Origin: Natrononativus amylolyticus
GTDB lineage: Archaea > Halobacteriota > Halobacteria > Halobacteriales > Natrialbaceae
NCBI RefSeq assembly: GCF_024362525.1
Contig: NZ_CP101458.1
Location: 2,480,001-2,544,000 of the forward strand
Reading direction: 5' to 3'
Length of the DNA stretch: 64,000 nucleotides
The notes beneath the pieces are model-generated. The model was not told where the DNA came from and made no database searches. It saw only the letters and a list, made by a program, of their open reading frames with translations. A program made the translations under genes and the position numbers. This document shows, piece by piece, positions 1 through 64,000 of the stretch. Each line of letters opens with the position of its first letter. The first letter of the stretch is position 1.

Positions 1-338
1 TGGAGGTAGACGTCCGCCGTGTCGGCGAGTTTCCCGATCGGCCCGGTGAGCGGGATGCGGTCGATCGTATCCGGCAGGTTCGCCGGATCGATTACCGTCC
101 CCTCCGCGAGGTCGAACGGGCCGATCGAGCCGATGCCGACGGCGACGATCCGTTCGGGGTCGATCCCGGCGTCGGCGCAGGCCTCGCGCATCGTCTCGAG
201 GACCTGCTCCGTTACGTCGATACCCGTCGGACCGCGTGGCGTTTCGTTCCGGCTCACGCCGACGATGGTTCCGTCGTCCTCGGCGACGACGGAACGGACG
301 TTCGTCGCTCCGAGATCGACGCCCGCATAGTAGACCAT
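1..338 (-). CDS. ROK-family sugar kinase (glucokinase-like), N-terminal part only
   Basis: The frame starts at an ATG at 338 on the minus strand and runs off the left edge, leaving about 112 residues. It begins MVYYAGVDLGATN, the DxGxT phosphate-binding motif of the actin-like ATPase fold, and continues with GIGSIGPFDLAEG and VIDPANLP, typical of the ROK N-terminal half. The family phosphorylates glucose or another hexose in the cytoplasm, but the substrate-binding and zinc motifs lie beyond the window, so the substrate is undetermined. A TATA-like GTTAAGT lies about 30 bases upstream, suggesting a leaderless mRNA. The family call is firm; glucokinase is only a guess. Confidence 0.85.
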   Translation of the reverse strand, partial: MVYYAGVDLGATNVRSVVAEDDGTIVGVSRNETPRGPTGIDVTEQVLETMREACADAGIDPERIVAVGIGSIGPFDLAEGTVIDPANLPDTIDRIPLTGPIGKLADTADVYL

Positions 339-366
339 TCCTGTCCTAGGGGACAACGGCCACCCC

Positions 367-375
367 ACTTAACTA
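367..375 (-). promoter_or_regulatory. TATA-like element for the ROK kinase
   Basis: The plus-strand bases ACTTAACTA read TAGTTAAGT on the minus strand, about 29 bases before the ATG at 338. That is the usual spacing for a leaderless haloarchaeal transcript. No other signal was checked. Confidence 0.45.
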
Positions 376-476
376 CACACATCCTTACTCGTCTCCGCAT
401 CCCCATTCAGAACCCGTAGACTGCAGTCCGATCGGTCGGAACGTCGTCTCCTTCGAGAACGTCACGGTTCGGATCC

Positions 477-517
477 AATGATAGTCACTCGGAGAGCAAT
501 GACAGTCACTCGGAGAG
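477..517. repeat. Tandem direct repeat, 20-base unit, 21-base period
   Basis: AATGATAGTCACTCGGAGAG at 477-496 is repeated at 498-517 with one change (ATAG to ACAG) and one spacer base. The 21-base period is two helical turns, so a protein bound to each copy would face the same side of the DNA. The pair lies between the stop of the UspA gene (554) and the start of the ROK kinase (338), about 140-180 bases upstream of the latter. The rest of 339-553 shows no gene. It could be an operator, a slippage product or part of the UspA transcript end. Confidence 0.6.
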
Positions 518-553
518 ACTTCTCGCGTGCGTGTCAAAGACGGGGCGAGGGTC

Positions 554-1009
554 TCACTCGGCGCCGCGGACGAACGTGACCGGACACGGCGCCGACAGCA
601 GAACCTCCTGGGCGGTCGAGCCGAACACCGCCTTCCCCGTCGGCGACCGTCGACGACCGCCGACGACGACGCGGTCGGCGTCGACGCTCTCTGCCAGATC
701 GACGATCGTCGGGCCGTGGTCGCCGACGGCGCCGCGGATCACGTAGTCGACGTCGTCGTCCTCGAGCGTCGCCCGGAGGTCGCGGATCGTCGCGTGCCGG
801 GAGGCGACCTCGTCGGGGTCGGCCGCCTCGAGTTCGGTGTCGAAGGCCAACCGCTCGAGGACCTCGTCGTACTCCGACTGGGTGAAGACGTGTCCGAGGA
901 CGACCGTCGACCCCGCCGGTTTCGCGACTTCGACGACCGCCTCCGCCAGTTCGTCCGTCCGGTCGGCGTCGCCGGGGCCGACCGCGAGCAGGATCGTGTC
1001 CAGGGTCAT
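554..1009 (-). CDS. UspA-family universal stress protein
   Basis: This is a 151-residue single Usp domain. It opens with MTLDTILLAVGPGDADR, an alpha/beta Rossmann-like first strand, and ends with the nucleotide-binding loop GGRRRSPTGKAVFGST, which fits the Gx2Gx9G(S/T) pattern of ATP-binding Usp proteins. A further in-frame ATG exists at 1030, but 1009 is preferred because it matches the family start and has a TATA-like box 23-31 bases upstream. Usp proteins are cytoplasmic and usually dimeric; the specific role is unknown. It is one of several Usp genes in the first 9 kb. Confidence 0.88.
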   Translation of the reverse strand: MTLDTILLAVGPGDADRTDELAEAVVEVAKPAGSTVVLGHVFTQSEYDEVLERLAFDTELEAADPDEVASRHATIRDLRATLEDDDVDYVIRGAVGDHGPTIVDLAESVDADRVVVGGRRRSPTGKAVFGSTAQEVLLSAPCPVTFVRGAE

Positions 1010-1031
1010 ACGCCCACTAGGCCCGCCCATT

Positions 1032-1040
1032 CACTTAAAC
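1032..1040 (-). promoter_or_regulatory. TATA-like element for the UspA gene at 554-1009
   Basis: CACTTAAAC on the plus strand reads GTTTAAGTG on the minus strand, centred about 27 bases before the ATG at 1009. This supports that start and a leaderless message. Confidence 0.5.
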
Positions 1041-1134
1041 ATTCACAGTTTACTCATTCTCGAGTAACATTTTGATCGGGGAGGCGGGCCACCGGGGACG
1101 GTAAGGCTAACTCGCCGGCGGCGGAAGCGAGCGT

Positions 1135-1875
1135 ATGAACGACCCGGACCTCTCGGGGCGGACCGTTCTGGTCACCGGCAGTTCGACCGGCATCGGTCGC
1201 GAGGTGTTGCTGGCGACGGCGGCTCGCGGCGCGAAGACCGCCGTCCACTACCACACGAGCGCCGACGCGGCCCGCGACGTCGCGGCGACGGCCGACGAGC
1301 GGGGCGCCGAGGCGACGATGACCGTCCAGGGCGACGTCACGGACCCCGACTCCGTCGACGGGCTCTTCTCGGCGGTCGAGTCCGAACTCGGACCGGTCGA
1401 CGTGCTGGTGAACAACGTCGGGGACTTCGCGCCCGCCCACTGGGCCGACCTCGAGTTCGACACCTGGAATCGCGTGCTCGAGACGAACCTCAACGGCACC
1501 TACCTGTGTTCGAAGCGCGCGCTGCCCGCCATGCGCGAGGCGGACGACGGTCGGATCGTCAACGTCGGCTACGCCTCGAGCGAGAAGGGGCTGGTCAGCC
1601 CGAAGAACTTCCCGTACTTCGTTGCCAAGGCGGGCGTCCTGATGTTCACCCGGATGCTCGCCGCCGACACGAGCGACGACGGGATCACCGTCAACGCCGT
1701 CTCGCCGTACGTCGTCGAGAACTCGGCGGAGTTTCCCGAAGAGTTGCCGCGGGACCGCCCGGCGAGTTTCGACGACGTCGTCGCGCCGGTGCTGTTCTTC
1801 CTCGATGCCGACAGCGGCTACGTTAGCGGGGAAAACATCGAGGTCGACGGCGGCTGGCTGCCCGAGACGGTGTGA
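1135..1875 (+). CDS. SDR-family oxidoreductase (FabG-like)
   Basis: This 246-residue protein is a classical short-chain dehydrogenase. The nucleotide loop TGSSTGIG is near residues 14-21 and the structural NNVG follows about residue 92. The catalytic Ser is near 148, and the YxxxK pair is Tyr161-Lys165 (YFVAK). The C-terminus SGYVSGENIEVDGGW is the usual end of the FabG-like group. It likely reduces or oxidises a keto/hydroxy group with NAD(P)H; the substrate cannot be read from the sequence. It stands alone between divergent or unrelated genes. Confidence 0.88.
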   Translation: MNDPDLSGRTVLVTGSSTGIGREVLLATAARGAKTAVHYHTSADAARDVAATADERGAEATMTVQGDVTDPDSVDGLFSAVESELGPVDVLVNNVGDFAPAHWADLEFDTWNRVLETNLNGTYLCSKRALPAMREADDGRIVNVGYASSEKGLVSPKNFPYFVAKAGVLMFTRMLAADTSDDGITVNAVSPYVVENSAEFPEELPRDRPASFDDVVAPVLFFLDADSGYVSGENIEVDGGWLPETV

Positions 1876-1991
1876 GCGCGGGACGACCGGCACCTTCCCG
1901 CCCTCGATCCGTGCCGATCTCGAGAGCCGCTCGCCCGGCACGCGACTCCGCAGCAGTGCGCTTCTTGCCGCTCGCGCCCGTACCGTCCACG

Positions 1992-2428
1992 ATGGATACG
2001 ATCGAGTACACCTACACGTTCGGGATGAGCGAGTCGGAGCTCAGAGCCCACCTCGAGGACGGCGACGTCGGGGTCCTCGCCCTCGCGAACGAGGGGGCGG
2101 CGTACGGGATCCCCGTCGCCGACGACTTCGACGACGGCCTCTACGTTCGGCTCACGCGCGAGGACTCGAGCAAGCGCGCTACATCGAGACGACGACGGAG
2201 GCGCGTTTCCTGCTGTACGGCGTCGAGTCGCCGAACCGGTCGTGGAGCGTGATCGCGACGGGAGCGCTCCGACGGCTCGAGGGCGACGAGCGGGCGGCGT
2301 TCGACGAGGCGGCCATCAACGAGCGGTTCCACCGCCTCCGGACCTTCGACGAGGACGTCGAGGCGGTCGATATCGACGTCTACGAGTTCGAGATCGAGGC
2401 GATCACGGGTCGGAAGACCGGCGGCTGA
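1992..2428 (+). pseudogene. Pyridoxamine 5'-phosphate-oxidase-like flavin-binding protein, frameshifted
   Basis: The first frame starts at the ATG at 1992 (MDTIEYTYTFGMSESELRAH) and reads well to LTREDSSK at about 2174. The homologous continuation ARYIETTTEARFLLYG and the rest up to the stop at 2428 are in another frame. One missing G near 2174-2175 (AAG then CGCGC) explains the shift: restoring it gives SSK-ARYIETT without a break. The combined product of about 145 residues resembles haloarchaeal PNPOx-like split-barrel proteins that bind FMN or F420. As it stands the gene would make a truncated product, unless this is a sequencing error in a GC run. Confidence 0.75.
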
Positions 2429-2440
2429 GCGGGGCCCCGC

Positions 2441-3337
2441 TCAGCGGTCGCCCGACGGCCGCCGCCGGGAGAGCGCCCGGCGCAGCCGCGAGGTGGTCGG
2501 CACGTACCGCCTGGCGAGGATCACCGTTCCCGCGGCGTGTCGCCCGACGCCCTCCGAGACCGACCCCAGGAGCCGGCGTTCGAGTAGGCCGCCGCGCGAG
2601 ACGCCGAGGAGGGTGAGGTCGTGGTCGGCCGTCCGATCCGTGATCGCGCCCGCGACGTTCTCGGCGGTGGCTACCTCCGTGGTGGTCGCCACGCCCTCGA
2701 GAGAGGAGCGCGTGCCGCCGAGCAGGACTTCCGCTTCCGACTCGGTGTACTCGGGGTTCGTCTCGGCGACGACGTGCAGCAGGTGAACGCCGGCGTCGTG
2801 GCTGCGGGCGATCGACGCGGCGGCCTCGAGGGCGCACTCGTCGTGGGGGCCGCCCGCGACGGGAACCAGCACGGAATCGGGATCGGCGGGCGAAGGCGTC
2901 TGGACCCGCTTGACGAGGACGTCGCACTCGGCGTCGCGCAGAACCGTGTCGACGTGGCTCCCGAGGACGACGTTCCCTCTCGGCGGCCGCCCGCGCCACC
3001 CCACGAGTATCGCGTCGGCGTCGTAGCGCGCCGCCGCGCCGACGATGCCGCGCGCGACGCCGCGGGCCATCCGAATCCGTCGCTCGGCGAGAATCCCGGC
3101 CTCTGCAGCCCGCTCGGCGGCCGTCTGTAACAGTTCCTCGTGGCGGGAATCGAGCAGGTACCGCCGGCCGTCCGCGAGTGAGAGCTGCGGCGGGACCTCG
3201 AGAACGAACACGAGAACGAGCCGGTACGACCGGTCCGTCGCGATGTCGATCGCCGTGTCCAGCTGGCGATCCGCGGTGTCGGGGTTGGCGAGCGGAACCA
3301 ACAGCGTGCCGCGCGTCTCGGGTGTATCGTCGACCAT
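2441..3337 (-). CDS. Two-domain universal stress protein (UspA-UspA)
   Basis: The protein has 298 residues from the ATG at 3337 (MVDDTPETRGTLLVPLANPD). The first Usp domain covers about residues 1-145 and includes DADAILVGWRGRPPRGNVVLGS. The second, about 148-285, starts DSVLVPVAGGPHDECALEAA and ends with LLGVSRGGLLERRLLGSVSEGV. Tandem Usp proteins form an internal pseudo-dimer. A longer frame reaches 3634, but the stretch before 3337 overlaps the CBS gene antisense and lacks Usp similarity, so the short start is chosen. The C-terminal tail is Arg-rich, unusual in this acidic proteome. Confidence 0.85.
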   Translation of the reverse strand: MVDDTPETRGTLLVPLANPDTADRQLDTAIDIATDRSYRLVLVFVLEVPPQLSLADGRRYLLDSRHEELLQTAAERAAEAGILAERRIRMARGVARGIVGAAARYDADAILVGWRGRPPRGNVVLGSHVDTVLRDAECDVLVKRVQTPSPADPDSVLVPVAGGPHDECALEAAASIARSHDAGVHLLHVVAETNPEYTESEAEVLLGGTRSSLEGVATTTEVATAENVAGAITDRTADHDLTLLGVSRGGLLERRLLGSVSEGVGRHAAGTVILARRYVPTTSRLRRALSRRRPSGDR

Positions 3338-3491
3338 CGGTGGTGGAGGTACGGCTGCCACCGGTATAACCGACGCCCCGGTTTCGGTTCCCGGCGGCGC
3401 GAGACGGGGTCCGGGGGTTCGTATCAGCAGACGATAGATTCGTACTCGCGGCCAACACCTACTTTGTCCGCTGGCGTGGGGAGGTCGAACC

Positions 3492-3914
3492 ATGACAGTC
3501 GACACCCTCTCGCGGAGCGACGTCGTAACGGCGACGGTCGAGTCCTCGGTACGCGACCTCGCGGTGACGATGCGCGACGACGGCGTCGGAAGCGTCGTGA
3601 TAACCGACGGCGACGAGCCGGTCGGAATCGTCACGGACCGCGATCTGACGGTAGCGGTTCTCGCCGAGGGGGCCGACGCGGACGAACTCGACGCGACCGA
3701 CGTGATGTCCGACGAACTCCGGACGATCGACCACGACGCCGGCTTCTACGAGGCGACCGAACTGATGAACAGCCACGGGATCCGCCGGCTCCCCGTCGTC
3801 GGCGCCGACGGCGAACTCGCCGGCATCATCACGGCCGACGACCTGAGCGAACTGCTCGCGGACGAACACCAGGAGCTCACGGGCGTCCTCCGGTCCCAGC
3901 GAGCGCCGTACTGA
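3492..3914 (+). CDS. CBS-domain-pair protein
   Basis: This 140-residue protein consists of two CBS motifs. The first covers about residues 1-62 (VGSVVITDGDEPVGIVTDRDL), the second about 68-125 (GIRRLPVVGADGELAGIITADDL). The two fold together as a Bateman module that binds adenine nucleotides and senses cell energy state. There is no attached catalytic domain, so it probably acts through a partner. It is divergent from the tandem Usp gene, with about 150 bases between their starts, and lies among other nucleotide-binding stress proteins. Confidence 0.9.
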   Translation: MTVDTLSRSDVVTATVESSVRDLAVTMRDDGVGSVVITDGDEPVGIVTDRDLTVAVLAEGADADELDATDVMSDELRTIDHDAGFYEATELMNSHGIRRLPVVGADGELAGIITADDLSELLADEHQELTGVLRSQRAPY

Positions 3915-3972
3915 GACACGATCGACGCCGACACGAACGGGAGTTATAGCGGTCGGCGTCGAAGGAGACGGT

Positions 3973-4193
3973 ATGGGTGAGCGCACCCTCGTTCCGTACG
4001 ACGGGTCACGGCCGACGCCGCCCTCGAGTACGCACTCGAGCGGTTTTCCGACCCGGAGCTGACCGCGCTGTACGTGATCGCGGTGCCGGAAGGGTACTGG
4101 GCCGCGTTCGACGACCCCGAGCGGGCGCTTCTCGGCAGCGTCGCCGAAGCGGTCGTCACGCGGTCTCCGGTGCCGGTCGTCGTCGTCCCGTAG
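3973..4193 (+). pseudogene. UspA remnant with frameshift and internal deletion
   Basis: The ATG at 3973 opens MGERTLVPYDGS, a textbook Usp N-terminus, but the frame then derails. From 4011 another frame reads ADAALEYALERFSDPELTAL, followed by YVIAVPEGYWAAFDDPERAL, and jumps straight to LGSVAEAVVTRSPVPVVVVP before the stop at 4191-4193. Those last residues are a Usp C-terminus, so roughly 70 residues of the middle, including most of the ATP-binding loop, are gone. Total coding potential is about 73 codons against about 140 for a normal Usp. I regard it as a decaying gene in a region with several intact paralogues. Confidence 0.78.
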
Positions 4194-4203
4194 GCGTCGG
4201 TGT

Positions 4204-4245
4204 CTCGAGCGCCGTCCGCGGGTCAGCGGCGAATCGGCGCTCGAG
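4204..4245. terminator. Perfect 11-base inverted repeat, terminator-like
   Basis: CTCGAGCGCCG (4204-4214) pairs exactly with CGGCGCTCGAG (4235-4245) across a 20-base spacer. It follows directly after the UspA remnant and precedes the sulfatase. No T-run follows, so a role in transcription termination is only plausible. Confidence 0.4.
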
Positions 4246-4296
4246 CGGCACGCGACCGGGCAACAGTTATCCGCCGGGTTGTGGTAGCCGGTTCCT

Positions 4297-5676
4297 ATGG
4301 CGGATTCCCGACAGGACGAGCCACACGTCCTTCTGATTCACTGTCACGACCTCGGACAGTACCTCGGCTGTTACGGCGTCGACATCGAGACGCCGACGAT
4401 CGACGCGCTCGCCGACGACGGCGCGCTGTTCGAGAACCACTACGTCACCGCACCCCAGTGCTCGCCGAGTCGCGGCAGCCTCATGACGGGTCGGTACCCA
4501 CACGTCAACGGGCTCATGGGGCTGGCCCACGGCAGCTGGGAGCTCCACGAAGACGAGACGATCCTGCCGCAGTATCTGGGGAACAACGGCTACGAGACCC
4601 ACCTGTTCGGCCTCCAGCACATCTCCCAGGACACCGATCGACTCGAGTACGACTTCGTCCACTCCGAGGGAAACCTCTACCCCGGCGTCTCGCCGGCGGT
4701 CCACCAGGCCAATCGCGCGCGAAACGTCGCCGACGTCGTCTCGACGTTCCTCGAGCGCGGGGCGTCCGACGACCCCTTCTTCGCCAGCGTCGGCTTCTTC
4801 GAACTCCACCGGGTCGAAGAGGAGAACGGCCGGTTCGGCTTCGACGCCGACCACTACGACGACGACGATCCCGACGGCATCCGGCCGCTGCCGTACCTGC
4901 CCGATCGCCGGGGAATCCGCCACGACTTAGCGGAGATGCGGGGGATGGTGACCGCCGTCGACGACGCAATGGCCTCGATCACCGACACGCTCGAAGCGAC
5001 GGGGCTCGACGAGGAGACCCTCGTGATCTTCACCACCGAACACGGGATCGCCTTCCCGCGCGCGAAAGGGAGCTGTTACGACGCCGGCATCGAGGGGGCG
5101 CTGCTGATGTGCGGGCCGCGACTCCCCGAGGGGGCGCGGTACGACGAACTCGTCAGCAACGTCGACGTGCTGCCGACGCTGCTCGAGTACGTCGGCCTCG
5201 AGGTGCCCGACCGGATCGACGGGCGGAGCTTCGCGGCGCTACTCGGGGACGACGCCAGCGCGGGCGACGGCGAGACGAGCTACGAGGAGCGCGAGCGGCT
5301 GTTCGCCGAGATGACCTGGCACGACATGTACAACCCCGTCAGGGCGATCCGCACGGAGCGGTACAAGTACATCCGAAACTTCTGGCACCTCCCCGAGGTG
5401 TACCTCACGAAGGACATCTTCGCGAGCGAGTCAGGCCGAGAGGTCCGGGAGTCCTACGGGACGCCGCCGCGGGCGTACGAGGAGCTGTACGACATCCACG
5501 AGGACCCACAGGAGGCGGAAAACGTCGCGTTCGAGCCGCGGTACGCGGAGATCAGGAACGACCTCTCCGAACAGCTCTACGAGTGGATGGTCGACACCGA
5601 CGACCCCTTGCTCAACGGACCGGTGGCGCCGGGGGACTACGACGAGATCACGGACTGGACGCACCTGGACGAGTGA
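4297..5676 (+). CDS. Sulfatase of the alkaline-phosphatase superfamily
   Basis: This 459-residue protein has the sulfatase active-site signature CSPSRGSLMTGRYPH, with Cys55 as the residue normally converted to formylglycine. A later TTEHGIAFPRAKGS carries the second metal/substrate His region, and the C-terminal part matches the N-sulfoglucosamine-sulfohydrolase-like subgroup. It would remove sulfate from an organic ester or sulfamate; substrate unknown. The N-terminal metal motif reads HCHDLG rather than the common DDxG. There is no signal peptide, so it looks cytoplasmic. Activity needs a formylglycine-generating enzyme, which is not in this window. TATA-like AGTTATCC lies about 30 bases upstream. 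Confidence 0.9.
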   Translation: MADSRQDEPHVLLIHCHDLGQYLGCYGVDIETPTIDALADDGALFENHYVTAPQCSPSRGSLMTGRYPHVNGLMGLAHGSWELHEDETILPQYLGNNGYETHLFGLQHISQDTDRLEYDFVHSEGNLYPGVSPAVHQANRARNVADVVSTFLERGASDDPFFASVGFFELHRVEEENGRFGFDADHYDDDDPDGIRPLPYLPDRRGIRHDLAEMRGMVTAVDDAMASITDTLEATGLDEETLVIFTTEHGIAFPRAKGSCYDAGIEGALLMCGPRLPEGARYDELVSNVDVLPTLLEYVGLEVPDRIDGRSFAALLGDDASAGDGETSYEERERLFAEMTWHDMYNPVRAIRTERYKYIRNFWHLPEVYLTKDIFASESGREVRESYGTPPRAYEELYDIHEDPQEAENVAFEPRYAEIRNDLSEQLYEWMVDTDDPLLNGPVAPGDYDEITDWTHLDE

Positions 5677-5759
5677 ACCGTCAGCCGGCGACACCCCCCG
5701 TCCTATTTGCCGTCAGTCGGCGTAGCGAGTGCGGCCGATACCCGGCGCGAGCGCACCCC

Positions 5760-6152
5760 ATGAACTACAAGGAATTCATCGGCCAGGTCCAGCACAGACT
5801 CGAGTACGCCCAGTTCGGCCAGGCGGTCCGGGCCACGCGGGCGACGCTGACGACCCTCGGCGAGCGGCTCCACGAGGGGGAGGCGACCGACCTCGCCAGC
5901 CCGCTCCCCATGGAGATCGACCGCTACCTCACGGAGGCCGACTCCGGCCAGCGCTTCGACTACGGCGAGTTCGTCGGCCGGGTCGCCGACCGCGAGGACG
6001 TCGACCGACCGACGGCGAACTACCACGCCCAGCAGATCGTGGCGCTGCTCGCCGAGATCGTCCCGCCGGGGAACCTCGAGAAGGCGCGCAACCAGCTTCC
6101 CGACGACTACGAGCGGCTGTTCGAACTCACCGACCTCGCCGCCGAGGAGTGA
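5760..6152 (+). CDS. DUF2267 domain protein
   Basis: This 130-residue soluble protein begins MNYKEFIGQVQHRLEYAQFG and consists of two helical repeats. The first is around residues 1-65 and the second around 66-125 (YGEFVGRVADREDVDRPTAN), ending QLPDDYERLFELTD. This matches the DUF2267 family. No biochemical function is known; in prokaryotes the family often appears near Usp and CBS stress proteins, as here. The ATG at 5760 is chosen because the frame upstream of it is only antiphase reading through the sulfatase. Confidence 0.82.
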   Translation: MNYKEFIGQVQHRLEYAQFGQAVRATRATLTTLGERLHEGEATDLASPLPMEIDRYLTEADSGQRFDYGEFVGRVADREDVDRPTANYHAQQIVALLAEIVPPGNLEKARNQLPDDYERLFELTDLAAEE

Positions 6153-6175
6153 GCCGTCGCGCCGCAGGCGTCAGA

Positions 6176-6220
6176 TAGTAACAACTGAAACGGTGTACTG
6201 ATTTTCAGTGGCTACTATAC
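6176..6220 (+). promoter_or_regulatory. 15-base imperfect palindrome abutting a TATA box
   Basis: TAGTAACAACTGAAA (6176-6190) is mirrored by TTTCAGTGGCTACTA (6203-6217), 13 of 15 positions pairing across a 12-base spacer. The right arm merges with the TATA-like TACTATAC at 6213-6220, which sits 24-31 bases before the ATG at 6244. This is AT-rich in a GC-rich neighbourhood. A repressor bound here would cover the TATA box of the DUF4336-yqeC unit. It could also be a remnant of a mobile-element end, but no second copy is evident in the window. Confidence 0.6.
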
Positions 6221-6243
6221 CCGTGGTCGCCGTTGGTGCCGGT

Positions 6244-6327
6244 ATGATCGCGAGACGGACCGGACGGGACGACGCCGACGGTCGCGGATCGGGCGGGCCA
6301 CTCCCGGCGGGTGACTGCGGCCGATGA
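6244..6327 (+). other. Possible 27-codon leader ORF upstream of the DUF4336 gene
   Basis: An ATG 24-31 bases after a TATA-like box opens a 27-codon frame (MIARRTGRDDADGRGSGG and on). Its TGA overlaps the DUF4336 start in the sequence ATGA (6324-6327). If transcription starts at the usual distance from the TATA box, this is the first codon of a leaderless message, and the main gene would depend on translational coupling. The peptide has no recognisable similarity. Chance occurrence in GC-rich DNA is possible. Confidence 0.3.
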
Positions 6328-7013
6328 CGACGGTTCTCGAGCCCCGCGGGGATCGCCTCTGGACCCACGAGGAGCCGCTTCGCTTCTACGGCTTCGAGAT
6401 CGGCCGCATCACGACAGTGATCCGGCTCTCGAGCGGGGGGCTGTTCGTCCAGTCGCCGGCCGAACTGACGCCGGCTCTCGAGGCCGACCTCAGGGAACTC
6501 GGCGGGGTGCGGTTCGTCGCTCCGGCGAGCAAGCTTCACGGCCACCTGTACATGGAGCAGTACCGCGAGGCGTTTCCGGACGCCGAACTGCTCGCCGCGC
6601 CGGGGCTCGACGGCCGGCGGAGCGACCTCCGGTTCGACGGGTTACTCGGCGACGCGCCGGACCCGCGGTGGGCGCCCGACCTCGATCAGGTCGCCGTCCT
6701 CGGCAACCGGCTGCTGACCGAGATCGCGTTTTTCCACCGGCAGAGTCGAACCCTGATACTCGGCGACGTGGGCTACCACATCGGGCGGGACAGCCCGCTG
6801 AAGACCCGCCTCATGGCCCGTCTCCTGGGGATGTACGAGCAGGTCGGACCGCCGAGGGACTACCGGTTGGCGGTAACCAACGAGGCGAGTTTCCGCCGAT
6901 CGATTCGGGAGATCCTCGCCTGGGAGTTCGACCGGGTGATCCCCGGCCACGGCGAGATCGTCGAAACGGGCGGCAAACGCGCGGTACTCGAGGGGTTCGA
7001 CTCGCTGCTATGA
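6324..7013 (+). CDS. DUF4336 domain protein
   Basis: This 229-residue protein matches DUF4336, a group distantly related to metallo-beta-lactamase-fold hydrolases. It has GGLFVQSPAELTPALEADLR near residues 38-57, SKLHGHLYMEQYREAFPDAE near 70-90 and a C-terminal VIPGHGEIVETGG resembling the late MBL-fold motif. The classical HxHxDH motif is absent, so metal binding and catalysis are uncertain. No function is established. Its stop overlaps the start of yqeC as ATGA, implying a shared transcript and coupled translation. Confidence 0.75.
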   Translation: MTTVLEPRGDRLWTHEEPLRFYGFEIGRITTVIRLSSGGLFVQSPAELTPALEADLRELGGVRFVAPASKLHGHLYMEQYREAFPDAELLAAPGLDGRRSDLRFDGLLGDAPDPRWAPDLDQVAVLGNRLLTEIAFFHRQSRTLILGDVGYHIGRDSPLKTRLMARLLGMYEQVGPPRDYRLAVTNEASFRRSIREILAWEFDRVIPGHGEIVETGGKRAVLEGFDSLL

Positions 7014-7789
7014 CCGCACAGAATCTCGTCGACGCCCTCGGAATCGACCGCGACCGCGGCGTCACCTGCGTCGTCGGCGCCGGCGGGAAGAAGTCGACGC
7101 TGTACGCCCTCGCCGACCGCCTCGAGCGGGCGATCGTCACCGCCACGGTTCGCATCCCGCCGTTCGAAGAACACGTCGCCTCCCTCGAGGTGACCGCCGA
7201 CCCGATCGCCACCGCTCACGACGCTGTTGTGAACGCCGAGGACGAACCGGACGCAACGCCGGATGGGAGGTGGCCGCTGGGACTGGTCGCAGCTCGAGAG
7301 CGCACCGATCGGTACCGGGGGTACGAGCCGGCCGTCGTCGACGACCTCGCCGCGGCGGTCGACGTCCCGATCCTGGTCAAGGCCGACGGCGCCCGAACCC
7401 GGTGGCTCAAGGCGCCGAACGACCGGGAGCCACAGCTTCCCGCCGCGGCGGACACCGTGATCCCGATCGCGAGCGCCCGCGTCGTCGGCGAGACGCTCGA
7501 CGACACGCTCGTCCACCGCCCCGAGCGCGTGGCCGCGGTGACCGGCCTCGAGGTCGGCGACGAAATCACCGCCGAGGCCGTCGCGACCGTGCTGACGAGC
7601 GAGCGAGGCGGCTGGAAGGGCGTTCCCGACGGCGCGACGGTCGTCCCGCTGCTCAACATGGTCGACACGCCCGCCCTCGAGCGGACCACTCGCGAGGTCG
7701 GGACCGAGATCCTGCGGCAACGGGACGTCACCCGCGTCGTGCTCACGCGACTGCTCGAGGACCGACCAGTGGTCGACATCCTCGAGTGA
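7010..7789 (+). CDS. yqeC: YqeC-like putative selenium-dependent hydroxylase accessory protein
   Basis: This 259-residue protein begins MTAQNLVDALGIDR and has the P-loop-like CVVGAGGKKSTLYALADRLE at about residues 21-40. It continues with LVKADGARTRWLKAP near 122-136, both hallmarks of the YqeC family. In bacteria YqeC is genetically linked to selenium-dependent molybdenum hydroxylases; its exact reaction is not settled. It overlaps the DUF4336 gene by four bases. No molybdenum hydroxylase subunit is in this window, although a MOT1-like transporter lies 20 kb away. Confidence 0.75.
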   Translation: MTAQNLVDALGIDRDRGVTCVVGAGGKKSTLYALADRLERAIVTATVRIPPFEEHVASLEVTADPIATAHDAVVNAEDEPDATPDGRWPLGLVAARERTDRYRGYEPAVVDDLAAAVDVPILVKADGARTRWLKAPNDREPQLPAAADTVIPIASARVVGETLDDTLVHRPERVAAVTGLEVGDEITAEAVATVLTSERGGWKGVPDGATVVPLLNMVDTPALERTTREVGTEILRQRDVTRVVLTRLLEDRPVVDILE

Positions 7790-7828
7790 GGGCGGCCGAC
7801 GGAGCGCAAGCTGTGGACACCCGCCCGC

Positions 7829-8278
7829 CTAGCGGATCAGCGACACCCGCATCGGAGCGCGAAACGCGACCGCCTCGGTAACACTGCCGACGAGGGGGTG
7901 AGCGCCGGTTTCGCGGCCGTGACTGCCGAGGATGATCTGATCGACGTCGTTGTGGGTCGCGTACTCGATGATCTCCCGGTCGGCGCGGCCGATCGCGCGC
8001 TCGGTGGCGATCGAGCCGTCGTGGTCGGCCGCGGTCGCCGTCAGTTCGTCGAACAGGTCGTCTACCAGTTCGTTGGCACGATCGTACCACGCCTCGGATC
8101 CGTGGCGCGGCTCGGTCGTGTGGTCGTACTCGGCGTCGGCGACGCTGTACCCCGGTTCGCTGGGGTCGATCACGTGGAGGACGACGATCCCGCTGTCGGG
8201 GTGTTCCTCGAGGGCCGTCTCGAGCGCCCGGCGCGACAGCGGCGAGCCGTCGACCGGAACGAGGATTCGGTCGGTCAT
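7829..8278 (-). CDS. UspA-family universal stress protein
   Basis: This 149-residue protein starts MTDRILVPVDGSPLSRRALE and ends with IILGSHGRETGAHPLVGSVT, giving an intact GSxGR...GS ATP-binding loop. A His- and acidic-rich loop near residues 50-65 (YDHTTEPRHGSEAWYD) is typical of haloarchaeal Usp proteins. It is divergent from the next UspA gene, with about 150 bases between the starts, so the two may share a control region. Confidence 0.92.
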   Translation of the reverse strand: MTDRILVPVDGSPLSRRALETALEEHPDSGIVVLHVIDPSEPGYSVADAEYDHTTEPRHGSEAWYDRANELVDDLFDELTATAADHDGSIATERAIGRADREIIEYATHNDVDQIILGSHGRETGAHPLVGSVTEAVAFRAPMRVSLIR

Positions 8279-8431
8279 GCAGGGGTCGTACCACGAACGC
8301 GCTCAAAAAGGGAACGCGCACGAACCCGATCTTCTCCACACCGCGATCCGGTGCGGTCTCGGCGGATCGACGTTCGCGAGTCCGGCTACGCTTAAGCGCC
8401 CTCGGGTAGTAGCGCCGCACGACCCACTGCA

Positions 8432-8881
8432 ATGGACGAGACGATTCTGGTCGCCGTCGACGACAGCGACTCGGCAAACGACGTCCTCGAGCGAGCGATG
8501 GCGTTCGCGGCCGCGACCGGCGGCGACCTGCACGTCCTGACCGTGGTCGAGCCCCGTCGAAGTCGGCTGGCGTTCGGCATCAGCGAGGTAGACGATCTCA
8601 ACACCGCGACGGCCAGCCTCGCCGACCACGTCGCCGAGGCGTACGACGGCTATTCGGTCGACGTCCACGCCGAGGTTCGCCGCGGCCGCCCGGCGGCCGA
8701 GATCCTGTCCCACGCCGACGAGATCGGCGCGACCCTGCTCGTCGTCGGCAGACACGGAACTACGGGGCTTCCCAGGGCGCTCCTCGGCAGCACGGCCGAC
8801 CGCCTGACGCGGCTGTCCCGCGTTCCGGTGGTGCTCGTTCCGGGTCCGGACGCCGACGACGAGGGCGAACCGCGGCGCTGA
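8432..8881 (+). CDS. UspA-family universal stress protein
   Basis: This 149-residue Usp protein opens MDETILVAVDDSDSANDVLE and carries LLVVGRHGTTGLPRALLGST as the nucleotide-binding loop. The arrangement is that of a complete single-domain Usp. It is followed about 60 bases later by a small PRC-barrel gene that has its own TATA box. The function is inferred only at family level. Confidence 0.92.
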   Translation: MDETILVAVDDSDSANDVLERAMAFAAATGGDLHVLTVVEPRRSRLAFGISEVDDLNTATASLADHVAEAYDGYSVDVHAEVRRGRPAAEILSHADEIGATLLVVGRHGTTGLPRALLGSTADRLTRLSRVPVVLVPGPDADDEGEPRR

Positions 8882-8909
8882 CGTTCTGTCGCGCCAGAAC
8901 GGCACACGA

Positions 8910-8917
8910 TTTTATAC
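8910..8917 (+). promoter_or_regulatory. TATA box of the PRC-barrel gene
   Basis: TTTTATAC ends 25 bases before the ATG at 8943, within the short gap after the UspA gene. It indicates separate transcription of the small gene. Confidence 0.55.
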
Positions 8918-8942
8918 CGGCGTTCGTGGTAGCCCCGCCTGC

Positions 8943-9182
8943 ATGGTACCTACGCTCACCGACGACGAAGTCGGCAAGAAAGTGGTCGACGCGGAAGGAA
9001 AGGAGCTCGGCATCGTCGCGAAAGTCGACGGGAGCACGGCCTACGTCGATCCGAACCCGAGCGTCGCAGAGCACATCATGGCGAAAGTCGGCTGGGAGGG
9101 CGAAGACGAGGAGGACTACGTCGTCACCACCGAGATGATCGACCGCGTCGACGACGAGATCGTTCTGCAGGGCGACATCTGA
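8943..9182 (+). CDS. PRC-barrel domain protein
   Basis: This 79-residue acidic protein is a single PRC-barrel. It begins MVPTLTDDEVGKKVVDAEGK with the characteristic GKKVVDAEGKELGIVAKV strand pair and ends DRVDDEIVLQGDI. PRC-barrels occur in RNA-processing factors such as RimM and as stand-alone small proteins in archaea, often beside stress proteins as here. The partner and role are unknown. It converges with the amidase gene. Confidence 0.85.
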   Translation: MVPTLTDDEVGKKVVDAEGKELGIVAKVDGSTAYVDPNPSVAEHIMAKVGWEGEDEEDYVVTTEMIDRVDDEIVLQGDI

Positions 9183-9276
9183 GGCCGTAGATCCGGCTCG
9201 AGTCGCGTGACCGCCGCCGACGCCCGAGCCCCGGCCGCCGAACCGACCGACGGATCGCCGTCCCGGCGGGGGCGAA

Positions 9277-10785
9277 TCACTCCGATAGCGGCGGGGTAGT
9301 CTCCGGCGGCCGGCGGTGGTCGGTCGCTTGCTCGAAGGAGTACGCCAGCGCGAGCAGCGTCGGTTCGTCGAACGGACGCCCCAGCAACTCGAGGCCGACC
9401 GGTAGCCCGTCGCCGGTGAAGCCGGCCGGGACCGAGACCGCGCTACAGAGCGACTGCGAGGCGATGATCGTGTTCGTCGCGAACGTCATCGTCTCGTAGG
9501 TCCCCTCCCGGATCTCGCGTTCCGTCGGCGGGACGACCTGTACGTCGGGGAAGACGATCGCGTCCAGGCCGTGGGCCGCGAACACGGCCAGGATCTCCTC
9601 CTGGAACGCGTGCTGTGCGTTTCGGCGCTTCCAGTAGTCGAGGTTCTCCGAGAGATCCGCCGGTCCCTCCTCGGCGAACCCGACGAACAGATCCAGCAGG
9701 TCGTGGTACCGCCCGCTCTCGTAGAGGTCCTCGACGGAGTCGACCGGGCCGTCGCGATCCGCGAGGAACTCGTTCAGGTCGTGTTTCGACTGCAGAATGT
9801 AGAGCATCGTCTCCTCGAGGTAGGCGTCCAGTCTCGGGATTTCGACGGGGTCGACGAGCGTCGCGCCGGCGTTGCGCATCGTCGTGAGCGCCCGCTCGAC
9901 GGCGTCGACGACCGGCCCGGAGTCGGGGTCGTCGGCGTCGCCGAACCCGTCCCGGAGTACGCCGATCCGCGCGCCGTTCAACCCGTCGGCGAGGAGGGCG
10001 TTCGTGTACGAGCCCCGGTCTGCAACCAGTGTCGTTCGGCCGGTGAGCGTGTCGCGCTCGTCGTAGCCGACGAGAACGTCGAGCAGTTTGGCCGTGTCGC
10101 GGACGGTTCGCGTCATCGGGCCGGCCGTGTCCTGCTGTGAAACCAGCGGGCTCACGCCGGCACGGCTGATGAGACCGGGCGTCACGCGAAACCCGACGAG
10201 GTTGTCGAACGACGCGGGCACGCGGATGGAGCCGCCGCAGTCCGTCCCGATGCCGACGGCGCCCAGGTTCGCGGCGACCGCCGCTCCGGTTCCGCTGCTC
10301 GAGCCGCCCGGGTCCCGCGTCGGATCGTACGGGTTCTTCGTCCGGCCGGTGTTCGAGGAGAACCCGAACCACGACGTCGCCCAGTCCGGCATCGTCGTTT
10401 TCGCCAGGACGACCGCTCCCGCCTCGCGCAGCCGTCGGGTCACTTCCGATTCGGCGTCCGGAACGTAGCCGTCGAACGCCTCGGAGCCGTACGTCGTCGG
10501 AATGTCGGTCGTCTCGACGTGATCCTTGACCACGACCGGGATCCCGTGGAGAGGGCCGACGAACGTCCCGGACTCCTCGAAGGACCGGTCGAGTTCGGCG
10601 GCGCGGGCTGTAGCCTCGTCGTGTACCGTCACGATCGAGTTGAGTTCGGGGCCGGCGCGGTCGTAGGCGTCGATGCGCTCTCGGTAGCGGTCGACGAGCT
10701 CCTCGCTGGTCAGCGTCCCGGCTTCGAACGCCCGGTGGATCCGGTCGATCGTCGCCTCCTCGAGCGGAAACGTCGTGTTCGTCAT
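9277..10785 (-). CDS. Amidase-signature-family amidase
   Basis: This 502-residue enzyme has the amidase signature triad: Lys87 in VVVKDH, the Ser cluster in GGSSSGTGAAVAANLGA around 161-177, and the nucleophilic Ser186 in TDCGGSIRVP. The family hydrolyses carboxylic amides to acid and ammonia. GatA also belongs here, but the neighbours are not gatB/gatC and the glycine-rich loop is followed by a FeeNAT-type C-terminus (SVPAGFTGDGLPVGLELLG), so a catabolic amidase is more likely. Substrate unknown; no signal peptide. Confidence 0.9.
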   Translation of the reverse strand: MTNTTFPLEEATIDRIHRAFEAGTLTSEELVDRYRERIDAYDRAGPELNSIVTVHDEATARAAELDRSFEESGTFVGPLHGIPVVVKDHVETTDIPTTYGSEAFDGYVPDAESEVTRRLREAGAVVLAKTTMPDWATSWFGFSSNTGRTKNPYDPTRDPGGSSSGTGAAVAANLGAVGIGTDCGGSIRVPASFDNLVGFRVTPGLISRAGVSPLVSQQDTAGPMTRTVRDTAKLLDVLVGYDERDTLTGRTTLVADRGSYTNALLADGLNGARIGVLRDGFGDADDPDSGPVVDAVERALTTMRNAGATLVDPVEIPRLDAYLEETMLYILQSKHDLNEFLADRDGPVDSVEDLYESGRYHDLLDLFVGFAEEGPADLSENLDYWKRRNAQHAFQEEILAVFAAHGLDAIVFPDVQVVPPTEREIREGTYETMTFATNTIIASQSLCSAVSVPAGFTGDGLPVGLELLGRPFDEPTLLALAYSFEQATDHRRPPETTPPLSE

Positions 10786-10933
10786 GCCCGGCTCCCTTCC
10801 ACGAACGGCCGCATAGTTCCGCGGGGTCGTCGGAGGGTATGCGCTCGAGTCGATTCGGCCGCTCCTTCACTTTCACTCCGGTGGGTTCCGCAACCGACAA
10901 CCCTTCATTTGTCCGGGCGCTGACTCGGGCTAG

Positions 10934-13894
10934 ATGAGCAAGGAGTACATCGAGGTGCGGGGTGCAGAGGAGCACAACCTGAAGGACCTCGACGTCTCGA
11001 TTCCGCGCGAGTCGTTCACCGTCGTCACCGGCCTCTCGGGGTCGGGGAAGTCGTCGCTCGCGTTCGAGACGGTGTACGCCGAGGGCCAGCGACGCTACAT
11101 CGAGAGCCTCTCGGCGTACGCCCGGAACTTCCTGGGCCAGATGGACAAACCCCAGGTCGAGACGGTCGAAGGCCTCTCCCCCGCGATCAGCATCGATCAG
11201 AAGAACGCCGCCAACAACCCCCGCTCGACGGTCGGAACGGTCACCGAACTCCACGACTACCTCCGCCTGCTGTACGCCCGCGTCGGCACCCCGCACTGTC
11301 CGGAGTGCGGCCGCGAGGTCGGCGAGCAGTCGGCCCAGAACATGGTCGAGCGCATCCTCGAGCTACCGGAGGGAACCAGAGCCAAACTCGCCGCGCCGGT
11401 CGTCCGCGACCAGAAGGGGGCCTTCGAGGACCTGTTCGACGAGCTGGTCTCCGAGGGGTACGCGCGGGTCGAGGTCGACGGCGAGGAGCACGACCTCACC
11501 ATGGAGCGTCCCGACTTGGACGAGAACTACGACCACACGATCGACGTGATCGTCGACCGCGTAAAGGTCTCGACGGAGGCTCGTCCACGGATCATCGACA
11601 GCGTCGAGACGGCGCTCGAGGAGGCCGACGGCGTCCTCAAAGTCATCCTCCCTGATGCACCGGAGGAGGTCGCCGCCGAGCTGGGCGAGGAGTCCCGTCG
11701 GACCGGGGCGCTGGGCGACGAAATGGAGGAGGACGACCGGTTCGTCGTCGAGTTCTCGAAGGATCTCGCCTGTACGCACTGTGGCATCGACGTCCCCGAG
11801 ATCGAGACCCGCTCCTTTTCGTTCAACTCGCCCCACGGCGCCTGCCCGGAGTGTGAAGGGCTCGGCGAGACGAAGGAGGTCGACGAGGAACTCGTGGTTC
11901 AGGACCCCTCCAAACCGCTGAAGACCGTCTTCGAGCCCTGGAGCTACAACCGCTCGTACTACCGGACCCGGCTGGACGCCGTCGCCGAGCACTTCGACGT
12001 CTCGCTGTCGACCCCGCTCGAGGAGATCGACGACGACGTCCGCGAGGCGTTCCTCTACGGGACCAGCGAGCAGGTGCTGTTCAAGCGCCGGACGAAAAAC
12101 GGCACCCGACGCAAGCGAAAGCGGTTCGAGGGCATCATCCCGAACTTAGAGCGACGGTACCTCGAGACGGACTCCCAGGGCACCCGCGAGCACATCGAGG
12201 ACTACATGTCCGTCACCGAGTGTCCGGCCTGCGACGGCACCCGGCTGCGACCCGCGAGCCGCGCCGTGCTGGTCGACGGCACCTCGATCACCGAGATCAA
12301 CGCCGCGAGCATCGGCGACGCCCTCGATCACTTCGAGTCGCTCGAGGCCAGTTTCACCGAGCGCGAGAAGGTGATCGCCGAGGAGATTCTCAAGGAGATC
12401 CGCGCCCGGCTGGGTTTCATGTGCGAGGTGGGCCTCGAGTACCTCACCCTCGACCGGGAGGCTTCGACCCTCTCCGGCGGAGAGAGCCAGCGGATTCGCC
12501 TCGCCACGCAGATCGGTTCCGGGCTCGTGGGCGTGCTGTACGTCCTCGACGAGCCCTCGATCGGGCTCCACCAGCGGGACAACGACCGGCTGCTGGATAC
12601 GCTCGAGGAACTTCGCGACCTCGGAAACACCCTGCTGGTCGTCGAACACGACGAGGAGACGATGCGTCGGGCGGACAACGTCATCGACATGGGGCCCGGC
12701 CCCGGCAAGCGCGGCGGCGAAGTCGTCGTCAACGGCCCCGTCGACGAGGTCGTCGCCTGCGAGGGGTCCATTACGGGCGACTACCTCTCGGGCCGAAAGC
12801 AGATCCCGGTCCCCGAGGAGCGTCGCGACCCCGCGGGCGCGCTGACGATCCTCGGCGCCCGCCAGCACAACCTCAAAGACCTGGACGTCGACATCCCGCT
12901 CGGCTGCTTTACGGCGATCACGGGCGTCTCGGGTTCCGGGAAGTCCACCCTGATGCACGACGTCCTCTACAAGGGGCTGGCCCGCGAGATGAACGACAAC
13001 ACGAGCGTCATTCCGGGCGACCACGACGGCCTCGAGGGCCTCGAGGCGATCGAAACCGTGCGGCTGATCGACCAGTCGCCGATCGGGCGCACCCCCCGGT
13101 CGAACCCGGCGACGTACACCAACGTCTTCGACTACGTCCGCGAACTGTTCGCGGAGACGAAACTCGCCAAACAGCGCGGCTACGAGGTGGGCCGGTTCTC
13201 CTTCAACGTCAAGGGCGGCCGCTGTGAGGAGTGTGGCGGCCAGGGAACGGTGAAGATCGAGATGAACTTCCTCTCGGACGTCTACGTCCCCTGCGAGGAG
13301 TGCGAGGGGGCTCGCTACAACGACGCCACTCTCGACGTCACCTACAAAGGGGCGACCATCGCGGACGTACTGGACATGGAGGTCGAGGAGGCCTACGAGT
13401 TCTTCGAGGCGAACTCCCAGATCCGACGTCGCCTGAAGCTGCTGAAGGACGTCGGCCTCGACTACATGACCCTGGGCCAGCCCTCGACCACCCTCTCCGG
13501 CGGGGAGGCCCAGCGGATCAAACTCGCCGAGGAGTTAGGGAAGAAAGACACCGGCGAGACGCTCTACCTGCTCGACGAGCCGACGACCGGACTCCACCAC
13601 GAGGACGAGCGCAAACTGATCGACGTGCTCCACCGGCTGACCGACAACGGCAACACCGTCGTCGTCATCGAGCACGAACTGGACCTGGTGAAAAACGCCG
13701 ATCACGTCATCGACCTCGGCCCGGAGGGCGGCGAGCACGGCGGCGAGCTCGTCGCGACCGGCACCCCCGAAGACGTGGCGCGACTCGAGGACTCCCACAC
13801 CGGCCACTATCTGCGGGACCTGCTGCCGGGCGTGGATCTCGAGGGGCCCCGCGGCGAGCGCGTCGAACCGGTGACGGCGCCGACGGACGACTGA
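10934..13894 (+). CDS. uvrA: Excinuclease ABC subunit A
   Basis: This 986-residue protein is a full-length UvrA, the damage-recognition ATPase of nucleotide excision repair. It has two Walker A loops (GLSGSGKSS near residue 33 and GVSGSGKST near 665). The ABC signatures are TLSGGESQR and TLSGGEAQR. Zinc fingers of the CxxC type are at CTHCG...CPECEG and CEECGG...CEECEG. The length is normal for the family. It acts with UvrB and UvrC, not in this window. The gene has its own start region of about 150 bases after the divergent amidase. Confidence 0.97.
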
Positions 13895-13899
13895 CGGGC

Positions 13900-13915
13900 G
13901 GACGAGCGCTCGTCC
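13900..13915. terminator. Palindrome between convergent genes
   Basis: GGACGAGCGCTCGTCC is a perfect 16-base palindrome in the 36-base gap between uvrA and the flavoprotein gene on the other strand. It could end transcription from both sides; no T-run supports it strongly. Confidence 0.4.
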
Positions 13916-13930
13916 GGAGGCGGTCGAAAA

Positions 13931-15166
13931 TCAGTTCCGGAGTCGCTGTTTCGCGAACGTCGCCAGCAGCGGGATGTCGTCGAGGTGGAGCAGCTTTCTG
14001 ATCGCCCGCTTGTTCCCCTTGTTCGCCTCGCTCAGGGTGTCGGGGTCGAGCCGTTTGAGATCCCGGAGCAGGGTGTCGTAGCGGTCGTTGGGCGCGAGGT
14101 ACATCAGCTGCGTGATGAACAGCCGCGCGTCCATCCGCGGCGCGACGTCGCGGTGCCAGAGGGTGTCGTACAGCGAGATGTTCTCGGCCGAGGTGTCGGG
14201 GGTGTCGGGCGTGAGACAGTGGTCGGCGGCGATCGCGGCCGCGCGGGCGGACTTCATCCCCTTGTTGATCCCCTCGCCCCACAGCGGGTCGATCGTCGGG
14301 ACGGTGTCGCCGATCGCCATGAAGTTGTCCGTGCTCAGCTGTCCCGGCGGCTGGATGTGCGCCGAGCCCCGGTGTTGCTTGCCCTCGAGTCGCTCGGCGC
14401 CCTCGAAACGCGGGTCGGTGTCCATCCAGTGCTGGAGGTAGCCGTCGACGGTCCGGTCGGTGCCGTAGCGCTGATAGCTCTCGTTCTGGATGTAACAGAC
14501 CCCGACCTTCGCGGTGTCCTCGCCGGTGTGGAAGATCCAGGAGTAGCCGCCGGGCGCGTACTCGTGATCCAGGCGCAGCATCATCGCGTCGTGGAGGTCC
14601 GCGTACCGCGGGCGGCCGCCGTCGAGTTCGACCCCCTCGAGTTCGTACTCGAGGCCGATCGCCTGGTTCTTTCGCTCGAGCGAACTCACGCCCAGTCCCT
14701 TCGCCAGCGGCGCCGAGGGCCCCGTCGCGTCGACGATGATGTCGCCGTACACCTTCTCGGAGCCGCTGTACTGGACGCCGACGATCTTCCCCCCTTCGGT
14801 GATCGGCTTCGAGACGCGGGCGTCGAACCGGTACTCCGCGCCGCGCTCCTGGCCGTCCTCGACGAGAAAGGTCTTGAAATCCGCAAACTCGAGGACGGCG
14901 CCGGTCTGTTCCTGGACGAAGTGGTCGTTCGGCGACTCGATGACGACGGTGTCGGTGAACTGCATCACGACGTCGTCCGGAATCCCGAACGCGGTCATCA
15001 TCGACGGGAACGTTCCCCCGGTCGACTTGTTGCTCTGACGTGGGAACTCGTCCTCCGGTTCCGTCTCGAGCACAACCACGTCATACCCCCTCGCAGCCAG
15101 ATCGCGTGCACACTGTGCGCCGGCCGGGCCGGCACCAGCGATAACCACGTCAAAGCTGTCGCGCAT
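13931..15166 (-). CDS. Geranylgeranyl-reductase-family FAD-dependent oxidoreductase
   Basis: This 411-residue flavoprotein starts MRDSFDVVIAGAGPAGAQCA, a GxGxxG FAD loop followed by the acidic VVLE end of strand two. The middle has DIIVDATGPSAPLAKGLGV, and AIGDTVPTIDPLWGEGINKG is the second FAD-contacting motif, as in archaeal digeranylgeranyl-glycerophospholipid reductases. The family saturates isoprenoid chains of membrane lipids or quinones. Haloarchaea have several paralogues, so which lipid this one reduces is unclear. It converges with uvrA. Confidence 0.83.
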   Translation of the reverse strand: MRDSFDVVIAGAGPAGAQCARDLAARGYDVVVLETEPEDEFPRQSNKSTGGTFPSMMTAFGIPDDVVMQFTDTVVIESPNDHFVQEQTGAVLEFADFKTFLVEDGQERGAEYRFDARVSKPITEGGKIVGVQYSGSEKVYGDIIVDATGPSAPLAKGLGVSSLERKNQAIGLEYELEGVELDGGRPRYADLHDAMMLRLDHEYAPGGYSWIFHTGEDTAKVGVCYIQNESYQRYGTDRTVDGYLQHWMDTDPRFEGAERLEGKQHRGSAHIQPPGQLSTDNFMAIGDTVPTIDPLWGEGINKGMKSARAAAIAADHCLTPDTPDTSAENISLYDTLWHRDVAPRMDARLFITQLMYLAPNDRYDTLLRDLKRLDPDTLSEANKGNKRAIRKLLHLDDIPLLATFAKQRLRN

Positions 15167-15320
15167 AACCTGTGATACGACCTGCCCTATATGAAGGTTG
15201 TTGACTCGTTCGTCTCGGGGTGAACGTCACCGCGTTCTCGTCGAACGGTTCCACCCCGCCCCCGAGCGTCGCCGGCCGACGGAAAGCGATTTGACCGCTC
15301 GCACTCGAGTCGGAGACGAG

Positions 15321-15524
15321 ATGGGGTCGCGCGGAGAGAGTCAGTGTCAGATGAAGGGGTGTCGCCGGGAGGCGACGGAGACGATGGCGTTCCGACGTCA
15401 CGAGGACGTCGACGTCTGTGCGGCCCACTACCGCCGGAACAGGCACATTCGATACCTCGTCCTGTTCGCGATTCCGCTGGCGCTCGCGCTGGCCGGCCTC
15501 GCGCTCTACTGGTTCGTACTGTAG
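15321..15524 (+). CDS. Small membrane protein with Cys/His motif, hypothetical
   Basis: This 67-residue frame starts at the ATG at 15321. The N-terminal half contains CQMKGC, then CAAHYRRNRH about 25 residues later, a possible metal-binding Cys/His set. The C-terminal half is one hydrophobic segment (YLVLFAIPLALALAGLALYW). This suggests a single-pass membrane protein with a cytoplasmic zinc-ribbon-like knuckle. I do not recognise a named family. An upstream extension to 15198 reads through Arg-rich antisense-like sequence and is not used. Confidence 0.6.
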   Translation: MGSRGESQCQMKGCRREATETMAFRRHEDVDVCAAHYRRNRHIRYLVLFAIPLALALAGLALYWFVL

Positions 15525-15639
15525 CCGATTCTCGTGACGGGGTGAGCCGGTCTCCGGCGAAGGGTGAAACGAAGACCGATCACCAGCCGTCGTGGCCGGA
15601 AGGCTAACACTTCTCACGGGTCGGCCCGTACTTCGGTCC

Positions 15640-16650
15640 ATGACGACGATCTACGCCGCCATGCGAAACCGACTGCTCGCGTGTACGACGGGCGACGGAT
15701 CGGACGACTGGGAAACCGCGGTCCGTCTCGAGGGCCGCGACCTCGAGTGCGTCGCCGTCTCCTCCGAGAACCCGGAACGGGTGTTCGTCGGCACGTTCGA
15801 GGACGGGCTCTTCCGCTCGACCGATGGGGGCGACTCCTTCGAGGCCCTCGAGACCGACTTCGCCAGCGAGGCGGTGATGTCGCTCGCGATCAGCCCGCAC
15901 GACCCCGACGTGCTCTACGCGGGCACCGAACCGAGCCGGATCTACCGCTCCCCCGACGGCGGCGACGCCTGGGAGCGCCTCGAGGGACTCACCGACCTCC
16001 CCTCCGAGTCGGAGTGGTACTTCCCGCCGCGGCCGCACACCCACCACGTGCGCTGGCTCGAGGTCGACCCGTTCGATCCCGACCGGCTGTACGTCGGGAT
16101 CGAGGCCGGCGCGTTCGTCCTGAGCACCGACGGCGGCGAGACGTGGCAGGAACGCCCGCCGGGATCGCGCATCGACAACCACAGCCTCGCCACCCACGCC
16201 GACCGAGAGGGGCGGATCTACTCCGCGGCCGGCGACGGCTACGCCATCTCGGACGACGGCGGTGAGAGCTGGGAAAATCCACAGGAAGGACTCGAGCACA
16301 CCTACTGCTGGTCGGTCGCCCCCGATCCCGGCGACCCTGAGCGGGTGCTCGCCTCGAGTGCGAGCGGGGCCTCGAAGGCCCACACCGCCGAACGGGCGGA
16401 ATCCTACGTCTACCGGAAGGGCGGGGACGAACCGTGGGAGCGCCTGGACGACAGGGGGTTGCCGACGGGCGAAGAGGTGGTCCGAGCGGTGTTCGCGACG
16501 ACCGGCGACGCGGGCGTCGTCTACGGCGTGAACAACCGCGGGCTGTTCCGCACCGAGGACTTCGGTGACTCCTGGGAGCAACTGGACGTCGAGTGGGCAG
16601 AGGGACTCGAGACCCAGACCCCGCGCGGGCTGGCGGTGCTCGAGGGGTAG
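15640..16650 (+). CDS. BNR/Asp-box beta-propeller protein
   Basis: This 336-residue protein has no signal peptide and contains repeated Asp-box motifs of the form S/TxDxGxSW: STDGGDSFEAL, SPDGGDAWERL, STDGGETWQER, SDDGGESWENP and TEDFGDSWEQL. They are spaced about 45-55 residues apart, giving a five- to seven-bladed propeller of the sialidase/photosystem-II-factor type. The sialidase catalytic Arg triad is not evident, so a glycosidase function is not claimed. The ATG at 15640 precedes MTTIYAAMRNRLL. Its stop is directly adjacent to the stop of the convergent membrane protein. Confidence 0.8.
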   Translation: MTTIYAAMRNRLLACTTGDGSDDWETAVRLEGRDLECVAVSSENPERVFVGTFEDGLFRSTDGGDSFEALETDFASEAVMSLAISPHDPDVLYAGTEPSRIYRSPDGGDAWERLEGLTDLPSESEWYFPPRPHTHHVRWLEVDPFDPDRLYVGIEAGAFVLSTDGGETWQERPPGSRIDNHSLATHADREGRIYSAAGDGYAISDDGGESWENPQEGLEHTYCWSVAPDPGDPERVLASSASGASKAHTAERAESYVYRKGGDEPWERLDDRGLPTGEEVVRAVFATTGDAGVVYGVNNRGLFRTEDFGDSWEQLDVEWAEGLETQTPRGLAVLEG

Positions 16651-17469
16651 TTACGGCTGCGACGGCACCGCCAGCCCGCTTTGGCGTCGGTGCTCGAACA
16701 GCGACGCGATCGCCGCGGCGTGGATCGGGGCGACGAGCGCACCGGTCAGGAACGCCCCGGCGATCGGAACGCTGCCGAGGAGCCAGGCTCCGAGGCCGAG
16801 GGCGAGGACCAGCCCGAGCGCCGTCCAGCCGTCACCCCTGATCCAGGCGCCGCTTCGTCGGACCGCCGTCCAGGGCGAGGCGCCCGCGACGACGAGCCCT
16901 GGCGCGGGAAACAGCCACACCAGAACGAAGAGCAGTAGCGCCAGCGGGACGAGCCCGAACAGCCCCATCCCCTGAACGGACCCGATCGAGCCGAGCAGTC
17001 GGCCGGCGAGATCGAGTCCGACGACCAGTCCGAGGTACGACGGGAGCGGCCCGAGGTGCATCTCGCCGTCCAGCAGCGCGGTCAGGGTGAGCACCCCCGC
17101 CACGCCGATCGCGAGCAGCGAGAGAAGGTGCAGGCCGAGTCCCCAGGCGAGATAGGGGAGTTCGAGTCCGACGAGCGCCTCGAGCGGGAGCAGCGTTCGG
17201 CTCGTCGCCGTCGGGTAGCCGACGAACTCGAGGTGGATCGTCCCCTCCCCGAGGCCGCCGGAGATGAGCGCCGGGATCGGATCGCGGCTGCGAAGGACGT
17301 CGATAACGGCGAGGACGATCCCCGCGAGCGCGAACGGAACGAGCAGCGTGGGGTTCCGACGGAGTCGCGCGAGGGCCGCCGAAAGGACGCCCGCGACGTC
17401 CCACTCCCGACGGTCGTACGCGCCGTCGGCCCGGTGGTCGTGTGCGTCGTTAGAGGTGCCGGAGGACAC
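16651..17469 (-). CDS. Multi-pass membrane protein, function unknown
   Basis: This 272-residue protein starts with GTG at 17469 and has about six hydrophobic segments separated by short loops. The first is PTLLVPFALAGIVLAVIDVL. The last pair is near LGLVLALGLGAWLLG and AFLTGALVAPIHAAAIASLF. It resembles haloarchaeal stand-alone membrane proteins of the DUF7847 type, but I am not certain. It follows the PQQ-propeller gene by two bases on the same strand, so the two are probably one transcript, perhaps with the propeller held at the outer face. Confidence 0.65.
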   Translation of the reverse strand: MSSGTSNDAHDHRADGAYDRREWDVAGVLSAALARLRRNPTLLVPFALAGIVLAVIDVLRSRDPIPALISGGLGEGTIHLEFVGYPTATSRTLLPLEALVGLELPYLAWGLGLHLLSLLAIGVAGVLTLTALLDGEMHLGPLPSYLGLVVGLDLAGRLLGSIGSVQGMGLFGLVPLALLLFVLVWLFPAPGLVVAGASPWTAVRRSGAWIRGDGWTALGLVLALGLGAWLLGSVPIAGAFLTGALVAPIHAAAIASLFEHRRQSGLAVPSQP

Positions 17470-17471
17470 GG

Positions 17472-18692
17472 TTAGCTCGCCTCCTCGAGAGCCAACAGCC
17501 CCTCACCGTCCAGAACGTACAGTACGCCGTCGCCCACGATCGGCTGTGAGAAGTAGATCGACCCCTCGTAGGTAAAGCGGCGTTCGCCGGTTTCGGCGTC
17601 GATCGCGGCCAGTTCGCCGTACTGGTAACCGAGGTAGACGACGCCGTCGGCGACGACGGGGTCCGTGTCCGGACCGTAGTCGGCGGTCCACGCCCGATCG
17701 CCGCTCTCGAGGTCGATCGCGTGCAGCGAACCGTCGCCGTCGGTGACGAACACCGTTCCGTCGGCGACCGCGGCGCTGCCGTCGGTGGCGTTCCCGCCGT
17801 GGGTGTATTCCCACCGAACGCTGCCGTCGGTCGGCTCGAGCAGCGAGACACCGATCCGGTGGGGAACGACCAGCCCCTCGGCCGTCGCCGTGGGCGGGTG
17901 GAACTCGCGGTATCTCCGGTGGTCGCCCTCGACGAGTTCGGGCGCGACGCTCCAGCGGCGCTCGCCGGTCTCGGCGTCGATGGCGGCGACGTCTCCGGAG
18001 TACGCCGAGGCGTAGACCGTCCCGTCGCGGACCGCCGGTCGGTGTACGCCGCTCGAGAGAGCACTCCCGACCGTCCGCTCCCACCGGACGCGGCCGCTGC
18101 TCGCGTCGATGGCGACGACCCGATCCGTGTCGGGAACGGTCGCGTACACGGTTCCGTCCGCGGCGACTGGCGACGGCTCGCGCGCCGGCGAGCCCGACCA
18201 GTTTCCGGTGTCTTCGCCGGGCGCGTGCCAGCGTTCCGTGCCGACCGAGCGACCGAGCAGTTCGTAGCCGCCGCCGGCGCTCAGCCCATAGACACCCTCG
18301 TAACTGCTGACGGCGAGGGTGTCGCTGCGGTAGGCCGTCGCGTCGGCTCGAGCCGGGCTCGACCAGTACTGTCCCTCCCTCGTAAACCGGATCTCGCCAG
18401 TATCGCGGTCGAAGGCGACGAGGTCCTGTCGGCCGACGCCGTACAGCGTCTCGCCGACGAGTATCGGCGCCGTCAGGCCGTGCATGGGCGACTCCGTATC
18501 TCGCAGCCACGCGACCTCGACGCCGTCTTTCGGTCCCGAGGCGTCGGGGTTGTAGCCCGTTCCCGCGGGATCATAGCGCGTCATCGGCCAGTCGAACGGC
18601 GAGGACGACGAGCGGTCGGCGAGCACGCGGCCGCCGAGCGTGCCGACGAGGGAGACGCCCGCCCCCGCCAGAAGGTGTCGTCTGGAGAGCAT
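17472..18692 (-). CDS. Exported PQQ-like (YVTN/quinoprotein) beta-propeller protein
   Basis: This 406-residue protein begins with the Tat-type leader MLSRRHLLAGAGVSLVGTLG. The mature part has recurring blades of the form AIDAETGERRWSV, AIDLESGDRAWTADYG and AIDAETGERRFTYEG, the tryptophan-docking pattern of PQQ-dehydrogenase-like and BamB-like propellers. No cofactor-binding Cys pair is visible, so an enzyme function is not supported; binding or scaffolding outside the membrane is more likely. It is transcribed ahead of the membrane protein gene, two bases away. Confidence 0.82.
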   Translation of the reverse strand: MLSRRHLLAGAGVSLVGTLGGRVLADRSSSSPFDWPMTRYDPAGTGYNPDASGPKDGVEVAWLRDTESPMHGLTAPILVGETLYGVGRQDLVAFDRDTGEIRFTREGQYWSSPARADATAYRSDTLAVSSYEGVYGLSAGGGYELLGRSVGTERWHAPGEDTGNWSGSPAREPSPVAADGTVYATVPDTDRVVAIDASSGRVRWERTVGSALSSGVHRPAVRDGTVYASAYSGDVAAIDAETGERRWSVAPELVEGDHRRYREFHPPTATAEGLVVPHRIGVSLLEPTDGSVRWEYTHGGNATDGSAAVADGTVFVTDGDGSLHAIDLESGDRAWTADYGPDTDPVVADGVVYLGYQYGELAAIDAETGERRFTYEGSIYFSQPIVGDGVLYVLDGEGLLALEEAS

Positions 18693-18810
18693 TTGCCTGG
18701 AAGATCCGCCGCCGTGGTAAAATCTTTGTCATCTATCCGCTCGAGGGGCGAGGAGTCACCGATCGGGACACGCTTCCCCCTCGAGCCCGTCTCCGCCGCG
18801 GTAACGGGTT

Positions 18811-18824
18811 CGAAATCCTTTTAG
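18811..18824 (+). promoter_or_regulatory. BRE/TATA element of the S24e-S27ae unit
   Basis: CGAAATCCTTTTAG has the purine-rich BRE (CGAAA) followed by a TTTTA box, ending about 37 bases before the ATG at 18862. It implies a leader of about 10-15 bases, reasonable for a highly expressed ribosomal operon. Confidence 0.5.
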
Positions 18825-18861
18825 GCGCTACACGGGGATAGTAGAGTAACTGAGTGATATC

Positions 18862-19173
18862 ATGGACGTCGACATCATCTCCGAAGAGGAGAACCCCATG
18901 TTGCACCGGACGGACGTCACGTTCGAACTGACCCACGAGGAGGCCACCCCCTCCCGCCTGCAGGTTCGCGACAGCCTCGCCGCGAAGCTGAACAAGGACG
19001 CAGACGAGGTCGTCATCCGCAAGCTCGACACCAAGTTCGGGATGCGAAAGACCGTCGGCTACGCGAAGGTCTACGAGACGGCCGACCACGCCCGCGACGT
19101 CGAGCAGGACCACATGCTCGAGCGAAACAAGATCGTCTCGGACGACGCGGAGCCGGAAGCGGAGGAGGCCTGA
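18862..19173 (+). CDS. rps24e: 30S ribosomal protein S24e
   Basis: This 103-residue protein starts [19 protein letters not shown] and includes the family signature [19 protein letters not shown] near residues 55-73, with an acidic tail as usual in haloarchaea. It is an archaeal/eukaryotic-specific protein of the small ribosomal subunit. The next gene, S27ae, begins one base after its stop, an arrangement common in archaea. Confidence 0.97.
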
Positions 19174-19174
19174 G

Positions 19175-19309
19175 ATGGCACACTACGAGATCTACAACGA
19201 CGACGGCGAGGCAGAGCGCGAGAACTGCCCGCGCTGTGGCGATTCGTTCCTCGCGGACCACGGTGACCGACAGCACTGTGGGAAGTGTGGGTACACCGAG
19301 TGGGAGTAA
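19175..19309 (+). CDS. rps27ae: 30S ribosomal protein S27ae
   Basis: This 44-residue protein is easily missed because of its size. It starts [20 protein letters not shown] and carries a four-cysteine zinc ribbon: CPRCG near residues 18-22 and [10 protein letters not shown] near 34-43. It is the archaeal counterpart of the C-terminal part of eukaryotic S27a. The start follows the S24e stop (TGAG then ATG). An unusual hairpin-rich spacer follows its stop. Confidence 0.96.
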
Positions 19310-19312
19310 AGC

Positions 19313-19571
19313 GATGTGCCGAGCACGAGCGAGGCACATCGGGATGACGAACGGCGACGAACGGAGCCGTGAGTAGCGAGACAACGAGCGAAGCGAAATG
19401 TCTCGGGAATGCGAATTACGCGGGACCTGCGGTCCCGCGAACCACGCGAACGGACGGCTCGCGTCCGTGAGCAGACGGGCGCTCCGCGCCCGTGAGCAGC
19501 GATGTGCCGACCGCAGGCGGGGCGCATCGAAGTTGCGAACGGGGAACGAAGTGACCCGTGAGCAGCGAACA
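19313..19571. repeat. Array of about eight short hairpins with a shared GTGAGCAG tail
   Basis: The spacer between S27ae and Kae1-Bud32 (19310-19645) has no gene but is packed with stem-loops. The arms are 19313-19320/19333-19340 (GATGTGCC/GGCACATC), 19351-19355/19366-19370, 19378-19383/19399-19404 (GAGACA/TGTCTC) and 19419-19427/19431-19439 (9 perfect pairs, triloop). They continue at 19450-19456/19462-19468, 19475-19482/19486-19493 (8 pairs), 19501-19508/19521-19528 (a near copy of the first) and 19539-19543/19555-19559. Four of them have ACGG...CCGT arms followed by GAGTAG or GAGCAG, so a unit has been duplicated and its arms have co-varied. The remainder, 19572-19645, holds only the Kae1 leader. 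Confidence 0.8.
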
Positions 19572-19645
19572 CTAGCTTACTGTCGTTTGCAACCTCGAGA
19601 GACGGCTCCACACCCGTCAGACACGGTGAGTACCAGGAGGCTACC

Positions 19646-21322
19646 GTGACCGCCACTCGCATTCTCGGCCTCGAGGGCACCGCCTGGGCCGCCAGCGCGG
19701 CGGTGTACGATACCGGCACGGAGGACGTGTTCATCGAGAGCGACGCCTACCAGCCGGAGAGCGGCGGCATCCACCCTCGAGAGGCCGCCGAACACATGCA
19801 CGCGGCGATCCCCCGGGTCGTCGAGACCGCACTCGAGCGCGCCCGCGAAACGCACGACGGGGCCGCGAGCGAGCCACCGGTGGATGCAGTGGCCTTCTCC
19901 CGCGGCCCCGGCCTCGGCCCCTGCCTGCGGATCGTCGCCACCGCGGCCCGCGCGCTGGCTCAGACCCTCGAGGTGCCCCTCGTCGGGGTGAACCACATGG
20001 TCGCCCACCTCGAGATCGGCCGCCACACCTCGGGGTTCGAGTCGCCGGTCTGTCTGAACGCCAGCGGCGCGAACGCCCACCTGCTGGGCTACCGTAACGG
20101 TCGCTATCAGGTCCTGGGGGAGACGATGGACACCGGCGTCGGGAACGCTATCGACAAGTTCACCCGCCACGTCGGCTGGTCGCACCCGGGCGGGCCGAAG
20201 GTCGAGGAGGCCGCCGAGAGCGGCGAGTACGTCGACCTTCCCTACGTCGTCAAGGGGATGGACTTCTCCTTTTCGGGGATCATGAGCGCCGCGAAGGCGG
20301 CATACGATGACGGCGTGCCCGTCGAGGACGTCTGTTACTCCCTCCAGGAGAACGTCTTCGCGATGCTCACAGAGGTGTCCGAACGGGCGCTGTCGCTGAC
20401 CGGCAGCGACGAACTCGTCCTCGGCGGCGGCGTCGGCCAGAACGCCCGCCTCCGGGAGATGCTCGCGGAGATGTGTGAGCAACGCGGCGCCAGCTTCCAC
20501 GCGCCCGAACCCCGCTTCCTCCGGGATAACGCCGGCATGATCGCCGTCCTCGGTGCAATGATGTACGAGGCGGGCGACACCCTCGCCCTCGAGGAGTCCC
20601 GCGTCGATCCGAACTTCCGGCCCGACCAGGTTCCGGTGACCTGGCGCGACGGCGAGGACGTCTCGGTGCGCCGGGAGGGCGACGAGCGCGAGGTTCGGGG
20701 CGCCGAGGCGACGGTGACCCTCGAGCCCGCCGCCGGCCGCGTCGTCAAGCGTCGCGTTCCCAAGTCCTACCGCCACCCCGAACTCGACGCGCGACTCCGG
20801 CGCGAGCGGACGACCCTCGAGGCCCGGCTGACGAGTCTGGCCCGCCGCGAGGGCGTGCCGACGCCGCTCGTCTACGACGTCGACACGCGCAAGGCGACCC
20901 TCGAGTTCGAGTACGTCGGCCGCAGCGACCTCCAGAGCGGCCTTTCGGTCGACCGCGTGCGCGACGTGGGGCGCCACCTCGCGCGCCTCCACCGGGCGGG
21001 GTTCGTCCACGGCGACCCGACGACGCGAAACGTGCGGGTCGGACGATACGACGCGCCCTCGAGCGAACGAAAGGCCGACGGCAGCGAGTGGCGCGCGGAG
21101 AGGACGTCCCTCATCGACTTCGGCCTCGGCTACCACACCGACCACGTCGAGGACTACGCGATGGACCTCCACGTCTTCGACCAGAGCCTCGTCGGCACCG
21201 CCGACGACCCGGAGCCGCTGCGCGAGGCGGTTCTCGAGGGGTACCGCGAGATCGGCGACGAGCGGGTGCTCGAGCGCCTGCGCGACGTCGAGGGGCGAGG
21301 CCGGTACGGCGGCGGCGAGTGA
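19646..21322 (+). CDS. Bifunctional tRNA threonylcarbamoyladenosine protein Kae1-Bud32
   Basis: This 558-residue fusion joins Kae1 (about residues 1-325) to the Bud32 kinase (about 345-558). Kae1 has the iron-binding HxxxH in NHMVAHLE and the ASKHA glycine motif LVLGGGVGQN. Bud32 has HGDPTTRN as catalytic loop and LIDFGLGY as the DFG-like motif. Together they are core subunits of the KEOPS complex that installs t6A at position 37 of ANN-decoding tRNAs. The start is GTG at 19646, giving MTATRILGLEGTAWAASAA; an upstream AGGAGG-like stretch (CAGGAGGC, 19634-19641) is a good ribosome binding site. Confidence 0.95.
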   Translation: MTATRILGLEGTAWAASAAVYDTGTEDVFIESDAYQPESGGIHPREAAEHMHAAIPRVVETALERARETHDGAASEPPVDAVAFSRGPGLGPCLRIVATAARALAQTLEVPLVGVNHMVAHLEIGRHTSGFESPVCLNASGANAHLLGYRNGRYQVLGETMDTGVGNAIDKFTRHVGWSHPGGPKVEEAAESGEYVDLPYVVKGMDFSFSGIMSAAKAAYDDGVPVEDVCYSLQENVFAMLTEVSERALSLTGSDELVLGGGVGQNARLREMLAEMCEQRGASFHAPEPRFLRDNAGMIAVLGAMMYEAGDTLALEESRVDPNFRPDQVPVTWRDGEDVSVRREGDEREVRGAEATVTLEPAAGRVVKRRVPKSYRHPELDARLRRERTTLEARLTSLARREGVPTPLVYDVDTRKATLEFEYVGRSDLQSGLSVDRVRDVGRHLARLHRAGFVHGDPTTRNVRVGRYDAPSSERKADGSEWRAERTSLIDFGLGYHTDHVEDYAMDLHVFDQSLVGTADDPEPLREAVLEGYREIGDERVLERLRDVEGRGRYGGGE

Positions 21323-21388
21323 GCCCTCGAAAACCGCGAGGGACCGCCGAACCGGGGCGTTTACGTGGATCTGACCGAACCTCGAGCC

Positions 21389-22009
21389 ATGCAGCCAATC
21401 CTGCTGACCGGCTACGAGCCGTTCGGCGAGTTCGAGACCAACCCCGCACGTCGGCTGGCAACGACCCTCGACGGCGAGGAGGTTTCGGGGACGCCGATCG
21501 TCGGCCGAGAGCTTCCCGTGTCGTTCGATCGAGCGCTACCGGCCCTTCGGGAGCGGATCGACGAGCACGACCCCGCGCTCGTCGTCTCCGTCGGCCTCGC
21601 GGGCGGCCGGAACGCGCTCTCGATAGAGCGGATCGGGATCAACCTCCGAGAAACGGGCGAGACGCCGGACAACGACGGCCGGGAGGTGGTCGACGAGCCG
21701 GTCGCTTCGGAGGGGCCGGACGCTTACTTCTCGACTCTGCCTGTGCGCGAGATGCAGTCGGCGATGTGCGAGGCGGGGGTGCCGACGACGCTCTCGACCG
21801 CCGCCGGCACCCACCTCTGTAACGATATCCTGTACGCGACGCGCCACCTCGCCGAAACCGAGGACCGCGGATTTCGGTCGGGGTTCGTCCACGTCCCGTT
21901 CAGCCACGAGGGGGCCGCCGCTCGCGGGGAGGGCGAGCCGAGTATGAGCCTCGAGACGATGGCCCGCGGGCTCCGGGTGGGCCTGGAGACGGCGCTCGAG
22001 ACGGCGTAG
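21389..22009 (+). CDS. pcp: Pyroglutamyl-peptidase I (cysteine peptidase C15)
   Basis: From the ATG at 21389 the product has 206 residues and starts MQPILLTGYEPFGEFETNPA. The catalytic set of family C15 is visible: Glu in GGRNALSIERIGINL, Cys in AAGTHLCNDILYA and His in SGFVHVPFSHEG. The enzyme removes N-terminal pyroglutamate from peptides in the cytoplasm. A GTG at 21365 would add eight residues without similarity, so the later ATG is preferred. The length agrees with bacterial Pcp (about 215). Confidence 0.92.
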   Translation: MQPILLTGYEPFGEFETNPARRLATTLDGEEVSGTPIVGRELPVSFDRALPALRERIDEHDPALVVSVGLAGGRNALSIERIGINLRETGETPDNDGREVVDEPVASEGPDAYFSTLPVREMQSAMCEAGVPTTLSTAAGTHLCNDILYATRHLAETEDRGFRSGFVHVPFSHEGAAARGEGEPSMSLETMARGLRVGLETALETA

Positions 22010-22044
22010 CAGGACTTTTCGCACTCGAGGCCCTCTCTCCGCCG

Positions 22045-23241
22045 ATGGCCGCTCGCCAGTGTTACGCCTGCGACCGCTCGTACGACGAGCACAGAGCCCG
22101 CTGTGACAGCGGCGAACCGCTCTGGGTTCCGCTGCAAACGACCGCGACGTGGCCCGGTTCCGACGAGCAAACGAGACGCGGTCGAGATCCAGCCTCGAGC
22201 GGCATCTGGCGCTACGAGCCGCTCCTCCCGGCCTCACGGCCGCCAGCTGGCGCCGACCTGGCACCGGGGGCGACGCCGTTGCTCCGCGCGGCGGGCCTCG
22301 AGCCGTACGCGGGTGCCCGCCTCTGGCTCAAGGACGAGGGGCGAAACCCGACGGGCTCGTTCAAGGACCGCGGCAGCGCCGTCGGCGTCGCCGAGGCGCT
22401 CGAGGCCGGCGCCGACCGCGTCGGCACCGTCTCCCACGGCAACATGGCGCTTTCCACCGCCGCCCACGCCGCGACGGCGGGTCTCGAGTGCGTCGTGCTC
22501 GTCCCCGACGACATCGCCGACGCCCGGCTGCGAGCGATCGGGCGGTTCGATCCGCAGATCGTGCGGGTGCAGGGTGACTACGGCCGCCTCTACCACGACG
22601 CGCTCGCGCTGGGTGCTGAACACGGGATCAGGTTCCTCAACTCCGATGTCCCGCTGCGGGTGGCCGGTCAGAAGACCCTCGCCTACGAACTGGTCGATAG
22701 CTCCCCGGATCTCGACGCGGTCGTCCTCCCGGTCAGCAGCGGCGGCAACGCGAGCGCGGTGTGGAAGGGGCTGCTCGAGGCGCGTGCGAGCGGCCGGATC
22801 GACGCGCTCCCCCGACTGTACCTCACCCAGGCGGCGGCCTGCGATCCGATCGCGGCGGCGTTCCGGGCGAGGGCGGATCGGGTCGAACCCGCGACGGACG
22901 TCGCCGAGACGGTCGCCTACTCGATCGCCAACGCCGACCCGCCGAGCGGCACTCGTGCGCTGGCGGCCGTCCGCGACACCGGCGGCGCGATCGTGTCGGT
23001 CGGCGAGAGCGCGATCCTCGAGGCGCAGGATCGGCTCGCCCGGACCGCCGGCGTGCGGGCCGAACCGGCCTCCGCGACGACGCTCGCCGGCCTTCGGCAG
23101 CTGACCGCCGAGGGCGAGATCGGAGCCGACGAGCGAGTCGCCTGCGTGCTCACCGGTCGCGGCTACGGCGACGGCGGCGGCGTGCCGGTGACCGAGCGCG
23201 TCGAACGAACGGATCTCGAGGCGGCGATCGCACTCGAGTGA
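22045..23241 (+). CDS. Threonine synthase-like PLP-dependent enzyme
   Basis: This 398-residue protein has an N-terminal Cys motif (CYACDRSY...RCDSG) as in archaeal threonine synthases, then the PLP lysine in NPTGSFKDRGSAVG near residue 110. A phosphate loop PVSSGGNASAVWKG follows near 233. The fold is type II PLP. Threonine synthase converts O-phosphohomoserine to threonine; haloarchaea often carry several paralogues and some may be cysteate or other synthases. There is no hom or thrB nearby. The gene follows pcp by 35 bases on the same strand. Confidence 0.85.
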   Translation: MAARQCYACDRSYDEHRARCDSGEPLWVPLQTTATWPGSDEQTRRGRDPASSGIWRYEPLLPASRPPAGADLAPGATPLLRAAGLEPYAGARLWLKDEGRNPTGSFKDRGSAVGVAEALEAGADRVGTVSHGNMALSTAAHAATAGLECVVLVPDDIADARLRAIGRFDPQIVRVQGDYGRLYHDALALGAEHGIRFLNSDVPLRVAGQKTLAYELVDSSPDLDAVVLPVSSGGNASAVWKGLLEARASGRIDALPRLYLTQAAACDPIAAAFRARADRVEPATDVAETVAYSIANADPPSGTRALAAVRDTGGAIVSVGESAILEAQDRLARTAGVRAEPASATTLAGLRQLTAEGEIGADERVACVLTGRGYGDGGGVPVTERVERTDLEAAIALE

Positions 23242-23343
23242 GCGACCGTCGGTCGCCCGCGGCCCCGCGGAGGACGGTTTCGGCCGCCGGAGCGAGCACG
23301 CGAGCACACAATACTCTTATCAGGTGACGTTGTAGACCCGCCC

Positions 23344-23631
23344 ATGGCAGACAAGCCGAGTTCCGGTGAGATCTTCGGAGTACCGTACAATTTCGAGCGA
23401 CCGAGCATGGGGCGAATGCTCTCGTCGTACTGGAAACCCGGCGAAGGGATGCTGGTCGAGAAGCCGTTCGGCGTCGGCTACACGCTGAACATGGCCAACT
23501 GGCGCTCGTGGGTCGTCGTGCTCGTCGCCGGCGTCCTGCTCTGGCAGCAAGAACAGAGCAAGAACGCCGCCGCGGCCGCCGAGGAGGAGGCCGAGGAGCC
23601 GGTCGAGGTCATCGTCGACGACGACGAGTAA
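23344..23631 (+). CDS. Small membrane-anchored DUF5808-like protein
   Basis: This 95-residue protein starts MADKPSSGEIFGVPYNFERP, has KPFGVGYTLNMANWRS near residues 40-55 and one hydrophobic segment (WVVVLVAGVLLW), then an Ala/Glu-rich acidic tail. The GxPYxFxRP and FGxGYTLN motifs are those of DUF5808 proteins, of unknown function. A TATA-like CTCTTATC lies about 30 bases upstream, so it is separately transcribed. Confidence 0.65.
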   Translation: MADKPSSGEIFGVPYNFERPSMGRMLSSYWKPGEGMLVEKPFGVGYTLNMANWRSWVVVLVAGVLLWQQEQSKNAAAAAEEEAEEPVEVIVDDDE

Positions 23632-23664
23632 CGGCGGTCCGTCGCGTTTCGACTTCTGCGGGCG

Positions 23665-24753
23665 TTACCTGGTGTCCTCGAGCGAGACGCAGCCGCCGGC
23701 GTCGGCCGAGCGGTAGATCGCGTCGATCACCCGCTGGACGACGAGCGCGTGTTCCGCGGAGTTCAGTTCGGGCGGCTCGCCCCGAACGACTGCCTCGGCG
23801 AAGCGTTCGTCGCTACCGAGCCAGCCGGTGTGCTCGAGCGATCCTTCGGTGAGCGTCGAGTCGATCAGGTGGTCGGTGCCCTGTTTGCCGGCGCCGTACA
23901 GCGTCAGCTCCTCGCCGCCCATCTCGAGGCTCGCGCCGGCCTCGGTGCCGCGGGCGACGAACTCGCTCGTGTCGGCCTGATTGGCCGCCCAGGTGACCTC
24001 GAGGCTGATCGTCCGGTCGTCGGCACACCGGATCATCGCCGTCGCCGAGTCCTCGACGTCGAAGACGGCTTCCTCGGTCTCGTCGTACCAGTCGCCCGGA
24101 TCGACGTAGTCCTCGCGGTGGCCGAACTCGGTGCGGGTCACCCCGAAGACCTCCTCGACTCGCGGGAACTCCATCAGGTAGAGCGCGAGGTCGATCGCGT
24201 GGACGCCGACGTCGATCACCGCGCCGCCGCCGGCGAGTTCCTCGCTGGTGAACCACGAGCCGACGCCGGGGATGCCCCGCCGGCGGACGTAGTTCGCGTC
24301 GACGTGAGTGATCTCGCCGAAGTGGCCCTCCGTCTGGTACTCTTTGAACACCGCGACGGGGGTCGTCACGCGGTTGTGGAAGTTGACCATGCAGAAGCCG
24401 TCGGCCTCGCGGGCCGCCGCGGCGATCCGTTCTGCGCTCTCGAGGTCGTTCGCCAGCGGCTTCTCGCAGAACACGTCGTGGCCGGACTCGAGCGCCGCGA
24501 CGACGCTGTCCTCGTGGAAGGCGTTCGGCGTCGAGACCGCGACGGCGTCGAGGTCCTCCTCGTGGTACATCGTCCCCGCGTCGGCGTACGTTCGCGCCCC
24601 GTAGGCGTCGGTGAACGAATCGCGGGCTTCCTCGGCGACGTCGGTGCCGGCGACGACTTCGTGGCCGAGTTCCTCGAAGTTCGTCGCGTGCGTCTGGCCC
24701 ATAAATCCGAGTCCGACGACGCCGAGTCGGACCGGGTCGGGGATAGTACTCAT
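23665..24753 (-). CDS. Gfo/Idh/MocA-family oxidoreductase
   Basis: From the ATG at 24753 this has 362 residues. The N-terminal Rossmann domain has GVVGLGFMGQTHATNF near residues 10-25 and the family motif CEKPLANDL near 95-103. The C-terminal domain includes GGGAVIDVGVHAIDLALYL with the conserved His. Members oxidise or epimerise sugars and inositols using NAD(P). The substrate cannot be assigned; the neighbouring ITPase and DUF5808 genes give no clue. It is divergent from the ITPase gene. Confidence 0.9.
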   Translation of the reverse strand: MSTIPDPVRLGVVGLGFMGQTHATNFEELGHEVVAGTDVAEEARDSFTDAYGARTYADAGTMYHEEDLDAVAVSTPNAFHEDSVVAALESGHDVFCEKPLANDLESAERIAAAAREADGFCMVNFHNRVTTPVAVFKEYQTEGHFGEITHVDANYVRRRGIPGVGSWFTSEELAGGGAVIDVGVHAIDLALYLMEFPRVEEVFGVTRTEFGHREDYVDPGDWYDETEEAVFDVEDSATAMIRCADDRTISLEVTWAANQADTSEFVARGTEAGASLEMGGEELTLYGAGKQGTDHLIDSTLTEGSLEHTGWLGSDERFAEAVVRGEPPELNSAEHALVVQRVIDAIYRSADAGGCVSLEDTR

Positions 24754-24867
24754 ACGCGAGTACCCTATGCCGGCCACCAAAGGTGTGGTCATTGCGGCGA
24801 ACCCTCGCCCGCCGACCGGCGAGGAGAAACCGACGGGGATTAGCCCCCTCGACGCCGGCCCTCGAGT

Positions 24868-25419
24868 ATGGCTATCCAGTTCGTGACGGGTAACGAGGGG
24901 AAGGTCGACGAGGCCCGGACGTACCTCGAGGGGCTCGAGCGCGTCGAGCAGGTCGCGTTCGACTACACCGAGATCCAGTCCGCCGACCTCGCCGAGATCG
25001 CCGCCACCGGCGCGCGCGAGGCGTTCGCGGAACTCGGCGCGGACGACGGCGTGCTGGTCGACGACACGGGGCTGTTCGTCGAGGCGCTGGGCGGGTTTCC
25101 CGGTCCCTACTCGGCGTACGTCGAGGACACCGTCGGCGTCGAACGCCTGTGGCGGCTGGCGGAGACGGAGGCGAACCGCCGGGCGCACTTCAGGACCGTC
25201 GTCGCCTACTGCGACGCCGACGGCGTCGAGACGTTCGCCGGCTCGGTCGGCGGAACCCTCGTCGCCCCGCGCGGCGAGGGCGGCTTCGGCTACGATCCGA
25301 TCTTCGAGTACAACGGGCGGACGCTGGCGGAGATGGGGACGGAAGAGAAGAACGCCATCTCCCACCGCGGGCGGGCGCTCGCGGCGTTCGCGGAGTGGTA
25401 CGCGACTCGAGACGACTGA
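24868..25419 (+). CDS. XTP/dITP diphosphatase (Ham1/RdgB family)
   Basis: This 183-residue protein begins MAIQFVTGNEGKVDEARTYL, with the TGN...K substrate-binding motif. It continues with VDDTGLFVEALGGFPGPYSA near residues 68-87, GFGYDPIFE near 137 and SHRGRALAAF near 168, all diagnostic for the family. It hydrolyses non-canonical purine triphosphates (ITP, XTP) to monophosphates, keeping them out of nucleic acids. The length is standard. Confidence 0.95.
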   Translation: MAIQFVTGNEGKVDEARTYLEGLERVEQVAFDYTEIQSADLAEIAATGAREAFAELGADDGVLVDDTGLFVEALGGFPGPYSAYVEDTVGVERLWRLAETEANRRAHFRTVVAYCDADGVETFAGSVGGTLVAPRGEGGFGYDPIFEYNGRTLAEMGTEEKNAISHRGRALAAFAEWYATRDD

Positions 25420-25482
25420 GGCGACGTCGCGTCGCCACCCGTATCAGGATCACTTTTGGGCGGGACCGACGTACCGTCGCCC

Positions 25483-26289
25483 GTGACCGAAGACGCGAGC
25501 CCGCGGGCGCTGATCACCGGCGGCAGTCGCGGGATCGGGCGGGCGCTCGCGGCGGCGTTCGCCGCCGACGGCTACGACCTGGTTCTCGTCGCGAGAAACG
25601 AGGAGCGACTCGAGGCAGTCGCCCGAGAACTCGAGTGTGGCTACGGCGTCGACGTGACAACGGTTTCGGCGGACCTCACCGACCCCGACGCCCTCGAGGA
25701 GGTGTACGAGAGAGCGACCGCCGGGGGCGCCGTCGACGTGCTGGTGAACAACGCCGCCGTCGCCGTTTACGGCCCGGTCGCCGAGACGGACCTCGAGGCC
25801 GAACGCGACCAGGTCCGGTTGAACGTGGCTGCACCGGTCGAGTTGACCAAGCGGTTCCTGCCGGCGATGCTCGAGCGCGACTCCGGACACGTCGTCACCG
25901 TGGCCTCGACGGCCGGAATGCGACCGGGACCGTTTCTGGCGGGCTATCACGCGAGCAAGGCGTATCTCATCTCGTTCTCGGAGGGGCTCACCGAGGAGTT
26001 GCGGGGGACCGGCGTCGACGCGACGGTCGTCTGTCCGGGACCGGTTCTCACGGGGATTCACGAGCGGAGCGGGCGCGGGTCGCGCTGGCTCGAGCGCCGG
26101 TTCATGCGCTCGCCGGACGCGGTCGCGGCCGACAGCTACGAGGGGATACGGGCGGGAAAGGCGGTCGTCGTTCCCGGCCTCCGCTTTCGGCTGCTCCCCT
26201 GGGTGAGCCGGCTGTTGCCCCGACCGCTCTCGAGGCGGCTGGCCCGGCTGATCATCGACCGGGGCGATCCGCTCGAGAGCGACCGGTGA
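25483..26289 (+). CDS. SDR-family short-chain dehydrogenase
   Basis: From the GTG at 25483 this has 268 residues. TGGSRGIG lies at 12-19, VNNAAVAVYG follows near 87, and the catalytic Ser and YHASK are in the stretch STAGMRPGPFLAGYHASK. The C-terminal 30 residues (RLLPWVSRLLPRPLSRRLARL) form a basic amphipathic segment that may touch membrane, as in some YqjQ-like SDRs. The substrate is unknown. An upstream TTG at 25456 is possible but less likely. The spacing from the ITPase gene is about 60 bases. Confidence 0.85.
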   Translation: MTEDASPRALITGGSRGIGRALAAAFAADGYDLVLVARNEERLEAVARELECGYGVDVTTVSADLTDPDALEEVYERATAGGAVDVLVNNAAVAVYGPVAETDLEAERDQVRLNVAAPVELTKRFLPAMLERDSGHVVTVASTAGMRPGPFLAGYHASKAYLISFSEGLTEELRGTGVDATVVCPGPVLTGIHERSGRGSRWLERRFMRSPDAVAADSYEGIRAGKAVVVPGLRFRLLPWVSRLLPRPLSRRLARLIIDRGDPLESDR

Positions 26290-26304
26290 ACCGTCTTCGG
26301 TGGG

Positions 26305-26796
26305 TTACGACCGCGGATCGACGTCCGGCCCCGGGTACGTACCGCCCTCGACCGCCTCGTAGAGACTCTCCGGGTCGAACAGCATCGCGAACGCGTCGGG
26401 GGGCCGGACGCTCACGGAGACCCGCGGCTGGAGGGTCAGCCCCGCCTTCGCCGAGGTGAGCCGGTCGTCGAACGAGAGGAGGTGAGCCGCGTTTCCCCGG
26501 TAGGCCGACGCCAGCGCCGGGTGGTCCTCGTCGGGGTGGGAGACGAGGACGCAGTCGGCCTCGAGGCGCGTCCGGTGGTCGGCGGCGAGGTCGGGGTCGG
26601 CGAGGGCGGCGACGAGCGCCTCGGCGTCGGCGAGAAGCGGGTCGCTCGCGACGAGGTCGACCCACGAGTGGCTGCGGACGTGATCGAGGGCCTCGCGGGC
26701 GTCGCCGCCGACGAGCAGGTCCGCCGCGAGCACGTCCGCGTCGGCCACCACGCGGGCCGGGTCGGGGTTGTCGGCCCCGCTCGAGCGGTCAGCCAT
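26305..26796 (-). CDS. PIN-domain-like protein
   Basis: This 163-residue protein has the PIN layout: an early Asp in VVADADVLAADLLVGG (about residues 17-32), a central acidic helix DPLLADAEALVAALAD, and the late HLLSFDDRLTSAKAG where VapC-like nucleases carry the metal-binding Asp. PIN proteins are Mg-dependent ribonucleases, often toxins. The start overlaps by eight bases the end of a 37-codon gene, in the manner of an antitoxin-toxin pair. Whether it is a toxin or a housekeeping nuclease is not shown. Confidence 0.7.
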   Translation of the reverse strand: MADRSSGADNPDPARVVADADVLAADLLVGGDAREALDHVRSHSWVDLVASDPLLADAEALVAALADPDLAADHRTRLEADCVLVSHPDEDHPALASAYRGNAAHLLSFDDRLTSAKAGLTLQPRVSVSVRPPDAFAMLFDPESLYEAVEGGTYPGPDVDPRS

Positions 26797-26902
26797 CGTC
26801 CCCCGCCCGCCGGTCGCCGAGTTCCTCGCGGATCGACTCTGTGGAGACGTCGTACGCTGCGGCGCGGTCGAACAGCTCGCGCCACGGCTCGGTGCGGGTC
26901 AT
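26789..26902 (-). CDS. 37-residue protein coupled to the PIN gene
   Basis: ATG at 26902 opens a 37-codon frame, MTRTEPWRELFDRAAAYDVS and on, ending GDDG. Its TGA lies inside the first codons of the PIN gene (ATGGCTGACC), an eight-base overlap. The peptide looks like a short helix-turn-helix of the kind that binds a partner rather than an enzyme. The tight overlap argues for co-translation. It may be an antitoxin-like partner or a cofactor of the PIN protein; there is no DNA-binding domain of the usual VapB type. Confidence 0.55.
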   Translation of the reverse strand: MTRTEPWRELFDRAAAYDVSTESIREELGDRRAGDDG

Positions 26903-26958
26903 CGACTACCGTTCACGCGGCGCGCGCAAAAAAGTGAGTGAACGAGTGAGGTGAAGCT

Positions 26959-27849
26959 TCAGGCGTGCGTGAGGTAGTTTCCGGAGCACCAGACCCAGGC
27001 GTTGTACGCTGGCGCGTGGACGCCCCACCACGTGATGCCGTCGCTGTCTTCGGGGCCGTTCATGATCTCGCCGGTCGTCCCCTCCGCGAGCACTTGCTCG
27101 ACGTCGTAGTGGAGCCCCGGCCCCTCGCGGCCGTTGAGGTCCGTCGTGGTGACGACCTGGTCGCCGTCCTGGAACTCGCCGCCGCCACCGCCGCCACCAC
27201 CGTCCCCGTCGCGGACGTAGTCCATGAACGTGTCCGGATCCCAGTCCGGGCCGGGACAGGACTTCGTGGACGTGCTGCCGCAGTGACTCGAGGAGGTCGG
27301 CGCGTGGCGATGACCGATGATGCCGCCGCCCTGCTCGCAGCGCGCCTCGTCGTAGGTGAAGTACCGCAGCGGGATGTCATACTGGTCTGCGAGCTCGCGG
27401 ACCAGCGACGCGGAGGCCTGGTAACACTCCTCGGTGAAGTAGCGGCCGTAGTCCTCGTGCCACTCGTGTTCGATGCCGATCGAGGGGCTGTTCGTCCCCG
27501 AGGCGTGCCAGGCGACGTCCTCGTGGTGGACCATCTGGGTGACGTGCCCCGGCGCGAAGTTCGTGTGATCGTAGTTGCTCACGACGTAGTGTGCCGAGAC
27601 GTTCGAGTCGGAGTTCTGGAACCAGCTGATCGCCCCCGAGTAGCTGCCGACGGTGCAGTGGACGACGATCCAGTTGATGTCGCCCGCCCCGCGGGAGGAC
27701 GCGCTGTAGTTGCTCGCGTCGGCCGCGACGAACCGGTCGGCCGTGTTCGTCTGGGTGTGACTCGCTCGTGCGGTGTCGATACCTGTGGCGTACAGTCCGC
27801 CTGCCCCGGCGGTTGCGCCAGTTGCCTGAAGGAAGCGTCGTCGCTCCAT
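26959..27849 (-). CDS. Tat-exported N-acetylmuramoyl-L-alanine amidase-like enzyme with C-terminal SH3-like domain
   Basis: This 296-residue protein starts with a Tat leader (MERRRFLQATGATAGAGG, cleavage plausible near residue 30). The amidase_2/PGRP domain spans about 40-210. Residues matching the zinc site and catalytic set of T7 lysozyme are His64 (VVHCT), Tyr88 (SAHYVV), His180 (IIGHRH), Lys196 and Cys198 (TKSCPGPDW). A glycine run (217-224) links to an SH3-like domain (VVTTTDLNGREGPG to WVWCSGNYL) that may bind cell wall. Haloarchaea lack murein, so a bacterial-wall target is the natural reading. There is no obvious immunity gene. Confidence 0.9.
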   Translation of the reverse strand: MERRRFLQATGATAGAGGLYATGIDTARASHTQTNTADRFVAADASNYSASSRGAGDINWIVVHCTVGSYSGAISWFQNSDSNVSAHYVVSNYDHTNFAPGHVTQMVHHEDVAWHASGTNSPSIGIEHEWHEDYGRYFTEECYQASASLVRELADQYDIPLRYFTYDEARCEQGGGIIGHRHAPTSSSHCGSTSTKSCPGPDWDPDTFMDYVRDGDGGGGGGGGEFQDGDQVVTTTDLNGREGPGLHYDVEQVLAEGTTGEIMNGPEDSDGITWWGVHAPAYNAWVWCSGNYLTHA

Positions 27850-27860
27850 AATGCGTTAGA

Positions 27861-27918
27861 GACTGTCAAGCGAGAACGAATCAGTTCACCCCATGACTGT
27901 CAAACGTGGTTATATCCT
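27861..27918 (-). promoter_or_regulatory. Promoter region of the exported amidase with a repeated GACTGTCAA
   Basis: GACTGTCAA occurs at 27861-27869 and again at 27895-27903. The minus-strand TATA-like GGATATAACC lies at 27909-27918, about 60 bases before the ATG at 27849. Both repeat copies therefore fall in the untranslated leader, downstream of the TATA box, where a bound protein could block transcription. Confidence 0.4.
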
Positions 27919-27983
27919 AGTGCGATTACCATTGGATGTTTGACACGCACAGTCGCGGGCGAACGGATGGCGGACTCGAGTCG

Positions 27984-29084
27984 TCACACTCCCTTCGACG
28001 CGCGGTTCAGCGCAAGGTAGACGACCACGCCGACGAGGAACGCGATTCCGAGGTTCGTAAGCAGGCTCAGCAGGCCGATTCCGACCGACAGCGCGAGATT
28101 CGACGACTTGCGAACGCTCTTGCCGAGCGATACGGCGACGATCGCGAGCAGGACGCCGAGCATTGCGAGCGGAAACGCCCCCAGCAAGGTCGCCGTCGCG
28201 ACGAACGCGGTTCCGAGGTAGAGCACGCCCATAACGACGTTCGCACCGCCGGTGCGGGCGCCGAACTCGTGCTTCCCGGCGACGCCGTCGCAGCCGTGAC
28301 ACATCGGAATCCCCCCGACGGGAATCGCGAGGAGGTTCGTCGCCCCCATGCTCGTCGAGAGCTCGTCGGGGGAGACGTCTTCGTCGAACAGGTCCGAGAA
28401 CAGGAGCGACGTCGCGAGCGCCGCGTTTCCGATCGTCATCGCGAGCTGGGCGAACACGCCGTCGGCGGTTCGACCCAGCGCGGCCTGCTCGAGCGGCGGC
28501 ACCGGCGGCGCGCCGGGCCACTGCGGCGACGGGAGTCCCGCCGTCGCGAGCGCCACGGCGACGCCGACGACCAGTACCGCGAGGGCGCTCGCGGTTTTGT
28601 AGCCGGCCAGGATCGCCCCGACGGCGATCGCCAGCCCGACGCCGGCGAGGAGGAGGTCCTCGCCGGCCAGACCGAGACCCGTCTCGAGGAGCAACAGGCC
28701 GACCGCGAGCTGCACCCCGCGGATGACCGGCTCGCCGATCCACCGCTCGACCCTCGCGAGCGTCCCGGTCACGCCGATCGCGAGGAGGACGACGCCCAGG
28801 AGCAATCCGGCGAGCGCCAGCTCTGCGTACGTCAGCACCCCGGCGATCGCGAGAGTCGCCAGCGCCTTCATCGGCTCGACGGAAACCGGCAGTCCGTACC
28901 TGACGCCCCAGACGATCTGGAAGGCGCCGAACGCCAGCAGGACGTGAGGGAGGGAGATCTCGGTCAGGAGCGCGAGGGCGACGACCAGCGGGAGAACCGT
29001 AACCGAATCCCCTATCGCGCCCGTGACCTCCCGCGGCGTCAACTCGAGACGCCCGCGGTCGCCCCATCCGGATGAAAACGCCAT
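27984..29084 (-). CDS. MOT1-like sulfate/molybdate transporter family membrane protein
   Basis: This 366-residue integral membrane protein has about ten hydrophobic segments and the conserved stretches [20 protein letters not shown] (near residues 53-72) and [20 protein letters not shown] (near 245-265). These match the two repeated anion-binding motifs of the MOT1 molybdate transporters. It lacks a STAS domain, as MOT1 does, unlike SulP carriers. It would import molybdate or sulfate. It follows the DHDPS-family gene on the same strand with a 94-base gap that includes a small hairpin. Confidence 0.82.
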
Positions 29085-29116
29085 CTACACACCGTATGGT
29101 CGCGGTGGACTTGAGC

Positions 29117-29131
29117 GTGGTCAGAAACCAC
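29117..29131 (-). terminator. Small hairpin after the DHDPS-family gene
   Basis: GTGGT and ACCAC flank CAGAA (29117-29131) in the gap between the DHDPS-family gene and the MOT1-like gene. It is only five pairs and could equally be a chance palindrome. Confidence 0.25.
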
Positions 29132-29178
29132 TGAGGACTACGGCAATCCGATATCGAAACCGAAATTCGTTACTCCGG

Positions 29179-30048
29179 TCAGGCGTCGAGCGCCGCCTCC
29201 AGCAGCGCCTCGAGTTCGTCCGCCGCCGCGCCGTCGACCGGCGTCAGCGGGCGACGGGGGTACCCGCCCGGCTGGTCGCGCAGTTTCAGCGCGGTTTTCA
29301 CGGCCGGGATGCCGTACCGGCTGGTGAGCGCGTGGTTGAGTTCGACGAGCGCCGTGTTGAGCGAGCGGGCGGCGTCGGCCTCCCCGTCGGCGTGGAGCCG
29401 GTAGACCCGCGCGCACTGTTCGGGAACCGCGTTCGCCAGCGCGAGGATGCCGCCGTCGGTGCCGACGTCGAGCGCCGAGGCGTAGACGCTGCCGCTGCCG
29501 ACGATGACGTCGAACGCCTCGTCGGCCGTGAACCGGAGCAGCCGCTGCAGCTCCGCGATGTTGCCGCTCGAGTCCTTGATCCCCGCGACGTTCTCGTGGT
29601 CGGCCAGCGACTCGGCGGTGCGCGCCGAGAGCGCGTGGCCGGTAAACGGCGGGACGCTGTAGAGGTAGACCGGGAGCGGCGACTCATCAGCCACGTCGCG
29701 GTAGTAGGCTCCGAGGGCGGCGTCGTCGGAGTTGTAGTACGACGGGGTGAGGACGAGCGCGGCGTCGGCGCCCGCGGCCTCGGCGCGCTCGGTCGCCGCG
29801 AGCGTCGGCTCGTACCCCTCGAAGCCGGTGCCCGCGAGCACCGGGAGATCGGTCGCCCCACAGACGGTTTCGACGACCTGCGCGCGCTCCTCGGCGGTCA
29901 ACAGCGGAGCCTCACCGGTCGACCCGCAGGGGACGAGAAAGTCCACGCCGGCCTCCTCGACCCAGCCGGTGAGCGTTGCGAGTGCCTCGTGATCGACCGC
30001 GCCGGTATCGTCGAACGGCGTTACGATCGGGACGCCAGTGCCGTGCAT
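29179..30048 (-). CDS. DHDPS/KDG-aldolase family protein (DapA-like)
   Basis: From the ATG at 30048 this has 289 residues. It begins MHGTGVPIVTPFDDTGAVDH, has the GSTGEAPLLTAEER substrate loop near residues 42-55, the catalytic Tyr in PVYLYSVPPFTG and the Schiff-base Lys in VAGIKDSSGN near 160. Members condense or cleave pyruvate-containing aldols: dihydrodipicolinate synthase, N-acetylneuraminate lyase or 2-keto-3-deoxygluconate aldolase. A KDG-kinase-like gene lies 14 kb away, so KDG aldolase is one option. TATA-like CTTTATCC lies 22-29 bases upstream. Confidence 0.87.
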   Translation of the reverse strand: MHGTGVPIVTPFDDTGAVDHEALATLTGWVEEAGVDFLVPCGSTGEAPLLTAEERAQVVETVCGATDLPVLAGTGFEGYEPTLAATERAEAAGADAALVLTPSYYNSDDAALGAYYRDVADESPLPVYLYSVPPFTGHALSARTAESLADHENVAGIKDSSGNIAELQRLLRFTADEAFDVIVGSGSVYASALDVGTDGGILALANAVPEQCARVYRLHADGEADAARSLNTALVELNHALTSRYGIPAVKTALKLRDQPGGYPRRPLTPVDGAAADELEALLEAALDA

Positions 30049-30069
30049 GCCCGCCGGTACGAACAGGAC

Positions 30070-30077
30070 GGATAAAG
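30070..30077 (-). promoter_or_regulatory. TATA box of the DHDPS-family gene
   Basis: The plus-strand GGATAAAG reads CTTTATCC on the minus strand, 22-29 bases before the ATG at 30048, supporting that start over the longer frame beginning at 30105. Confidence 0.5.
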
Positions 30078-30158
30078 TCTCGCGGGTCGCGGTACCACTC
30101 ACCACCGGACAGCGAGTCGACCAGTACGGCTAAGGGCTCGTCGGAACTCGGTGTAGGC

Positions 30159-31169
30159 GTGAGCGACCTCGGAAAGATCGACCGGAGCTTCTTCGACGAA
30201 CGCGTCGCCTCGAGCCTCGGCGCCGACCGCGACGACGTCAGCCTCGGGCCGCGCCACGGCGTCGACTTCGGCGTCCTCGACGTCGGCGGGCGAGCGGTGG
30301 TCACCGCGACCGATCCGCTCTCGATCGTTCCCGACCTGGGCCTCGAGCGCGCCGCCCGGTTCGCCCTCGACCTGGTGCTGGCTGACGTCGCCGTCAGCGG
30401 CGTCCCGCCGTCGCACCTCTCGATCTGTTTCACCCTCCCGCCGGCGATGAGCGACGCCGACTTTACGACCGTCTGGGAGACGATCCACGAGGAGTGTGCG
30501 GACCTCGGCGTCGGCGTCGTCACCGGCCACACCGCCCGCTACGCCGACTGCTCGTACCCCTGGGTCGGCGCGGCGACGGCCCTCGGCGTGGGGAACCACG
30601 ACCGGCTCGTCAGGCCGGACGGCGCCCGCGTCGGCGACCGGCTGGTCGTGACGACCGGCCCCGGCGCAGAGACCGTCGGCCTGCTGAGCACCCTGTTCGG
30701 CGACCGACTCGAGCTCCCCGCCGAGACCGTCGACACCGCCCGGGAGCGCCTCGAGGACGTCTACTGCGTGCGCGACGCGCTGACGGCGGCGGCCGCCGGC
30801 CCGGTCACCGCGATGCACGACGTCACCGAGGGCGGGCTGGCGGGCGCGCTGAACGAGATGGCCGCCGGCTCCGACACCCGCTTTTCCCTCGAGCGCGACC
30901 GGGTACCGGTCCGCCCCGGCGTCGAGGCGGTCTGCGAGCACTTGGGGATCGACCCCTGGCACGTCACGAGCTGCGGTACGCTCGTCGTCGCCTGCGATCC
31001 CGACGGGGTCGACGATGTCGTCGGGGCGCTCGAGGCTCGCGGCACCGTCGCCGCCGACGTGGGCCGCGTGGAAGCCGGCGAGGGCGTCTTCGTCGACGGC
31101 GAACGCCTCGCACACCCCGACGTCGATCCGTCCTGGGAGGCGTACGCGACCCTCGCGGAGGAGTCCTAA
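30159..31169 (+). CDS. AIR-synthase-related (PurM/HypE-like) ATP-binding protein
   Basis: From the GTG at 30159 the product has 336 residues. The N-terminal half has ATDPLSIVPDLGLERAARFA and VVTGHTARY. The C-terminal half has GAETVGLLSTLFGD and the glycine-rich AMHDVTEGGLAGALNEMA typical of HypE, ThiL, SelD and PurM. HypE-specific C-terminal Cys is missing, so hydrogenase maturation is not supported. A SelD-type active Cys/Sec is also absent. It is a stand-alone archaeal paralogue of unknown substrate. Confidence 0.8.
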   Translation: MSDLGKIDRSFFDERVASSLGADRDDVSLGPRHGVDFGVLDVGGRAVVTATDPLSIVPDLGLERAARFALDLVLADVAVSGVPPSHLSICFTLPPAMSDADFTTVWETIHEECADLGVGVVTGHTARYADCSYPWVGAATALGVGNHDRLVRPDGARVGDRLVVTTGPGAETVGLLSTLFGDRLELPAETVDTARERLEDVYCVRDALTAAAAGPVTAMHDVTEGGLAGALNEMAAGSDTRFSLERDRVPVRPGVEAVCEHLGIDPWHVTSCGTLVVACDPDGVDDVVGALEARGTVAADVGRVEAGEGVFVDGERLAHPDVDPSWEAYATLAEES

Positions 31170-31258
31170 CGCCGGGACGCTGGGTACTCGGCGGGGTCGA
31201 ACGGAGCGACCCGCGGGCGAGGGGCGCCAACTATACCCGTACCCGTGGTCCGTTCCGC

Positions 31259-32416
31259 ATGTCGAACGGTTCGCTCGAGGCGCCCTCCGACCGCCGCCGG
31301 CTCATTTGGTGGCTGCTGGCACTTGCCGTCGCCGCCGTCCTCGCGGTCGTTCTCGTGCGGTTCCTGGGCGTCGTCGCCTTCGGACTCTTTCTCTACTACG
31401 TCGCCCGGCCGGTCGCCCGGCGCCTCGAGGGCGTCGTCGGCGTGGGGCGAGCGGCTGCGCTCACGCTCCTCACGTTGATCCTCCCGCTGATCGCGGTGCT
31501 CGGCGTCGTCCTCACGGTCGCCGTCGGCCAGCTGCTCAGCCTGACCGGCGCCGATATCGACCGCGCCCTCGAGGCCGTCGGAACGACGGTGCAGGTGGAC
31601 CGTCCACCGGAGTCGCCCGGCGAACTCCTCTCCGTGCTGGTCGGCCGCCTCCAGCCGACGGACGCGACGACGCTGCTCGACGTCGGCGGCGAGGTGCTCG
31701 GCCAGATCGCCGGCGCCGTGCTGACGCTCACGCTGCTGCTCGCGTTCGTCTACGTCCTGCTGTGCTACGACCGCAGCATCGGTCGCTGGCTTCGCGGGCT
31801 CGCGCGCGAGCCCGACTCGCCGGCCGGGGCGTACCTCGCAGCGGTCGACCGCGAACTCGGCCGCGTGTACGTCGGGCAGCTGCTCACCGTGTTCGTCGTC
31901 GTCGTCCTCTCGTGGCTGCTGTACGCGGGCGTAAACGCCGCGTCACCGGCCGGCGTGGCCGTCCCGTTCCCGGCGCTGCTCGCGCTGCTCACCGGCGTTG
32001 CCTCGTTCATTCCGCTGATCGGCCGGTCGCTGATCTACCTCCCGCTGGTGGTCTACCTCGTCTTCCGCGCGCTCCAGACCGGCCCGGAACTGCTCTGGGT
32101 TCCCCTCGCCGTCGCCGTCGGCGGCTGGCTCGTCCTCGACTCGACCATCCGGTACGGCGTTCGACCCTACCTCTCGAGTCACGGCACGCCCTCGAGCGTG
32201 ATGCTCGTCGCCTACCTGGTCGGCGGGGCGCTCGTCGGCTGGTACGGCGTCTTTCTCGCCCCGCTCGTCGTCGTGAGCTGTCGCCAGTTCCTGGCCGACG
32301 TCTTCCCGCCGCTGCTCCGCGGCGACCCGATCGGGACGGCGGCGGTCGCGTCCGAACCGAACGCCGCGCGCGAACCGCCGGAGGACGACCCCGCCTCGAG
32401 CCCGGAGACGACCTGA
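31259..32416 (+). CDS. AI-2E-family (YdiK/PerM-like) membrane protein
   Basis: This 385-residue protein has about eight membrane segments: two near the N-terminus (LIWWLLALAVAAVLAVVLV and GVVAFGLFLYYVA), a paired segment near residue 75, and a block from 210 to 345. The conserved ALLTGVASFIPLIGRSLIYLP fits the family motif. A periplasmic-side loop lies at about 110-160. Family members include exporters and Na/H antiporters; the substrate here is unknown. The hydrophilic acidic tail is haloarchaeal. The start ATG at 31259 follows the AIR-synthase gene by about 90 bases. Confidence 0.85.
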   Translation: MSNGSLEAPSDRRRLIWWLLALAVAAVLAVVLVRFLGVVAFGLFLYYVARPVARRLEGVVGVGRAAALTLLTLILPLIAVLGVVLTVAVGQLLSLTGADIDRALEAVGTTVQVDRPPESPGELLSVLVGRLQPTDATTLLDVGGEVLGQIAGAVLTLTLLLAFVYVLLCYDRSIGRWLRGLAREPDSPAGAYLAAVDRELGRVYVGQLLTVFVVVVLSWLLYAGVNAASPAGVAVPFPALLALLTGVASFIPLIGRSLIYLPLVVYLVFRALQTGPELLWVPLAVAVGGWLVLDSTIRYGVRPYLSSHGTPSSVMLVAYLVGGALVGWYGVFLAPLVVVSCRQFLADVFPPLLRGDPIGTAAVASEPNAAREPPEDDPASSPETT

Positions 32417-32439
32417 TCGCCGATACGAGTCACCACTGA

Positions 32440-32447
32440 TTTATACA
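32440..32447 (+). promoter_or_regulatory. TATA box of thiD
   Basis: TTTATACA lies 21-28 bases before the ATG at 32468, consistent with a leaderless thiD message. No TPP-riboswitch-like sequence is present in the gap. Confidence 0.6.
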
Positions 32448-32467
32448 ACCGCAGAATACAGCCGACT

Positions 32468-33319
32468 ATGCGATCGCCCACGCCCGAACTCCCGCCCGTC
32501 GCGCTGACGATCGCGGGGAGCGACTCCGGCGGCGGCGCCGGCATCCAGGCGGACCTGGTGACGATGGCCGCCAGCGGCGTCTACGGGACGAGCGTCGTCA
32601 CGGCGGTGACCGCCCAGCACACCCGCGGCGTCGAACGCTCGTTCGCCCTGCCCGCGAGGGAAGTCGAGGCGCAGCTGTCGGCCGTCGCCGACGACTTCGA
32701 AATCGGGGCGGCGAAGACCGGGATGCTCGCGACCCCCGAGATCGTCGAGACGGTGGCCGAGCGGGCCGCCGACTTCGCGTTCCCGCTCGTCGTCGACCCC
32801 GTGATGGTCGCCACCTCCGGCGACCGGCTGCTCGAGCCGGCCGCCGAAGCCGCCTACGAGGAACTCGTGGGGACGGCGGCGCTGGTGACCCCGAACACCG
32901 ACGAGGCGGCGGTGCTGACCGGGATCGACGTCGCCGACGAAACGAGCGCGAGAGAGGCCGGCGGGGCGCTGCTCGAGCGGGGCGCCGACGCGGCGCTCGT
33001 GACCGGCGGCCACCTCTCCGGCGAGCGGGTCCGTGACGTGCTCGTGACGCCCGGCGGCTCGAGGACGTTCGAGCACCCGCGAGTCGAGACTGTGGCGACC
33101 CACGGCTCGGGCTGTACGCTCTCGGCGGCGATCACCGCGCGGCTGGCCGCCGGAGAGGACCTCGAGGCCGCCGTCTCGGCGGCGACGGAGACGGTGGCTC
33201 GAGCCGTCCGCCGCTACTACGACGTCGGGCGGGGTCCCGGCGCGGTCAACCACGCCGTCGATCTGCGACCCGATGCACCGCGGTCGTCGCCGGCCGGCGC
33301 GCCCAATCGGGACGGGTAG
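32468..33319 (+). CDS. thiD: Hydroxymethylpyrimidine/phosphomethylpyrimidine kinase
   Basis: This 283-residue protein starts with the ribokinase-fold entry LTIAGSDSGGGAGIQADLVT near residues 13-32 and has TAVTAQHTRGV near 46. VDPVMVATSGDRLL follows near 104, and the anion-hole/catalytic HGSGCTLSAAI includes Cys216. It phosphorylates HMP and then HMP-P in thiamine pyrimidine synthesis. Many haloarchaeal ThiD proteins carry a C-terminal ThiN domain; this one ends after the kinase domain, so thiamine-phosphate synthase must be elsewhere. Confidence 0.94.
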   Translation: MRSPTPELPPVALTIAGSDSGGGAGIQADLVTMAASGVYGTSVVTAVTAQHTRGVERSFALPAREVEAQLSAVADDFEIGAAKTGMLATPEIVETVAERAADFAFPLVVDPVMVATSGDRLLEPAAEAAYEELVGTAALVTPNTDEAAVLTGIDVADETSAREAGGALLERGADAALVTGGHLSGERVRDVLVTPGGSRTFEHPRVETVATHGSGCTLSAAITARLAAGEDLEAAVSAATETVARAVRRYYDVGRGPGAVNHAVDLRPDAPRSSPAGAPNRDG

Positions 33320-33374
33320 CCCGAACGCCTGCCTCGGTGGGGAGATTTTTGCACCCGTGGCGCGTCGACGGCGT

Positions 33375-33698
33375 ATGGTCGAATCCCCGTTCGACGCGGA
33401 GATCCGCGTCGGTGAGGTGCTCAGCGCGGAGGCGTTCCCGGAGACGAACAAGCCGGAGATGGTGAAACTCCGGATCGACCTGGGCGGAGAGACGGTGCAG
33501 TCAGCCGCCCAGCTCGGCTACAACCACGACCCCGCGGAGCTTCCGGGACGACAGGTGCTGTGTGCGACCGGACTCGGAACGGTGCGGATTGCGGGCTTCG
33601 AATCCGAAGCGCTGACCGTCGGCGTTCCCGACGACGACGGTCGACCGGTGCTCGTAACGCCCGACCGGGAGGTGCCGCTGGGCGGACGGCAGTACTGA
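33375..33698 (+). CDS. tRNA-binding (OB-fold) domain protein, CsaA-like
   Basis: This 107-residue protein starts at the ATG at 33375 (MVESPFDAEIRVGEVLSAEA). It matches the EMAP-II/CsaA-type OB-fold: RVGEV at strand one, KPEMVKLRIDLGGE in the middle, QLGYNHDPAELPGRQVLCAT and the late GFESEALTVGVPDD. Stand-alone copies are chaperone-like or tRNA-binding; the same fold ends methionyl-tRNA synthetase. There is no synthetase gene beside it. Confidence 0.88.
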   Translation: MVESPFDAEIRVGEVLSAEAFPETNKPEMVKLRIDLGGETVQSAAQLGYNHDPAELPGRQVLCATGLGTVRIAGFESEALTVGVPDDDGRPVLVTPDREVPLGGRQY

Positions 33699-33780
33699 CG
33701 ACTACTGGTCGACGCGTCGCTCGAGGCGAGGTCGCCAATAAAATACGCACGTCCCCACGGTGTCGATCCTGCTCCAGCGT

Positions 33781-33796
33781 CGTGGTCCCCACCACG
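33781..33796. terminator. Hairpin between convergent genes
   Basis: CGTGGT and ACCACG pair around CCCC, followed by TCTTCCC, in the 113-base gap between the tRNA-binding protein gene and the convergent beta-helix gene. It is a plausible terminator for either strand. Confidence 0.4.
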
Positions 33797-33811
33797 TCTT
33801 CCCGGAAGCGG

Positions 33812-35563
33812 TCAGTTGACGTTCTGAACCGTCACGTTGTCGCCGCGGTTGTCGAGACCGCGTCGCTGCGGATGACCGCCCTGGTCGATCGTGACGTTAC
33901 GGAACGTGACGTTGTCGCGGAAGTTGAAGATCGCCGGCCGGTTGCCGTTGATCCCCATCGTTCCGTCGATGGTGACGTCCTCGACGAGCGCCGGCGCCGC
34001 GTTGGAGCCGACGTCGTCGAACAGCAGCGTCGAGCCGCCCGCGGCGTTGTGATCGAACGTCGAGTCCTCGATCGTGAACTCGTCGGGGTTGATCGACGCG
34101 TTCGGGTTGCCCCGGACGCGGACCCCGTTGATCGGACGGTCGACGTCGATGTGAACGTCGAGATTGCGGAACGTCACGTCGCCGACGTCGCGGCGCAGCA
34201 GAATCGCTTCCGACGCGCGACCGTCGCTCATGTCGATGTCGACGTTCTCGATGACGGTGCTCTCGGCGCCGCTCTCGAGGCGGATCGCGCGCTGGCGGAC
34301 CTCGTGGCCCTCGGAGCTCATGTTCGTGTCGGTGACCAGCGTCGCGCCGTCGACGTAGTTGTCGCGGCCGCCGAGTCGGAGCTGTGCGACGTTGTTGTTC
34401 GCGTAGCGGCCGCCGATGACGCGGACCGCGCCGGGGCCGTTCGAGGCGTACAGCCCGTTGTTCGGGAAGCCGACGAGCACGCAGTCCTGGTAGGTGAGCG
34501 TCCCCTGGTGGTAGTCGTTCGAGAGGAAGCCGATCGGACCGATGCTCTGGGTCGAACCGGTGTTCACGTCGGACGTGAACTCGCCGCCGTCGGGGACGCG
34601 GAAGCCCTCGACGAGCCCGGAGCCGGCCGGGTCGGCGATGGCGATGCGCAGCGGTCCGAAGGCGCCGGAGTCGTGGCGGCCGTGGACGTTGACGTTGCGG
34701 ACGACGAGGCCGTCGTAAACGTCGGCCTCGATCACGCGCAGCCCGGTCTGGGGCGACCGCCAGTCGATGTCAAAGCCCTCGAACCGGAGGTTCCGACCGG
34801 GGCGACCCCAGTCGTCCGGCTTGCCGAAGCGGAACAGGCGGTGGATGTGACCGCTGCCGTTGAACCCATCGTAGTCCGGGTGGACGATCTCGACGGTGTT
34901 CTCGGTCTTGTTCGCTTCGGACTCCTCGTCGGCGTCGTCGGTGATCGAGTCGCCGTCGTCGGAGCCGTCCTGCTCGTCGTCGCCGTCGTCCGCGTCGGAC
35001 TCGTCGTCCGAGTCACCCGTCTCGCGGAACTCGGGGTCGATACGACAGAAGTCCGGCAGGTCGTCGTCGTCTTCGACTTCCGGCTCCTCTTCGGTCTCGT
35101 AGACGTCGTCCGGTTCGGACGACTCCTCCGGCGTCTCGTCGTCGCTTTCCTCGTCCTCGTCGGCGGTCCCCTCGGGCGCGACCGCGGCCCGCTCGCCGAC
35201 GAAGCCGATGTTATTGAAGCCGGTTACCTCGAACTCCCGGTCCATGTAGTACCGGCCGGCCGGGAAGTAAAACAGCGTATCGTCGCCGTGGTCGGCGTAG
35301 ATGCGCTCGAGAATCGGAACGATCGACGCGCTCGCGTCGTTGGCCGCTCCGTAATCCTCAACGACGTTTACCACGCTCGAGTACTGGTCCGCGTACGGAA
35401 TCGAGGAGTCTCCTCCGTCGGAACTCGCGGCCGCCCCGCTCGAGGCGTACGCGAGACCGACACCGGTTGCCGCGATCCCCTTGAGACACGTTCGTCGAGA
35501 TGGCCCCCGTCGTGCTGTTCGTTCGTCTGTTCGACTGCCTGTAGATGATTGTCCTCCACTCAT
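33812..35563 (-). CDS. Tat-exported pectate-lyase-like beta-helix protein with an acidic insertion
   Basis: From the ATG at 35563 this has 583 residues. The leader has SRRTCLKGIAATG, a Tat motif, at about 23-35. After DYGAANDASASIVPILERIY and TLFYFPAGRYYMDREF, both typical of pectate-lyase-3-type entries, an Asp/Glu-rich low-complexity stretch runs from about 132 to 222 with DLPDFCRIDPEF embedded. The right-handed helix then resumes (HPDYDGFNGSGHIHRLFRFG) with many repeated turns ending in NVTVQNVN. Catalytic residues of known lyases are not recognisable; a carbohydrate-binding or surface role is likely. The GTG at 35578 is an alternative start. Confidence 0.82.
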   Translation of the reverse strand: MSGGQSSTGSRTDERTARRGPSRRTCLKGIAATGVGLAYASSGAAASSDGGDSSIPYADQYSSVVNVVEDYGAANDASASIVPILERIYADHGDDTLFYFPAGRYYMDREFEVTGFNNIGFVGERAAVAPEGTADEDEESDDETPEESSEPDDVYETEEEPEVEDDDDLPDFCRIDPEFRETGDSDDESDADDGDDEQDGSDDGDSITDDADEESEANKTENTVEIVHPDYDGFNGSGHIHRLFRFGKPDDWGRPGRNLRFEGFDIDWRSPQTGLRVIEADVYDGLVVRNVNVHGRHDSGAFGPLRIAIADPAGSGLVEGFRVPDGGEFTSDVNTGSTQSIGPIGFLSNDYHQGTLTYQDCVLVGFPNNGLYASNGPGAVRVIGGRYANNNVAQLRLGGRDNYVDGATLVTDTNMSSEGHEVRQRAIRLESGAESTVIENVDIDMSDGRASEAILLRRDVGDVTFRNLDVHIDVDRPINGVRVRGNPNASINPDEFTIEDSTFDHNAAGGSTLLFDDVGSNAAPALVEDVTIDGTMGINGNRPAIFNFRDNVTFRNVTIDQGGHPQRRGLDNRGDNVTVQNVN

Positions 35564-35639
35564 TATTGAGGCTGTCACGGACCTCCGAGTCGGCGGATAC
35601 CGGTCCGTAACGTGTTTCGTTCACTCCGCCGGTGTGGCC

Positions 35640-35775
35640 GTCACACGCCTGTTAGTTAAACATTTATCCAAATATGTACATAATATACTGTAATATCACA
35701 CCAAAATATACGATCGTATCAGCACTAATCGTCGTTGAGTGTGTCACGTATTGGCATGATATAAATTGGCGCGAT
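35640..35775. other. AT-rich intergenic stretch between divergent genes
   Basis: The 307-base gap between the start of the beta-helix gene (35563) and mutS (35871) contains an AT-rich block with several TATA-like runs (GTTAAACATTTATCC near 35654, TAATATACTGTAATATC near 35681, GATATAAATT near 35758). It stands out against the surrounding GC-rich DNA. It probably holds the promoter of the exported protein with a leader of about 90-100 bases. I see no gene in it. Confidence 0.55.
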
Positions 35776-35840
35776 AGTTTCGGCGTTGCGAGCGGGGGCC
35801 CGTCCGTCGCCGGATCGAGACGCTCGGCGGAACCCGCAGC

Positions 35841-35847
35841 ATTTTAC
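35841..35847 (+). promoter_or_regulatory. TATA-like element of mutS
   Basis: ATTTTAC lies 24-30 bases before the mutS ATG at 35871, indicating a leaderless transcript. Confidence 0.5.
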
Positions 35848-35870
35848 CGGTGGGATCGTACTGACCGGAC

Positions 35871-38492
35871 ATGACCGAGGCGACGGGCATCGTGGGGGAG
35901 TTTCTCTCGCTCAAGGCGGAGACCGACGCGGAGTTGCTGGCGATGCAGTGCGGGGACTTCTACGAGTTTTTCGCCGAAGACGCGGAGATCGTCGGCGACG
36001 AACTCGACCTGAAGGTCTCCCAGAAGTCCTCCCACGGGTCGTCGTACCCGATGGCCGGCGTGCCGCTGTCGGAGCTCACGCCGTATCTCAAGGCGCTCGT
36101 CGAGCGCGGCTACCGCGTCGCCGTCGCCGACCAGTACGAGACCGACGGCGGTCACGCCCGCGAGATCGTCCGCGTCGCGACGCCGGGAACGCTGCTCGAG
36201 ACGAGCGACGCCGACGCCCAGTACCTGGCGACGGTGGTCGACTCCGGCGAGGGGTACGGCCTCGCCTTCGCCGACGTGACGACCGGCCGCTTTCTCGTCA
36301 CTGGCGCCGCCGACGCGGACGAGGCCCTGACCGAACTCTACCGCTTCGCCCCCGCGGAGGTGCTCCCCGGACCCGAAGTGCGAAACGACGACGACCTCCT
36401 GGGTCGGATCCGCGAGCGGACCGACGCGAAACTGACGCTGTTCGACGCGGAAGCGTTCGCTCCCAAGCGCGGCGCCCACGCCGTCCGCGAGCAGTTCGGA
36501 CGGGAACTCCTCGAGCGCCTCGACCTCGCGGCGGCGACCGTCGCCGCCGCCGGCGCGGCGCTCGCCTACGTCGAGGAGACCGGAACCGGCGTGCTGGCCT
36601 CGATGACGCGCTTGCAGACCCACCGCGGCGACGACCACGTCACCCTCGACGCGACCACCCAGCGCAACCTCGAGCTCACCGAGACGATGCACGGCGACCG
36701 CGAGGGGTCGCTGTTCGCGACGATCGACCACACCGAGACCAGCGCGGGCGGGCGCCTGCTGAAGGAGTGGCTCGGCCGACCGAGACGCGACCTCGAGGTC
36801 GTCTCCGAGCGCCAGGCGAGCGTGGGTGCCCTCGCGTCGGCGGCACTGGCCCGCGACGAACTCCGCGAGGCGCTCGGCGAGGCATACGACCTCGAGCGGC
36901 TGGCCTCGCGGGCGACCCACGGCAGCGCCGACGCCCGCGACCTGCTCGCCGTCGCCGACACCCTCGACACCCTCCCGCGGGTCGCCGACCTCGTCGGCTC
37001 GACGCCGGAACTCGCCGACTCGCCGCTCGCGTCGGTCGTCGACCGACCCGACCGCGAGGCCGCAGCCGACCTGCGGGAGACGCTCTCGAGCGCTCTCGCG
37101 GCCGACCCGCCGTCGACGGTCACCCAGGGCGGGCTGCTGACGCGGGGGTACGACGCCGAACTCGACGAGGTGATCGAGCGCCACGAGGCGGTCCTCGAGT
37201 GGCTCGAGACGCTCGCCGACCGCGAGAAGCGCCGACACGGGCTCTCTCACGTCAGCGTCGACCGGAACAAGACCGACGGCTACTACATCCAGGTCGGCAA
37301 GTCCGCGGCCGACGGCGTCCCCGACCACTACGACGAGATCAAGACGCTCAAGAACTCAAAGCGGTTCACGACCGACGAACTGGCCGAGAAGGAACGCGCG
37401 GTGCTCCGTCTCGAGGAGCGACGAGGGGAGCTCGAGTACGAGCTGTTCGAGGAGCTCCGGGAGGAAGTCGCCGCCCGTGCCGAGTTGCTCCAGGACGTCG
37501 GTCGGACGCTCGCGACCGTCGACGCGCTGGCGAGCCTGGCGACCCACGCGGCCGAAAACGGCTGGGTTCGGCCGACGGTCACGAACGAGGGCGACCTCGA
37601 GATCGACCAGGGCCGGCACCCGGTCGTCGAGCAGACCACGGAGTTCGTTCCCAACGACGTGCGGTTGGCCGACGACCGGCGGTTCCTGATCGTGACCGGT
37701 CCCAACATGTCCGGAAAGTCGACGTACATGCGCCAGGTAGCCTGCATCGTCCTGCTCGCCCAGATCGGGAGCTTCGTCCCGGCCCGCGAGGCCACGGTGG
37801 GACTGGTCGACGGCATCTTCACGCGCGTGGGGGCGCTCGACGAACTCGCCCAGGGCCGGTCGACGTTCATGGTCGAGATGAACGAGCTCTCGAACATCCT
37901 CCACAGCGCGACGGAGGACTCCCTCGTTATTCTGGACGAGGTCGGCCGGGGAACGGCGACCTACGACGGGATCTCGATCGCCTGGGCGGCCACGGAGTAC
38001 CTCCACAACGAGATCCGGGCGAAGACGCTCTTTGCGACCCACTACCACGAGCTCACGGGTCTGGCGGAACACCTCCCGCGGGTGGCGAACGTCCACGTGG
38101 CCGTCGACGAGCGCGACGGCGACGTCACCTTCCTCAGAACCGTCCGCGACGGCCCGACGAACCGCTCCTACGGCGTTCACGTCGCCGACCTGGCGGGCGT
38201 CCCCGAGCCGGTCGTCGACCGCTCGCGGGACGTCTTGGAGCGCCTGCGCGAGGAGAAGGCGATCGAAGCGAAGGGGAGCGGCTCGAGCGAGCCGGTCCAG
38301 ACGGTGTTCGACGTCTCGAGCGGCGGGTTCCGGGGGCCGGCCAATGCGGACGGGGGTGAGCCGAGCGAGTCGCTGGACCCCGAGACGAAGCGGGTGCTCG
38401 AGGACCTCGAGGGAGTGGACGTCAACGAGACGCCGCCCGTGGAGCTGATCGCGAAGGTCCAGGAGTGGCAGCGGCGACTCGAGGACGGGTAG
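35871..38492 (+). CDS. mutS: DNA mismatch repair protein MutS
   Basis: This 873-residue protein is a full MutS1. The mismatch-reading Phe-x-Glu is present at residues 30-32 in CGDFYEFF. Connector, lever and clamp regions follow, and the ATPase domain has Walker A GPNMSGKST near 610-618. VILDEVGRGTATYDG follows near 685, with FATHYHELTGL after it, then a C-terminal helix-loop-helix. It recognises mismatches and small loops. MutL lies 970 bases downstream on the same strand, separated by one opposite-strand gene. Most archaea lack MutS/MutL; haloarchaea are the main exception. Confidence 0.97.
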   Translation: MTEATGIVGEFLSLKAETDAELLAMQCGDFYEFFAEDAEIVGDELDLKVSQKSSHGSSYPMAGVPLSELTPYLKALVERGYRVAVADQYETDGGHAREIVRVATPGTLLETSDADAQYLATVVDSGEGYGLAFADVTTGRFLVTGAADADEALTELYRFAPAEVLPGPEVRNDDDLLGRIRERTDAKLTLFDAEAFAPKRGAHAVREQFGRELLERLDLAAATVAAAGAALAYVEETGTGVLASMTRLQTHRGDDHVTLDATTQRNLELTETMHGDREGSLFATIDHTETSAGGRLLKEWLGRPRRDLEVVSERQASVGALASAALARDELREALGEAYDLERLASRATHGSADARDLLAVADTLDTLPRVADLVGSTPELADSPLASVVDRPDREAAADLRETLSSALAADPPSTVTQGGLLTRGYDAELDEVIERHEAVLEWLETLADREKRRHGLSHVSVDRNKTDGYYIQVGKSAADGVPDHYDEIKTLKNSKRFTTDELAEKERAVLRLEERRGELEYELFEELREEVAARAELLQDVGRTLATVDALASLATHAAENGWVRPTVTNEGDLEIDQGRHPVVEQTTEFVPNDVRLADDRRFLIVTGPNMSGKSTYMRQVACIVLLAQIGSFVPAREATVGLVDGIFTRVGALDELAQGRSTFMVEMNELSNILHSATEDSLVILDEVGRGTATYDGISIAWAATEYLHNEIRAKTLFATHYHELTGLAEHLPRVANVHVAVDERDGDVTFLRTVRDGPTNRSYGVHVADLAGVPEPVVDRSRDVLERLREEKAIEAKGSGSSEPVQTVFDVSSGGFRGPANADGGEPSESLDPETKRVLEDLEGVDVNETPPVELIAKVQEWQRRLEDG

Positions 38493-38517
38493 CCCGGGCG
38501 AGGACTGAATCCCGCAG

Positions 38518-39279
38518 CTACAGCGAGAGCAACACCAGCGCGTAGCCGGTCGCACCCGCTGCGAACGCCCAGAATCGGCTCTCGGCCGTCCGCGGGAGTT
38601 CGTCCTTGATCGCGTTGAACACGACGCCGCCGGTCAGCAGGCCGAGCAGAACCGTGAACGTCCCCTCCCCGAGCGTGTAGACGGCGCCGACTCCCGCGCC
38701 GGCGACGACAGCGGCTGCGAGAACCCAGCGGCCAATTCGACGGTATGTCTCGCGGTGGTGGGCCTCGAGCGCCGCGTCGTTGCCGAGCAGGTGCAACCCC
38801 ATCGCGACGGCGAACAGCGCGGCGCTGTCGGCGCCCGTCTCCCCCTGGACGATCACGTAACCGATGAACGCGTTGTAGACGACGAAGCTGCCGACGTGGA
38901 GCCAGAACACCGGCTCGTCGGTAAAGGGCGGGAGCCCGTGCTCGAACTCGTGGGCCTTAGAGAGCGTCGCCAGCCGCTCGAGGCCGTAGAACAGCGCGAC
39001 CCCGACGAACGCGAGCGCGTAGATGTGGTGGGCGGCGAGCGTGCCGACGAGGACGTCGAGACCCTCGAGACTCTCCCGGCGTTCGTCGAGCTCCGGAAAC
39101 ATGTGGAGGAAGGCGTAGACGACCGAGACGCCGCCGGCCGTCGAGAGCAGGCTGTGCCGGGAGAGCCCGCTCGAGACCGGTATCTCGTCGGGCAGCAGGT
39201 GGACGGCCGCGACCGCGAGGACGAGCGCGACCACGAGGAGGGAGTCGCCGACGGCGGCCGGGGCGAGCGCGGGGCGCAT
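38518..39279 (-). CDS. ZIP-like polytopic membrane protein
   Basis: From the ATG at 39279 this has 253 residues with about seven to eight membrane segments. FLHMFPELDERR near residue 57, HHIYALAFVGVALFYGLE near 88 and HLLGNDAALEAHHRETYRR near 163 put His and acidic residues where ZIP metal permeases bind zinc or iron. The similarity is suggestive rather than clear, so transport of divalent metal is inferred. It sits between mutS and mutL on the opposite strand, 25 bases from the mutS stop. Confidence 0.65.
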   Translation of the reverse strand: MRPALAPAAVGDSLLVVALVLAVAAVHLLPDEIPVSSGLSRHSLLSTAGGVSVVYAFLHMFPELDERRESLEGLDVLVGTLAAHHIYALAFVGVALFYGLERLATLSKAHEFEHGLPPFTDEPVFWLHVGSFVVYNAFIGYVIVQGETGADSAALFAVAMGLHLLGNDAALEAHHRETYRRIGRWVLAAAVVAGAGVGAVYTLGEGTFTVLLGLLTGGVVFNAIKDELPRTAESRFWAFAAGATGYALVLLSL

Positions 39280-39373
39280 GGGACGGAGTTCACCGCCCAG
39301 CGTGCTTGCTCTTTCCCCCGGACGGCGACTCGGCCCGGGAACGGATCGCGCGTACAACTCGTACGGACGCAAG

Positions 39374-39380
39374 ACATAAC
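39374..39380 (+). promoter_or_regulatory. TATA-like element upstream of mutL
   Basis: ACATAAC lies 26-32 bases before the short frame starting at 39406 and about 80 bases before the mutL ATG. The expected transcript would therefore begin near 39404. Confidence 0.4.
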
Positions 39381-39405
39381 CAGCCGCCCTGACTACGGAC
39401 GAGCG

Positions 39406-39462
39406 ATGAGATTCGGGAGCCGCCAGGCGCTCGAGCGCACCGCCGCGGAGGGGAACCGATGA
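39406..39462 (+). other. Possible 18-codon leader ORF of mutL
   Basis: ATG at 39406 opens MRFGSRQALERTAAEGNR, ending in a TGA that overlaps the mutL start as ATGA (39459-39462). Given the TATA position, this would be the first codon of a leaderless transcript. Ribosomes finishing the peptide could restart on mutL. It is unrelated to any known peptide and could be chance. Confidence 0.3.
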
Positions 39463-41660
39463 GCGACGGGTCCACCGGAGAGACGGCGATCCGACGGCTC
39501 GACGAGGACACCGTCGCCCGCATCGCCGCCGGCGAGGTCGTCGAACGCCCCGCGAGCGCCGTCAAGGAGCTGGTCGAGAACAGCCTCGACGCCGACGCCA
39601 CCCGGATCGACGTCAGCGTCGAGGCCGGCGGCACGGAGCTGATCCGCGTGGCCGACGACGGCCGGGGGATGACCGAGGCCGACGTTCGCGCGGCGGTGCG
39701 CCAGCACACGACGAGCAAGCTCGAGGGACTCTCTGATCTCGAGTCCGGCGTCGCCACCCTGGGCTTTCGGGGCGAGGCGCTGCACACAATCGGCTCCGTC
39801 TCGCGCCTGGAGATCCGGACCCGTCCGCGCGCGCGAGCGGACGAGGACGCGGCCGGAGAACGGGCGGGAACGGACGCCGCGGGCACGAAGCTCGTCTACG
39901 ACGCCGGAACCGTCGAGACCGTCGAGCCCGCGGGCTGTCCCGAGGGAACCGTCGTCGGGGTCACCGACCTCTTTTCGAACACGCCCGCCCGCCGGAAATT
40001 CCTGAAGACGACGGCGACGGAGTTCGCCCACGTCAACCGGGTCGTCACCCGCTACGCGCTGGCGAACCCCGACGTCGCGGTCTCGCTCTCCCACGACGGT
40101 CGCGAGGTGTTCGCGACGACCGGCCAGGGCGACCTGCAGGCCGCGGTGCTCTCGGTGTACGGTCGCGAGGTCGCCACGGCGATGCTCCCCGTCGAGGCCG
40201 ACGCCGACGACCTCCCCGTGGGGCCGCTCGAGTCCGTCTCCGGGCTGGTCTCGCACCCGGAGACGAACCGCTCGAGCCGGGAGTACCTCGCCACCTACGT
40301 CAACGGCCGCGCGGTCACGAGCGACGCCATCCGCGAGGGAATCATGGGCGCTTACGGCACGCAACTCGGCGGCGACCGCTACCCGTTCGTCGTCTGCTTC
40401 CTCGAGGTGCCCGGCGACGCCGTCGACGTCAACGTCCACCCCCGAAAGCGGGAGGTGCGCTTCGACGACGACGACGCCGTGCGGCGGCAGGTCGACGCCG
40501 CCGTCGAGTCCGCGCTGCTCGAACACGGCCTGCTGCGTTCGAGCGCCCCCCGGGGCCGGTCGGCACCCGCCGAGACGCGGGTCGAGCCGTCTCGAGAGGT
40601 CGACCTCGACGACGCGACGGCGCCCCGAGGGAACGACGCGAGCGCGGCGGAGTCGAGAGGCGCTCACTCGGAGGCGTCGAGTTCACCCCCGACCGCGGGA
40701 TCCGGGCGGTCCTCGGAAGTCGAACCGACGGCGGGGACGACCAGCGAGTCGCAATCCTCGAGGACCGACAGGGGCCGACCGAGCGCCGACCGGTCGGCCT
40801 CGAGTCAGGACCGTTCGAGGGAGGTGGGCCGCTCGAGTCCGGCCGAGCCGTCGTCCGGTGCGGCCGCCCCCGAGGACTCGTCGACGGCGGACGGGGCTGC
40901 GGGTGACTGGACCCGGCCGGCCGACGAGGGGCACGAACCCGACCGGGCGGCTGCCGGTCGCGAGGCGCGCTCTGGCGACCGGCGGTCGCTCGCCGGTCCG
41001 ACCGACCAGCGGACGCTCGAGGGCGAGTCGGCGGCCGCCGAGAGCGAGTACGACTCGCTGCCGTCGCTGTCGGTGCTCGGGCAGTTCCGGGACACCTACC
41101 TCGTCTGTGAGAGCCCCGACGGGCTGCTTCTGGTCGACCAGCACGCCGCCGACGAGCGGGTGAACTACGAGCGCCTGCGCGAGGCGTTCGCCGACGACCC
41201 GACGACCCAGGCGCTGGCCTCGCCGGTCGAACTCGAGGTCACCGCCGCGGAGTCGGAGGCGTTCGCCCAGTACCGGGAGGCGCTGGCGCGGCTCGGCTTC
41301 GTCGCCGACCGCGTGGACGACCGCACCGTGGCGGTGACGACGGTGCCGGCGGTGCTCGAGAAGACCCTCGCACCCGACCGGCTGCGTGACGTCCTCTCGG
41401 CGGTCCTCGAGGGCGACCGCGAGTCGGGCGCCGAGACGATCGACGCGCTCGCCGACGAGTTCCTCGGCGACCTGGCCTGTCACCCTTCGATCACCGGCAA
41501 CACCTCGCTGACGGAGGGGTCGGTGGTCGACTTACTCGCCGCGCTCGACGGCTGCGAGAACCCCTACGCCTGCCCCCACGGCCGGCCCGTGATCGTCGCG
41601 ATCGACGACGCCGAGATCGACGAGCGCTTCGAGCGGGACTACCCCGGCCACGGCGGCTGA
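39459..41660 (+). CDS. mutL: DNA mismatch repair protein MutL (endonuclease type)
   Basis: This 733-residue protein has the GHKL ATPase N-terminus: ERPASAVKELVENSLDADAT near residues 29-48, DDGRGM near 67 and LGFRGEALH near 104. A linker of about 170 residues, rich in Ser, Asp, Glu and Arg (350-530), is followed by a C-terminal domain with the metal-binding DQHAADERVNYE near 560 and CPHGRP near 703. Those are the nicking motifs of MutL proteins from organisms without MutH. It partners with MutS. It ends six bases from the convergent MFS gene. Confidence 0.96.
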   Translation: MSDGSTGETAIRRLDEDTVARIAAGEVVERPASAVKELVENSLDADATRIDVSVEAGGTELIRVADDGRGMTEADVRAAVRQHTTSKLEGLSDLESGVATLGFRGEALHTIGSVSRLEIRTRPRARADEDAAGERAGTDAAGTKLVYDAGTVETVEPAGCPEGTVVGVTDLFSNTPARRKFLKTTATEFAHVNRVVTRYALANPDVAVSLSHDGREVFATTGQGDLQAAVLSVYGREVATAMLPVEADADDLPVGPLESVSGLVSHPETNRSSREYLATYVNGRAVTSDAIREGIMGAYGTQLGGDRYPFVVCFLEVPGDAVDVNVHPRKREVRFDDDDAVRRQVDAAVESALLEHGLLRSSAPRGRSAPAETRVEPSREVDLDDATAPRGNDASAAESRGAHSEASSSPPTAGSGRSSEVEPTAGTTSESQSSRTDRGRPSADRSASSQDRSREVGRSSPAEPSSGAAAPEDSSTADGAAGDWTRPADEGHEPDRAAAGREARSGDRRSLAGPTDQRTLEGESAAAESEYDSLPSLSVLGQFRDTYLVCESPDGLLLVDQHAADERVNYERLREAFADDPTTQALASPVELEVTAAESEAFAQYREALARLGFVADRVDDRTVAVTTVPAVLEKTLAPDRLRDVLSAVLEGDRESGAETIDALADEFLGDLACHPSITGNTSLTEGSVVDLLAALDGCENPYACPHGRPVIVAIDDAEIDERFERDYPGHGG

Positions 41661-41666
41661 CCGGGC

Positions 41667-42950
41667 TCACGGCCTCGAGGCGTTCGTCCGCCAGTGGAGC
41701 CAGAGCGTACAGAGAAACGCCACGAACCCGGCAGCCGTGGCGATGGCGAACGCGACGCGGTAGCCGGTCGCCGTGTAGACGCGGGCGCCGCCGACGATCT
41801 CGCCGGTCCAGTAGGCGTCGAGGGCCCACCCCATCAGCGTCGGGAGGACGGCCGCGCCGACGAACGCCGCCCCGTTGATCGTTCCCGTCGAGATCCCGCT
41901 GGCGCTCGCCGGGTGGCGATCCTTGACGATGGCGTAGCTGAGGACGAACGCGCCGAGCAGAACGCCCGTCAGGAAGTAGACGACGGCGACGACCCACAGC
42001 GGCGGGTCGCCGACGACCGCGATGACTCCGAGCGCGACCACGTAACAGAGCCCGCCGCCGACCATCAGTTCGGTCCGGGACTCGAGTCGGTCGGAGAGCC
42101 AGCCGAGCGACGGCGGGCCGACGATGAGTCCGACGCCGCCGAGCAGCGTGAAGACGGAGGCGGTCGTCACGTCGACGCCGTAGGTCTGGACGACGTAGGG
42201 AACCCCCCAGAGGCCGAACAGCGTGAGGTTGACGCCGGTCGTACAGAACAGCATGAGGCTGATCACCCAGGTCCAGCGGTCCCGGAAGACGTCGCCGGCG
42301 GCGGTCCGAAGCTCCGCGGCGGTGAGCGTCGGCTGGCCGGGGACCCCCGCGATCGGGTCGAAGCCGGCGCGCTCGGGGGTATCCCGGACGAACAGGTACA
42401 CCGCGGCGGCGAAAACGAGTCCCAGACCGCCGAGCCAGCCGATCGTCGCCCGCCAGCCGGCGGCGCCCGCGGCGACCGCGAGCGGTGTCGTCGCGAGCAC
42501 GCCGCCGATCCCCGAGACGGCGAACGAGAGGCCGCTCATCGTCGCGAACTCGTCCTCCCGGTACCAGTTCGCACAGAACCGCAGGATGCAGACGAAGATC
42601 ACGCTCCCGCCGAGACCGACGAGACCGCGGGCGAGCACCGCCGCCAGGTACGTGTCCGCGGCGGCGAACCAGATCCCGCCCAGGCTCATCGTCAGCGCCC
42701 CCGCCGCGGCCGTCCGCCGGGGACCGGTCCGATCCGCGAGCAGCCCGGTCGGGATCTGCATGACCGCGTACACCCAGAAGAAGATCGCGTGGAGCGTGCC
42801 GAGCTGGGCGCCGGTCGTCTCGAACGTCGCCATCAACTCCTCGGCGAGGACGGCCGTCGAGAGCCGGTAGACGTTGACGAGCAGGAAGACGGCCCCGAGC
42901 GTCCCCCACAGCAGCCAGCGGCGTCGGAGCGGGTTCGACCAGAGACCCAT
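41667..42950 (-). CDS. Major facilitator superfamily transporter
   Basis: From the ATG at 42950 this has 427 residues with twelve hydrophobic segments in two halves and a central loop near residues 190-225. The MFS loop motif appears as GLLADRTGPRRTAAAGALTM near residues 68-87, and a counterpart GWLSDRLESRTELMVGGGL near 280. The overall look is that of nitrate/sugar-phosphate-type (ACS or NarK-like) permeases. Substrate is unknown. It is divergent from rtcA by about 115 bases. Confidence 0.9.
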   Translation of the reverse strand: MGLWSNPLRRRWLLWGTLGAVFLLVNVYRLSTAVLAEELMATFETTGAQLGTLHAIFFWVYAVMQIPTGLLADRTGPRRTAAAGALTMSLGGIWFAAADTYLAAVLARGLVGLGGSVIFVCILRFCANWYREDEFATMSGLSFAVSGIGGVLATTPLAVAAGAAGWRATIGWLGGLGLVFAAAVYLFVRDTPERAGFDPIAGVPGQPTLTAAELRTAAGDVFRDRWTWVISLMLFCTTGVNLTLFGLWGVPYVVQTYGVDVTTASVFTLLGGVGLIVGPPSLGWLSDRLESRTELMVGGGLCYVVALGVIAVVGDPPLWVVAVVYFLTGVLLGAFVLSYAIVKDRHPASASGISTGTINGAAFVGAAVLPTLMGWALDAYWTGEIVGGARVYTATGYRVAFAIATAAGFVAFLCTLWLHWRTNASRP

Positions 42951-43065
42951 TCGTCCTCGAGACGGCACCGAACCACCGAAAGCGTTCAGAAAGCGGAAGT
43001 CTGGGAGACGGGACGCCCCGGCGCCGACGCGAACCGTTTTCTTGCCGACGGGTCCTACCTCGAGT

Positions 43066-44100
43066 ATGCGCGAACTCGACGGCAGCGACGCGGGCGGACA
43101 GTACCTGCGAAGCGCCCTCGCGCTCGCCGCGCTTCGCGGAGAGCCCGTCCGTATCGAGAACGTCCGGGGCGATCGGCCGAATCCCGGCCTCGCCCACCAG
43201 CACCTCGCGACGCTCGAGACGGCGTCCGCGATCTGCGACGCCGACGTCTCGGGGGCCGACCTCGGCAGCGAAACCGTGACGTTCGAGCCGGAACCCGGGC
43301 GGATCGAGGGCGGCAGCTACCGCGCGGACATCGGCACCGCCGGCAGCATCAGCCTGCTGTTCGACGCCATCCTCCCGCTCGCGACCCGCCTCGAGGCCCC
43401 GCTGTCGGTGACGGCCACCGGCGGGACGGACGTGGCGTGGTCGCCGCCGATGGACTACCTCCGGTACGTCACCCTCCCGCTGCTGGAACGGTACGGCCTG
43501 CGGGCGAGCCTCGACCTCGCGCGCCGCGGGTTCTACCCCGTCGGCGGCGGTCGGGCGACCCTGGAACTCGAGCCGTCGACGCTCGAACCGATCGAACTCG
43601 GCCGACGGGGCGATCCCGAAGGGGTCCGCGTGTACTCGACGGAAGCCGCCGCGCTGGCCGACGCCGAGGTGGCCCGCCGCCAGGCCGAGGGGGCGCTCGA
43701 GCGCCTCCGTGGGACGGGACTCGAGACGCTCGAGCGCGTCGAGACGACCGCCCAGAGCGCCTGTCCCGGTTCCGCGATCGTTCTGCGGCTGGAGCACGAA
43801 ACCGGACTCGCCGGCTTCTCGGCGCTCGGCGAGAAGGGGAAACTTGCCGAGCGCGTGGGCAAGGAGGCCGCCAACGACCTCCTCGGAATTCTCGAGGGAG
43901 GCGCCTCCGTCGACCGACACATGGCCGACCAGTTGCTCGTCCCCCTCGCGCTGGCCGGCGGCCGGGTACGGATTCCGGCGGTGACCGACCACGTCGAAGC
44001 GGGAGTCGAACTGCTGGCCGAGTTCGGGTACGAGATCGGACTCGAGGGCGCCGAGGAGGGGGCCCCGACGGTCGTCTCCGAGCGGCCGACGGGCGACTAA
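43066..44100 (+). CDS. rtcA: RNA 3'-terminal phosphate cyclase
   Basis: This 344-residue protein begins MRELDGSDAGGQYLRSALAL and shows GGTDVAWSPPMDYLRYVTLP near residues 125-144. GFYPVGGGRATLEL follows near 155, and SVDRHMADQLLVPLALAGG contains the nucleotidyl-accepting His285. The enzyme uses ATP to convert 3'-phosphate RNA ends to 2',3'-cyclic phosphate. Its partner ligase RtcB is not in the window. The next gene, a sugar kinase, starts about 80 bases downstream behind its own TATA box. Confidence 0.95.
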   Translation: MRELDGSDAGGQYLRSALALAALRGEPVRIENVRGDRPNPGLAHQHLATLETASAICDADVSGADLGSETVTFEPEPGRIEGGSYRADIGTAGSISLLFDAILPLATRLEAPLSVTATGGTDVAWSPPMDYLRYVTLPLLERYGLRASLDLARRGFYPVGGGRATLELEPSTLEPIELGRRGDPEGVRVYSTEAAALADAEVARRQAEGALERLRGTGLETLERVETTAQSACPGSAIVLRLEHETGLAGFSALGEKGKLAERVGKEAANDLLGILEGGASVDRHMADQLLVPLALAGGRVRIPAVTDHVEAGVELLAEFGYEIGLEGAEEGAPTVVSERPTGD

Positions 44101-44106
44101 CGCGAC

Positions 44107-44114
44107 AACTTATG
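44107..44114 (+). promoter_or_regulatory. TATA-like element upstream of the KDG-kinase-like gene
   Basis: AACTTATG lies 25-32 bases before the short frame starting at 44139, so the mRNA would begin near that ATG rather than at the kinase start (44183). Confidence 0.4.
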
Positions 44115-44138
44115 CCACGCCCGTTCGTTTGGCGAGGT

Positions 44139-44186
44139 ATGACGGACGCAACCGCATTCGACCCGAGAGGGAGGGGACAGCCGTGA
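44139..44186 (+). other. Possible 15-codon leader ORF of the KDG-kinase-like gene
   Basis: ATG at 44139 opens MTDATAFDPRGRGQP, with its TGA inside the GTGA start of the kinase (44183-44186). A TATA-like box sits 25-32 bases upstream. The arrangement is the same as in front of mutL and the DUF4336 gene. Chance is possible. Confidence 0.3.
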
Positions 44187-45136
44187 GCGACCTCGTCACC
44201 TTCGGCGAGACGATGCTCCGGCTGTCGCCGCCCGGTAACGAACGCCTCGAGTCGACGACCGAACTCGAGGTTCGTGCCGCGGGCGCCGAGAGCAACGTCG
44301 CGATCGCCGCCGAGCGGCTGGGCGCGGTGTCGACCTGGACCTCCAAGCTCCCCGACTCGCCGCTCGGGCGGCGGGTCGTGAGCGAACTTCGCGGCTACGG
44401 CATCGAGACGGAGATCGTCTGGAGCGAGGAGGGACGCCAGGGGACGTACTACCTGGAACACGGCGGGAAACCCCGCGGAACGAACGTCGTCTACGACCGG
44501 GAAAACGCCGCGGTGACGACCGCCCGCGCCGAGGAGTTCGACCTCGAGTTGATCCAGAACGCCCGCGTCTTCTTCACTTCGGGGATCACGCCCGCGCTGT
44601 CGCCGACGGCGCGCGAGACGACCGCGAACATGCTCAAGGCGGCGAAGCAGGGCGGGACGACCACGGCGTTCGACTTCAACTACCGCGCCAAGCTCTGGTC
44701 GCCCGAGGAGGCCCGCGAGACGCTCACCTCGCTGTTCCCGGGGATCGACGTGCTCGTCGTCGCCGCCCGCGACGCCCGGACGGTGCTCGGCTACGACGGC
44801 GATCCGCGACAGCTGGCACACAAACTCGGCTCGCAGTTCGACTTCACGACCGTCGTCGTCACCCGCGGCGACCGGGGCGCGCTCGCCTGGCACGACAACG
44901 TCGTCCACGACCACGACGCCTACGAGACAGACACCGTCGACCCGATCGGCACCGGCGACGCCTTCACCGGCGCCTTCCTGGCCCGGCGACTCGCCGGCGA
45001 GGACGTGCCGCGGGCGCTCGAGTACGCCGCCGCGACGGCCGCGCTCAAGCGGACGATTCCGGGCGACGTCGCCCTCGTGACGAAGGCGGAGGTCGACGCC
45101 GTCGTCGCAGAGCAGGCCGACGAAATATCGCGATAG
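44183..45136 (+). CDS. kdgK: PfkB-family sugar kinase, probably 2-keto-3-deoxygluconate kinase
   Basis: From the GTG at 44183 this has 317 residues. It begins VSDLVTFGETMLRLSPPGNE, which is typical of KDG kinase, and has GAESNVAIAAERLG near residues 34-47. The catalytic DPIGTGDAFTGAFL has Asp259. KDG kinase feeds the semi-phosphorylative Entner-Doudoroff route of haloarchaea. No gluconate dehydratase is adjacent, so the substrate is inferred from similarity alone. A TTG start at 44129 would add 18 residues without family similarity. Confidence 0.85.
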   Translation: MSDLVTFGETMLRLSPPGNERLESTTELEVRAAGAESNVAIAAERLGAVSTWTSKLPDSPLGRRVVSELRGYGIETEIVWSEEGRQGTYYLEHGGKPRGTNVVYDRENAAVTTARAEEFDLELIQNARVFFTSGITPALSPTARETTANMLKAAKQGGTTTAFDFNYRAKLWSPEEARETLTSLFPGIDVLVVAARDARTVLGYDGDPRQLAHKLGSQFDFTTVVVTRGDRGALAWHDNVVHDHDAYETDTVDPIGTGDAFTGAFLARRLAGEDVPRALEYAAATAALKRTIPGDVALVTKAEVDAVVAEQADEISR

Positions 45137-45173
45137 CCGCCGGACGGGCGAGTCGACGGTCGACGACCGGCGG

Positions 45174-47195
45174 CTACCGCAGGTGCGTCTCGAAGGCGCC
45201 CTCGAGCTTTTCGATCGTCCGCGCCCAGGTCGCCCGCCGGGAGAAGACGTGGCCCTCGTCGGGGTAGTACTCCGCCTCGAACGCGACGTCGGAGTCGAGC
45301 AGGGCGTCGACGACGAGGTCCTGCTGTTCGACGTTCACGTACCGGTCGGCGGTGCCGTGGAAGTTGTACAGCGGGGTCTCGTAGCGATCCACGTGCGTGA
45401 TCGGGCTGGAGTCAGCCCACCGCTCCGGCGCCTCGAGCGGCGTGCCACCCATGCGAACGCTCGTCGCCGAGGCGATCTCGGGGAACTTCGTCTCGGCGGC
45501 CCACTCGTAGTAGTTCGCCCGGTCGACGAGCCCGGCGAGATTGACGGTCACGTCGAACGTTCCCGGATGGGTACCGGGAAGCTGGAGTGCCGCGTATCCC
45601 CCGTAGGAGAGCCCCCAGAGGCCGACGGCGTCGCTCGTGTACTCGAGGCCCCGGAGGAAGTCGGCCCCGCGGGCGATGTCGTCCATCTCGGCGCGCCCGG
45701 TGACGCCGGCGATCGCCGCCCGAAACTCGCGGCCGTAGCCGATGCCGCCGCGGTAGTTCACGAACAGTCCGACGTATCCCTTCGCGGCGAGGTACTGCTG
45801 GATCGCGTACTGCAGTCCGTAGGACCGCTCGGGGTGGAAGCCGTCGCGCATCTGACGCATCGGGCCGCCGTGGACGTAGACCACGCTCGGCAGGTCGGTC
45901 GCGTCGTCGGGAACCGCCTCCCCCCTCCGGGGGTCGAGGAGGTAGCCCTCGACGGTTAACCCGCTGCTCTCGTAGGAGATCCGCTCCGGCTCGGTCGGCG
46001 GCGACGGCCAGGACTCGACCCCCGAGCGGGTGAGTCGGCGGTCGCGGACGCCGTCGTCGGCTGCGGCGGTTCCGGCCGCCGTCTCGCCGTCGCCGGTCGG
46101 GGTCGCGCCTCCCTCGAGGTCCAGCACCCGGAGCTCCGTCGAGCGCTCGGCGCTCGCGTGGCGGTAGGCGAGTCGGCTGCCGTCGGGGGACGGGCGCGGA
46201 TCGACGGCCGTCCCCTCGCGCTCGACCAGCGGCGTGATCTCGCCCTCGAGCGTGACGGCGTAGAGCTGTCGCTGGCCCGGATCGCGGCGGTTGGATGCGA
46301 AAACGAGCGTCTCGTCGTCGAGCCACCGCGGCGCCGACCCCGCGAAACCCTTGTCCTCGAACGCTCCCGCCGTGAGCTGGGTACGCTCGCCCGACTCGAG
46401 GTCGATAACGTAGACGTGCTCGAAGCCGTCGAGCGGAAACGCCGCGGCCAGGTTCGAGCCGTCCGGTGACACCTGCGGCGAGCCCCGCGAGAGCGTTCCA
46501 ACCTCGCCGTCTTCCTCGCGAAAGAGGGTCGTCTCGCCTCCCTCGAGGTCGGCCGCGACGAACTCCCTGACTGTGCCGTACTCCCCGCTGCGCTCGAACA
46601 GCAGGCGACCGTCGGCGAGCCAGACCGGCGAGTGCGAGGACGTATCGGGTCGGGTCCGCCAGACCAACTCCCCCGAGTCGGTGTCGATCACGCCGACGCA
46701 CTTCGCCTCGCGCTCGACGAACCGGTAGGCGAGCAGGCCGTCCTCGCGCGGGGCGAGCATTCGCGACTCGCCCAGGAACGGCCCGCGCTCGGGGACGTCG
46801 AAGCCGCGTTCGATGCCGTCTGCGAGCGAGCGTATCCACGGGCAACCGTCGCGGTAGAATGCGATGCGGTCGCCGTCGTCCGACCACGCGAACGAACCGT
46901 CGCCGTCCGGAGTTCGGGCGAGTTCGGTGATGGTTCGCTCGAGCGGGTCGAGGAGGACCATCGCGCCGTCGTCGGTTCCACAGACGAGGACGGGATCGGT
47001 CGGCGACCAGGCGAACTCGGTAACGTGGGCGTCGTTCGGACGGACCCGCCAGGGATCACCGTCGTCGCCGGGACGAGAAACCAGTAGCGCGTTCCCGTCG
47101 TCCTCGTAGATCGTCGCCCCGAGAAACGCCGAGTCGGTCGACCACGCTGGCGGGCCGGGCCACTCGAGGTCGAGAACGTCGTCGACTGTGAGCAT
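45174..47195 (-). CDS. S9-family serine peptidase (prolyl-oligopeptidase/acylaminoacyl-peptidase type)
   Basis: This 673-residue protein has an N-terminal beta-propeller of about 400 residues with WSPTDPVLVCGTDDG- and WSDDGDRIAFY-type blades, then an alpha/beta-hydrolase domain. The oxyanion region YVHGGPMRQM lies near residue 435. The catalytic set is Ser530 in GLSYGGYA, Asp617 in GTADRYVN and His649 in DEGHVFSRR. There is no signal peptide, so it acts in the cytoplasm on short peptides. An Ala/Thr/Gly linker lies near 365-385 between propeller and hydrolase. It converges with the KDG-kinase-like gene. Confidence 0.92.
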   Translation of the reverse strand: MLTVDDVLDLEWPGPPAWSTDSAFLGATIYEDDGNALLVSRPGDDGDPWRVRPNDAHVTEFAWSPTDPVLVCGTDDGAMVLLDPLERTITELARTPDGDGSFAWSDDGDRIAFYRDGCPWIRSLADGIERGFDVPERGPFLGESRMLAPREDGLLAYRFVEREAKCVGVIDTDSGELVWRTRPDTSSHSPVWLADGRLLFERSGEYGTVREFVAADLEGGETTLFREEDGEVGTLSRGSPQVSPDGSNLAAAFPLDGFEHVYVIDLESGERTQLTAGAFEDKGFAGSAPRWLDDETLVFASNRRDPGQRQLYAVTLEGEITPLVEREGTAVDPRPSPDGSRLAYRHASAERSTELRVLDLEGGATPTGDGETAAGTAAADDGVRDRRLTRSGVESWPSPPTEPERISYESSGLTVEGYLLDPRRGEAVPDDATDLPSVVYVHGGPMRQMRDGFHPERSYGLQYAIQQYLAAKGYVGLFVNYRGGIGYGREFRAAIAGVTGRAEMDDIARGADFLRGLEYTSDAVGLWGLSYGGYAALQLPGTHPGTFDVTVNLAGLVDRANYYEWAAETKFPEIASATSVRMGGTPLEAPERWADSSPITHVDRYETPLYNFHGTADRYVNVEQQDLVVDALLDSDVAFEAEYYPDEGHVFSRRATWARTIEKLEGAFETHLR

Positions 47196-47316
47196 AGGCC
47201 ACGATTACGCCGGCGGGGTATGAACGGTTGGGCGACGGCAAGGGCCGCATCTTCCGGGACCCGCCCCTAGCGAACGAGGACGGGTATTTTAGTACCCTCC
47301 CCGACTCGTCGTAGTC

Positions 47317-48906
47317 ATGTCAACTGCTGACATTGCGTTTCGAAACGCGCGGCTGATCGACGGGACGGGCGCGCCGTGGACCCGCGGTGAGCTCGCGGTC
47401 GCGGAGGGCCGGATCGCCGAGATCGGTCACGACGTCGGCGACGCCGCGGTCGAGATCGACCTCGAGGGCCACGTCCTCGCGCCGGGCTTTATCGACATCC
47501 ACACCCACTCCGACTTCACGCTGCCCGCGAACCGGGAGGCCCACAGCAAGGTCCGCCAGGGGGTGACCACGGAGATCGTCGGCAACTGCGGAACGAGCGC
47601 CGCGCCCACCTACGGCGAGTGCGCCGAGTCCGTCGCCGAAGGGTTCGCCTACCGAGGGGTCGGCGACGTCGTCGACACCGACGAGTGGGTGACGATGGCC
47701 GACTACCTCGACTACCTCGAGGAGGGCGTCTCGCTCAACGTCGGCTCGCTGGTCGGCCACGAGAACGCCCGCGAGGCGGTGATCGGCTACGAGGACCGCG
47801 AACCCACCGAGGAGGAACTCGAGGAGATGAAGGAAATCGTCGACGAGGCGCTGGCCGACGGCGCCGTGGGGCTCTCGACGGGGCTCATCTACACCCCCGG
47901 CGCGTTCGCCGACACTGACGAGATCGTCGAACTCGCCTCCGTGGTCGCCGACCACGGGAAACTGTACTGCACCCACATGCGAAGCGAGGGCGACGAGCTG
48001 TTCGAGGGGCTCGAGGAGGCCATCGAGATCGGACGACGGGCGGGGGTTCCGGTCCAGGTCTCCCACCACAAGGCCGTCGGTCGGGACAACTGGGGGAAAG
48101 TCGAGTACACCCTCCGGCGGATGGAACTCGCCCGCGAGCGCGAGGGCGTCGACGTCCAGTGCGAGCAGTACCCCTACGTCGCCTCCTCGACGAGTCTCAG
48201 CGCCCGCGTGCCCACGTGGGCCCGCGACGGCGGCACGGAGGCGCTGCTCGAGCGGCTGCAGGACCCCGACACCCGCGAGCGGATCGGGCGCGAACTCGCC
48301 GAGAACACCGACTCCTGGGACGACATTCTCGTGACGAACGTCCGGACCGAGGGCCTCGAGCACCTCCAGGGGTCGACCATCGCCGAACTCGCCGCCCGCG
48401 AGGGCGAGTCCCGCAGTCCCGAAGAACTCACAATGGACGTCCTGATCGAAGATCGGTGCCGGACCAAGCACATCCACTTCTGTCTGAGCGAGAACGACGT
48501 CGAGACAGTTATGCAGCATCCGTTGACGATGATCGGCAGCGACGGCAACTCGATGCGAAACGAGGGGCCGCTCGGCGAGGGCGTGCCGCACCCGCGCAGC
48601 TACGGCACCTTCCCGCGGGTGCTGGGCCACTACGTCCGCGAGGAGGGGGTTCTGGGGCTCGAGGAGGCGATCTTCAAGATGACCGGTCAGCCCGCCGCCC
48701 GGCTGGGGCTCTCCGATCGCGGCCTGCTGAAGGAGGGGGCGTTCGCGGACCTCACCGTCTTCGATCCCGAAACCGTCGCTCAGGGCGGCACGTTCGTCGA
48801 GCCGGACGTCTACGCCGAGGGGATCGACCACGTGCTCGTCAACGGCGAGTTCGTCGTCCGCGACGGCGAGCACACCGGGGCGCGGCCGGGCGTCGCGATC
48901 CGGTAG
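47317..48906 (+). CDS. N-acyl-D-amino-acid deacylase-type amidohydrolase
   Basis: This 529-residue protein belongs to the amidohydrolase superfamily. IDIHTHSDFTLPANREAH gives the HxH metal pair, followed by VVGNCG-like EIVGNCGTSAAP with the Cys of D-aminoacylases. Later metal residues appear in CTHMRSEGDEL, QVSHHKAVGRDNWG and MIGSDGNSMRNEGP. The family removes acyl groups from N-acyl-D-amino acids or cleaves D-amino-acid dipeptides. No signal peptide. It could act on products of D-amino-acid peptides imported by the transporter near 53-60 kb, but they are not adjacent. Confidence 0.87.
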   Translation: MSTADIAFRNARLIDGTGAPWTRGELAVAEGRIAEIGHDVGDAAVEIDLEGHVLAPGFIDIHTHSDFTLPANREAHSKVRQGVTTEIVGNCGTSAAPTYGECAESVAEGFAYRGVGDVVDTDEWVTMADYLDYLEEGVSLNVGSLVGHENAREAVIGYEDREPTEEELEEMKEIVDEALADGAVGLSTGLIYTPGAFADTDEIVELASVVADHGKLYCTHMRSEGDELFEGLEEAIEIGRRAGVPVQVSHHKAVGRDNWGKVEYTLRRMELAREREGVDVQCEQYPYVASSTSLSARVPTWARDGGTEALLERLQDPDTRERIGRELAENTDSWDDILVTNVRTEGLEHLQGSTIAELAAREGESRSPEELTMDVLIEDRCRTKHIHFCLSENDVETVMQHPLTMIGSDGNSMRNEGPLGEGVPHPRSYGTFPRVLGHYVREEGVLGLEEAIFKMTGQPAARLGLSDRGLLKEGAFADLTVFDPETVAQGGTFVEPDVYAEGIDHVLVNGEFVVRDGEHTGARPGVAIR

Positions 48907-48970
48907 CCCCGAAAACGGCGGAATCGACCGCCGCGGCAACGCCTTTCACCGGCGGTGCTGTAGCACGATC

Positions 48971-50422
48971 ATGCTTCACGTCGCAATCGTCGGCGCCTAC
49001 GGCAGCGCGGGGGTCGCCGTTGCAGACGAACTGCTCGAGCGAGCCGGCGACGACGTTCGACTCACGCTGATCGACGACGGCGAACCCGGCGGCGGCCTCT
49101 GTATTCTCCGGGGCTGTATGCCCTCGAAGGACGTTCTCTCGGCGGCCGAACACCGCTACCAGGCGCGCCACGACGACCGGCTCGCGGGCGAGGTGCCGGC
49201 GCTCGACCTCGAGACCGTCATCGAGCGGAAGAACGAGCACGTCTCGGCCTTCGCCGACCACCGCCGGAGCCACGTCCACGGCCTCGACGACCGCGAGAAC
49301 GTCGAGTTTCTCCACGAAACTGCCCGCTTCGTCGACGACCGCACCCTCGCCGTCGGCGACCGGACGATCGAACCCGACTACGTCGTGATCGCGACGGGGT
49401 CAACGGTGAACGTCCCCGACCTGCCGGGGATCGGCGAGGTCGAGTTCGCGACCAGTGCGGACGTCCTCGAGGCGACCGAGTTGCCGGAGTCGGGGATCGT
49501 GATGGGCTTTGGCTACATCGGCATGGAACTCGCACCCTACCTGAGCGAGGCCGGAACGGAGCTCACGGTGATCGAACACGACGACCATCCACTCGAGGAG
49601 ATGGAACCCGAGTACGGCGAGACGATTCTCGAGCTCTACCGGGAGCAGTTCGGCCTCGAGATCCTGACAAACACCGACGAGAAGCGCGTCGAACCGACCG
49701 CCGACGGCGGCGTCCGGATGGTCGTCGAGCGGGCGGGCGAGACGGAAGTCCTCGAGGCCGATCAGCTCTTTTGCTTCACGGGCCGGCGACCCGCGGTCGA
49801 CCGACTGGGCCTCGAGGAGACGAGCCTCGAGGTCGGGGACGGCTGGGTCGACTCCACCCTGCAGGCGGCCGCCGACGAGCGGGTGTTCGTCGTCGGCGAC
49901 GCCAACGGCCGCGAGCCGATCCTCCACGTCGCGAAAGAACAGGGGTTCGCCGCGGGCGAGAACATCGTGCGCCACCACCGCGGGGAGGACCTCGAGCCTT
50001 ACACCAACATCCCCCACCACGTCATCTTCTCGGGCCTCGGGGTGTATCCGTTCGCGCGGATCGGCCACACGCCGGAGACGGCCGCAGAGACGGAGATGGA
50101 CGCGATCGTCGTCACCCGCAAGGCGTCCTCCGACGGGGTGTTTAAGACGAAAAACCACCCGGAGGGGCGGGCGACGCTGATCGTCAACGCGGCCGACGGC
50201 ACCGTGATCGGCTACCAGGCGCTGCACTACCACGCCGACGTGATGGCCAAAACGATGCAGGTGATCATCGCGACCGGCCTCGACGTCCGCGAGGTGCCGA
50301 ATCGGGCGTACCACCCGACGACGCCCGAGATTCTCGACGGGTTGATCCGGGACGCCTGCGCCGAACTGGGCGACGAGCAGCAGTGCGTCGGCGACACCGG
50401 TTCCCGCGATCTGGCGCTGTAG
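48971..50422 (+). CDS. Dihydrolipoamide-dehydrogenase-like NAD(P)/FAD disulfide oxidoreductase
   Basis: This 483-residue flavoprotein starts MLHVAIVGAYGSAGVAVADE and has the redox pair Cys-x4-Cys in GGLCILRGCMPSK near residue 45. An NAD motif MGFGYIGMELAPYLSEAG follows near 178, FVVGDANGREPILHVAKEQG near 304, and a dimerisation domain ends the protein. The final HxxxxE motif of true lipoamide dehydrogenase appears as YHPTTPEILDG. No 2-oxoacid dehydrogenase E1 or E2 genes are near, so it may reduce another disulfide or metal. The gene starts 65 bases after the deacylase. Confidence 0.85.
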   Translation: MLHVAIVGAYGSAGVAVADELLERAGDDVRLTLIDDGEPGGGLCILRGCMPSKDVLSAAEHRYQARHDDRLAGEVPALDLETVIERKNEHVSAFADHRRSHVHGLDDRENVEFLHETARFVDDRTLAVGDRTIEPDYVVIATGSTVNVPDLPGIGEVEFATSADVLEATELPESGIVMGFGYIGMELAPYLSEAGTELTVIEHDDHPLEEMEPEYGETILELYREQFGLEILTNTDEKRVEPTADGGVRMVVERAGETEVLEADQLFCFTGRRPAVDRLGLEETSLEVGDGWVDSTLQAAADERVFVVGDANGREPILHVAKEQGFAAGENIVRHHRGEDLEPYTNIPHHVIFSGLGVYPFARIGHTPETAAETEMDAIVVTRKASSDGVFKTKNHPEGRATLIVNAADGTVIGYQALHYHADVMAKTMQVIIATGLDVREVPNRAYHPTTPEILDGLIRDACAELGDEQQCVGDTGSRDLAL

Positions 50423-50450
50423 CGACGTGCTATCCCGCGTCCAGCAATGC

Positions 50451-50458
50451 TTATTATC
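50451..50458 (+). promoter_or_regulatory. TATA-like element of hsp20
   Basis: TTATTATC lies 28-35 bases before the hsp20 ATG at 50486, in an AT-rich patch that also has CATATAATAC at 50467-50476. Either could serve as the TATA box. Confidence 0.45.
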
Positions 50459-50485
50459 AATCGTGACATATAATACTCGATTACG

Positions 50486-50968
50486 ATGAGATCGTTCGAC
50501 GAGATGAACCGCATGTTCCGAGAGATGGACCGCACCTTCGAGCAGTTGCGCCGCATGTGGTGGGACGAGTTCGAAACCCCCGCGCTCGAGTCGCCGTCCC
50601 GACCGGCCCTCGAGGGTGAGGGGACGCCCCGACTGGTCGGCACCCGCGGCGAGGCCGCGATGAGCCTCGAGCGAGAGGGCGAGGGGTACGTCTTCGTGAT
50701 GGACCTGCCGGGCTTCGAGCGCGAGGAGATCGACCTGACCTTCGAGGAGGGGCTGCTCTCGGTGCGCGCCCGCAGCGACCGTGAGAGCGGCGACGAGGGG
50801 CGCCAGCTCCTGCGAGAGCGGCGGGTCGCCCGCCAGGTGACGATCCCCGCGGAGGTCGTCGAAGACGAGATCTCGGCGAGCTACCGCAACGGCGTCCTCG
50901 AGGTCCACCTCCCGATGCTCGAGGCCGAGACCGCGGAGGAGTCGCGCCACCGGATCGATATCGAGTAG
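50486..50968 (+). CDS. Hsp20/alpha-crystallin-family small heat-shock protein
   Basis: This 160-residue protein has an N-terminal amphipathic helix (MRSFDEMNRMFREMDRTFEQ) and a central alpha-crystallin domain at about 60-150. That domain contains YVFVMDLPGFEREEIDLTFE and the family signature SYRNGVLEVHLPM near 131-143. It binds unfolding proteins in oligomers without ATP. The C-terminal IxI motif is weak. The short AT-rich upstream region suggests a strong promoter; heat-shock regulation is expected but not shown. Confidence 0.93.
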   Translation: MRSFDEMNRMFREMDRTFEQLRRMWWDEFETPALESPSRPALEGEGTPRLVGTRGEAAMSLEREGEGYVFVMDLPGFEREEIDLTFEEGLLSVRARSDRESGDEGRQLLRERRVARQVTIPAEVVEDEISASYRNGVLEVHLPMLEAETAEESRHRIDIE

Positions 50969-51042
50969 GTGGGTCTTCGAGTGGGCCGAATCGCCCGGTC
51001 TCGGTCGCGGCGGCTCGGCCCGTTCCGGGCGTCAGTGGGTCA

Positions 51043-51055
51043 GTTTTCGTTTTTC
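51043..51055 (+). terminator. T-rich terminator after hsp20
   Basis: TTTTCGTTTTTCT in the 122-base gap between the convergent hsp20 and GNAT genes is the only pronounced T-run nearby and follows GC-rich sequence, as expected for archaeal factor-independent termination of hsp20. Confidence 0.5.
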
Positions 51056-51090
51056 TGCGGAACGGTTCCCGTTTTCTGCCACGTACGCCG

Positions 51091-51636
51091 TTACTCGAGC
51101 CACGCCTCCCGAAAGAGCACGTACTGAATCGTATCGACGTACTCGCCGTCGACGAACAGATCCCGGTGGACCCGACCTTCTTTTTCGAAGCCGAGCGACT
51201 CGAGCAACCCCCGGGAGGCGTCGTTCCACTCATAAGCGCCAGCACCGACGGCCGGGTGCTCGTGGGTGCGAAAGACGTGGTCGACGAGCAACGACACCGC
51301 TTCGCTTCCGAGGCCCTCGCCGTGGACCTCGGGGACGAGCCAGTACGCGAGGGTGGGGCGGCGCCAATCGGCGTCGGAGACGGAAACGACGCCGATGCGT
51401 TCGACTGTCTCCTCTTCCGGCTGGCCGGGATCGGCGTCGTCGTCCTCGAGACAGACCACCAGCCGCGTCCCGCCGTCGTCGATCCACTCCTCGAGTTCCG
51501 ACTGGTTCTTGAGCAGCGACCCCATCGGATACCGGATCTCGGGGTTCGCGAATCCGCGCTGGACGAAGGGGACGTCCTCGGTCTCGAGCGTGCGGAGTGA
51601 GATCCGGTCGCCGCGACTGACGAGTGCACCTGGCAT
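51091..51636 (-). CDS. GNAT-family N-acetyltransferase (RimJ/RimL-like)
   Basis: This 181-residue protein starts MPGALVSRGDRISLRTLETE, as in RimJ/RimL-type acetyltransferases, and has the acetyl-CoA loop VPEVHGEGLGSEAVSLLVDH near residues 103-122. AVGAGAYEWNDASRGLLESL gives the late Asn helix near 132-151, followed by GFEKEGRVHRDLF. The acceptor may be a protein N-terminus or a small amine; not determinable. It converges with hsp20 and lies after the M42 peptidase on the same strand. Confidence 0.9.
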   Translation of the reverse strand: MPGALVSRGDRISLRTLETEDVPFVQRGFANPEIRYPMGSLLKNQSELEEWIDDGGTRLVVCLEDDDADPGQPEEETVERIGVVSVSDADWRRPTLAYWLVPEVHGEGLGSEAVSLLVDHVFRTHEHPAVGAGAYEWNDASRGLLESLGFEKEGRVHRDLFVDGEYVDTIQYVLFREAWLE

Positions 51637-51700
51637 ACGGGCGACTCTCGAGGGCGACGAAATAGCTCTTCTGTCCGTCTGGGAGGGACTGACAGACCTG

Positions 51701-52783
51701 CTACCGCTCGCGACGTCCCCGCACGTCGGTTCGGTCGGGGAACGGCGACTCGAGGGCCGCCGCGAGGACGTCGACGGTCGCCTCGGCGTCGGCCATTTCG
51801 ATGGTCTCGACGGGCGAGTGGGTGTACCGGCAGGGAACCGCGATCGCCCCGGCGTGGCGCGCGCCGCCCGCCCGTTGAAACTCCGTCGCGTCGGTGGTGC
51901 CGCCGATCATCACGTCGTGCTGGAGGGCCACACCCGCGGTGTCGCCCGCCCGTTGGAGCCACTCGAGGCTCTGGCGGTCGACCAACACGCCGCCGAAGAG
52001 GTACTCCGAGGTGCCGTCGGCGAACTCGACGACCGGGCCGCCGCCGAGGGAGACGGAACTCGAGCGCTCGCCGTCGACGGGGTAGTCGTCGGTGGGGAAG
52101 ATCTCGAGGGCGACCGCGATGTCGGGGTCGACGTCGTGGACGGCCGCCCGCGCCCCGCGCAGGCCGACTTCCTCCTGGACGGTGGCGGCGTAGTGGACGG
52201 TTCTGTCGGTGTCAGTCTCGCGGGCGACGGCGAGGAGGATCGCCAGCGCGATCCGGTCGTCGAGCGCCCGGCCGGCGAGGCGGCCGCCGACGAGGTCGAC
52301 GAGGCCGCGGTCCCACGTGGCGTGATCTCCCGCCTCGACGTTGGCCGCAGCCACCTCCTCGGGGCCGCTGGCTCCGATGTCGATGTGGGTCGTCTCCGGC
52401 AGATCGCCCTTCTCGTCGTCGGACATGAAGTGACGCGGCTTCGCGGCGATAACGCCCGGCACCTCGTCCGGTCCCACGAGTACGCGCTGGCCGAGCAGGT
52501 AACCCCGGTAGTGGCCGCCGAGCATGGAGTACGAGAGGAGGCCGTCGTCGGTGATCCCGTCGACGAGCAAGGCGAGTTCGTCGGTGTGGGCGGCGAGCAT
52601 GACTTCTTCAGCCTCCGGGTCGTTGCCGTGGCTCGTCGCGATCACGTTGCCCAGTGCGTCCCAGCGGATCTCGTCGACGTGAGGGTCGATCAGTTCCTCG
52701 AAGACCGCTGCGACGGCGTGTTCGTCCCCCGGCGGGCCGCGGGCGGCGACGAGTCGGTCGAGTTCCGCGCGCTCGAGTGTCAT
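51701..52783 (-). CDS. M42-family metallo-aminopeptidase
   Basis: From the ATG at 52783 this has 360 residues. The metal ligands of family M42 are visible: His-Asp in AAHTDELALLVDG near residue 65, the bridging Asp in AGRALDDRIALAI near 170, Glu-Glu in TVQEEVGLRGA near 202, an Asp in ALEIFPTDD near 225 and a final His in CRYTHSPVE near 313. These are cytoplasmic tetrahedral-complex aminopeptidases that trim short peptides. A longer frame to 53053 overlaps the next gene and lacks similarity. Confidence 0.92.
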   Translation of the reverse strand: MTLERAELDRLVAARGPPGDEHAVAAVFEELIDPHVDEIRWDALGNVIATSHGNDPEAEEVMLAAHTDELALLVDGITDDGLLSYSMLGGHYRGYLLGQRVLVGPDEVPGVIAAKPRHFMSDDEKGDLPETTHIDIGASGPEEVAAANVEAGDHATWDRGLVDLVGGRLAGRALDDRIALAILLAVARETDTDRTVHYAATVQEEVGLRGARAAVHDVDPDIAVALEIFPTDDYPVDGERSSSVSLGGGPVVEFADGTSEYLFGGVLVDRQSLEWLQRAGDTAGVALQHDVMIGGTTDATEFQRAGGARHAGAIAVPCRYTHSPVETIEMADAEATVDVLAAALESPFPDRTDVRGRRER

Positions 52784-52867
52784 GCGTCGGCGGTAGGTCG
52801 ACGGAAAGGTAGCTCTTCCGACCGCTGACGAAAGGCCCAAACCGGGGTCGTTCCTCTTCCCTACCGA

Positions 52868-53377
52868 ATGAGTCGAGACGACAGACCCCGTCCGGCGCCG
52901 GGCGAAGCCGTAGAGCGCGACTCCCGCGAGGGCCGCCGCGTCGGGTTCGTCGGCCCGCGGCTGCCGACCAGCCTCTCCTGTCGGCTGCTCTCGTGTTCGC
53001 TCGAGGCGCCCGCGAGGGTCGTCGCGGGAACGCCGGCGGCGTTTCACTTCCACGTGAAAAACCGGGCGCCGATGAGCCTCACGCTCGCGTGTTCCTCGAG
53101 TCGTTCGTGGGGGTGGACGGTCGACGGCGTTCCCGAGGCGGGGGCGGGGCGGTTCGATCCCCCGGCGACTGCGGCAACCGTCGCGCTCGGTCCGCGAGAG
53201 CGCCGGACGTTCACCGGCCGGTGGGACGGACAGTTCCTCGAGACGGACGAGCGCGGAGAGCGGTGGACCGCGGAGCCGGGGATTTACACGCTCACGGCGT
53301 ACGTTGCGGTCGAAAACTGGCGGTACCGAGGCGTGTTCGCGAGTACGGATCTCGCGGTCGAATCCGGTCGGGGCTAG
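52868..53377 (+). CDS. Hypothetical protein with a BsuPI-like beta-sandwich
   Basis: This 169-residue protein has a 35-residue charged N-terminus, then a domain with LEAPARVVAGTPAAFHFHVK, FTGRWDGQFLETDERG and WTAEPGIYTLTAYVAVENWR. The RWDG and PGxYTLTAY pattern resembles the intracellular-proteinase-inhibitor (BsuPI) fold, but similarity is weak. There is no leader. It stands just upstream of the peptide-binding protein gene (65-base gap), so it could be transcribed with the importer, or be unrelated. Confidence 0.5.
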   Translation: MSRDDRPRPAPGEAVERDSREGRRVGFVGPRLPTSLSCRLLSCSLEAPARVVAGTPAAFHFHVKNRAPMSLTLACSSSRSWGWTVDGVPEAGAGRFDPPATAATVALGPRERRTFTGRWDGQFLETDERGERWTAEPGIYTLTAYVAVENWRYRGVFASTDLAVESGRG

Positions 53378-53442
53378 TATGCTAGGAGGCGGGTATTTCC
53401 CCTACCTGTGGGAGTACAACCCATACCAGAGGTGTGTTCTGT

Positions 53443-55143
53443 ATGAACAAAAACCACGATCGATCGGATCTGAACCGGCGACGGTTTGTCAAGTCGATGG
53501 CGGCCGTTGGGGGAGTAGGACTGTTCGCGGGTTGTACCGGCGACGACGAACCACCCGTCGGCGGCGACGACGATGGCGGGAACGGCGCGAACGGCGGCGG
53601 TGAGGGCGGGACAGCGATCATCGCTCAGGGGGGCGAGATCGAAACGCTCGACCCGCGGATGAACTCGCTGGCGTGGTACAGCACCGCGGCGCACTACATG
53701 TTCGACTCGCTGCTCATGATGGAGCCGGACGGCGAGGGAACCGTCCCTCACCTCCTCGAGGATCACCTGGAGGAAGAAGACGAGGTGACCTACGTCGGAC
53801 AGCTCGAGGAGGGCGTCATGTTCCACAACGGCGAGGAGATGACCGCCGAGGACGTGGCGTACACGTACAACTGGGTGCTCGACCCCGACAACGCCTCGCC
53901 TCGAGCGTCGTTCATCGACTTCATCGACGAGGTCGAGGCGACCGGCGACTACGAGATCACGCTTCACCTCGAGTACCCGTTCGCGCTGCTCGAGAACATT
54001 CTGGCGGGAATGTACGCGCCCGTCGTCCCGATGGACGCCGCCGAGGAGATGGGACAGGAGGAGTTCGAGCAGGCGCCGATCGGCACGGGGCCGTTCCAGT
54101 ACGCCGATCACGGATCGGCGTCGCACCTCACGATGGAGCGCTTCGACGACTACTTCCTCGGCACGCCGCGTCTCGACGGCGTCGAGTACGAAATCATCCC
54201 CGAAGAGGAGGTCGCGTTCGTCGAACTCGCGACCGGCGGCGTTCACCAGACCTCGGTTCCGGAAGTCCTCATCGACGAGGCGGAGGAGAACGAGGAGGTC
54301 AATCACAAGATCTTCTCGGCGTTCAACTACCGGGGGTTCATCCTCAACTGCCTCGAGGAGCCGTTCGACGACGTAGAGGTTCGAGAGGCGCTGCACTACC
54401 TCGTCGACTACGACGAACTGATGCTCGGCGCCGTCGACCAGCTCGGCTCCAGAAGCTGGGGATACATGCCACAGGGAGTCGTCGACGTCTGGGACTTCCC
54501 CTACGAAGAGTGGGAAGCGGAGTACTATCCCGATCAGGACCGCGACCAGGCGGCGGATATGCTCGAGGGCGCGGGCGTCGACCTCGACTCCCTCGACGTC
54601 GACATCCTGGCGCTGTCCGGCGAGAACTGGATGGGGATGTCGGTCGTCCTCCAGAACGAGTTCGAACAGATCGGCGTCGACGCCTCCATCCGCGAGGTCG
54701 GCACCGGCGAGTGGCTCGACGCGCTCGACGAAGGGACGTTCGACATCTGTACGTACGGGTTCGGCGTCGGTGACGACCCGGACGGCATGTTCTACAACTT
54801 CTTCCGCGACCTCGAGAACGACGACGGCGGCATGGACGAGGGAACTCTCGGCAACTCCTCGGCGGGCTACGTCCACGAGGCCTACCGGGGCACCGACACC
54901 GAAGACGAACTCCAGCGCCTCGACCAGCACATTCGAGACGGCCGTTCGACGCTCGACCAGGACGAGCGCTACGAACACTACGTCGAAGCGGCAGATATCG
55001 TCCACAGCAACTACGTCGGCATTCCGGTGTACGCGGGCGAGAACGTGACCGGCTGGCGGACCGAGCTTCAGGACTACGAACCGACGGAGTTCGGCGATCA
55101 GGAGCTGTTCAACCACTGGCAGGAAGCGTGGCTCGACGAGTAA
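53443..55143 (+). CDS. Oligopeptide ABC importer, Tat lipoprotein substrate-binding protein
   Basis: From the ATG at 53443 the protein has 566 residues. NRRRFVKSMAAVGGVGLFAG ends in a Cys, combining a twin-arginine motif with a lipobox, so it is exported folded and lipid-anchored outside. An acidic Gly/Asp linker follows (residues 31-55). The mature part is a family-5 binding protein: ETLDPRMNSLAWYSTAAHYM, VMFHNGEEMTAEDVAYTYNW and DREALHYLVDYDELM-like motifs. It captures di- or oligopeptides. The genes for two permeases and two ATPases follow in order. Confidence 0.92.
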   Translation: MNKNHDRSDLNRRRFVKSMAAVGGVGLFAGCTGDDEPPVGGDDDGGNGANGGGEGGTAIIAQGGEIETLDPRMNSLAWYSTAAHYMFDSLLMMEPDGEGTVPHLLEDHLEEEDEVTYVGQLEEGVMFHNGEEMTAEDVAYTYNWVLDPDNASPRASFIDFIDEVEATGDYEITLHLEYPFALLENILAGMYAPVVPMDAAEEMGQEEFEQAPIGTGPFQYADHGSASHLTMERFDDYFLGTPRLDGVEYEIIPEEEVAFVELATGGVHQTSVPEVLIDEAEENEEVNHKIFSAFNYRGFILNCLEEPFDDVEVREALHYLVDYDELMLGAVDQLGSRSWGYMPQGVVDVWDFPYEEWEAEYYPDQDRDQAADMLEGAGVDLDSLDVDILALSGENWMGMSVVLQNEFEQIGVDASIREVGTGEWLDALDEGTFDICTYGFGVGDDPDGMFYNFFRDLENDDGGMDEGTLGNSSAGYVHEAYRGTDTEDELQRLDQHIRDGRSTLDQDERYEHYVEAADIVHSNYVGIPVYAGENVTGWRTELQDYEPTEFGDQELFNHWQEAWLDE

Positions 55144-55214
55144 GCCCTCGACCGAGCGTAGCCTGTCGCTGAGATACCGCACCCCCCTTTCGAAACCTCC
55201 AACTGTACGCAACT

Positions 55215-56165
55215 ATGGGAATGCTTCGTTACACGCTCCGACGGCTCGTCCAGATGATTCCGGTGCTGTTCGGCGTCGTGACCCTCACCTTCGTCATGAT
55301 GCACGCCCTGCCGGGCGACCCGGTCCGGATCTACCTCGGGCTCGAGCCGAGTCAGGAGATGGCAGACGACCTCATCGAACACTACGGATTCGACCGACCG
55401 TGGTACGAACAGTACTTCGACTACCTTCTGCGGCTCGTCCAGGGCGACCTCGGCTACTCGTTTACGTACCGACAGTCGGTTAGCAACCTGATGCTCGAGC
55501 GGATGGGGCCGACGGCGGTCATCATGACCCTGTCGTACCTCATCGCGCTGCCGACCGCGATCGGGCTGGGCGTCTACGGCGCCGCCCGACACAACCGCGC
55601 CGGTGACCACGTCTCGCGCATCCTCGGTCTCGCCGGCATCTCGACGCCGAACTTCTGGCTGGCGCTGATGCTGATCTACCTGGTCGCCTACGAACTCCAG
55701 GTGCTCCCGGCGTCCGGCTACGTTTCGCCGCTCGAGGACCCGATCGAGTCGGCGAAGCTGCTCGTCATGCCGGTCGTCACGCTCGCGACGGCACAGACGG
55801 CGCTGCTGATGCGAATGACCCGCTCGAGTATGATCGAGGAACTCCGCGCCGAGTACGTCGAGACGGCCCGTGCCTACGGAATCCCCGAGCGACGGGTGCT
55901 CTACAGGCACTCGTTCCGGAACGCGCTGTTGCCGCTGATCACCATCATCGGTCTGCAGATCTCGTTCCTGCTCAGCGGGAGCGTCATCGTCGAGGAGATC
56001 TTCGCCATCCCGGGAATGGGGCGGCTGTTCTTCGACTCGCTCGTCCAGCACGACTACTCCGTCGCGATCGGCGTCACGCTGTTCTTCTCGACGCTGTTCC
56101 TGATCGGCGTGTTGCTGACCGACCTCGCGTACGCGTACATCGACCCACGGATCAAGTATGATTGA
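55215..56165 (+). CDS. Oligopeptide ABC importer, DppB-type permease
   Basis: This 316-residue protein has six membrane segments. MLRYTLRRLVQMIPVLFGVV starts it, HALPGDPVRIYLG is the DppB/OppB external motif near 31-43, and EYVETARAYGIPERRVLYRH near 213-232 is the EAA loop that docks on the ATPase. It forms the channel with the DppC-type protein. It follows the binding protein by 71 bases. Confidence 0.94.
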   Translation: MGMLRYTLRRLVQMIPVLFGVVTLTFVMMHALPGDPVRIYLGLEPSQEMADDLIEHYGFDRPWYEQYFDYLLRLVQGDLGYSFTYRQSVSNLMLERMGPTAVIMTLSYLIALPTAIGLGVYGAARHNRAGDHVSRILGLAGISTPNFWLALMLIYLVAYELQVLPASGYVSPLEDPIESAKLLVMPVVTLATAQTALLMRMTRSSMIEELRAEYVETARAYGIPERRVLYRHSFRNALLPLITIIGLQISFLLSGSVIVEEIFAIPGMGRLFFDSLVQHDYSVAIGVTLFFSTLFLIGVLLTDLAYAYIDPRIKYD

Positions 56166-56166
56166 G

Positions 56167-56244
56167 ATGACTCCAGACAGAGCGCTCGACTCGGACGTCT
56201 CGCGGCGAGACGATGGGACGACTGCGGCCGGAGGTGACAGATGA
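56167..56244 (+). other. Possible 25-codon ORF linking the two permease genes
   Basis: ATG at 56167, two bases after the stop of the first permease, opens MTPDRALDSDVSRRDDGTTA and on, and ends in a TGA overlapping the second permease start as ATGA (56241-56244). It fills almost the whole 75-base spacer. It may serve only to pass ribosomes along, or be a chance frame. Confidence 0.3.
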
Positions 56245-57299
56245 GTTCCGAACAGAGTCGCGTCGCCGACACGGACTTCGACTCCGGGAGCGGTCTCCTG
56301 GCGACGCTGAAGAAGCTCAGGTACAGCCCGACCTCGCTCGTCGGCGTCTTCCTGATCGGGATGCTCGTCGTCATGGCCGTGTTCAGCGCCATCGACAACT
56401 TCCTGCTCAACAGGGCGGTTATCACGTGGTTACACGCCGATCCGCACGCGATGGATCAGAGTATGCGCTACTCCGAGCCGTCGCGCGAGCACCCGATGGG
56501 GACCGACCGCTACGGGCGTGACATCCTCGTCCGGATCGTATACGGGAGCCGAACCGCGCTCACCATCGGCATTCTGGCCGTCGGTATCAGCTTCGTCGGC
56601 GGGATCATCACCGGTGCCGTCTCCGCCTACTTCGGCGGCTACATCGACGACACGCTGATGCGCCTGGTCGAGATCCTGTACGCCATCCCGGGGCTCGTCC
56701 TCGCGATGATCTTCATGGCCATCTTCGGTCCGAGCATCGAGAACCTGTTTATCGCGTACGGCATCGTCGGCATCCCGGCGTACGCCCGCGTGATGCGTTC
56801 GGAGGCGCTGTCGATCCGCGACCGACAGTACGTCGAGGCGGCCAAACTCGCCGGCCTCCCCCGGCGGACGATCCTCTTTCGCGAGATCGTCCCGAACGGG
56901 CTCGCGCCGGTCGTCGTGCAGGCGACGCTCTCGATGGGCGGCGTCATCATCGGCGCGGCGGCGCTCTCGTTCCTCGGGTTCGGGGTGCAGGAGCCGACGC
57001 CCGACTGGGGGCGCATGCTCTCTGACGGCCGGACTGCACTGCTCGTCGCCTGGTGGGTCGCGTTCTTCCCCGGCCTGATGATCTTCATCACCGTGATGGG
57101 ATTCAACATGCTCGGCGACGGCCTGCGCGACATCATGGACCCGAAGATGACCGTCGAACCAACTCCCTACGACGACTGGAACTTAGAGGAATGGACCGCA
57201 GACCAGCAGACCGAGACGGGCGACCCGGACCTGCCGGCCGACTCGCCGGCGGCCCGTGCCGACGGCGCCGGCCCCCAGACCGGGGGTGATCGCTCGTGA
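56241..57299 (+). CDS. Oligopeptide ABC importer, DppC-type permease
   Basis: This 352-residue protein has a hydrophilic N-terminus, one early membrane segment, then HPMGTDRYGRDILVRIVYGS near 81-100, the DppC hallmark. The EAA loop RDRQYVEAAKLAGLPRRTIL is near 193-212. An acidic tail of about 45 residues ends the protein. Its last codons overlap the GTG of the first ATPase by four bases, so the two are co-translated. Confidence 0.94.
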   Translation: MSSEQSRVADTDFDSGSGLLATLKKLRYSPTSLVGVFLIGMLVVMAVFSAIDNFLLNRAVITWLHADPHAMDQSMRYSEPSREHPMGTDRYGRDILVRIVYGSRTALTIGILAVGISFVGGIITGAVSAYFGGYIDDTLMRLVEILYAIPGLVLAMIFMAIFGPSIENLFIAYGIVGIPAYARVMRSEALSIRDRQYVEAAKLAGLPRRTILFREIVPNGLAPVVVQATLSMGGVIIGAAALSFLGFGVQEPTPDWGRMLSDGRTALLVAWWVAFFPGLMIFITVMGFNMLGDGLRDIMDPKMTVEPTPYDDWNLEEWTADQQTETGDPDLPADSPAARADGAGPQTGGDRS

Positions 57300-58321
57300 G
57301 CCTCCTCGAGGTCTCCGACCTCCGGACGTACTTCTTCACGCCCGACGGGATCGTCCAGGCCGTCGACGGCGTCAGCTTCGAGGTCGACGCCGGCGAGTCC
57401 CTGGGGGTCGTCGGCGAGAGCGGCGCCGGCAAGAGCGTCGCCGTCAAGAGCATCATGGGACTCATCCGCGAGCCCGGCCGGGTCGTCGACGGCAGCATTC
57501 GCTTCGACGGCCGTGAGCTCACGGATCTCTCCGAGACCGAACTCAGACGGGAGATTCGCGGCAACGAGATTTCGATCGTCTTCCAGGACGCGATGTCCGC
57601 GCTCAACCCCGTCTTTACCGTCGGCAGCCAGCTCGAGGAGGTCATCGTCGAGAACACCGGCCGCACCAAGTCGGAAGCCCGCGAGCGGGCGATCGAACTG
57701 CTCGACGACGTCGGCATCCCCGACGCCGACCAGCGCATCGACGAGTACCCTCACCAGTACTCCGGCGGGATGCAACAGCGAGCGATGATCGCGATGGCGC
57801 TCGCCTGCGACCCGCGGCTCATCATCGCCGACGAGCCGACGACCGCGCTGGACGTGACGATTCAGGCGGGGATCCTCGAGCTGTTCGACGAGATCCAGGA
57901 GAAACACGACACGAGCATCGTCTACGTCACCCACGACCTGGGAGTCGTCCGCGAGGTCTGCGACCGGGTCGCGGTGATGTACCTCGGGAAGGTCGTCGAG
58001 TCGGCGCCCTACGACGAGCTGTACCGGAACCCGAAACACCCCTACACGCAGTCGCTGCTCAACTCCGTGGTGACCCCCGACGAGACCTTAGACGAGATCA
58101 ACCCGATCGGCGGCACGATGCCTTCCGCCGTGTCGCCGCCGTCGGGCTGTCGGTTCCGGACCCGGTGTCCGGTCGCCTACGAGGAGTGCTCGACGGTGGC
58201 TCCCCCGCGGTACGACGTCGGGTCGGACGACGTCCACCACGACGCGGCGTGTCTGCTGTACGAGGAGGGAAACCCCCGCGAGGAGCCGCGGCTGCACGAG
58301 ACGGAGGTACCGACGGAATGA
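57296..58321 (+). CDS. Oligopeptide ABC importer, DppD-type ATPase
   Basis: This 341-residue ATPase starts at GTG 57296. Walker A GESGAGKS lies at about 40-47, [15 protein letters not shown] is the signature near 158-172 and [12 protein letters not shown] the Walker B near 178-189. The oligopeptide C-terminal domain has [18 protein letters not shown] near 280-297, the Cys-rich element that binds an iron-sulfur cluster in some Dpp ATPases. Confidence 0.94.
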
Positions 58322-58377
58322 CCGCGACCGCAGACCGCCCGACCGGGGCGACGACCACAACGGAGGCGTTCGCATGA
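58318..58377 (+). other. Possible 19-codon ORF bridging the two ATPase genes
   Basis: ATG at 58318 overlaps the TGA of the first ATPase gene (ATGA) and opens [19 protein letters not shown]. Its TGA overlaps the second ATPase's ATG (58374-58377), again ATGA. Four-base overlaps at both ends make it a strict relay. No similarity is recognised. Confidence 0.35.
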
Positions 58378-59669
58378 GTACGAATCCACAGGCCGAATCA
58401 CGCGCCGTCCGCGAGGACGGCGCGGAGCCGCTGCTCGAGGTATCGGGACTGAAAAAGCACTTTCCGGTGAACGCGGGGCTGTTCGCCTCGGTTCGCCTCG
58501 ACCGCGAGTCGGGTGGGCTCCCGTTCCGGTATGACGACACCAGCGTCAAAGCCGTCGACGGCGTGGACTTCACGCTGCGTCCCGGCGAGACCCTCGGCGT
58601 CGTCGGCGAGTCCGGCTGCGGGAAGTCGACGCTGGCTCGCACCATCCTCGGACTGGAGGAGCCGACGGCCGGCGAGGTCCGATTCGACGGTCGACTCACG
58701 GCCGACATTCCCGAATCGGAGTTCCGCAAGCGGAGCCAGATGGTGTTTCAGGACCCTCACTCGAGTCTGAACGGCCGGCGCAAGGTCGGGCCGATCATCG
58801 AGGACCCGCTCGAGGGGGCCGGCTGGGAGAAGGAGAAACGGCGCGAGCGCGCCCTCGAGTTGCTCGAGCAGGTGGGGCTCAAGCGGGAGTACTACAACCG
58901 CTACCCCCACGAGTTCTCGGGCGGCCAGCGCCAGCGGATCAACCTCGCGCGGGCGCTGTCGATCAACCCCGATCTCGTGGTGGCGGACGAACCAGTGAGC
59001 GGCCTCGACGTCAGCGTCCAGGCCCAGATCCTCAACCTGATGGACGACCTTCAGGAGGAGTACGGGCTGACCTACCTGCTGATCAGCCACGACCTGAGCG
59101 TCGTGCGCTACATCGCCGACCGCGTGGCGGTGATGTACCTCGGCGACTTCGTCGAGGTGGCGCCGACCGAACAGCTGTTCGCCGAACAGCACCACCCCTA
59201 CGCGCGGGCGTTGCTGGGGGCGGTGCCGAACCCCGACCCCGACAAGCCCGGCGTTCGATCGCAGATTTCGGGTGCCGTCCCGAGCGCGTCGAACCCGCCG
59301 CGGGGCTGTAAGTTCCACACCCGCTGTCCCGAGTTCATCCTCCCCGACGGGTTCGGCCGGGCGGCCTACGACGAGTACGAGGCGCTGCTCGAGGACGTCC
59401 GCGGGCGCGAACTCGCGGCGAGCGAGTCGCCGAAGGCGGTGTTCGAGGCGTACATCGACAGCGGCGGGGTGCCACGGGAGGCGGAGAACACCGTCAAAGC
59501 CGCCGCGAGCGAGGCCCTCGACGGGGAGTGGGAGCGGGCGGCCCGCACCCTCGAGGAGTACGAGTCGCCGTGTCAGGCGACCACGCCGCCGCTCGAGCCC
59601 ACGGACCGGCCCGAACACGAGGCCGCCTGTCACCTGCCCGCCGAGGAGGTGAGAGACGATGCAGTCTGA
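58374..59669 (+). CDS. Oligopeptide ABC importer, DppF-type ATPase with C-terminal insertion
   Basis: This 431-residue ATPase has Walker A GESGCGKS at 78-85, [19 protein letters not shown] near 182-200 and [12 protein letters not shown] near 203-214. The C-terminal oligopeptide domain starts with [19 protein letters not shown] near 302-320. It is interrupted by about 90 extra residues before the usual closing [20 protein letters not shown]. The usual length is about 330. The end overlaps the start of the D,D-peptidase gene by 11 bases. Confidence 0.93.
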
Positions 59670-61011
59670 GGCCGAGAGCCGGGAGGGACCGGTCGAACGG
59701 GCCTTTCCGGACCTCGAGTCGACGAGCGCGAGCGTGTTCGCCCGCGACCTCCGGACCGGCGAGGTGCTCGCGGCCTCGAGCCCGGAGGTCCCCCTGCTCC
59801 CGGCGTCGAACGCCAAACTCGTCACCGCCGCTCGAGGGTTCACCGAACTCGGCACCGACTACCGCTTCGAGACGCGGGTGTACGCCGTCGGCGAGCGCCG
59901 CGAGGAGCATCTCGTCGGCGACCTCGTCGTGGTCGGCCGGGGGGCGCCCGACCTCTCGCAGGCCGACCTGATGACCCTCGCCGCCGAGGTCGCCGACAGC
60001 GGGATCGAGACCGTCGCCGGCGAACTCGTCGTCGACGCCTCCGCGTTCGACCGACAGGCGCTCGGGCCGGGCTGGACCTGGGACGACGGCCAGTTCGCCT
60101 ACGGCGCCAAGAGCACGCCCCTCGCCCTAGAGCGCAACACCGTCGACATCACGATCACCAGTCAGGACGGCGCCGTCCAGGTCGACGCCTCGCCGACCTC
60201 GGAGATCGTCCGGTTCGACGTCGACGTGACGGTCGACGAGGCGAGCGCGGAACCCGACCTCTCGGTGTACAAAAAGCGCGCCTCGGAGGTGATCCGCGTC
60301 GAAGGGACGGTCCCTCCGGAGACGACCGTCGTGGAGGCGAGTCCCGTCGACGACCCGATGTTTCACGCGGCGAGCGTCTTCCGGGACGCCCTCGAGAGCA
60401 AGGGCGTCTCGATCGACGGCTGGATGCGTATCGACCACGAGCCGATCGAACCGGAACACGCCCCCGTCGCGACCGCCGAATCCGCGCCGCTCTACGAACT
60501 CGTCCGCGGGATGCTCACCGACTCCGACAACTTCGCCGCCGAACAGCTCGCGCGAACGGTCGCCTTCGAACTCGAGGGGTCGGGCGGCTGGGCGGAGTGG
60601 GAGTCACACGTCGTCGAATTCCTCGCGGACCGCGGCACCGAGGCCGTCCGGCTTCGGGACGGCTCCGGGCTCTCGCGGTACAACTTGCTGTCGGCGTCGA
60701 GCCTCGTCGCCGTCCTCGAGTGGTGTCTCGAGCAGCCCTGGCACGAGCAGTTCGTCGACTCCCTCCCCCGCGGCGGCCACGAGGGAACGGTCGAGAACCG
60801 CCTCGAGGACGTGCCGGCGACCGTTCGAGCGAAGACCGGGACGCTCACGGGTGCGCGGGCGCTGTCGGGCTACCTCCTCGCGGACGGTGAGCCCGTCGTC
60901 GTCTTCTCCTGTCTCCGCTCGAACCTGACCGGAGAGGCCGAAACCGCCGCGACCGACCGGATCGACGAGTTCGTCGGATCGCTCGCCGTCGAGGCCGGAT
61001 TCGAGGCGTAG
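59659..61011 (+). CDS. dacB: D-alanyl-D-alanine carboxypeptidase/endopeptidase, PBP4-like (S13 family)
   Basis: This 450-residue protein has all three motifs of penicillin-binding fold D,D-peptidases: Ser50-x-x-Lys53 in ASNAKLVTAARG, Ser289-Asp-Asn291 in LTDSDNFAAEQL, and Lys392-Thr-Gly394 in VRAKTGTLTGARALSGY. The 230-residue insertion between motifs one and two is the PBP4-specific domain. No signal peptide or membrane anchor is seen, so it should stay in the cytoplasm, unlike bacterial PBP4. It starts inside the second ATPase gene after a GAGGTGAG ribosome-binding-like stretch, tying it to the importer. The likely substrate is imported peptides with D-Ala-D-Ala or D-linked ends. Confidence 0.92.
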   Translation: MQSEAESREGPVERAFPDLESTSASVFARDLRTGEVLAASSPEVPLLPASNAKLVTAARGFTELGTDYRFETRVYAVGERREEHLVGDLVVVGRGAPDLSQADLMTLAAEVADSGIETVAGELVVDASAFDRQALGPGWTWDDGQFAYGAKSTPLALERNTVDITITSQDGAVQVDASPTSEIVRFDVDVTVDEASAEPDLSVYKKRASEVIRVEGTVPPETTVVEASPVDDPMFHAASVFRDALESKGVSIDGWMRIDHEPIEPEHAPVATAESAPLYELVRGMLTDSDNFAAEQLARTVAFELEGSGGWAEWESHVVEFLADRGTEAVRLRDGSGLSRYNLLSASSLVAVLEWCLEQPWHEQFVDSLPRGGHEGTVENRLEDVPATVRAKTGTLTGARALSGYLLADGEPVVVFSCLRSNLTGEAETAATDRIDEFVGSLAVEAGFEA

Positions 61012-61076
61012 CCGTCGCTCCGACGTCTCGAAGCGATTCGCGGCCGACCTGGGTCGAGGGACGAAGGCGCGGCCGA

Positions 61077-61778
61077 CTACAGCGCGTTCGTCCGTCGCCG
61101 TTCGCGGTCCCGGAGCTCCCGGAGCACCCGGTCGAGGATCGCCGCCTCCCCCTTTCGAAGGTGCTCGAGCGCCGTCGGCGCCGAGACGTCGTTTTTCTCG
61201 GCCAGTTCCTTCGCGGAGACGTCCCGCGGCCAGCCGTAGTACCCTTCCTCGAGCGCCGACAGCAGGTAAGACAGCTGGCGCGCGGAGATGTCGCGCTGGA
61301 GTTCGTCGACGAGGTCGTGGGCGTCGATCTCCTCGGGTTTGTAGTCGATGACCCGCCGGACGTCGACGTCGGCGACCTCCTCCAGGGCCGCGACCGACTG
61401 GCCGATCTCAGACCCGTCGGCGAGCAGCGTCCAGTGCTCGCGGTCGTCGACGACCCGGACCTCGCCGATCGGCGTCAGCGAGGAGGAGACCAGCGTGGTG
61501 TAGATGGAGTCGTTCGCGTCGGACCGGGTGTGGATCCGCACGGAGTCGCCGCGGGACTCGAGGACGTCCGTCGAGCGGACGGAGCCGTACGTCGTCACCG
61601 CCGCTTCGACCTCCGCGAGGTCGGCGTCGCCGCTCGAGGTGAGCACGACCGTCGCGAGGATGTCGGTGCCGTCCGAGCAGATGTCGGTGACGACGAGTTC
61701 GGCGCCCGGAAACCGCCTCGTCAGTGCCAGCATCCAGCAGTCTTCGTGCCAGAGACGAAGCCCGATCCGTTTTTTCAT
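61077..61778 (-). CDS. HTH_10 (Bat-type) transcriptional regulator
   Basis: This 233-residue protein has an N-terminal sensory region of about 160 residues (starting MKKRIGLRLWHEDCWMLALT) and a C-terminal HTH_10 at about 165-225. There LSYLLSALEEGYYGWPRDVS and ELAEKNDVSAPTALEHLRKG follow the family pattern. These regulators are specific to haloarchaea; the ligand of this one is unknown. It lies between the importer/peptidase operon and the hydrolase gene on the opposite strand, so it is a candidate regulator of both. Confidence 0.9.
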   Translation of the reverse strand: MKKRIGLRLWHEDCWMLALTRRFPGAELVVTDICSDGTDILATVVLTSSGDADLAEVEAAVTTYGSVRSTDVLESRGDSVRIHTRSDANDSIYTTLVSSSLTPIGEVRVVDDREHWTLLADGSEIGQSVAALEEVADVDVRRVIDYKPEEIDAHDLVDELQRDISARQLSYLLSALEEGYYGWPRDVSAKELAEKNDVSAPTALEHLRKGEAAILDRVLRELRDRERRRTNAL

Positions 61779-61842
61779 AGCACGTCAGTATGCAAGTCCA
61801 TCTCACACAAAGGGTAAAAACGTATCGCACTGTGAACAACCC

Positions 61843-62742
61843 TTACCGCGCGAGAAGCCGGTACACCGCCTCGCCGACGCCGGCCACCGCGTCGGTCCCG
61901 TACCCCCAGTGTGCGAGGCGGTCGGTGCAGACGGCGTAGACGAGCGTTCGATCGCCGACGGTGAGCAGTCCCGCGTCGGCCGCGACGGACTCGATCGACC
62001 CCGTCTTGTGGGCGATCTCGACGTCGTCGGTTTCGGTCGGCAGGTACCGAGCGGCCATCGAGGCGTCCGTCTGTTCGGCGAGCGGGACGAGCAGGCGCTC
62101 GGAGGCCGCCGGGGACAGCCGCTCGCCGCGGTGGATCCCCCCGAGGAGTCGCGCGCAGTCGAGCGGCGTGACCGTGTTCAGGTACGGCCCCTCGGGAACC
62201 GACGCCCCCGCGAGCGGCTCCGTCCGCATCATCTTCCGCCGGAGCGCCGTCCCTTCCAGCCCCAGCCGATCCGCACACGCGGCGATCCGCTCGAGGCCGA
62301 GGTGGTCGATCAGTTCGTTCGTCGCCGTGTTGTCGCTGATGGCGATCATCGCGTACGCACACTCCTCGAGGGTGGGGCGGGGCGACTCGAGCAGGTGGAA
62401 CAGGCCGGCGCCGCCGACGCGGTTCTCCGGCGAGATCGGCCCGCGCTCGGAGAGTTCCTCGAGGCGGCCGTCGTAGCGCTCGTAGAGCGCGTAGAGGAGC
62501 AGGAGCTTCACGACGCTCGCGCTGCCGAACCGCTCGCTGTGCGCCCGCGCGACGATCGGGTCCCCTTCGGGGGCGTCCGCGTCGCCGACGTACACCCCCA
62601 GTCGCCCCTCGAGCCCGTCGGCGACGGCGTCGACGTACGTCCCGAGTTCGGCCGCCGACCGCAGCGACGGTGGCGGACGGGCCACCGTCCGACCGCGCTC
62701 GATTCCGCCGTCGTCGCGCCCGAAAGCGTCGCTTCCGTCCAT
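61843..62742 (-). CDS. Class A beta-lactamase-fold serine hydrolase
   Basis: From the ATG at 62742 this has 299 residues; an ATG at 62766 is the alternative. Motifs are Ser76-Val-Val-Lys79 (SxxK), Ser136-Asp-Asn138 (SDN), Glu175 in the omega-loop position (RTEPLAG) and Lys246-Thr-Gly248. The residue corresponding to Asn170 is Gly. No leader peptide, so cytoplasmic. Haloarchaea lack the target of beta-lactams; a peptidase or esterase activity on D-peptides is more plausible. It is followed 64 bases later by the regulator and is divergent from the PLP decarboxylase. Confidence 0.85.
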   Translation of the reverse strand: MDGSDAFGRDDGGIERGRTVARPPPSLRSAAELGTYVDAVADGLEGRLGVYVGDADAPEGDPIVARAHSERFGSASVVKLLLLYALYERYDGRLEELSERGPISPENRVGGAGLFHLLESPRPTLEECAYAMIAISDNTATNELIDHLGLERIAACADRLGLEGTALRRKMMRTEPLAGASVPEGPYLNTVTPLDCARLLGGIHRGERLSPAASERLLVPLAEQTDASMAARYLPTETDDVEIAHKTGSIESVAADAGLLTVGDRTLVYAVCTDRLAHWGYGTDAVAGVGEAVYRLLAR

Positions 62743-62828
62743 ACGGTGCGTCCGGTCGCGGACCACCAGAACCGTGACCCTCGCATGCTAGGGCCTCCCT
62801 TTTCACGTGACGTGGGCATGGCGAACGT
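62743..62828. promoter_or_regulatory. Divergent promoter region between the hydrolase and the PLP decarboxylase
   Basis: The 86-base gap separates start codons on opposite strands. A CTCCCTTTTCACG stretch 25-30 bases before the ATG at 62829 is TATA-like for the decarboxylase; none is obvious for the hydrolase. Shared control of the two genes would follow from this spacing. Confidence 0.4.
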
Positions 62829-64000
62829 ATGCACCTCGAGGCACGGCGAGCGCGGCTTCTCGAACGGGAGTCGGCGCTCCGGTCGCCGTTCGAAACGCCA
62901 GTCTACGTCTTCTGGGAGGACGACATCAGGGAGAACTACCGGCGCCTGCGTGGCGCCCTCGACGACCACTACCCGGACTCCGCGATCCACTTCGCGGTGA
63001 AGGCGAACTACAATCCCGGCATCCTCTCGGTGCTCCGCGACGAGGGCTGTCGCGCCGAAGTGTACGCCGGCGGCGAGCTCACCGCGGCCCTCGAGGCCGG
63101 CTTCGATCCGTCGGAGCTGCTCGTGACCGGGATGAACCGCCGGCCGGCCGACGTCGAGCGCGCTCTCGAGTGCGGCGTCGAGCGGTTCCTCGTCGACAAC
63201 GCGACCGAACTCGAGCGGCTGATCGAGATCGCGACCGACCTCGAGCGCCGCCCGCAGGTGCTGATTCGCGGCAACCCCTCCATGGAGGTGCCGACTCACC
63301 CCGAGGTGGCGACGGCGACCCACGAGACCAAGTTCGGGCTGGACATCGACTCGGGCCGGGCGATGACCGTCGCCGAGCGGGCCGTCGACTCCGCCGCCGT
63401 CGACCTGACGGGTGTCCAACTTCACATCGGCAGCCAGATCAAAAGCGCTGAGCCCTACGGCGTCGCCGCGCGGGCGATGTGCGGGTTCGCCGCCGAGATC
63501 CGCGACGAACTCGGCGTCGAGATCGACGTCCTCGACCTCGGGGGCGGCTTTCCCGTCTCCTACGACGAGGACGTTCCCGCCGCCGAAACGATCGTCGAGC
63601 GGATCGCCGACACCGTCGCCGAGGCGACGGCCGAGGCAGGACTCCCGGCGCCGACGCTCTACCTCGAGCCGGGCCGGCGGCTCGTCGGCAACGCCGGCAC
63701 CCTGCTCGCGACCGTCGGCGTCGTCAAGGAGACCCCCTACCGGACGTTCGCCGTCCTCGACGCGGGGACGAACGCCGTCTCCTCGTACTGGCCGTACCCG
63801 ATCTACGCCCTCGCCGAGGGCGAGCCGACCGAACGCTACCACGTCGCCGGTCCGCTCTGTTACTCCGGGGACGTGATCGCCGAAGACGTCCCCCTGCCGC
63901 CGCTCGAGCGGGACGACGTGATCGCCGTCGACCGGATCGGCGCCTACTCGCTGGGCAGCGCCTCGAACACGAACGCCCAGCCGAAGCCGCCGGTCCTGCT
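62829..64000 (+). CDS. Diaminopimelate-decarboxylase-like PLP enzyme, C-terminal end missing
   Basis: The frame runs from the ATG at 62829 off the right edge, giving 390 residues. It is a type III fold PLP decarboxylase. The PLP lysine is in HFAVKANYNPG near residue 58, LHIGSQI near 201, DLGGGFP near 235 and YLEPGRR near 279. The substrate-side Cys lies in GPLCYSGDVIAED near 343. LysA decarboxylates meso-diaminopimelate to lysine; ornithine/arginine-type relatives share the fold. Diaminopimelate would be available from bacterial murein peptides, which fits the neighbours. No stop is seen, so the end is unknown. Confidence 0.86.
   Translation, partial: MHLEARRARLLERESALRSPFETPVYVFWEDDIRENYRRLRGALDDHYPDSAIHFAVKANYNPGILSVLRDEGCRAEVYAGGELTAALEAGFDPSELLVTGMNRRPADVERALECGVERFLVDNATELERLIEIATDLERRPQVLIRGNPSMEVPTHPEVATATHETKFGLDIDSGRAMTVAERAVDSAAVDLTGVQLHIGSQIKSAEPYGVAARAMCGFAAEIRDELGVEIDVLDLGGGFPVSYDEDVPAAETIVERIADTVAEATAEAGLPAPTLYLEPGRRLVGNAGTLLATVGVVKETPYRTFAVLDAGTNAVSSYWPYPIYALAEGEPTERYHVAGPLCYSGDVIAEDVPLPPLERDDVIAVDRIGAYSLGSASNTNAQPKPPVL

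Follow-up and report, generated by a model that had tools for sequence, protein, structure and literature searches.

Why should an archaeon export an enzyme of the peptidoglycan amidase type when it has no peptidoglycan of its own? The question is raised by a gene of Natrononativus amylolyticus, found in a stretch of 64,000 nucleotides (hereafter the window) on the main contig (2.98 Mb) of the 3.99 Mb genome, in which no second Amidase_2 gene was found. The gene and its parts, in window coordinates, are:

26959..27849 (-): Amidase_2 and SH3 protein, predicted to be Tat-exported, 296 aa; a single ORF with exact bounds
27763..27849 (-): twin-arginine leader, residues ~1-29 (MERRRFLQATG...), located with TIGR01409
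27247..27684 (-): Amidase_2 domain, residues 56-201, from Pfam, residue alignment and fold match
27178..27201 (-): glycine linker of 8 Gly, residues 217-224, read from the sequence
26965..27171 (-): SH3-like domain, residues 227-295, common to other exported peptidoglycan hydrolases
27861..27906 (.): a pair of direct repeats, GACTGTCAA(G/A)CG, at a spacing of 34 nt, lying between the amidase start codon and a TATA-like ATATAA

The Pfam Amidase_2 match reaches 95 bits against a curated cut-off of 26 (E=5.2e-27). The leader (RRRFLQ) passes the TIGR01409 cut-off (18.3 versus 16.7 bits), and its R3, R4 and L7 are invariant across 26 relatives, which agrees with the Tat leader proposed in the initial annotation. 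The C-terminal SH3-like domain and glycine run described there are also found. No SH3 or other wall-binding Pfam family matches the C-terminal domain, even at E<=10. The AlphaFold2 model (mean pLDDT 79) ends in an SH3 fold (Foldseek: Src/Lyn SH3, E about 0.002-0.007), and a profile search against solved structures relates the domain to the SH3b of an autolytic lysozyme (E=1e-4). The direct repeats upstream are a possible operator; being two copies, they may be due to chance. Elsewhere in the window, a protein at 33815-35578 (-) weakly resembles pectate lyases and carries an RR motif of the leader type.

The same annotation had assigned the enzyme to the T7-lysozyme family, with His64, Tyr88, His180, Lys196 and Cys198 as zinc and catalytic residues. 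We found that H64, H180, C198 and K196 align with T7 lysozyme His17, His122, Cys130 and Lys128 (literature numbering, without the initiator Met), and all three zinc ligands (H64, H180, C198) are present. The tyrosine did not survive the comparison: T7 Tyr46 aligns with Ala86 and Tyr88 lies opposite a T7 Phe, hence we rejected T7-type catalysis via Tyr88. The catalytic Tyr46 that defines the T7-lysozyme subfamily is thus lacking in the window amidase. Glu127 is invariant in the 26 relatives and aligns to AmpD Glu116 (SIGIE motif); it is the predicted catalytic acid, and K196 the predicted catalytic lysine. The family assignment itself fits the zinc residues and the lysine, but the nearest solved folds to the AlphaFold2 model are XlyA, AmpD and PlyL (E 2e-6 to 4e-5), also AmiA, with T7 lysozyme in 50th place. 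With AmpD, XlyA and PlyL the protein shares the Amidase_2 fold, the zinc site and the catalytic Glu and Lys; it differs from them in its third ligand (Cys here, Asp in AmpD and the aligned bacterial relatives) and in having an SH3 domain and a Tat leader. It resembles T7 lysozyme in fold, His/His/Cys zinc site and Lys, and differs in Ala86 at the Tyr46 position, in the conserved acid Glu127 and in a fold match weaker than to AmpD/XlyA. Haladaptatus-like relatives (L025-L030) have Asp (HTDPGS), not Cys (KSCPGP), as third zinc ligand, and one family has both.

The host's lack of murein, on which the question depends, is supported. No penicillin-binding transpeptidase was found in the genome, while 10/10 bacteria among the control genomes have one. 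The sole Mur_ligase_M match is a 1027-aa ORF whose family is also present in the Haloferax control. Own murein synthesis was rejected on these two grounds.

We searched for relatives in the order Halobacteriales (392 genomes). The whole-protein query matched 69/392 genomes, a few of them through the SH3 domain only, and full-length relatives share 44-71% identity. The SH3 family occurs in 62/392 genomes, and 115 distinct SH3-bearing ORFs were collected. At least one peptidoglycan-cleaving domain is present in 108/115: 43 carry Amidase_2, 40 M23, 17 SLT, 8 glucosaminidase and 5 a SleB-like domain, double ones being entered twice and the SleB-like assignment being tentative (Hydrolase_2 E=0.025, one member). 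The other ORFs comprise 2 GH18, 2 S15, 1 DUF900 and 2 without a recognised partner (one is a fragment). An RR motif of Tat type, sought with a loose pattern, is found in nearly all of them. Natrononativus itself has three SH3 proteins with three chemistries: besides the amidase there are L033, an M23 peptidase, and L032, which is SleB-like. In some genomes SLT, M23 and amidase genes stand in tandem, and some proteins fuse the amidase with a glucosaminidase or an alpha/beta hydrolase. Other haloarchaeal amidases of the same family have PG_binding_1 domains in pairs, not SH3.

The SH3 module thus accompanies five unrelated peptidoglycan-cleaving folds (one tentative) in exported proteins of wall-less archaea, which makes outward action, as suggested initially, the best reading. 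Judged from sequence, it very probably works extracellularly as a peptidoglycan amidase: the window protein, with its Tat leader, fits that role. Two further observations concern the reach of the module. An exported protein of 871 aa (L041:15269-17881(-), L044:7702-10314(-)) combines an alpha/beta hydrolase (DUF900), four SH3 domains and an amidase, and could attack lipid as well as wall. The GH18 members (L210:3094-4794(+) and one other) are chitinase-like proteins with the SH3 module, so the module may not be peptidoglycan-specific.

Where would the products go? The initial annotation guessed that they supply an importer at 53-60 kb, 25.6 kb from the amidase. The genes of that region are:

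45177..47195 (-): S9 oligopeptidase; homologues lie within the import cluster at several other loci, membership tentative
47317..48906 (+): amidohydrolase (Amidohydro_3), tentatively included; L241 has one with 74% identity shortly beyond its epimerase
51701..53053 (-): M42 aminopeptidase, oriented divergently to the importer; adjoins the cluster in L240 too, membership tentative
53434..55143 (+): oligopeptide-binding lipoprotein-like protein (SBP_bac_5; Pfam E=3e-66)
55215..56165 (+): ABC permease, DppB/OppB type (Pfam)
56241..57299 (+): ABC permease, DppC/OppC type (Pfam)
57296..58321 (+): ABC ATPase, DppD/OppD type (ABC_tran and oligo_HPY)
58374..59669 (+): ABC ATPase, DppF/OppF type (Pfam)
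59659..61011 (+): D-Ala-D-Ala carboxypeptidase, S13 (Pfam E=8e-95; R39/PBP4a in PDB)
61077..61778 (-): HTH_10 regulator adjoining the import operon
61846..62766 (-): Beta-lactamase2-type serine hydrolase (S84-x-x-K, S144-D-N, K254-T-G), recurs in the cluster
62829..64000, on to 64139 beyond the window (+): second diaminopimelate decarboxylase (LysA2)

The importer (53434-59669) is a complete Opp/Dpp-type set, with the S13 gene next to it. Its binding protein is closest among solved structures to Lmo0135 and AppA, DppE being weaker; ligand specificity is not readable from SBP_bac_5 membership. The S13 enzyme has the motifs S50-x-x-K, S289-D-N and K392-T-G, and no signal peptide was seen in it. 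The nearest solved relatives of S13 and LysA2 are a D-Ala-D-Ala carboxypeptidase and a DAP decarboxylase, respectively. LysA2 was rejected as the ordinary lysine gene, since that gene sits in dapA-dapB-dapD-lysA-dapF (cluster names read by eye); the lysA of this operon (C1:978549) is 35% identical to LysA2. Overlapping LysA2 by ATGA is a YkfC-type NlpC/P60 gene with SH3_16 (G000:C1:2544136-2545146), whose nearest solved relative is dipeptidyl-peptidase VI. About 2.4 kb past the YkfC type lies an L-Ala-D/L-Glu epimerase (L260:8566-9660) with KxK and DxD motifs (E=1e-67 to a solved L-Ala-D/L-Glu epimerase; best match so named, 1jpm), followed by a PF00144 hydrolase in L260.

Two distinct beta-lactamase-fold hydrolases (window 61846-62766 and L260:9660-10742) belong to the cluster, recur in relatives and are possibly D-peptide hydrolases. 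The window is rich in peptidases, one further example being a pyroglutamyl peptidase (21365-22009, +). The genome has a second S13 DD-peptidase (L258:8338-9822(+), G000:C1:2965337-2966821), 4.5 kb beyond another ABC importer, with a Tat-type leader (RRRF); no canonical KTG motif was found in it.

The order binding protein, permease, permease, ATPase, ATPase, S13 is complete in 17/20 loci around S13 homologues, all 17 from other genomes; of the remaining three, L256 and L257 are cut by the end of a stretch or contig and L258 is the genome's own second S13. LysA2 homologues are present in 17/20 of the loci, the YkfC type in 10/20 and the epimerase in 7/20, counted within the fetched stretches only. 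S13 is overrepresented in genomes with the amidase family (22/69 versus 1/80 family-negative genomes, P=8e-8), as is the YkfC type (27/69 versus 4/80, P=3e-7), P-values that take no account of the species tree. By genus the S13 counts are 7/22 versus 1/46 (P=0.001), and within the window's own family 5/27 versus 0/27 (P=0.05). The YkfC type is present in 22/22 of the family-positive genomes with S13. The association of S13 with the amidase is partly inherited, many positives coming from a single family (f17). S13 is absent from 47/69 family-positive genomes, hence the amidase family does not depend on the S13 cluster.

A hydrolase gene lies within 30 kb of the cluster in 9/26 genomes (1.6 expected). 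With the own genome left out, 8 genomes remain (1.5 expected, P=2e-5), from 4 genera (P=0.005); this threshold was chosen after the data were seen, and linkage is weaker at others (at 15 kb, own genome left out, P is 0.05 when genomes are counted and 0.01 when genera are). One stretch of a relative (L278, G381:C2:541000-560999) holds an epimerase, a Beta-lactamase2, an M55 D-aminopeptidase, an importer, a YkfC type and an Amidase_2, the last two both with Tat-type leaders; the exo-N-acetylmuramidase NamZ, a GH18 protein and a regulator of the IclR type are encoded there as well.

What the sequences show directly is protein families with their motifs and leaders, the order of the genes, and how these co-occur and are linked; the substrates, the order of the steps and the direction of use we infer from this. 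The protein would be a Tat-exported zinc N-acetylmuramoyl-L-alanine amidase, one of an exported SH3-tethered hydrolase family to which the genome's M23 peptidase and SleB-like protein would also belong. Its SH3 domain would keep it close to bacterial wall material outside the cell, while the catalytic domain would split the amide bond between glycan and peptide and set stem peptides free. These, probably trimmed further, would be taken up via the 53-60 kb oligopeptide ABC importer. In the cell, the S13 enzyme would strip the terminal D-Ala, the YkfC-type peptidase would cleave the gamma-D-Glu-DAP bond, the epimerase would convert L-Ala-D-Glu to L-Ala-L-Glu, and the second DAP decarboxylase would turn meso-DAP into lysine. 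The cluster enzymes match the chemistry of the peptides expected from the amidase, which backs the guess of importer supply; moreover, this conserved stem-peptide enzyme set co-occurs with the exported hydrolases and in some genomes adjoins them. No MurQ match passes its cut-off, so that the proposal does not account for the sugars, a point against it; MurNAc use through MurQ was rejected on this ground.

The proposed route resembles the Bacillus dpp/ykf system of murein-peptide utilisation, a comparison that rests in part on a paper on the YkfC structure (PMC2954226). Both have an oligopeptide ABC importer, a YkfC gamma-D-Glu-diamino acid peptidase and an L-Ala-D/L-Glu epimerase, and the D-aminopeptidase of the Bacillus system has a counterpart in the L278 locus. 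Unlike it, the archaeal cluster adds an S13 DD-carboxypeptidase and a second DAP decarboxylase.

Archaeal peptidoglycan hydrolases, their Tat export and the killing of bacteria by them are already published (PLoS Biol 2025, PMC12352652). The Woldo and Danwoldo proteins of that study (Halogranum salarium B-1) are, like ours, Tat-exported modular haloarchaeal peptidoglycan hydrolases; they pair M23 or glucosaminidase domains with PG_binding_1 tethers, whereas here an Amidase_2 domain is paired with an SH3 tether unseen by Pfam. The hydrolase definition of the study combines a catalytic Pfam domain, present in the window amidase, with a Pfam cell-wall-binding domain, which the amidase lacks though its fold is SH3. 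The protein would therefore probably have escaped the survey. According to the study, OppBCDF-MppA homologues are commoner among archaea that have such hydrolases (23% versus 8%); the link reported in PMC12352652 is limited to these, whereas here a peptide-digestion cluster is linked as well. We found no earlier report of a haloarchaeal stem-peptide degradation cluster in the open-access literature.

The amidase and its SH3 relatives could instead be mainly weapons that kill competing bacteria in the manner of Woldo and Danwoldo, the importer cluster then serving general peptide uptake independently of them. Killing has been published for two Tat-leader peptidoglycan hydrolases of haloarchaea (PMC12352652), the family is patchily spread (69/392 genomes), most family-positive genomes have no S13 cluster, and several chemistries on one tether resemble an arsenal. 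However, the co-occurrence and linkage of stem-peptide enzymes and the combined L278 locus would be left unexplained, and we consider this reading credible but unlikely. A related possibility is that the amidase does act on bacterial peptidoglycan and the 53-69 kb cluster handles other D-amino-acid or general peptides, both being marks of generalist heterotrophs. Opp/Dpp importers are common, the S13, S9, M42 and amidohydrolase genes could suit any peptide diet, and both traits cluster phylogenetically. The combination of a gamma-D-Glu-diamino acid peptidase, an L-Ala-D/L-Glu epimerase, a DD-carboxypeptidase and a second DAP decarboxylase nevertheless fits stem peptides closely, which renders a general diet improbable.

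The ancestry of the amidase bears on a further reading, that of a virus-derived endolysin or a protein for the archaeon's own surface rather than for bacteria. PHROG endolysin families do match, and glycans and peptides exist on archaeal surfaces. Against this, we found one weak relative in 2.9 million viral contigs and four weak phage matches, on which grounds viral origin was rejected. In a quick tree, a single branch (SH-aLRT 99) splits 54 haloarchaeal from 44 bacterial domains, the latter selected by search and the root position being unfixed; repeated recent transfer from bacteria is accordingly not supported. The Tat leader and an SH3 module common to M23, SLT and glucosaminidase proteins likewise point to peptidoglycan, and an endolysin or own-surface role seems to us very improbable. 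On the bacterial side, the closest amidase domains found come from actinomycetes, Thermoactinomycetaceae and myxobacteria and are joined to different partner domains. Among them are secreted actinomycete amidases (Jiangella, Nonomuraea, Streptomyces; <= ~48% identity), which carry Golvesin_C or PG_binding_1 in place of the window SH3.

Overall, we favour the reading that the amidase mainly serves nutrition, wall peptides being consumed by way of the linked cluster; killing of neighbours may coexist with it. We also lean slightly towards the broader view that some haloarchaea would possess a complete peptidoglycan-utilisation system, made up of exported SH3-tethered hydrolases of several chemistries and a linked operon for stem-peptide import and breakdown. 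Whether bacteria are rivals or food for such archaea was left open in PMC12352652, and the window offers the missing half of this weapon-or-food question, a candidate pathway for the freed peptides. Our results suggest that surveys demanding a Pfam wall-binding domain overlook the SH3-tethered group, and that archaea in brines may recycle peptidoglycan. If some haloarchaea do have such a utilisation system, bacterial wall, whether living or dead, may be food for archaea, which would then not merely attack bacteria.
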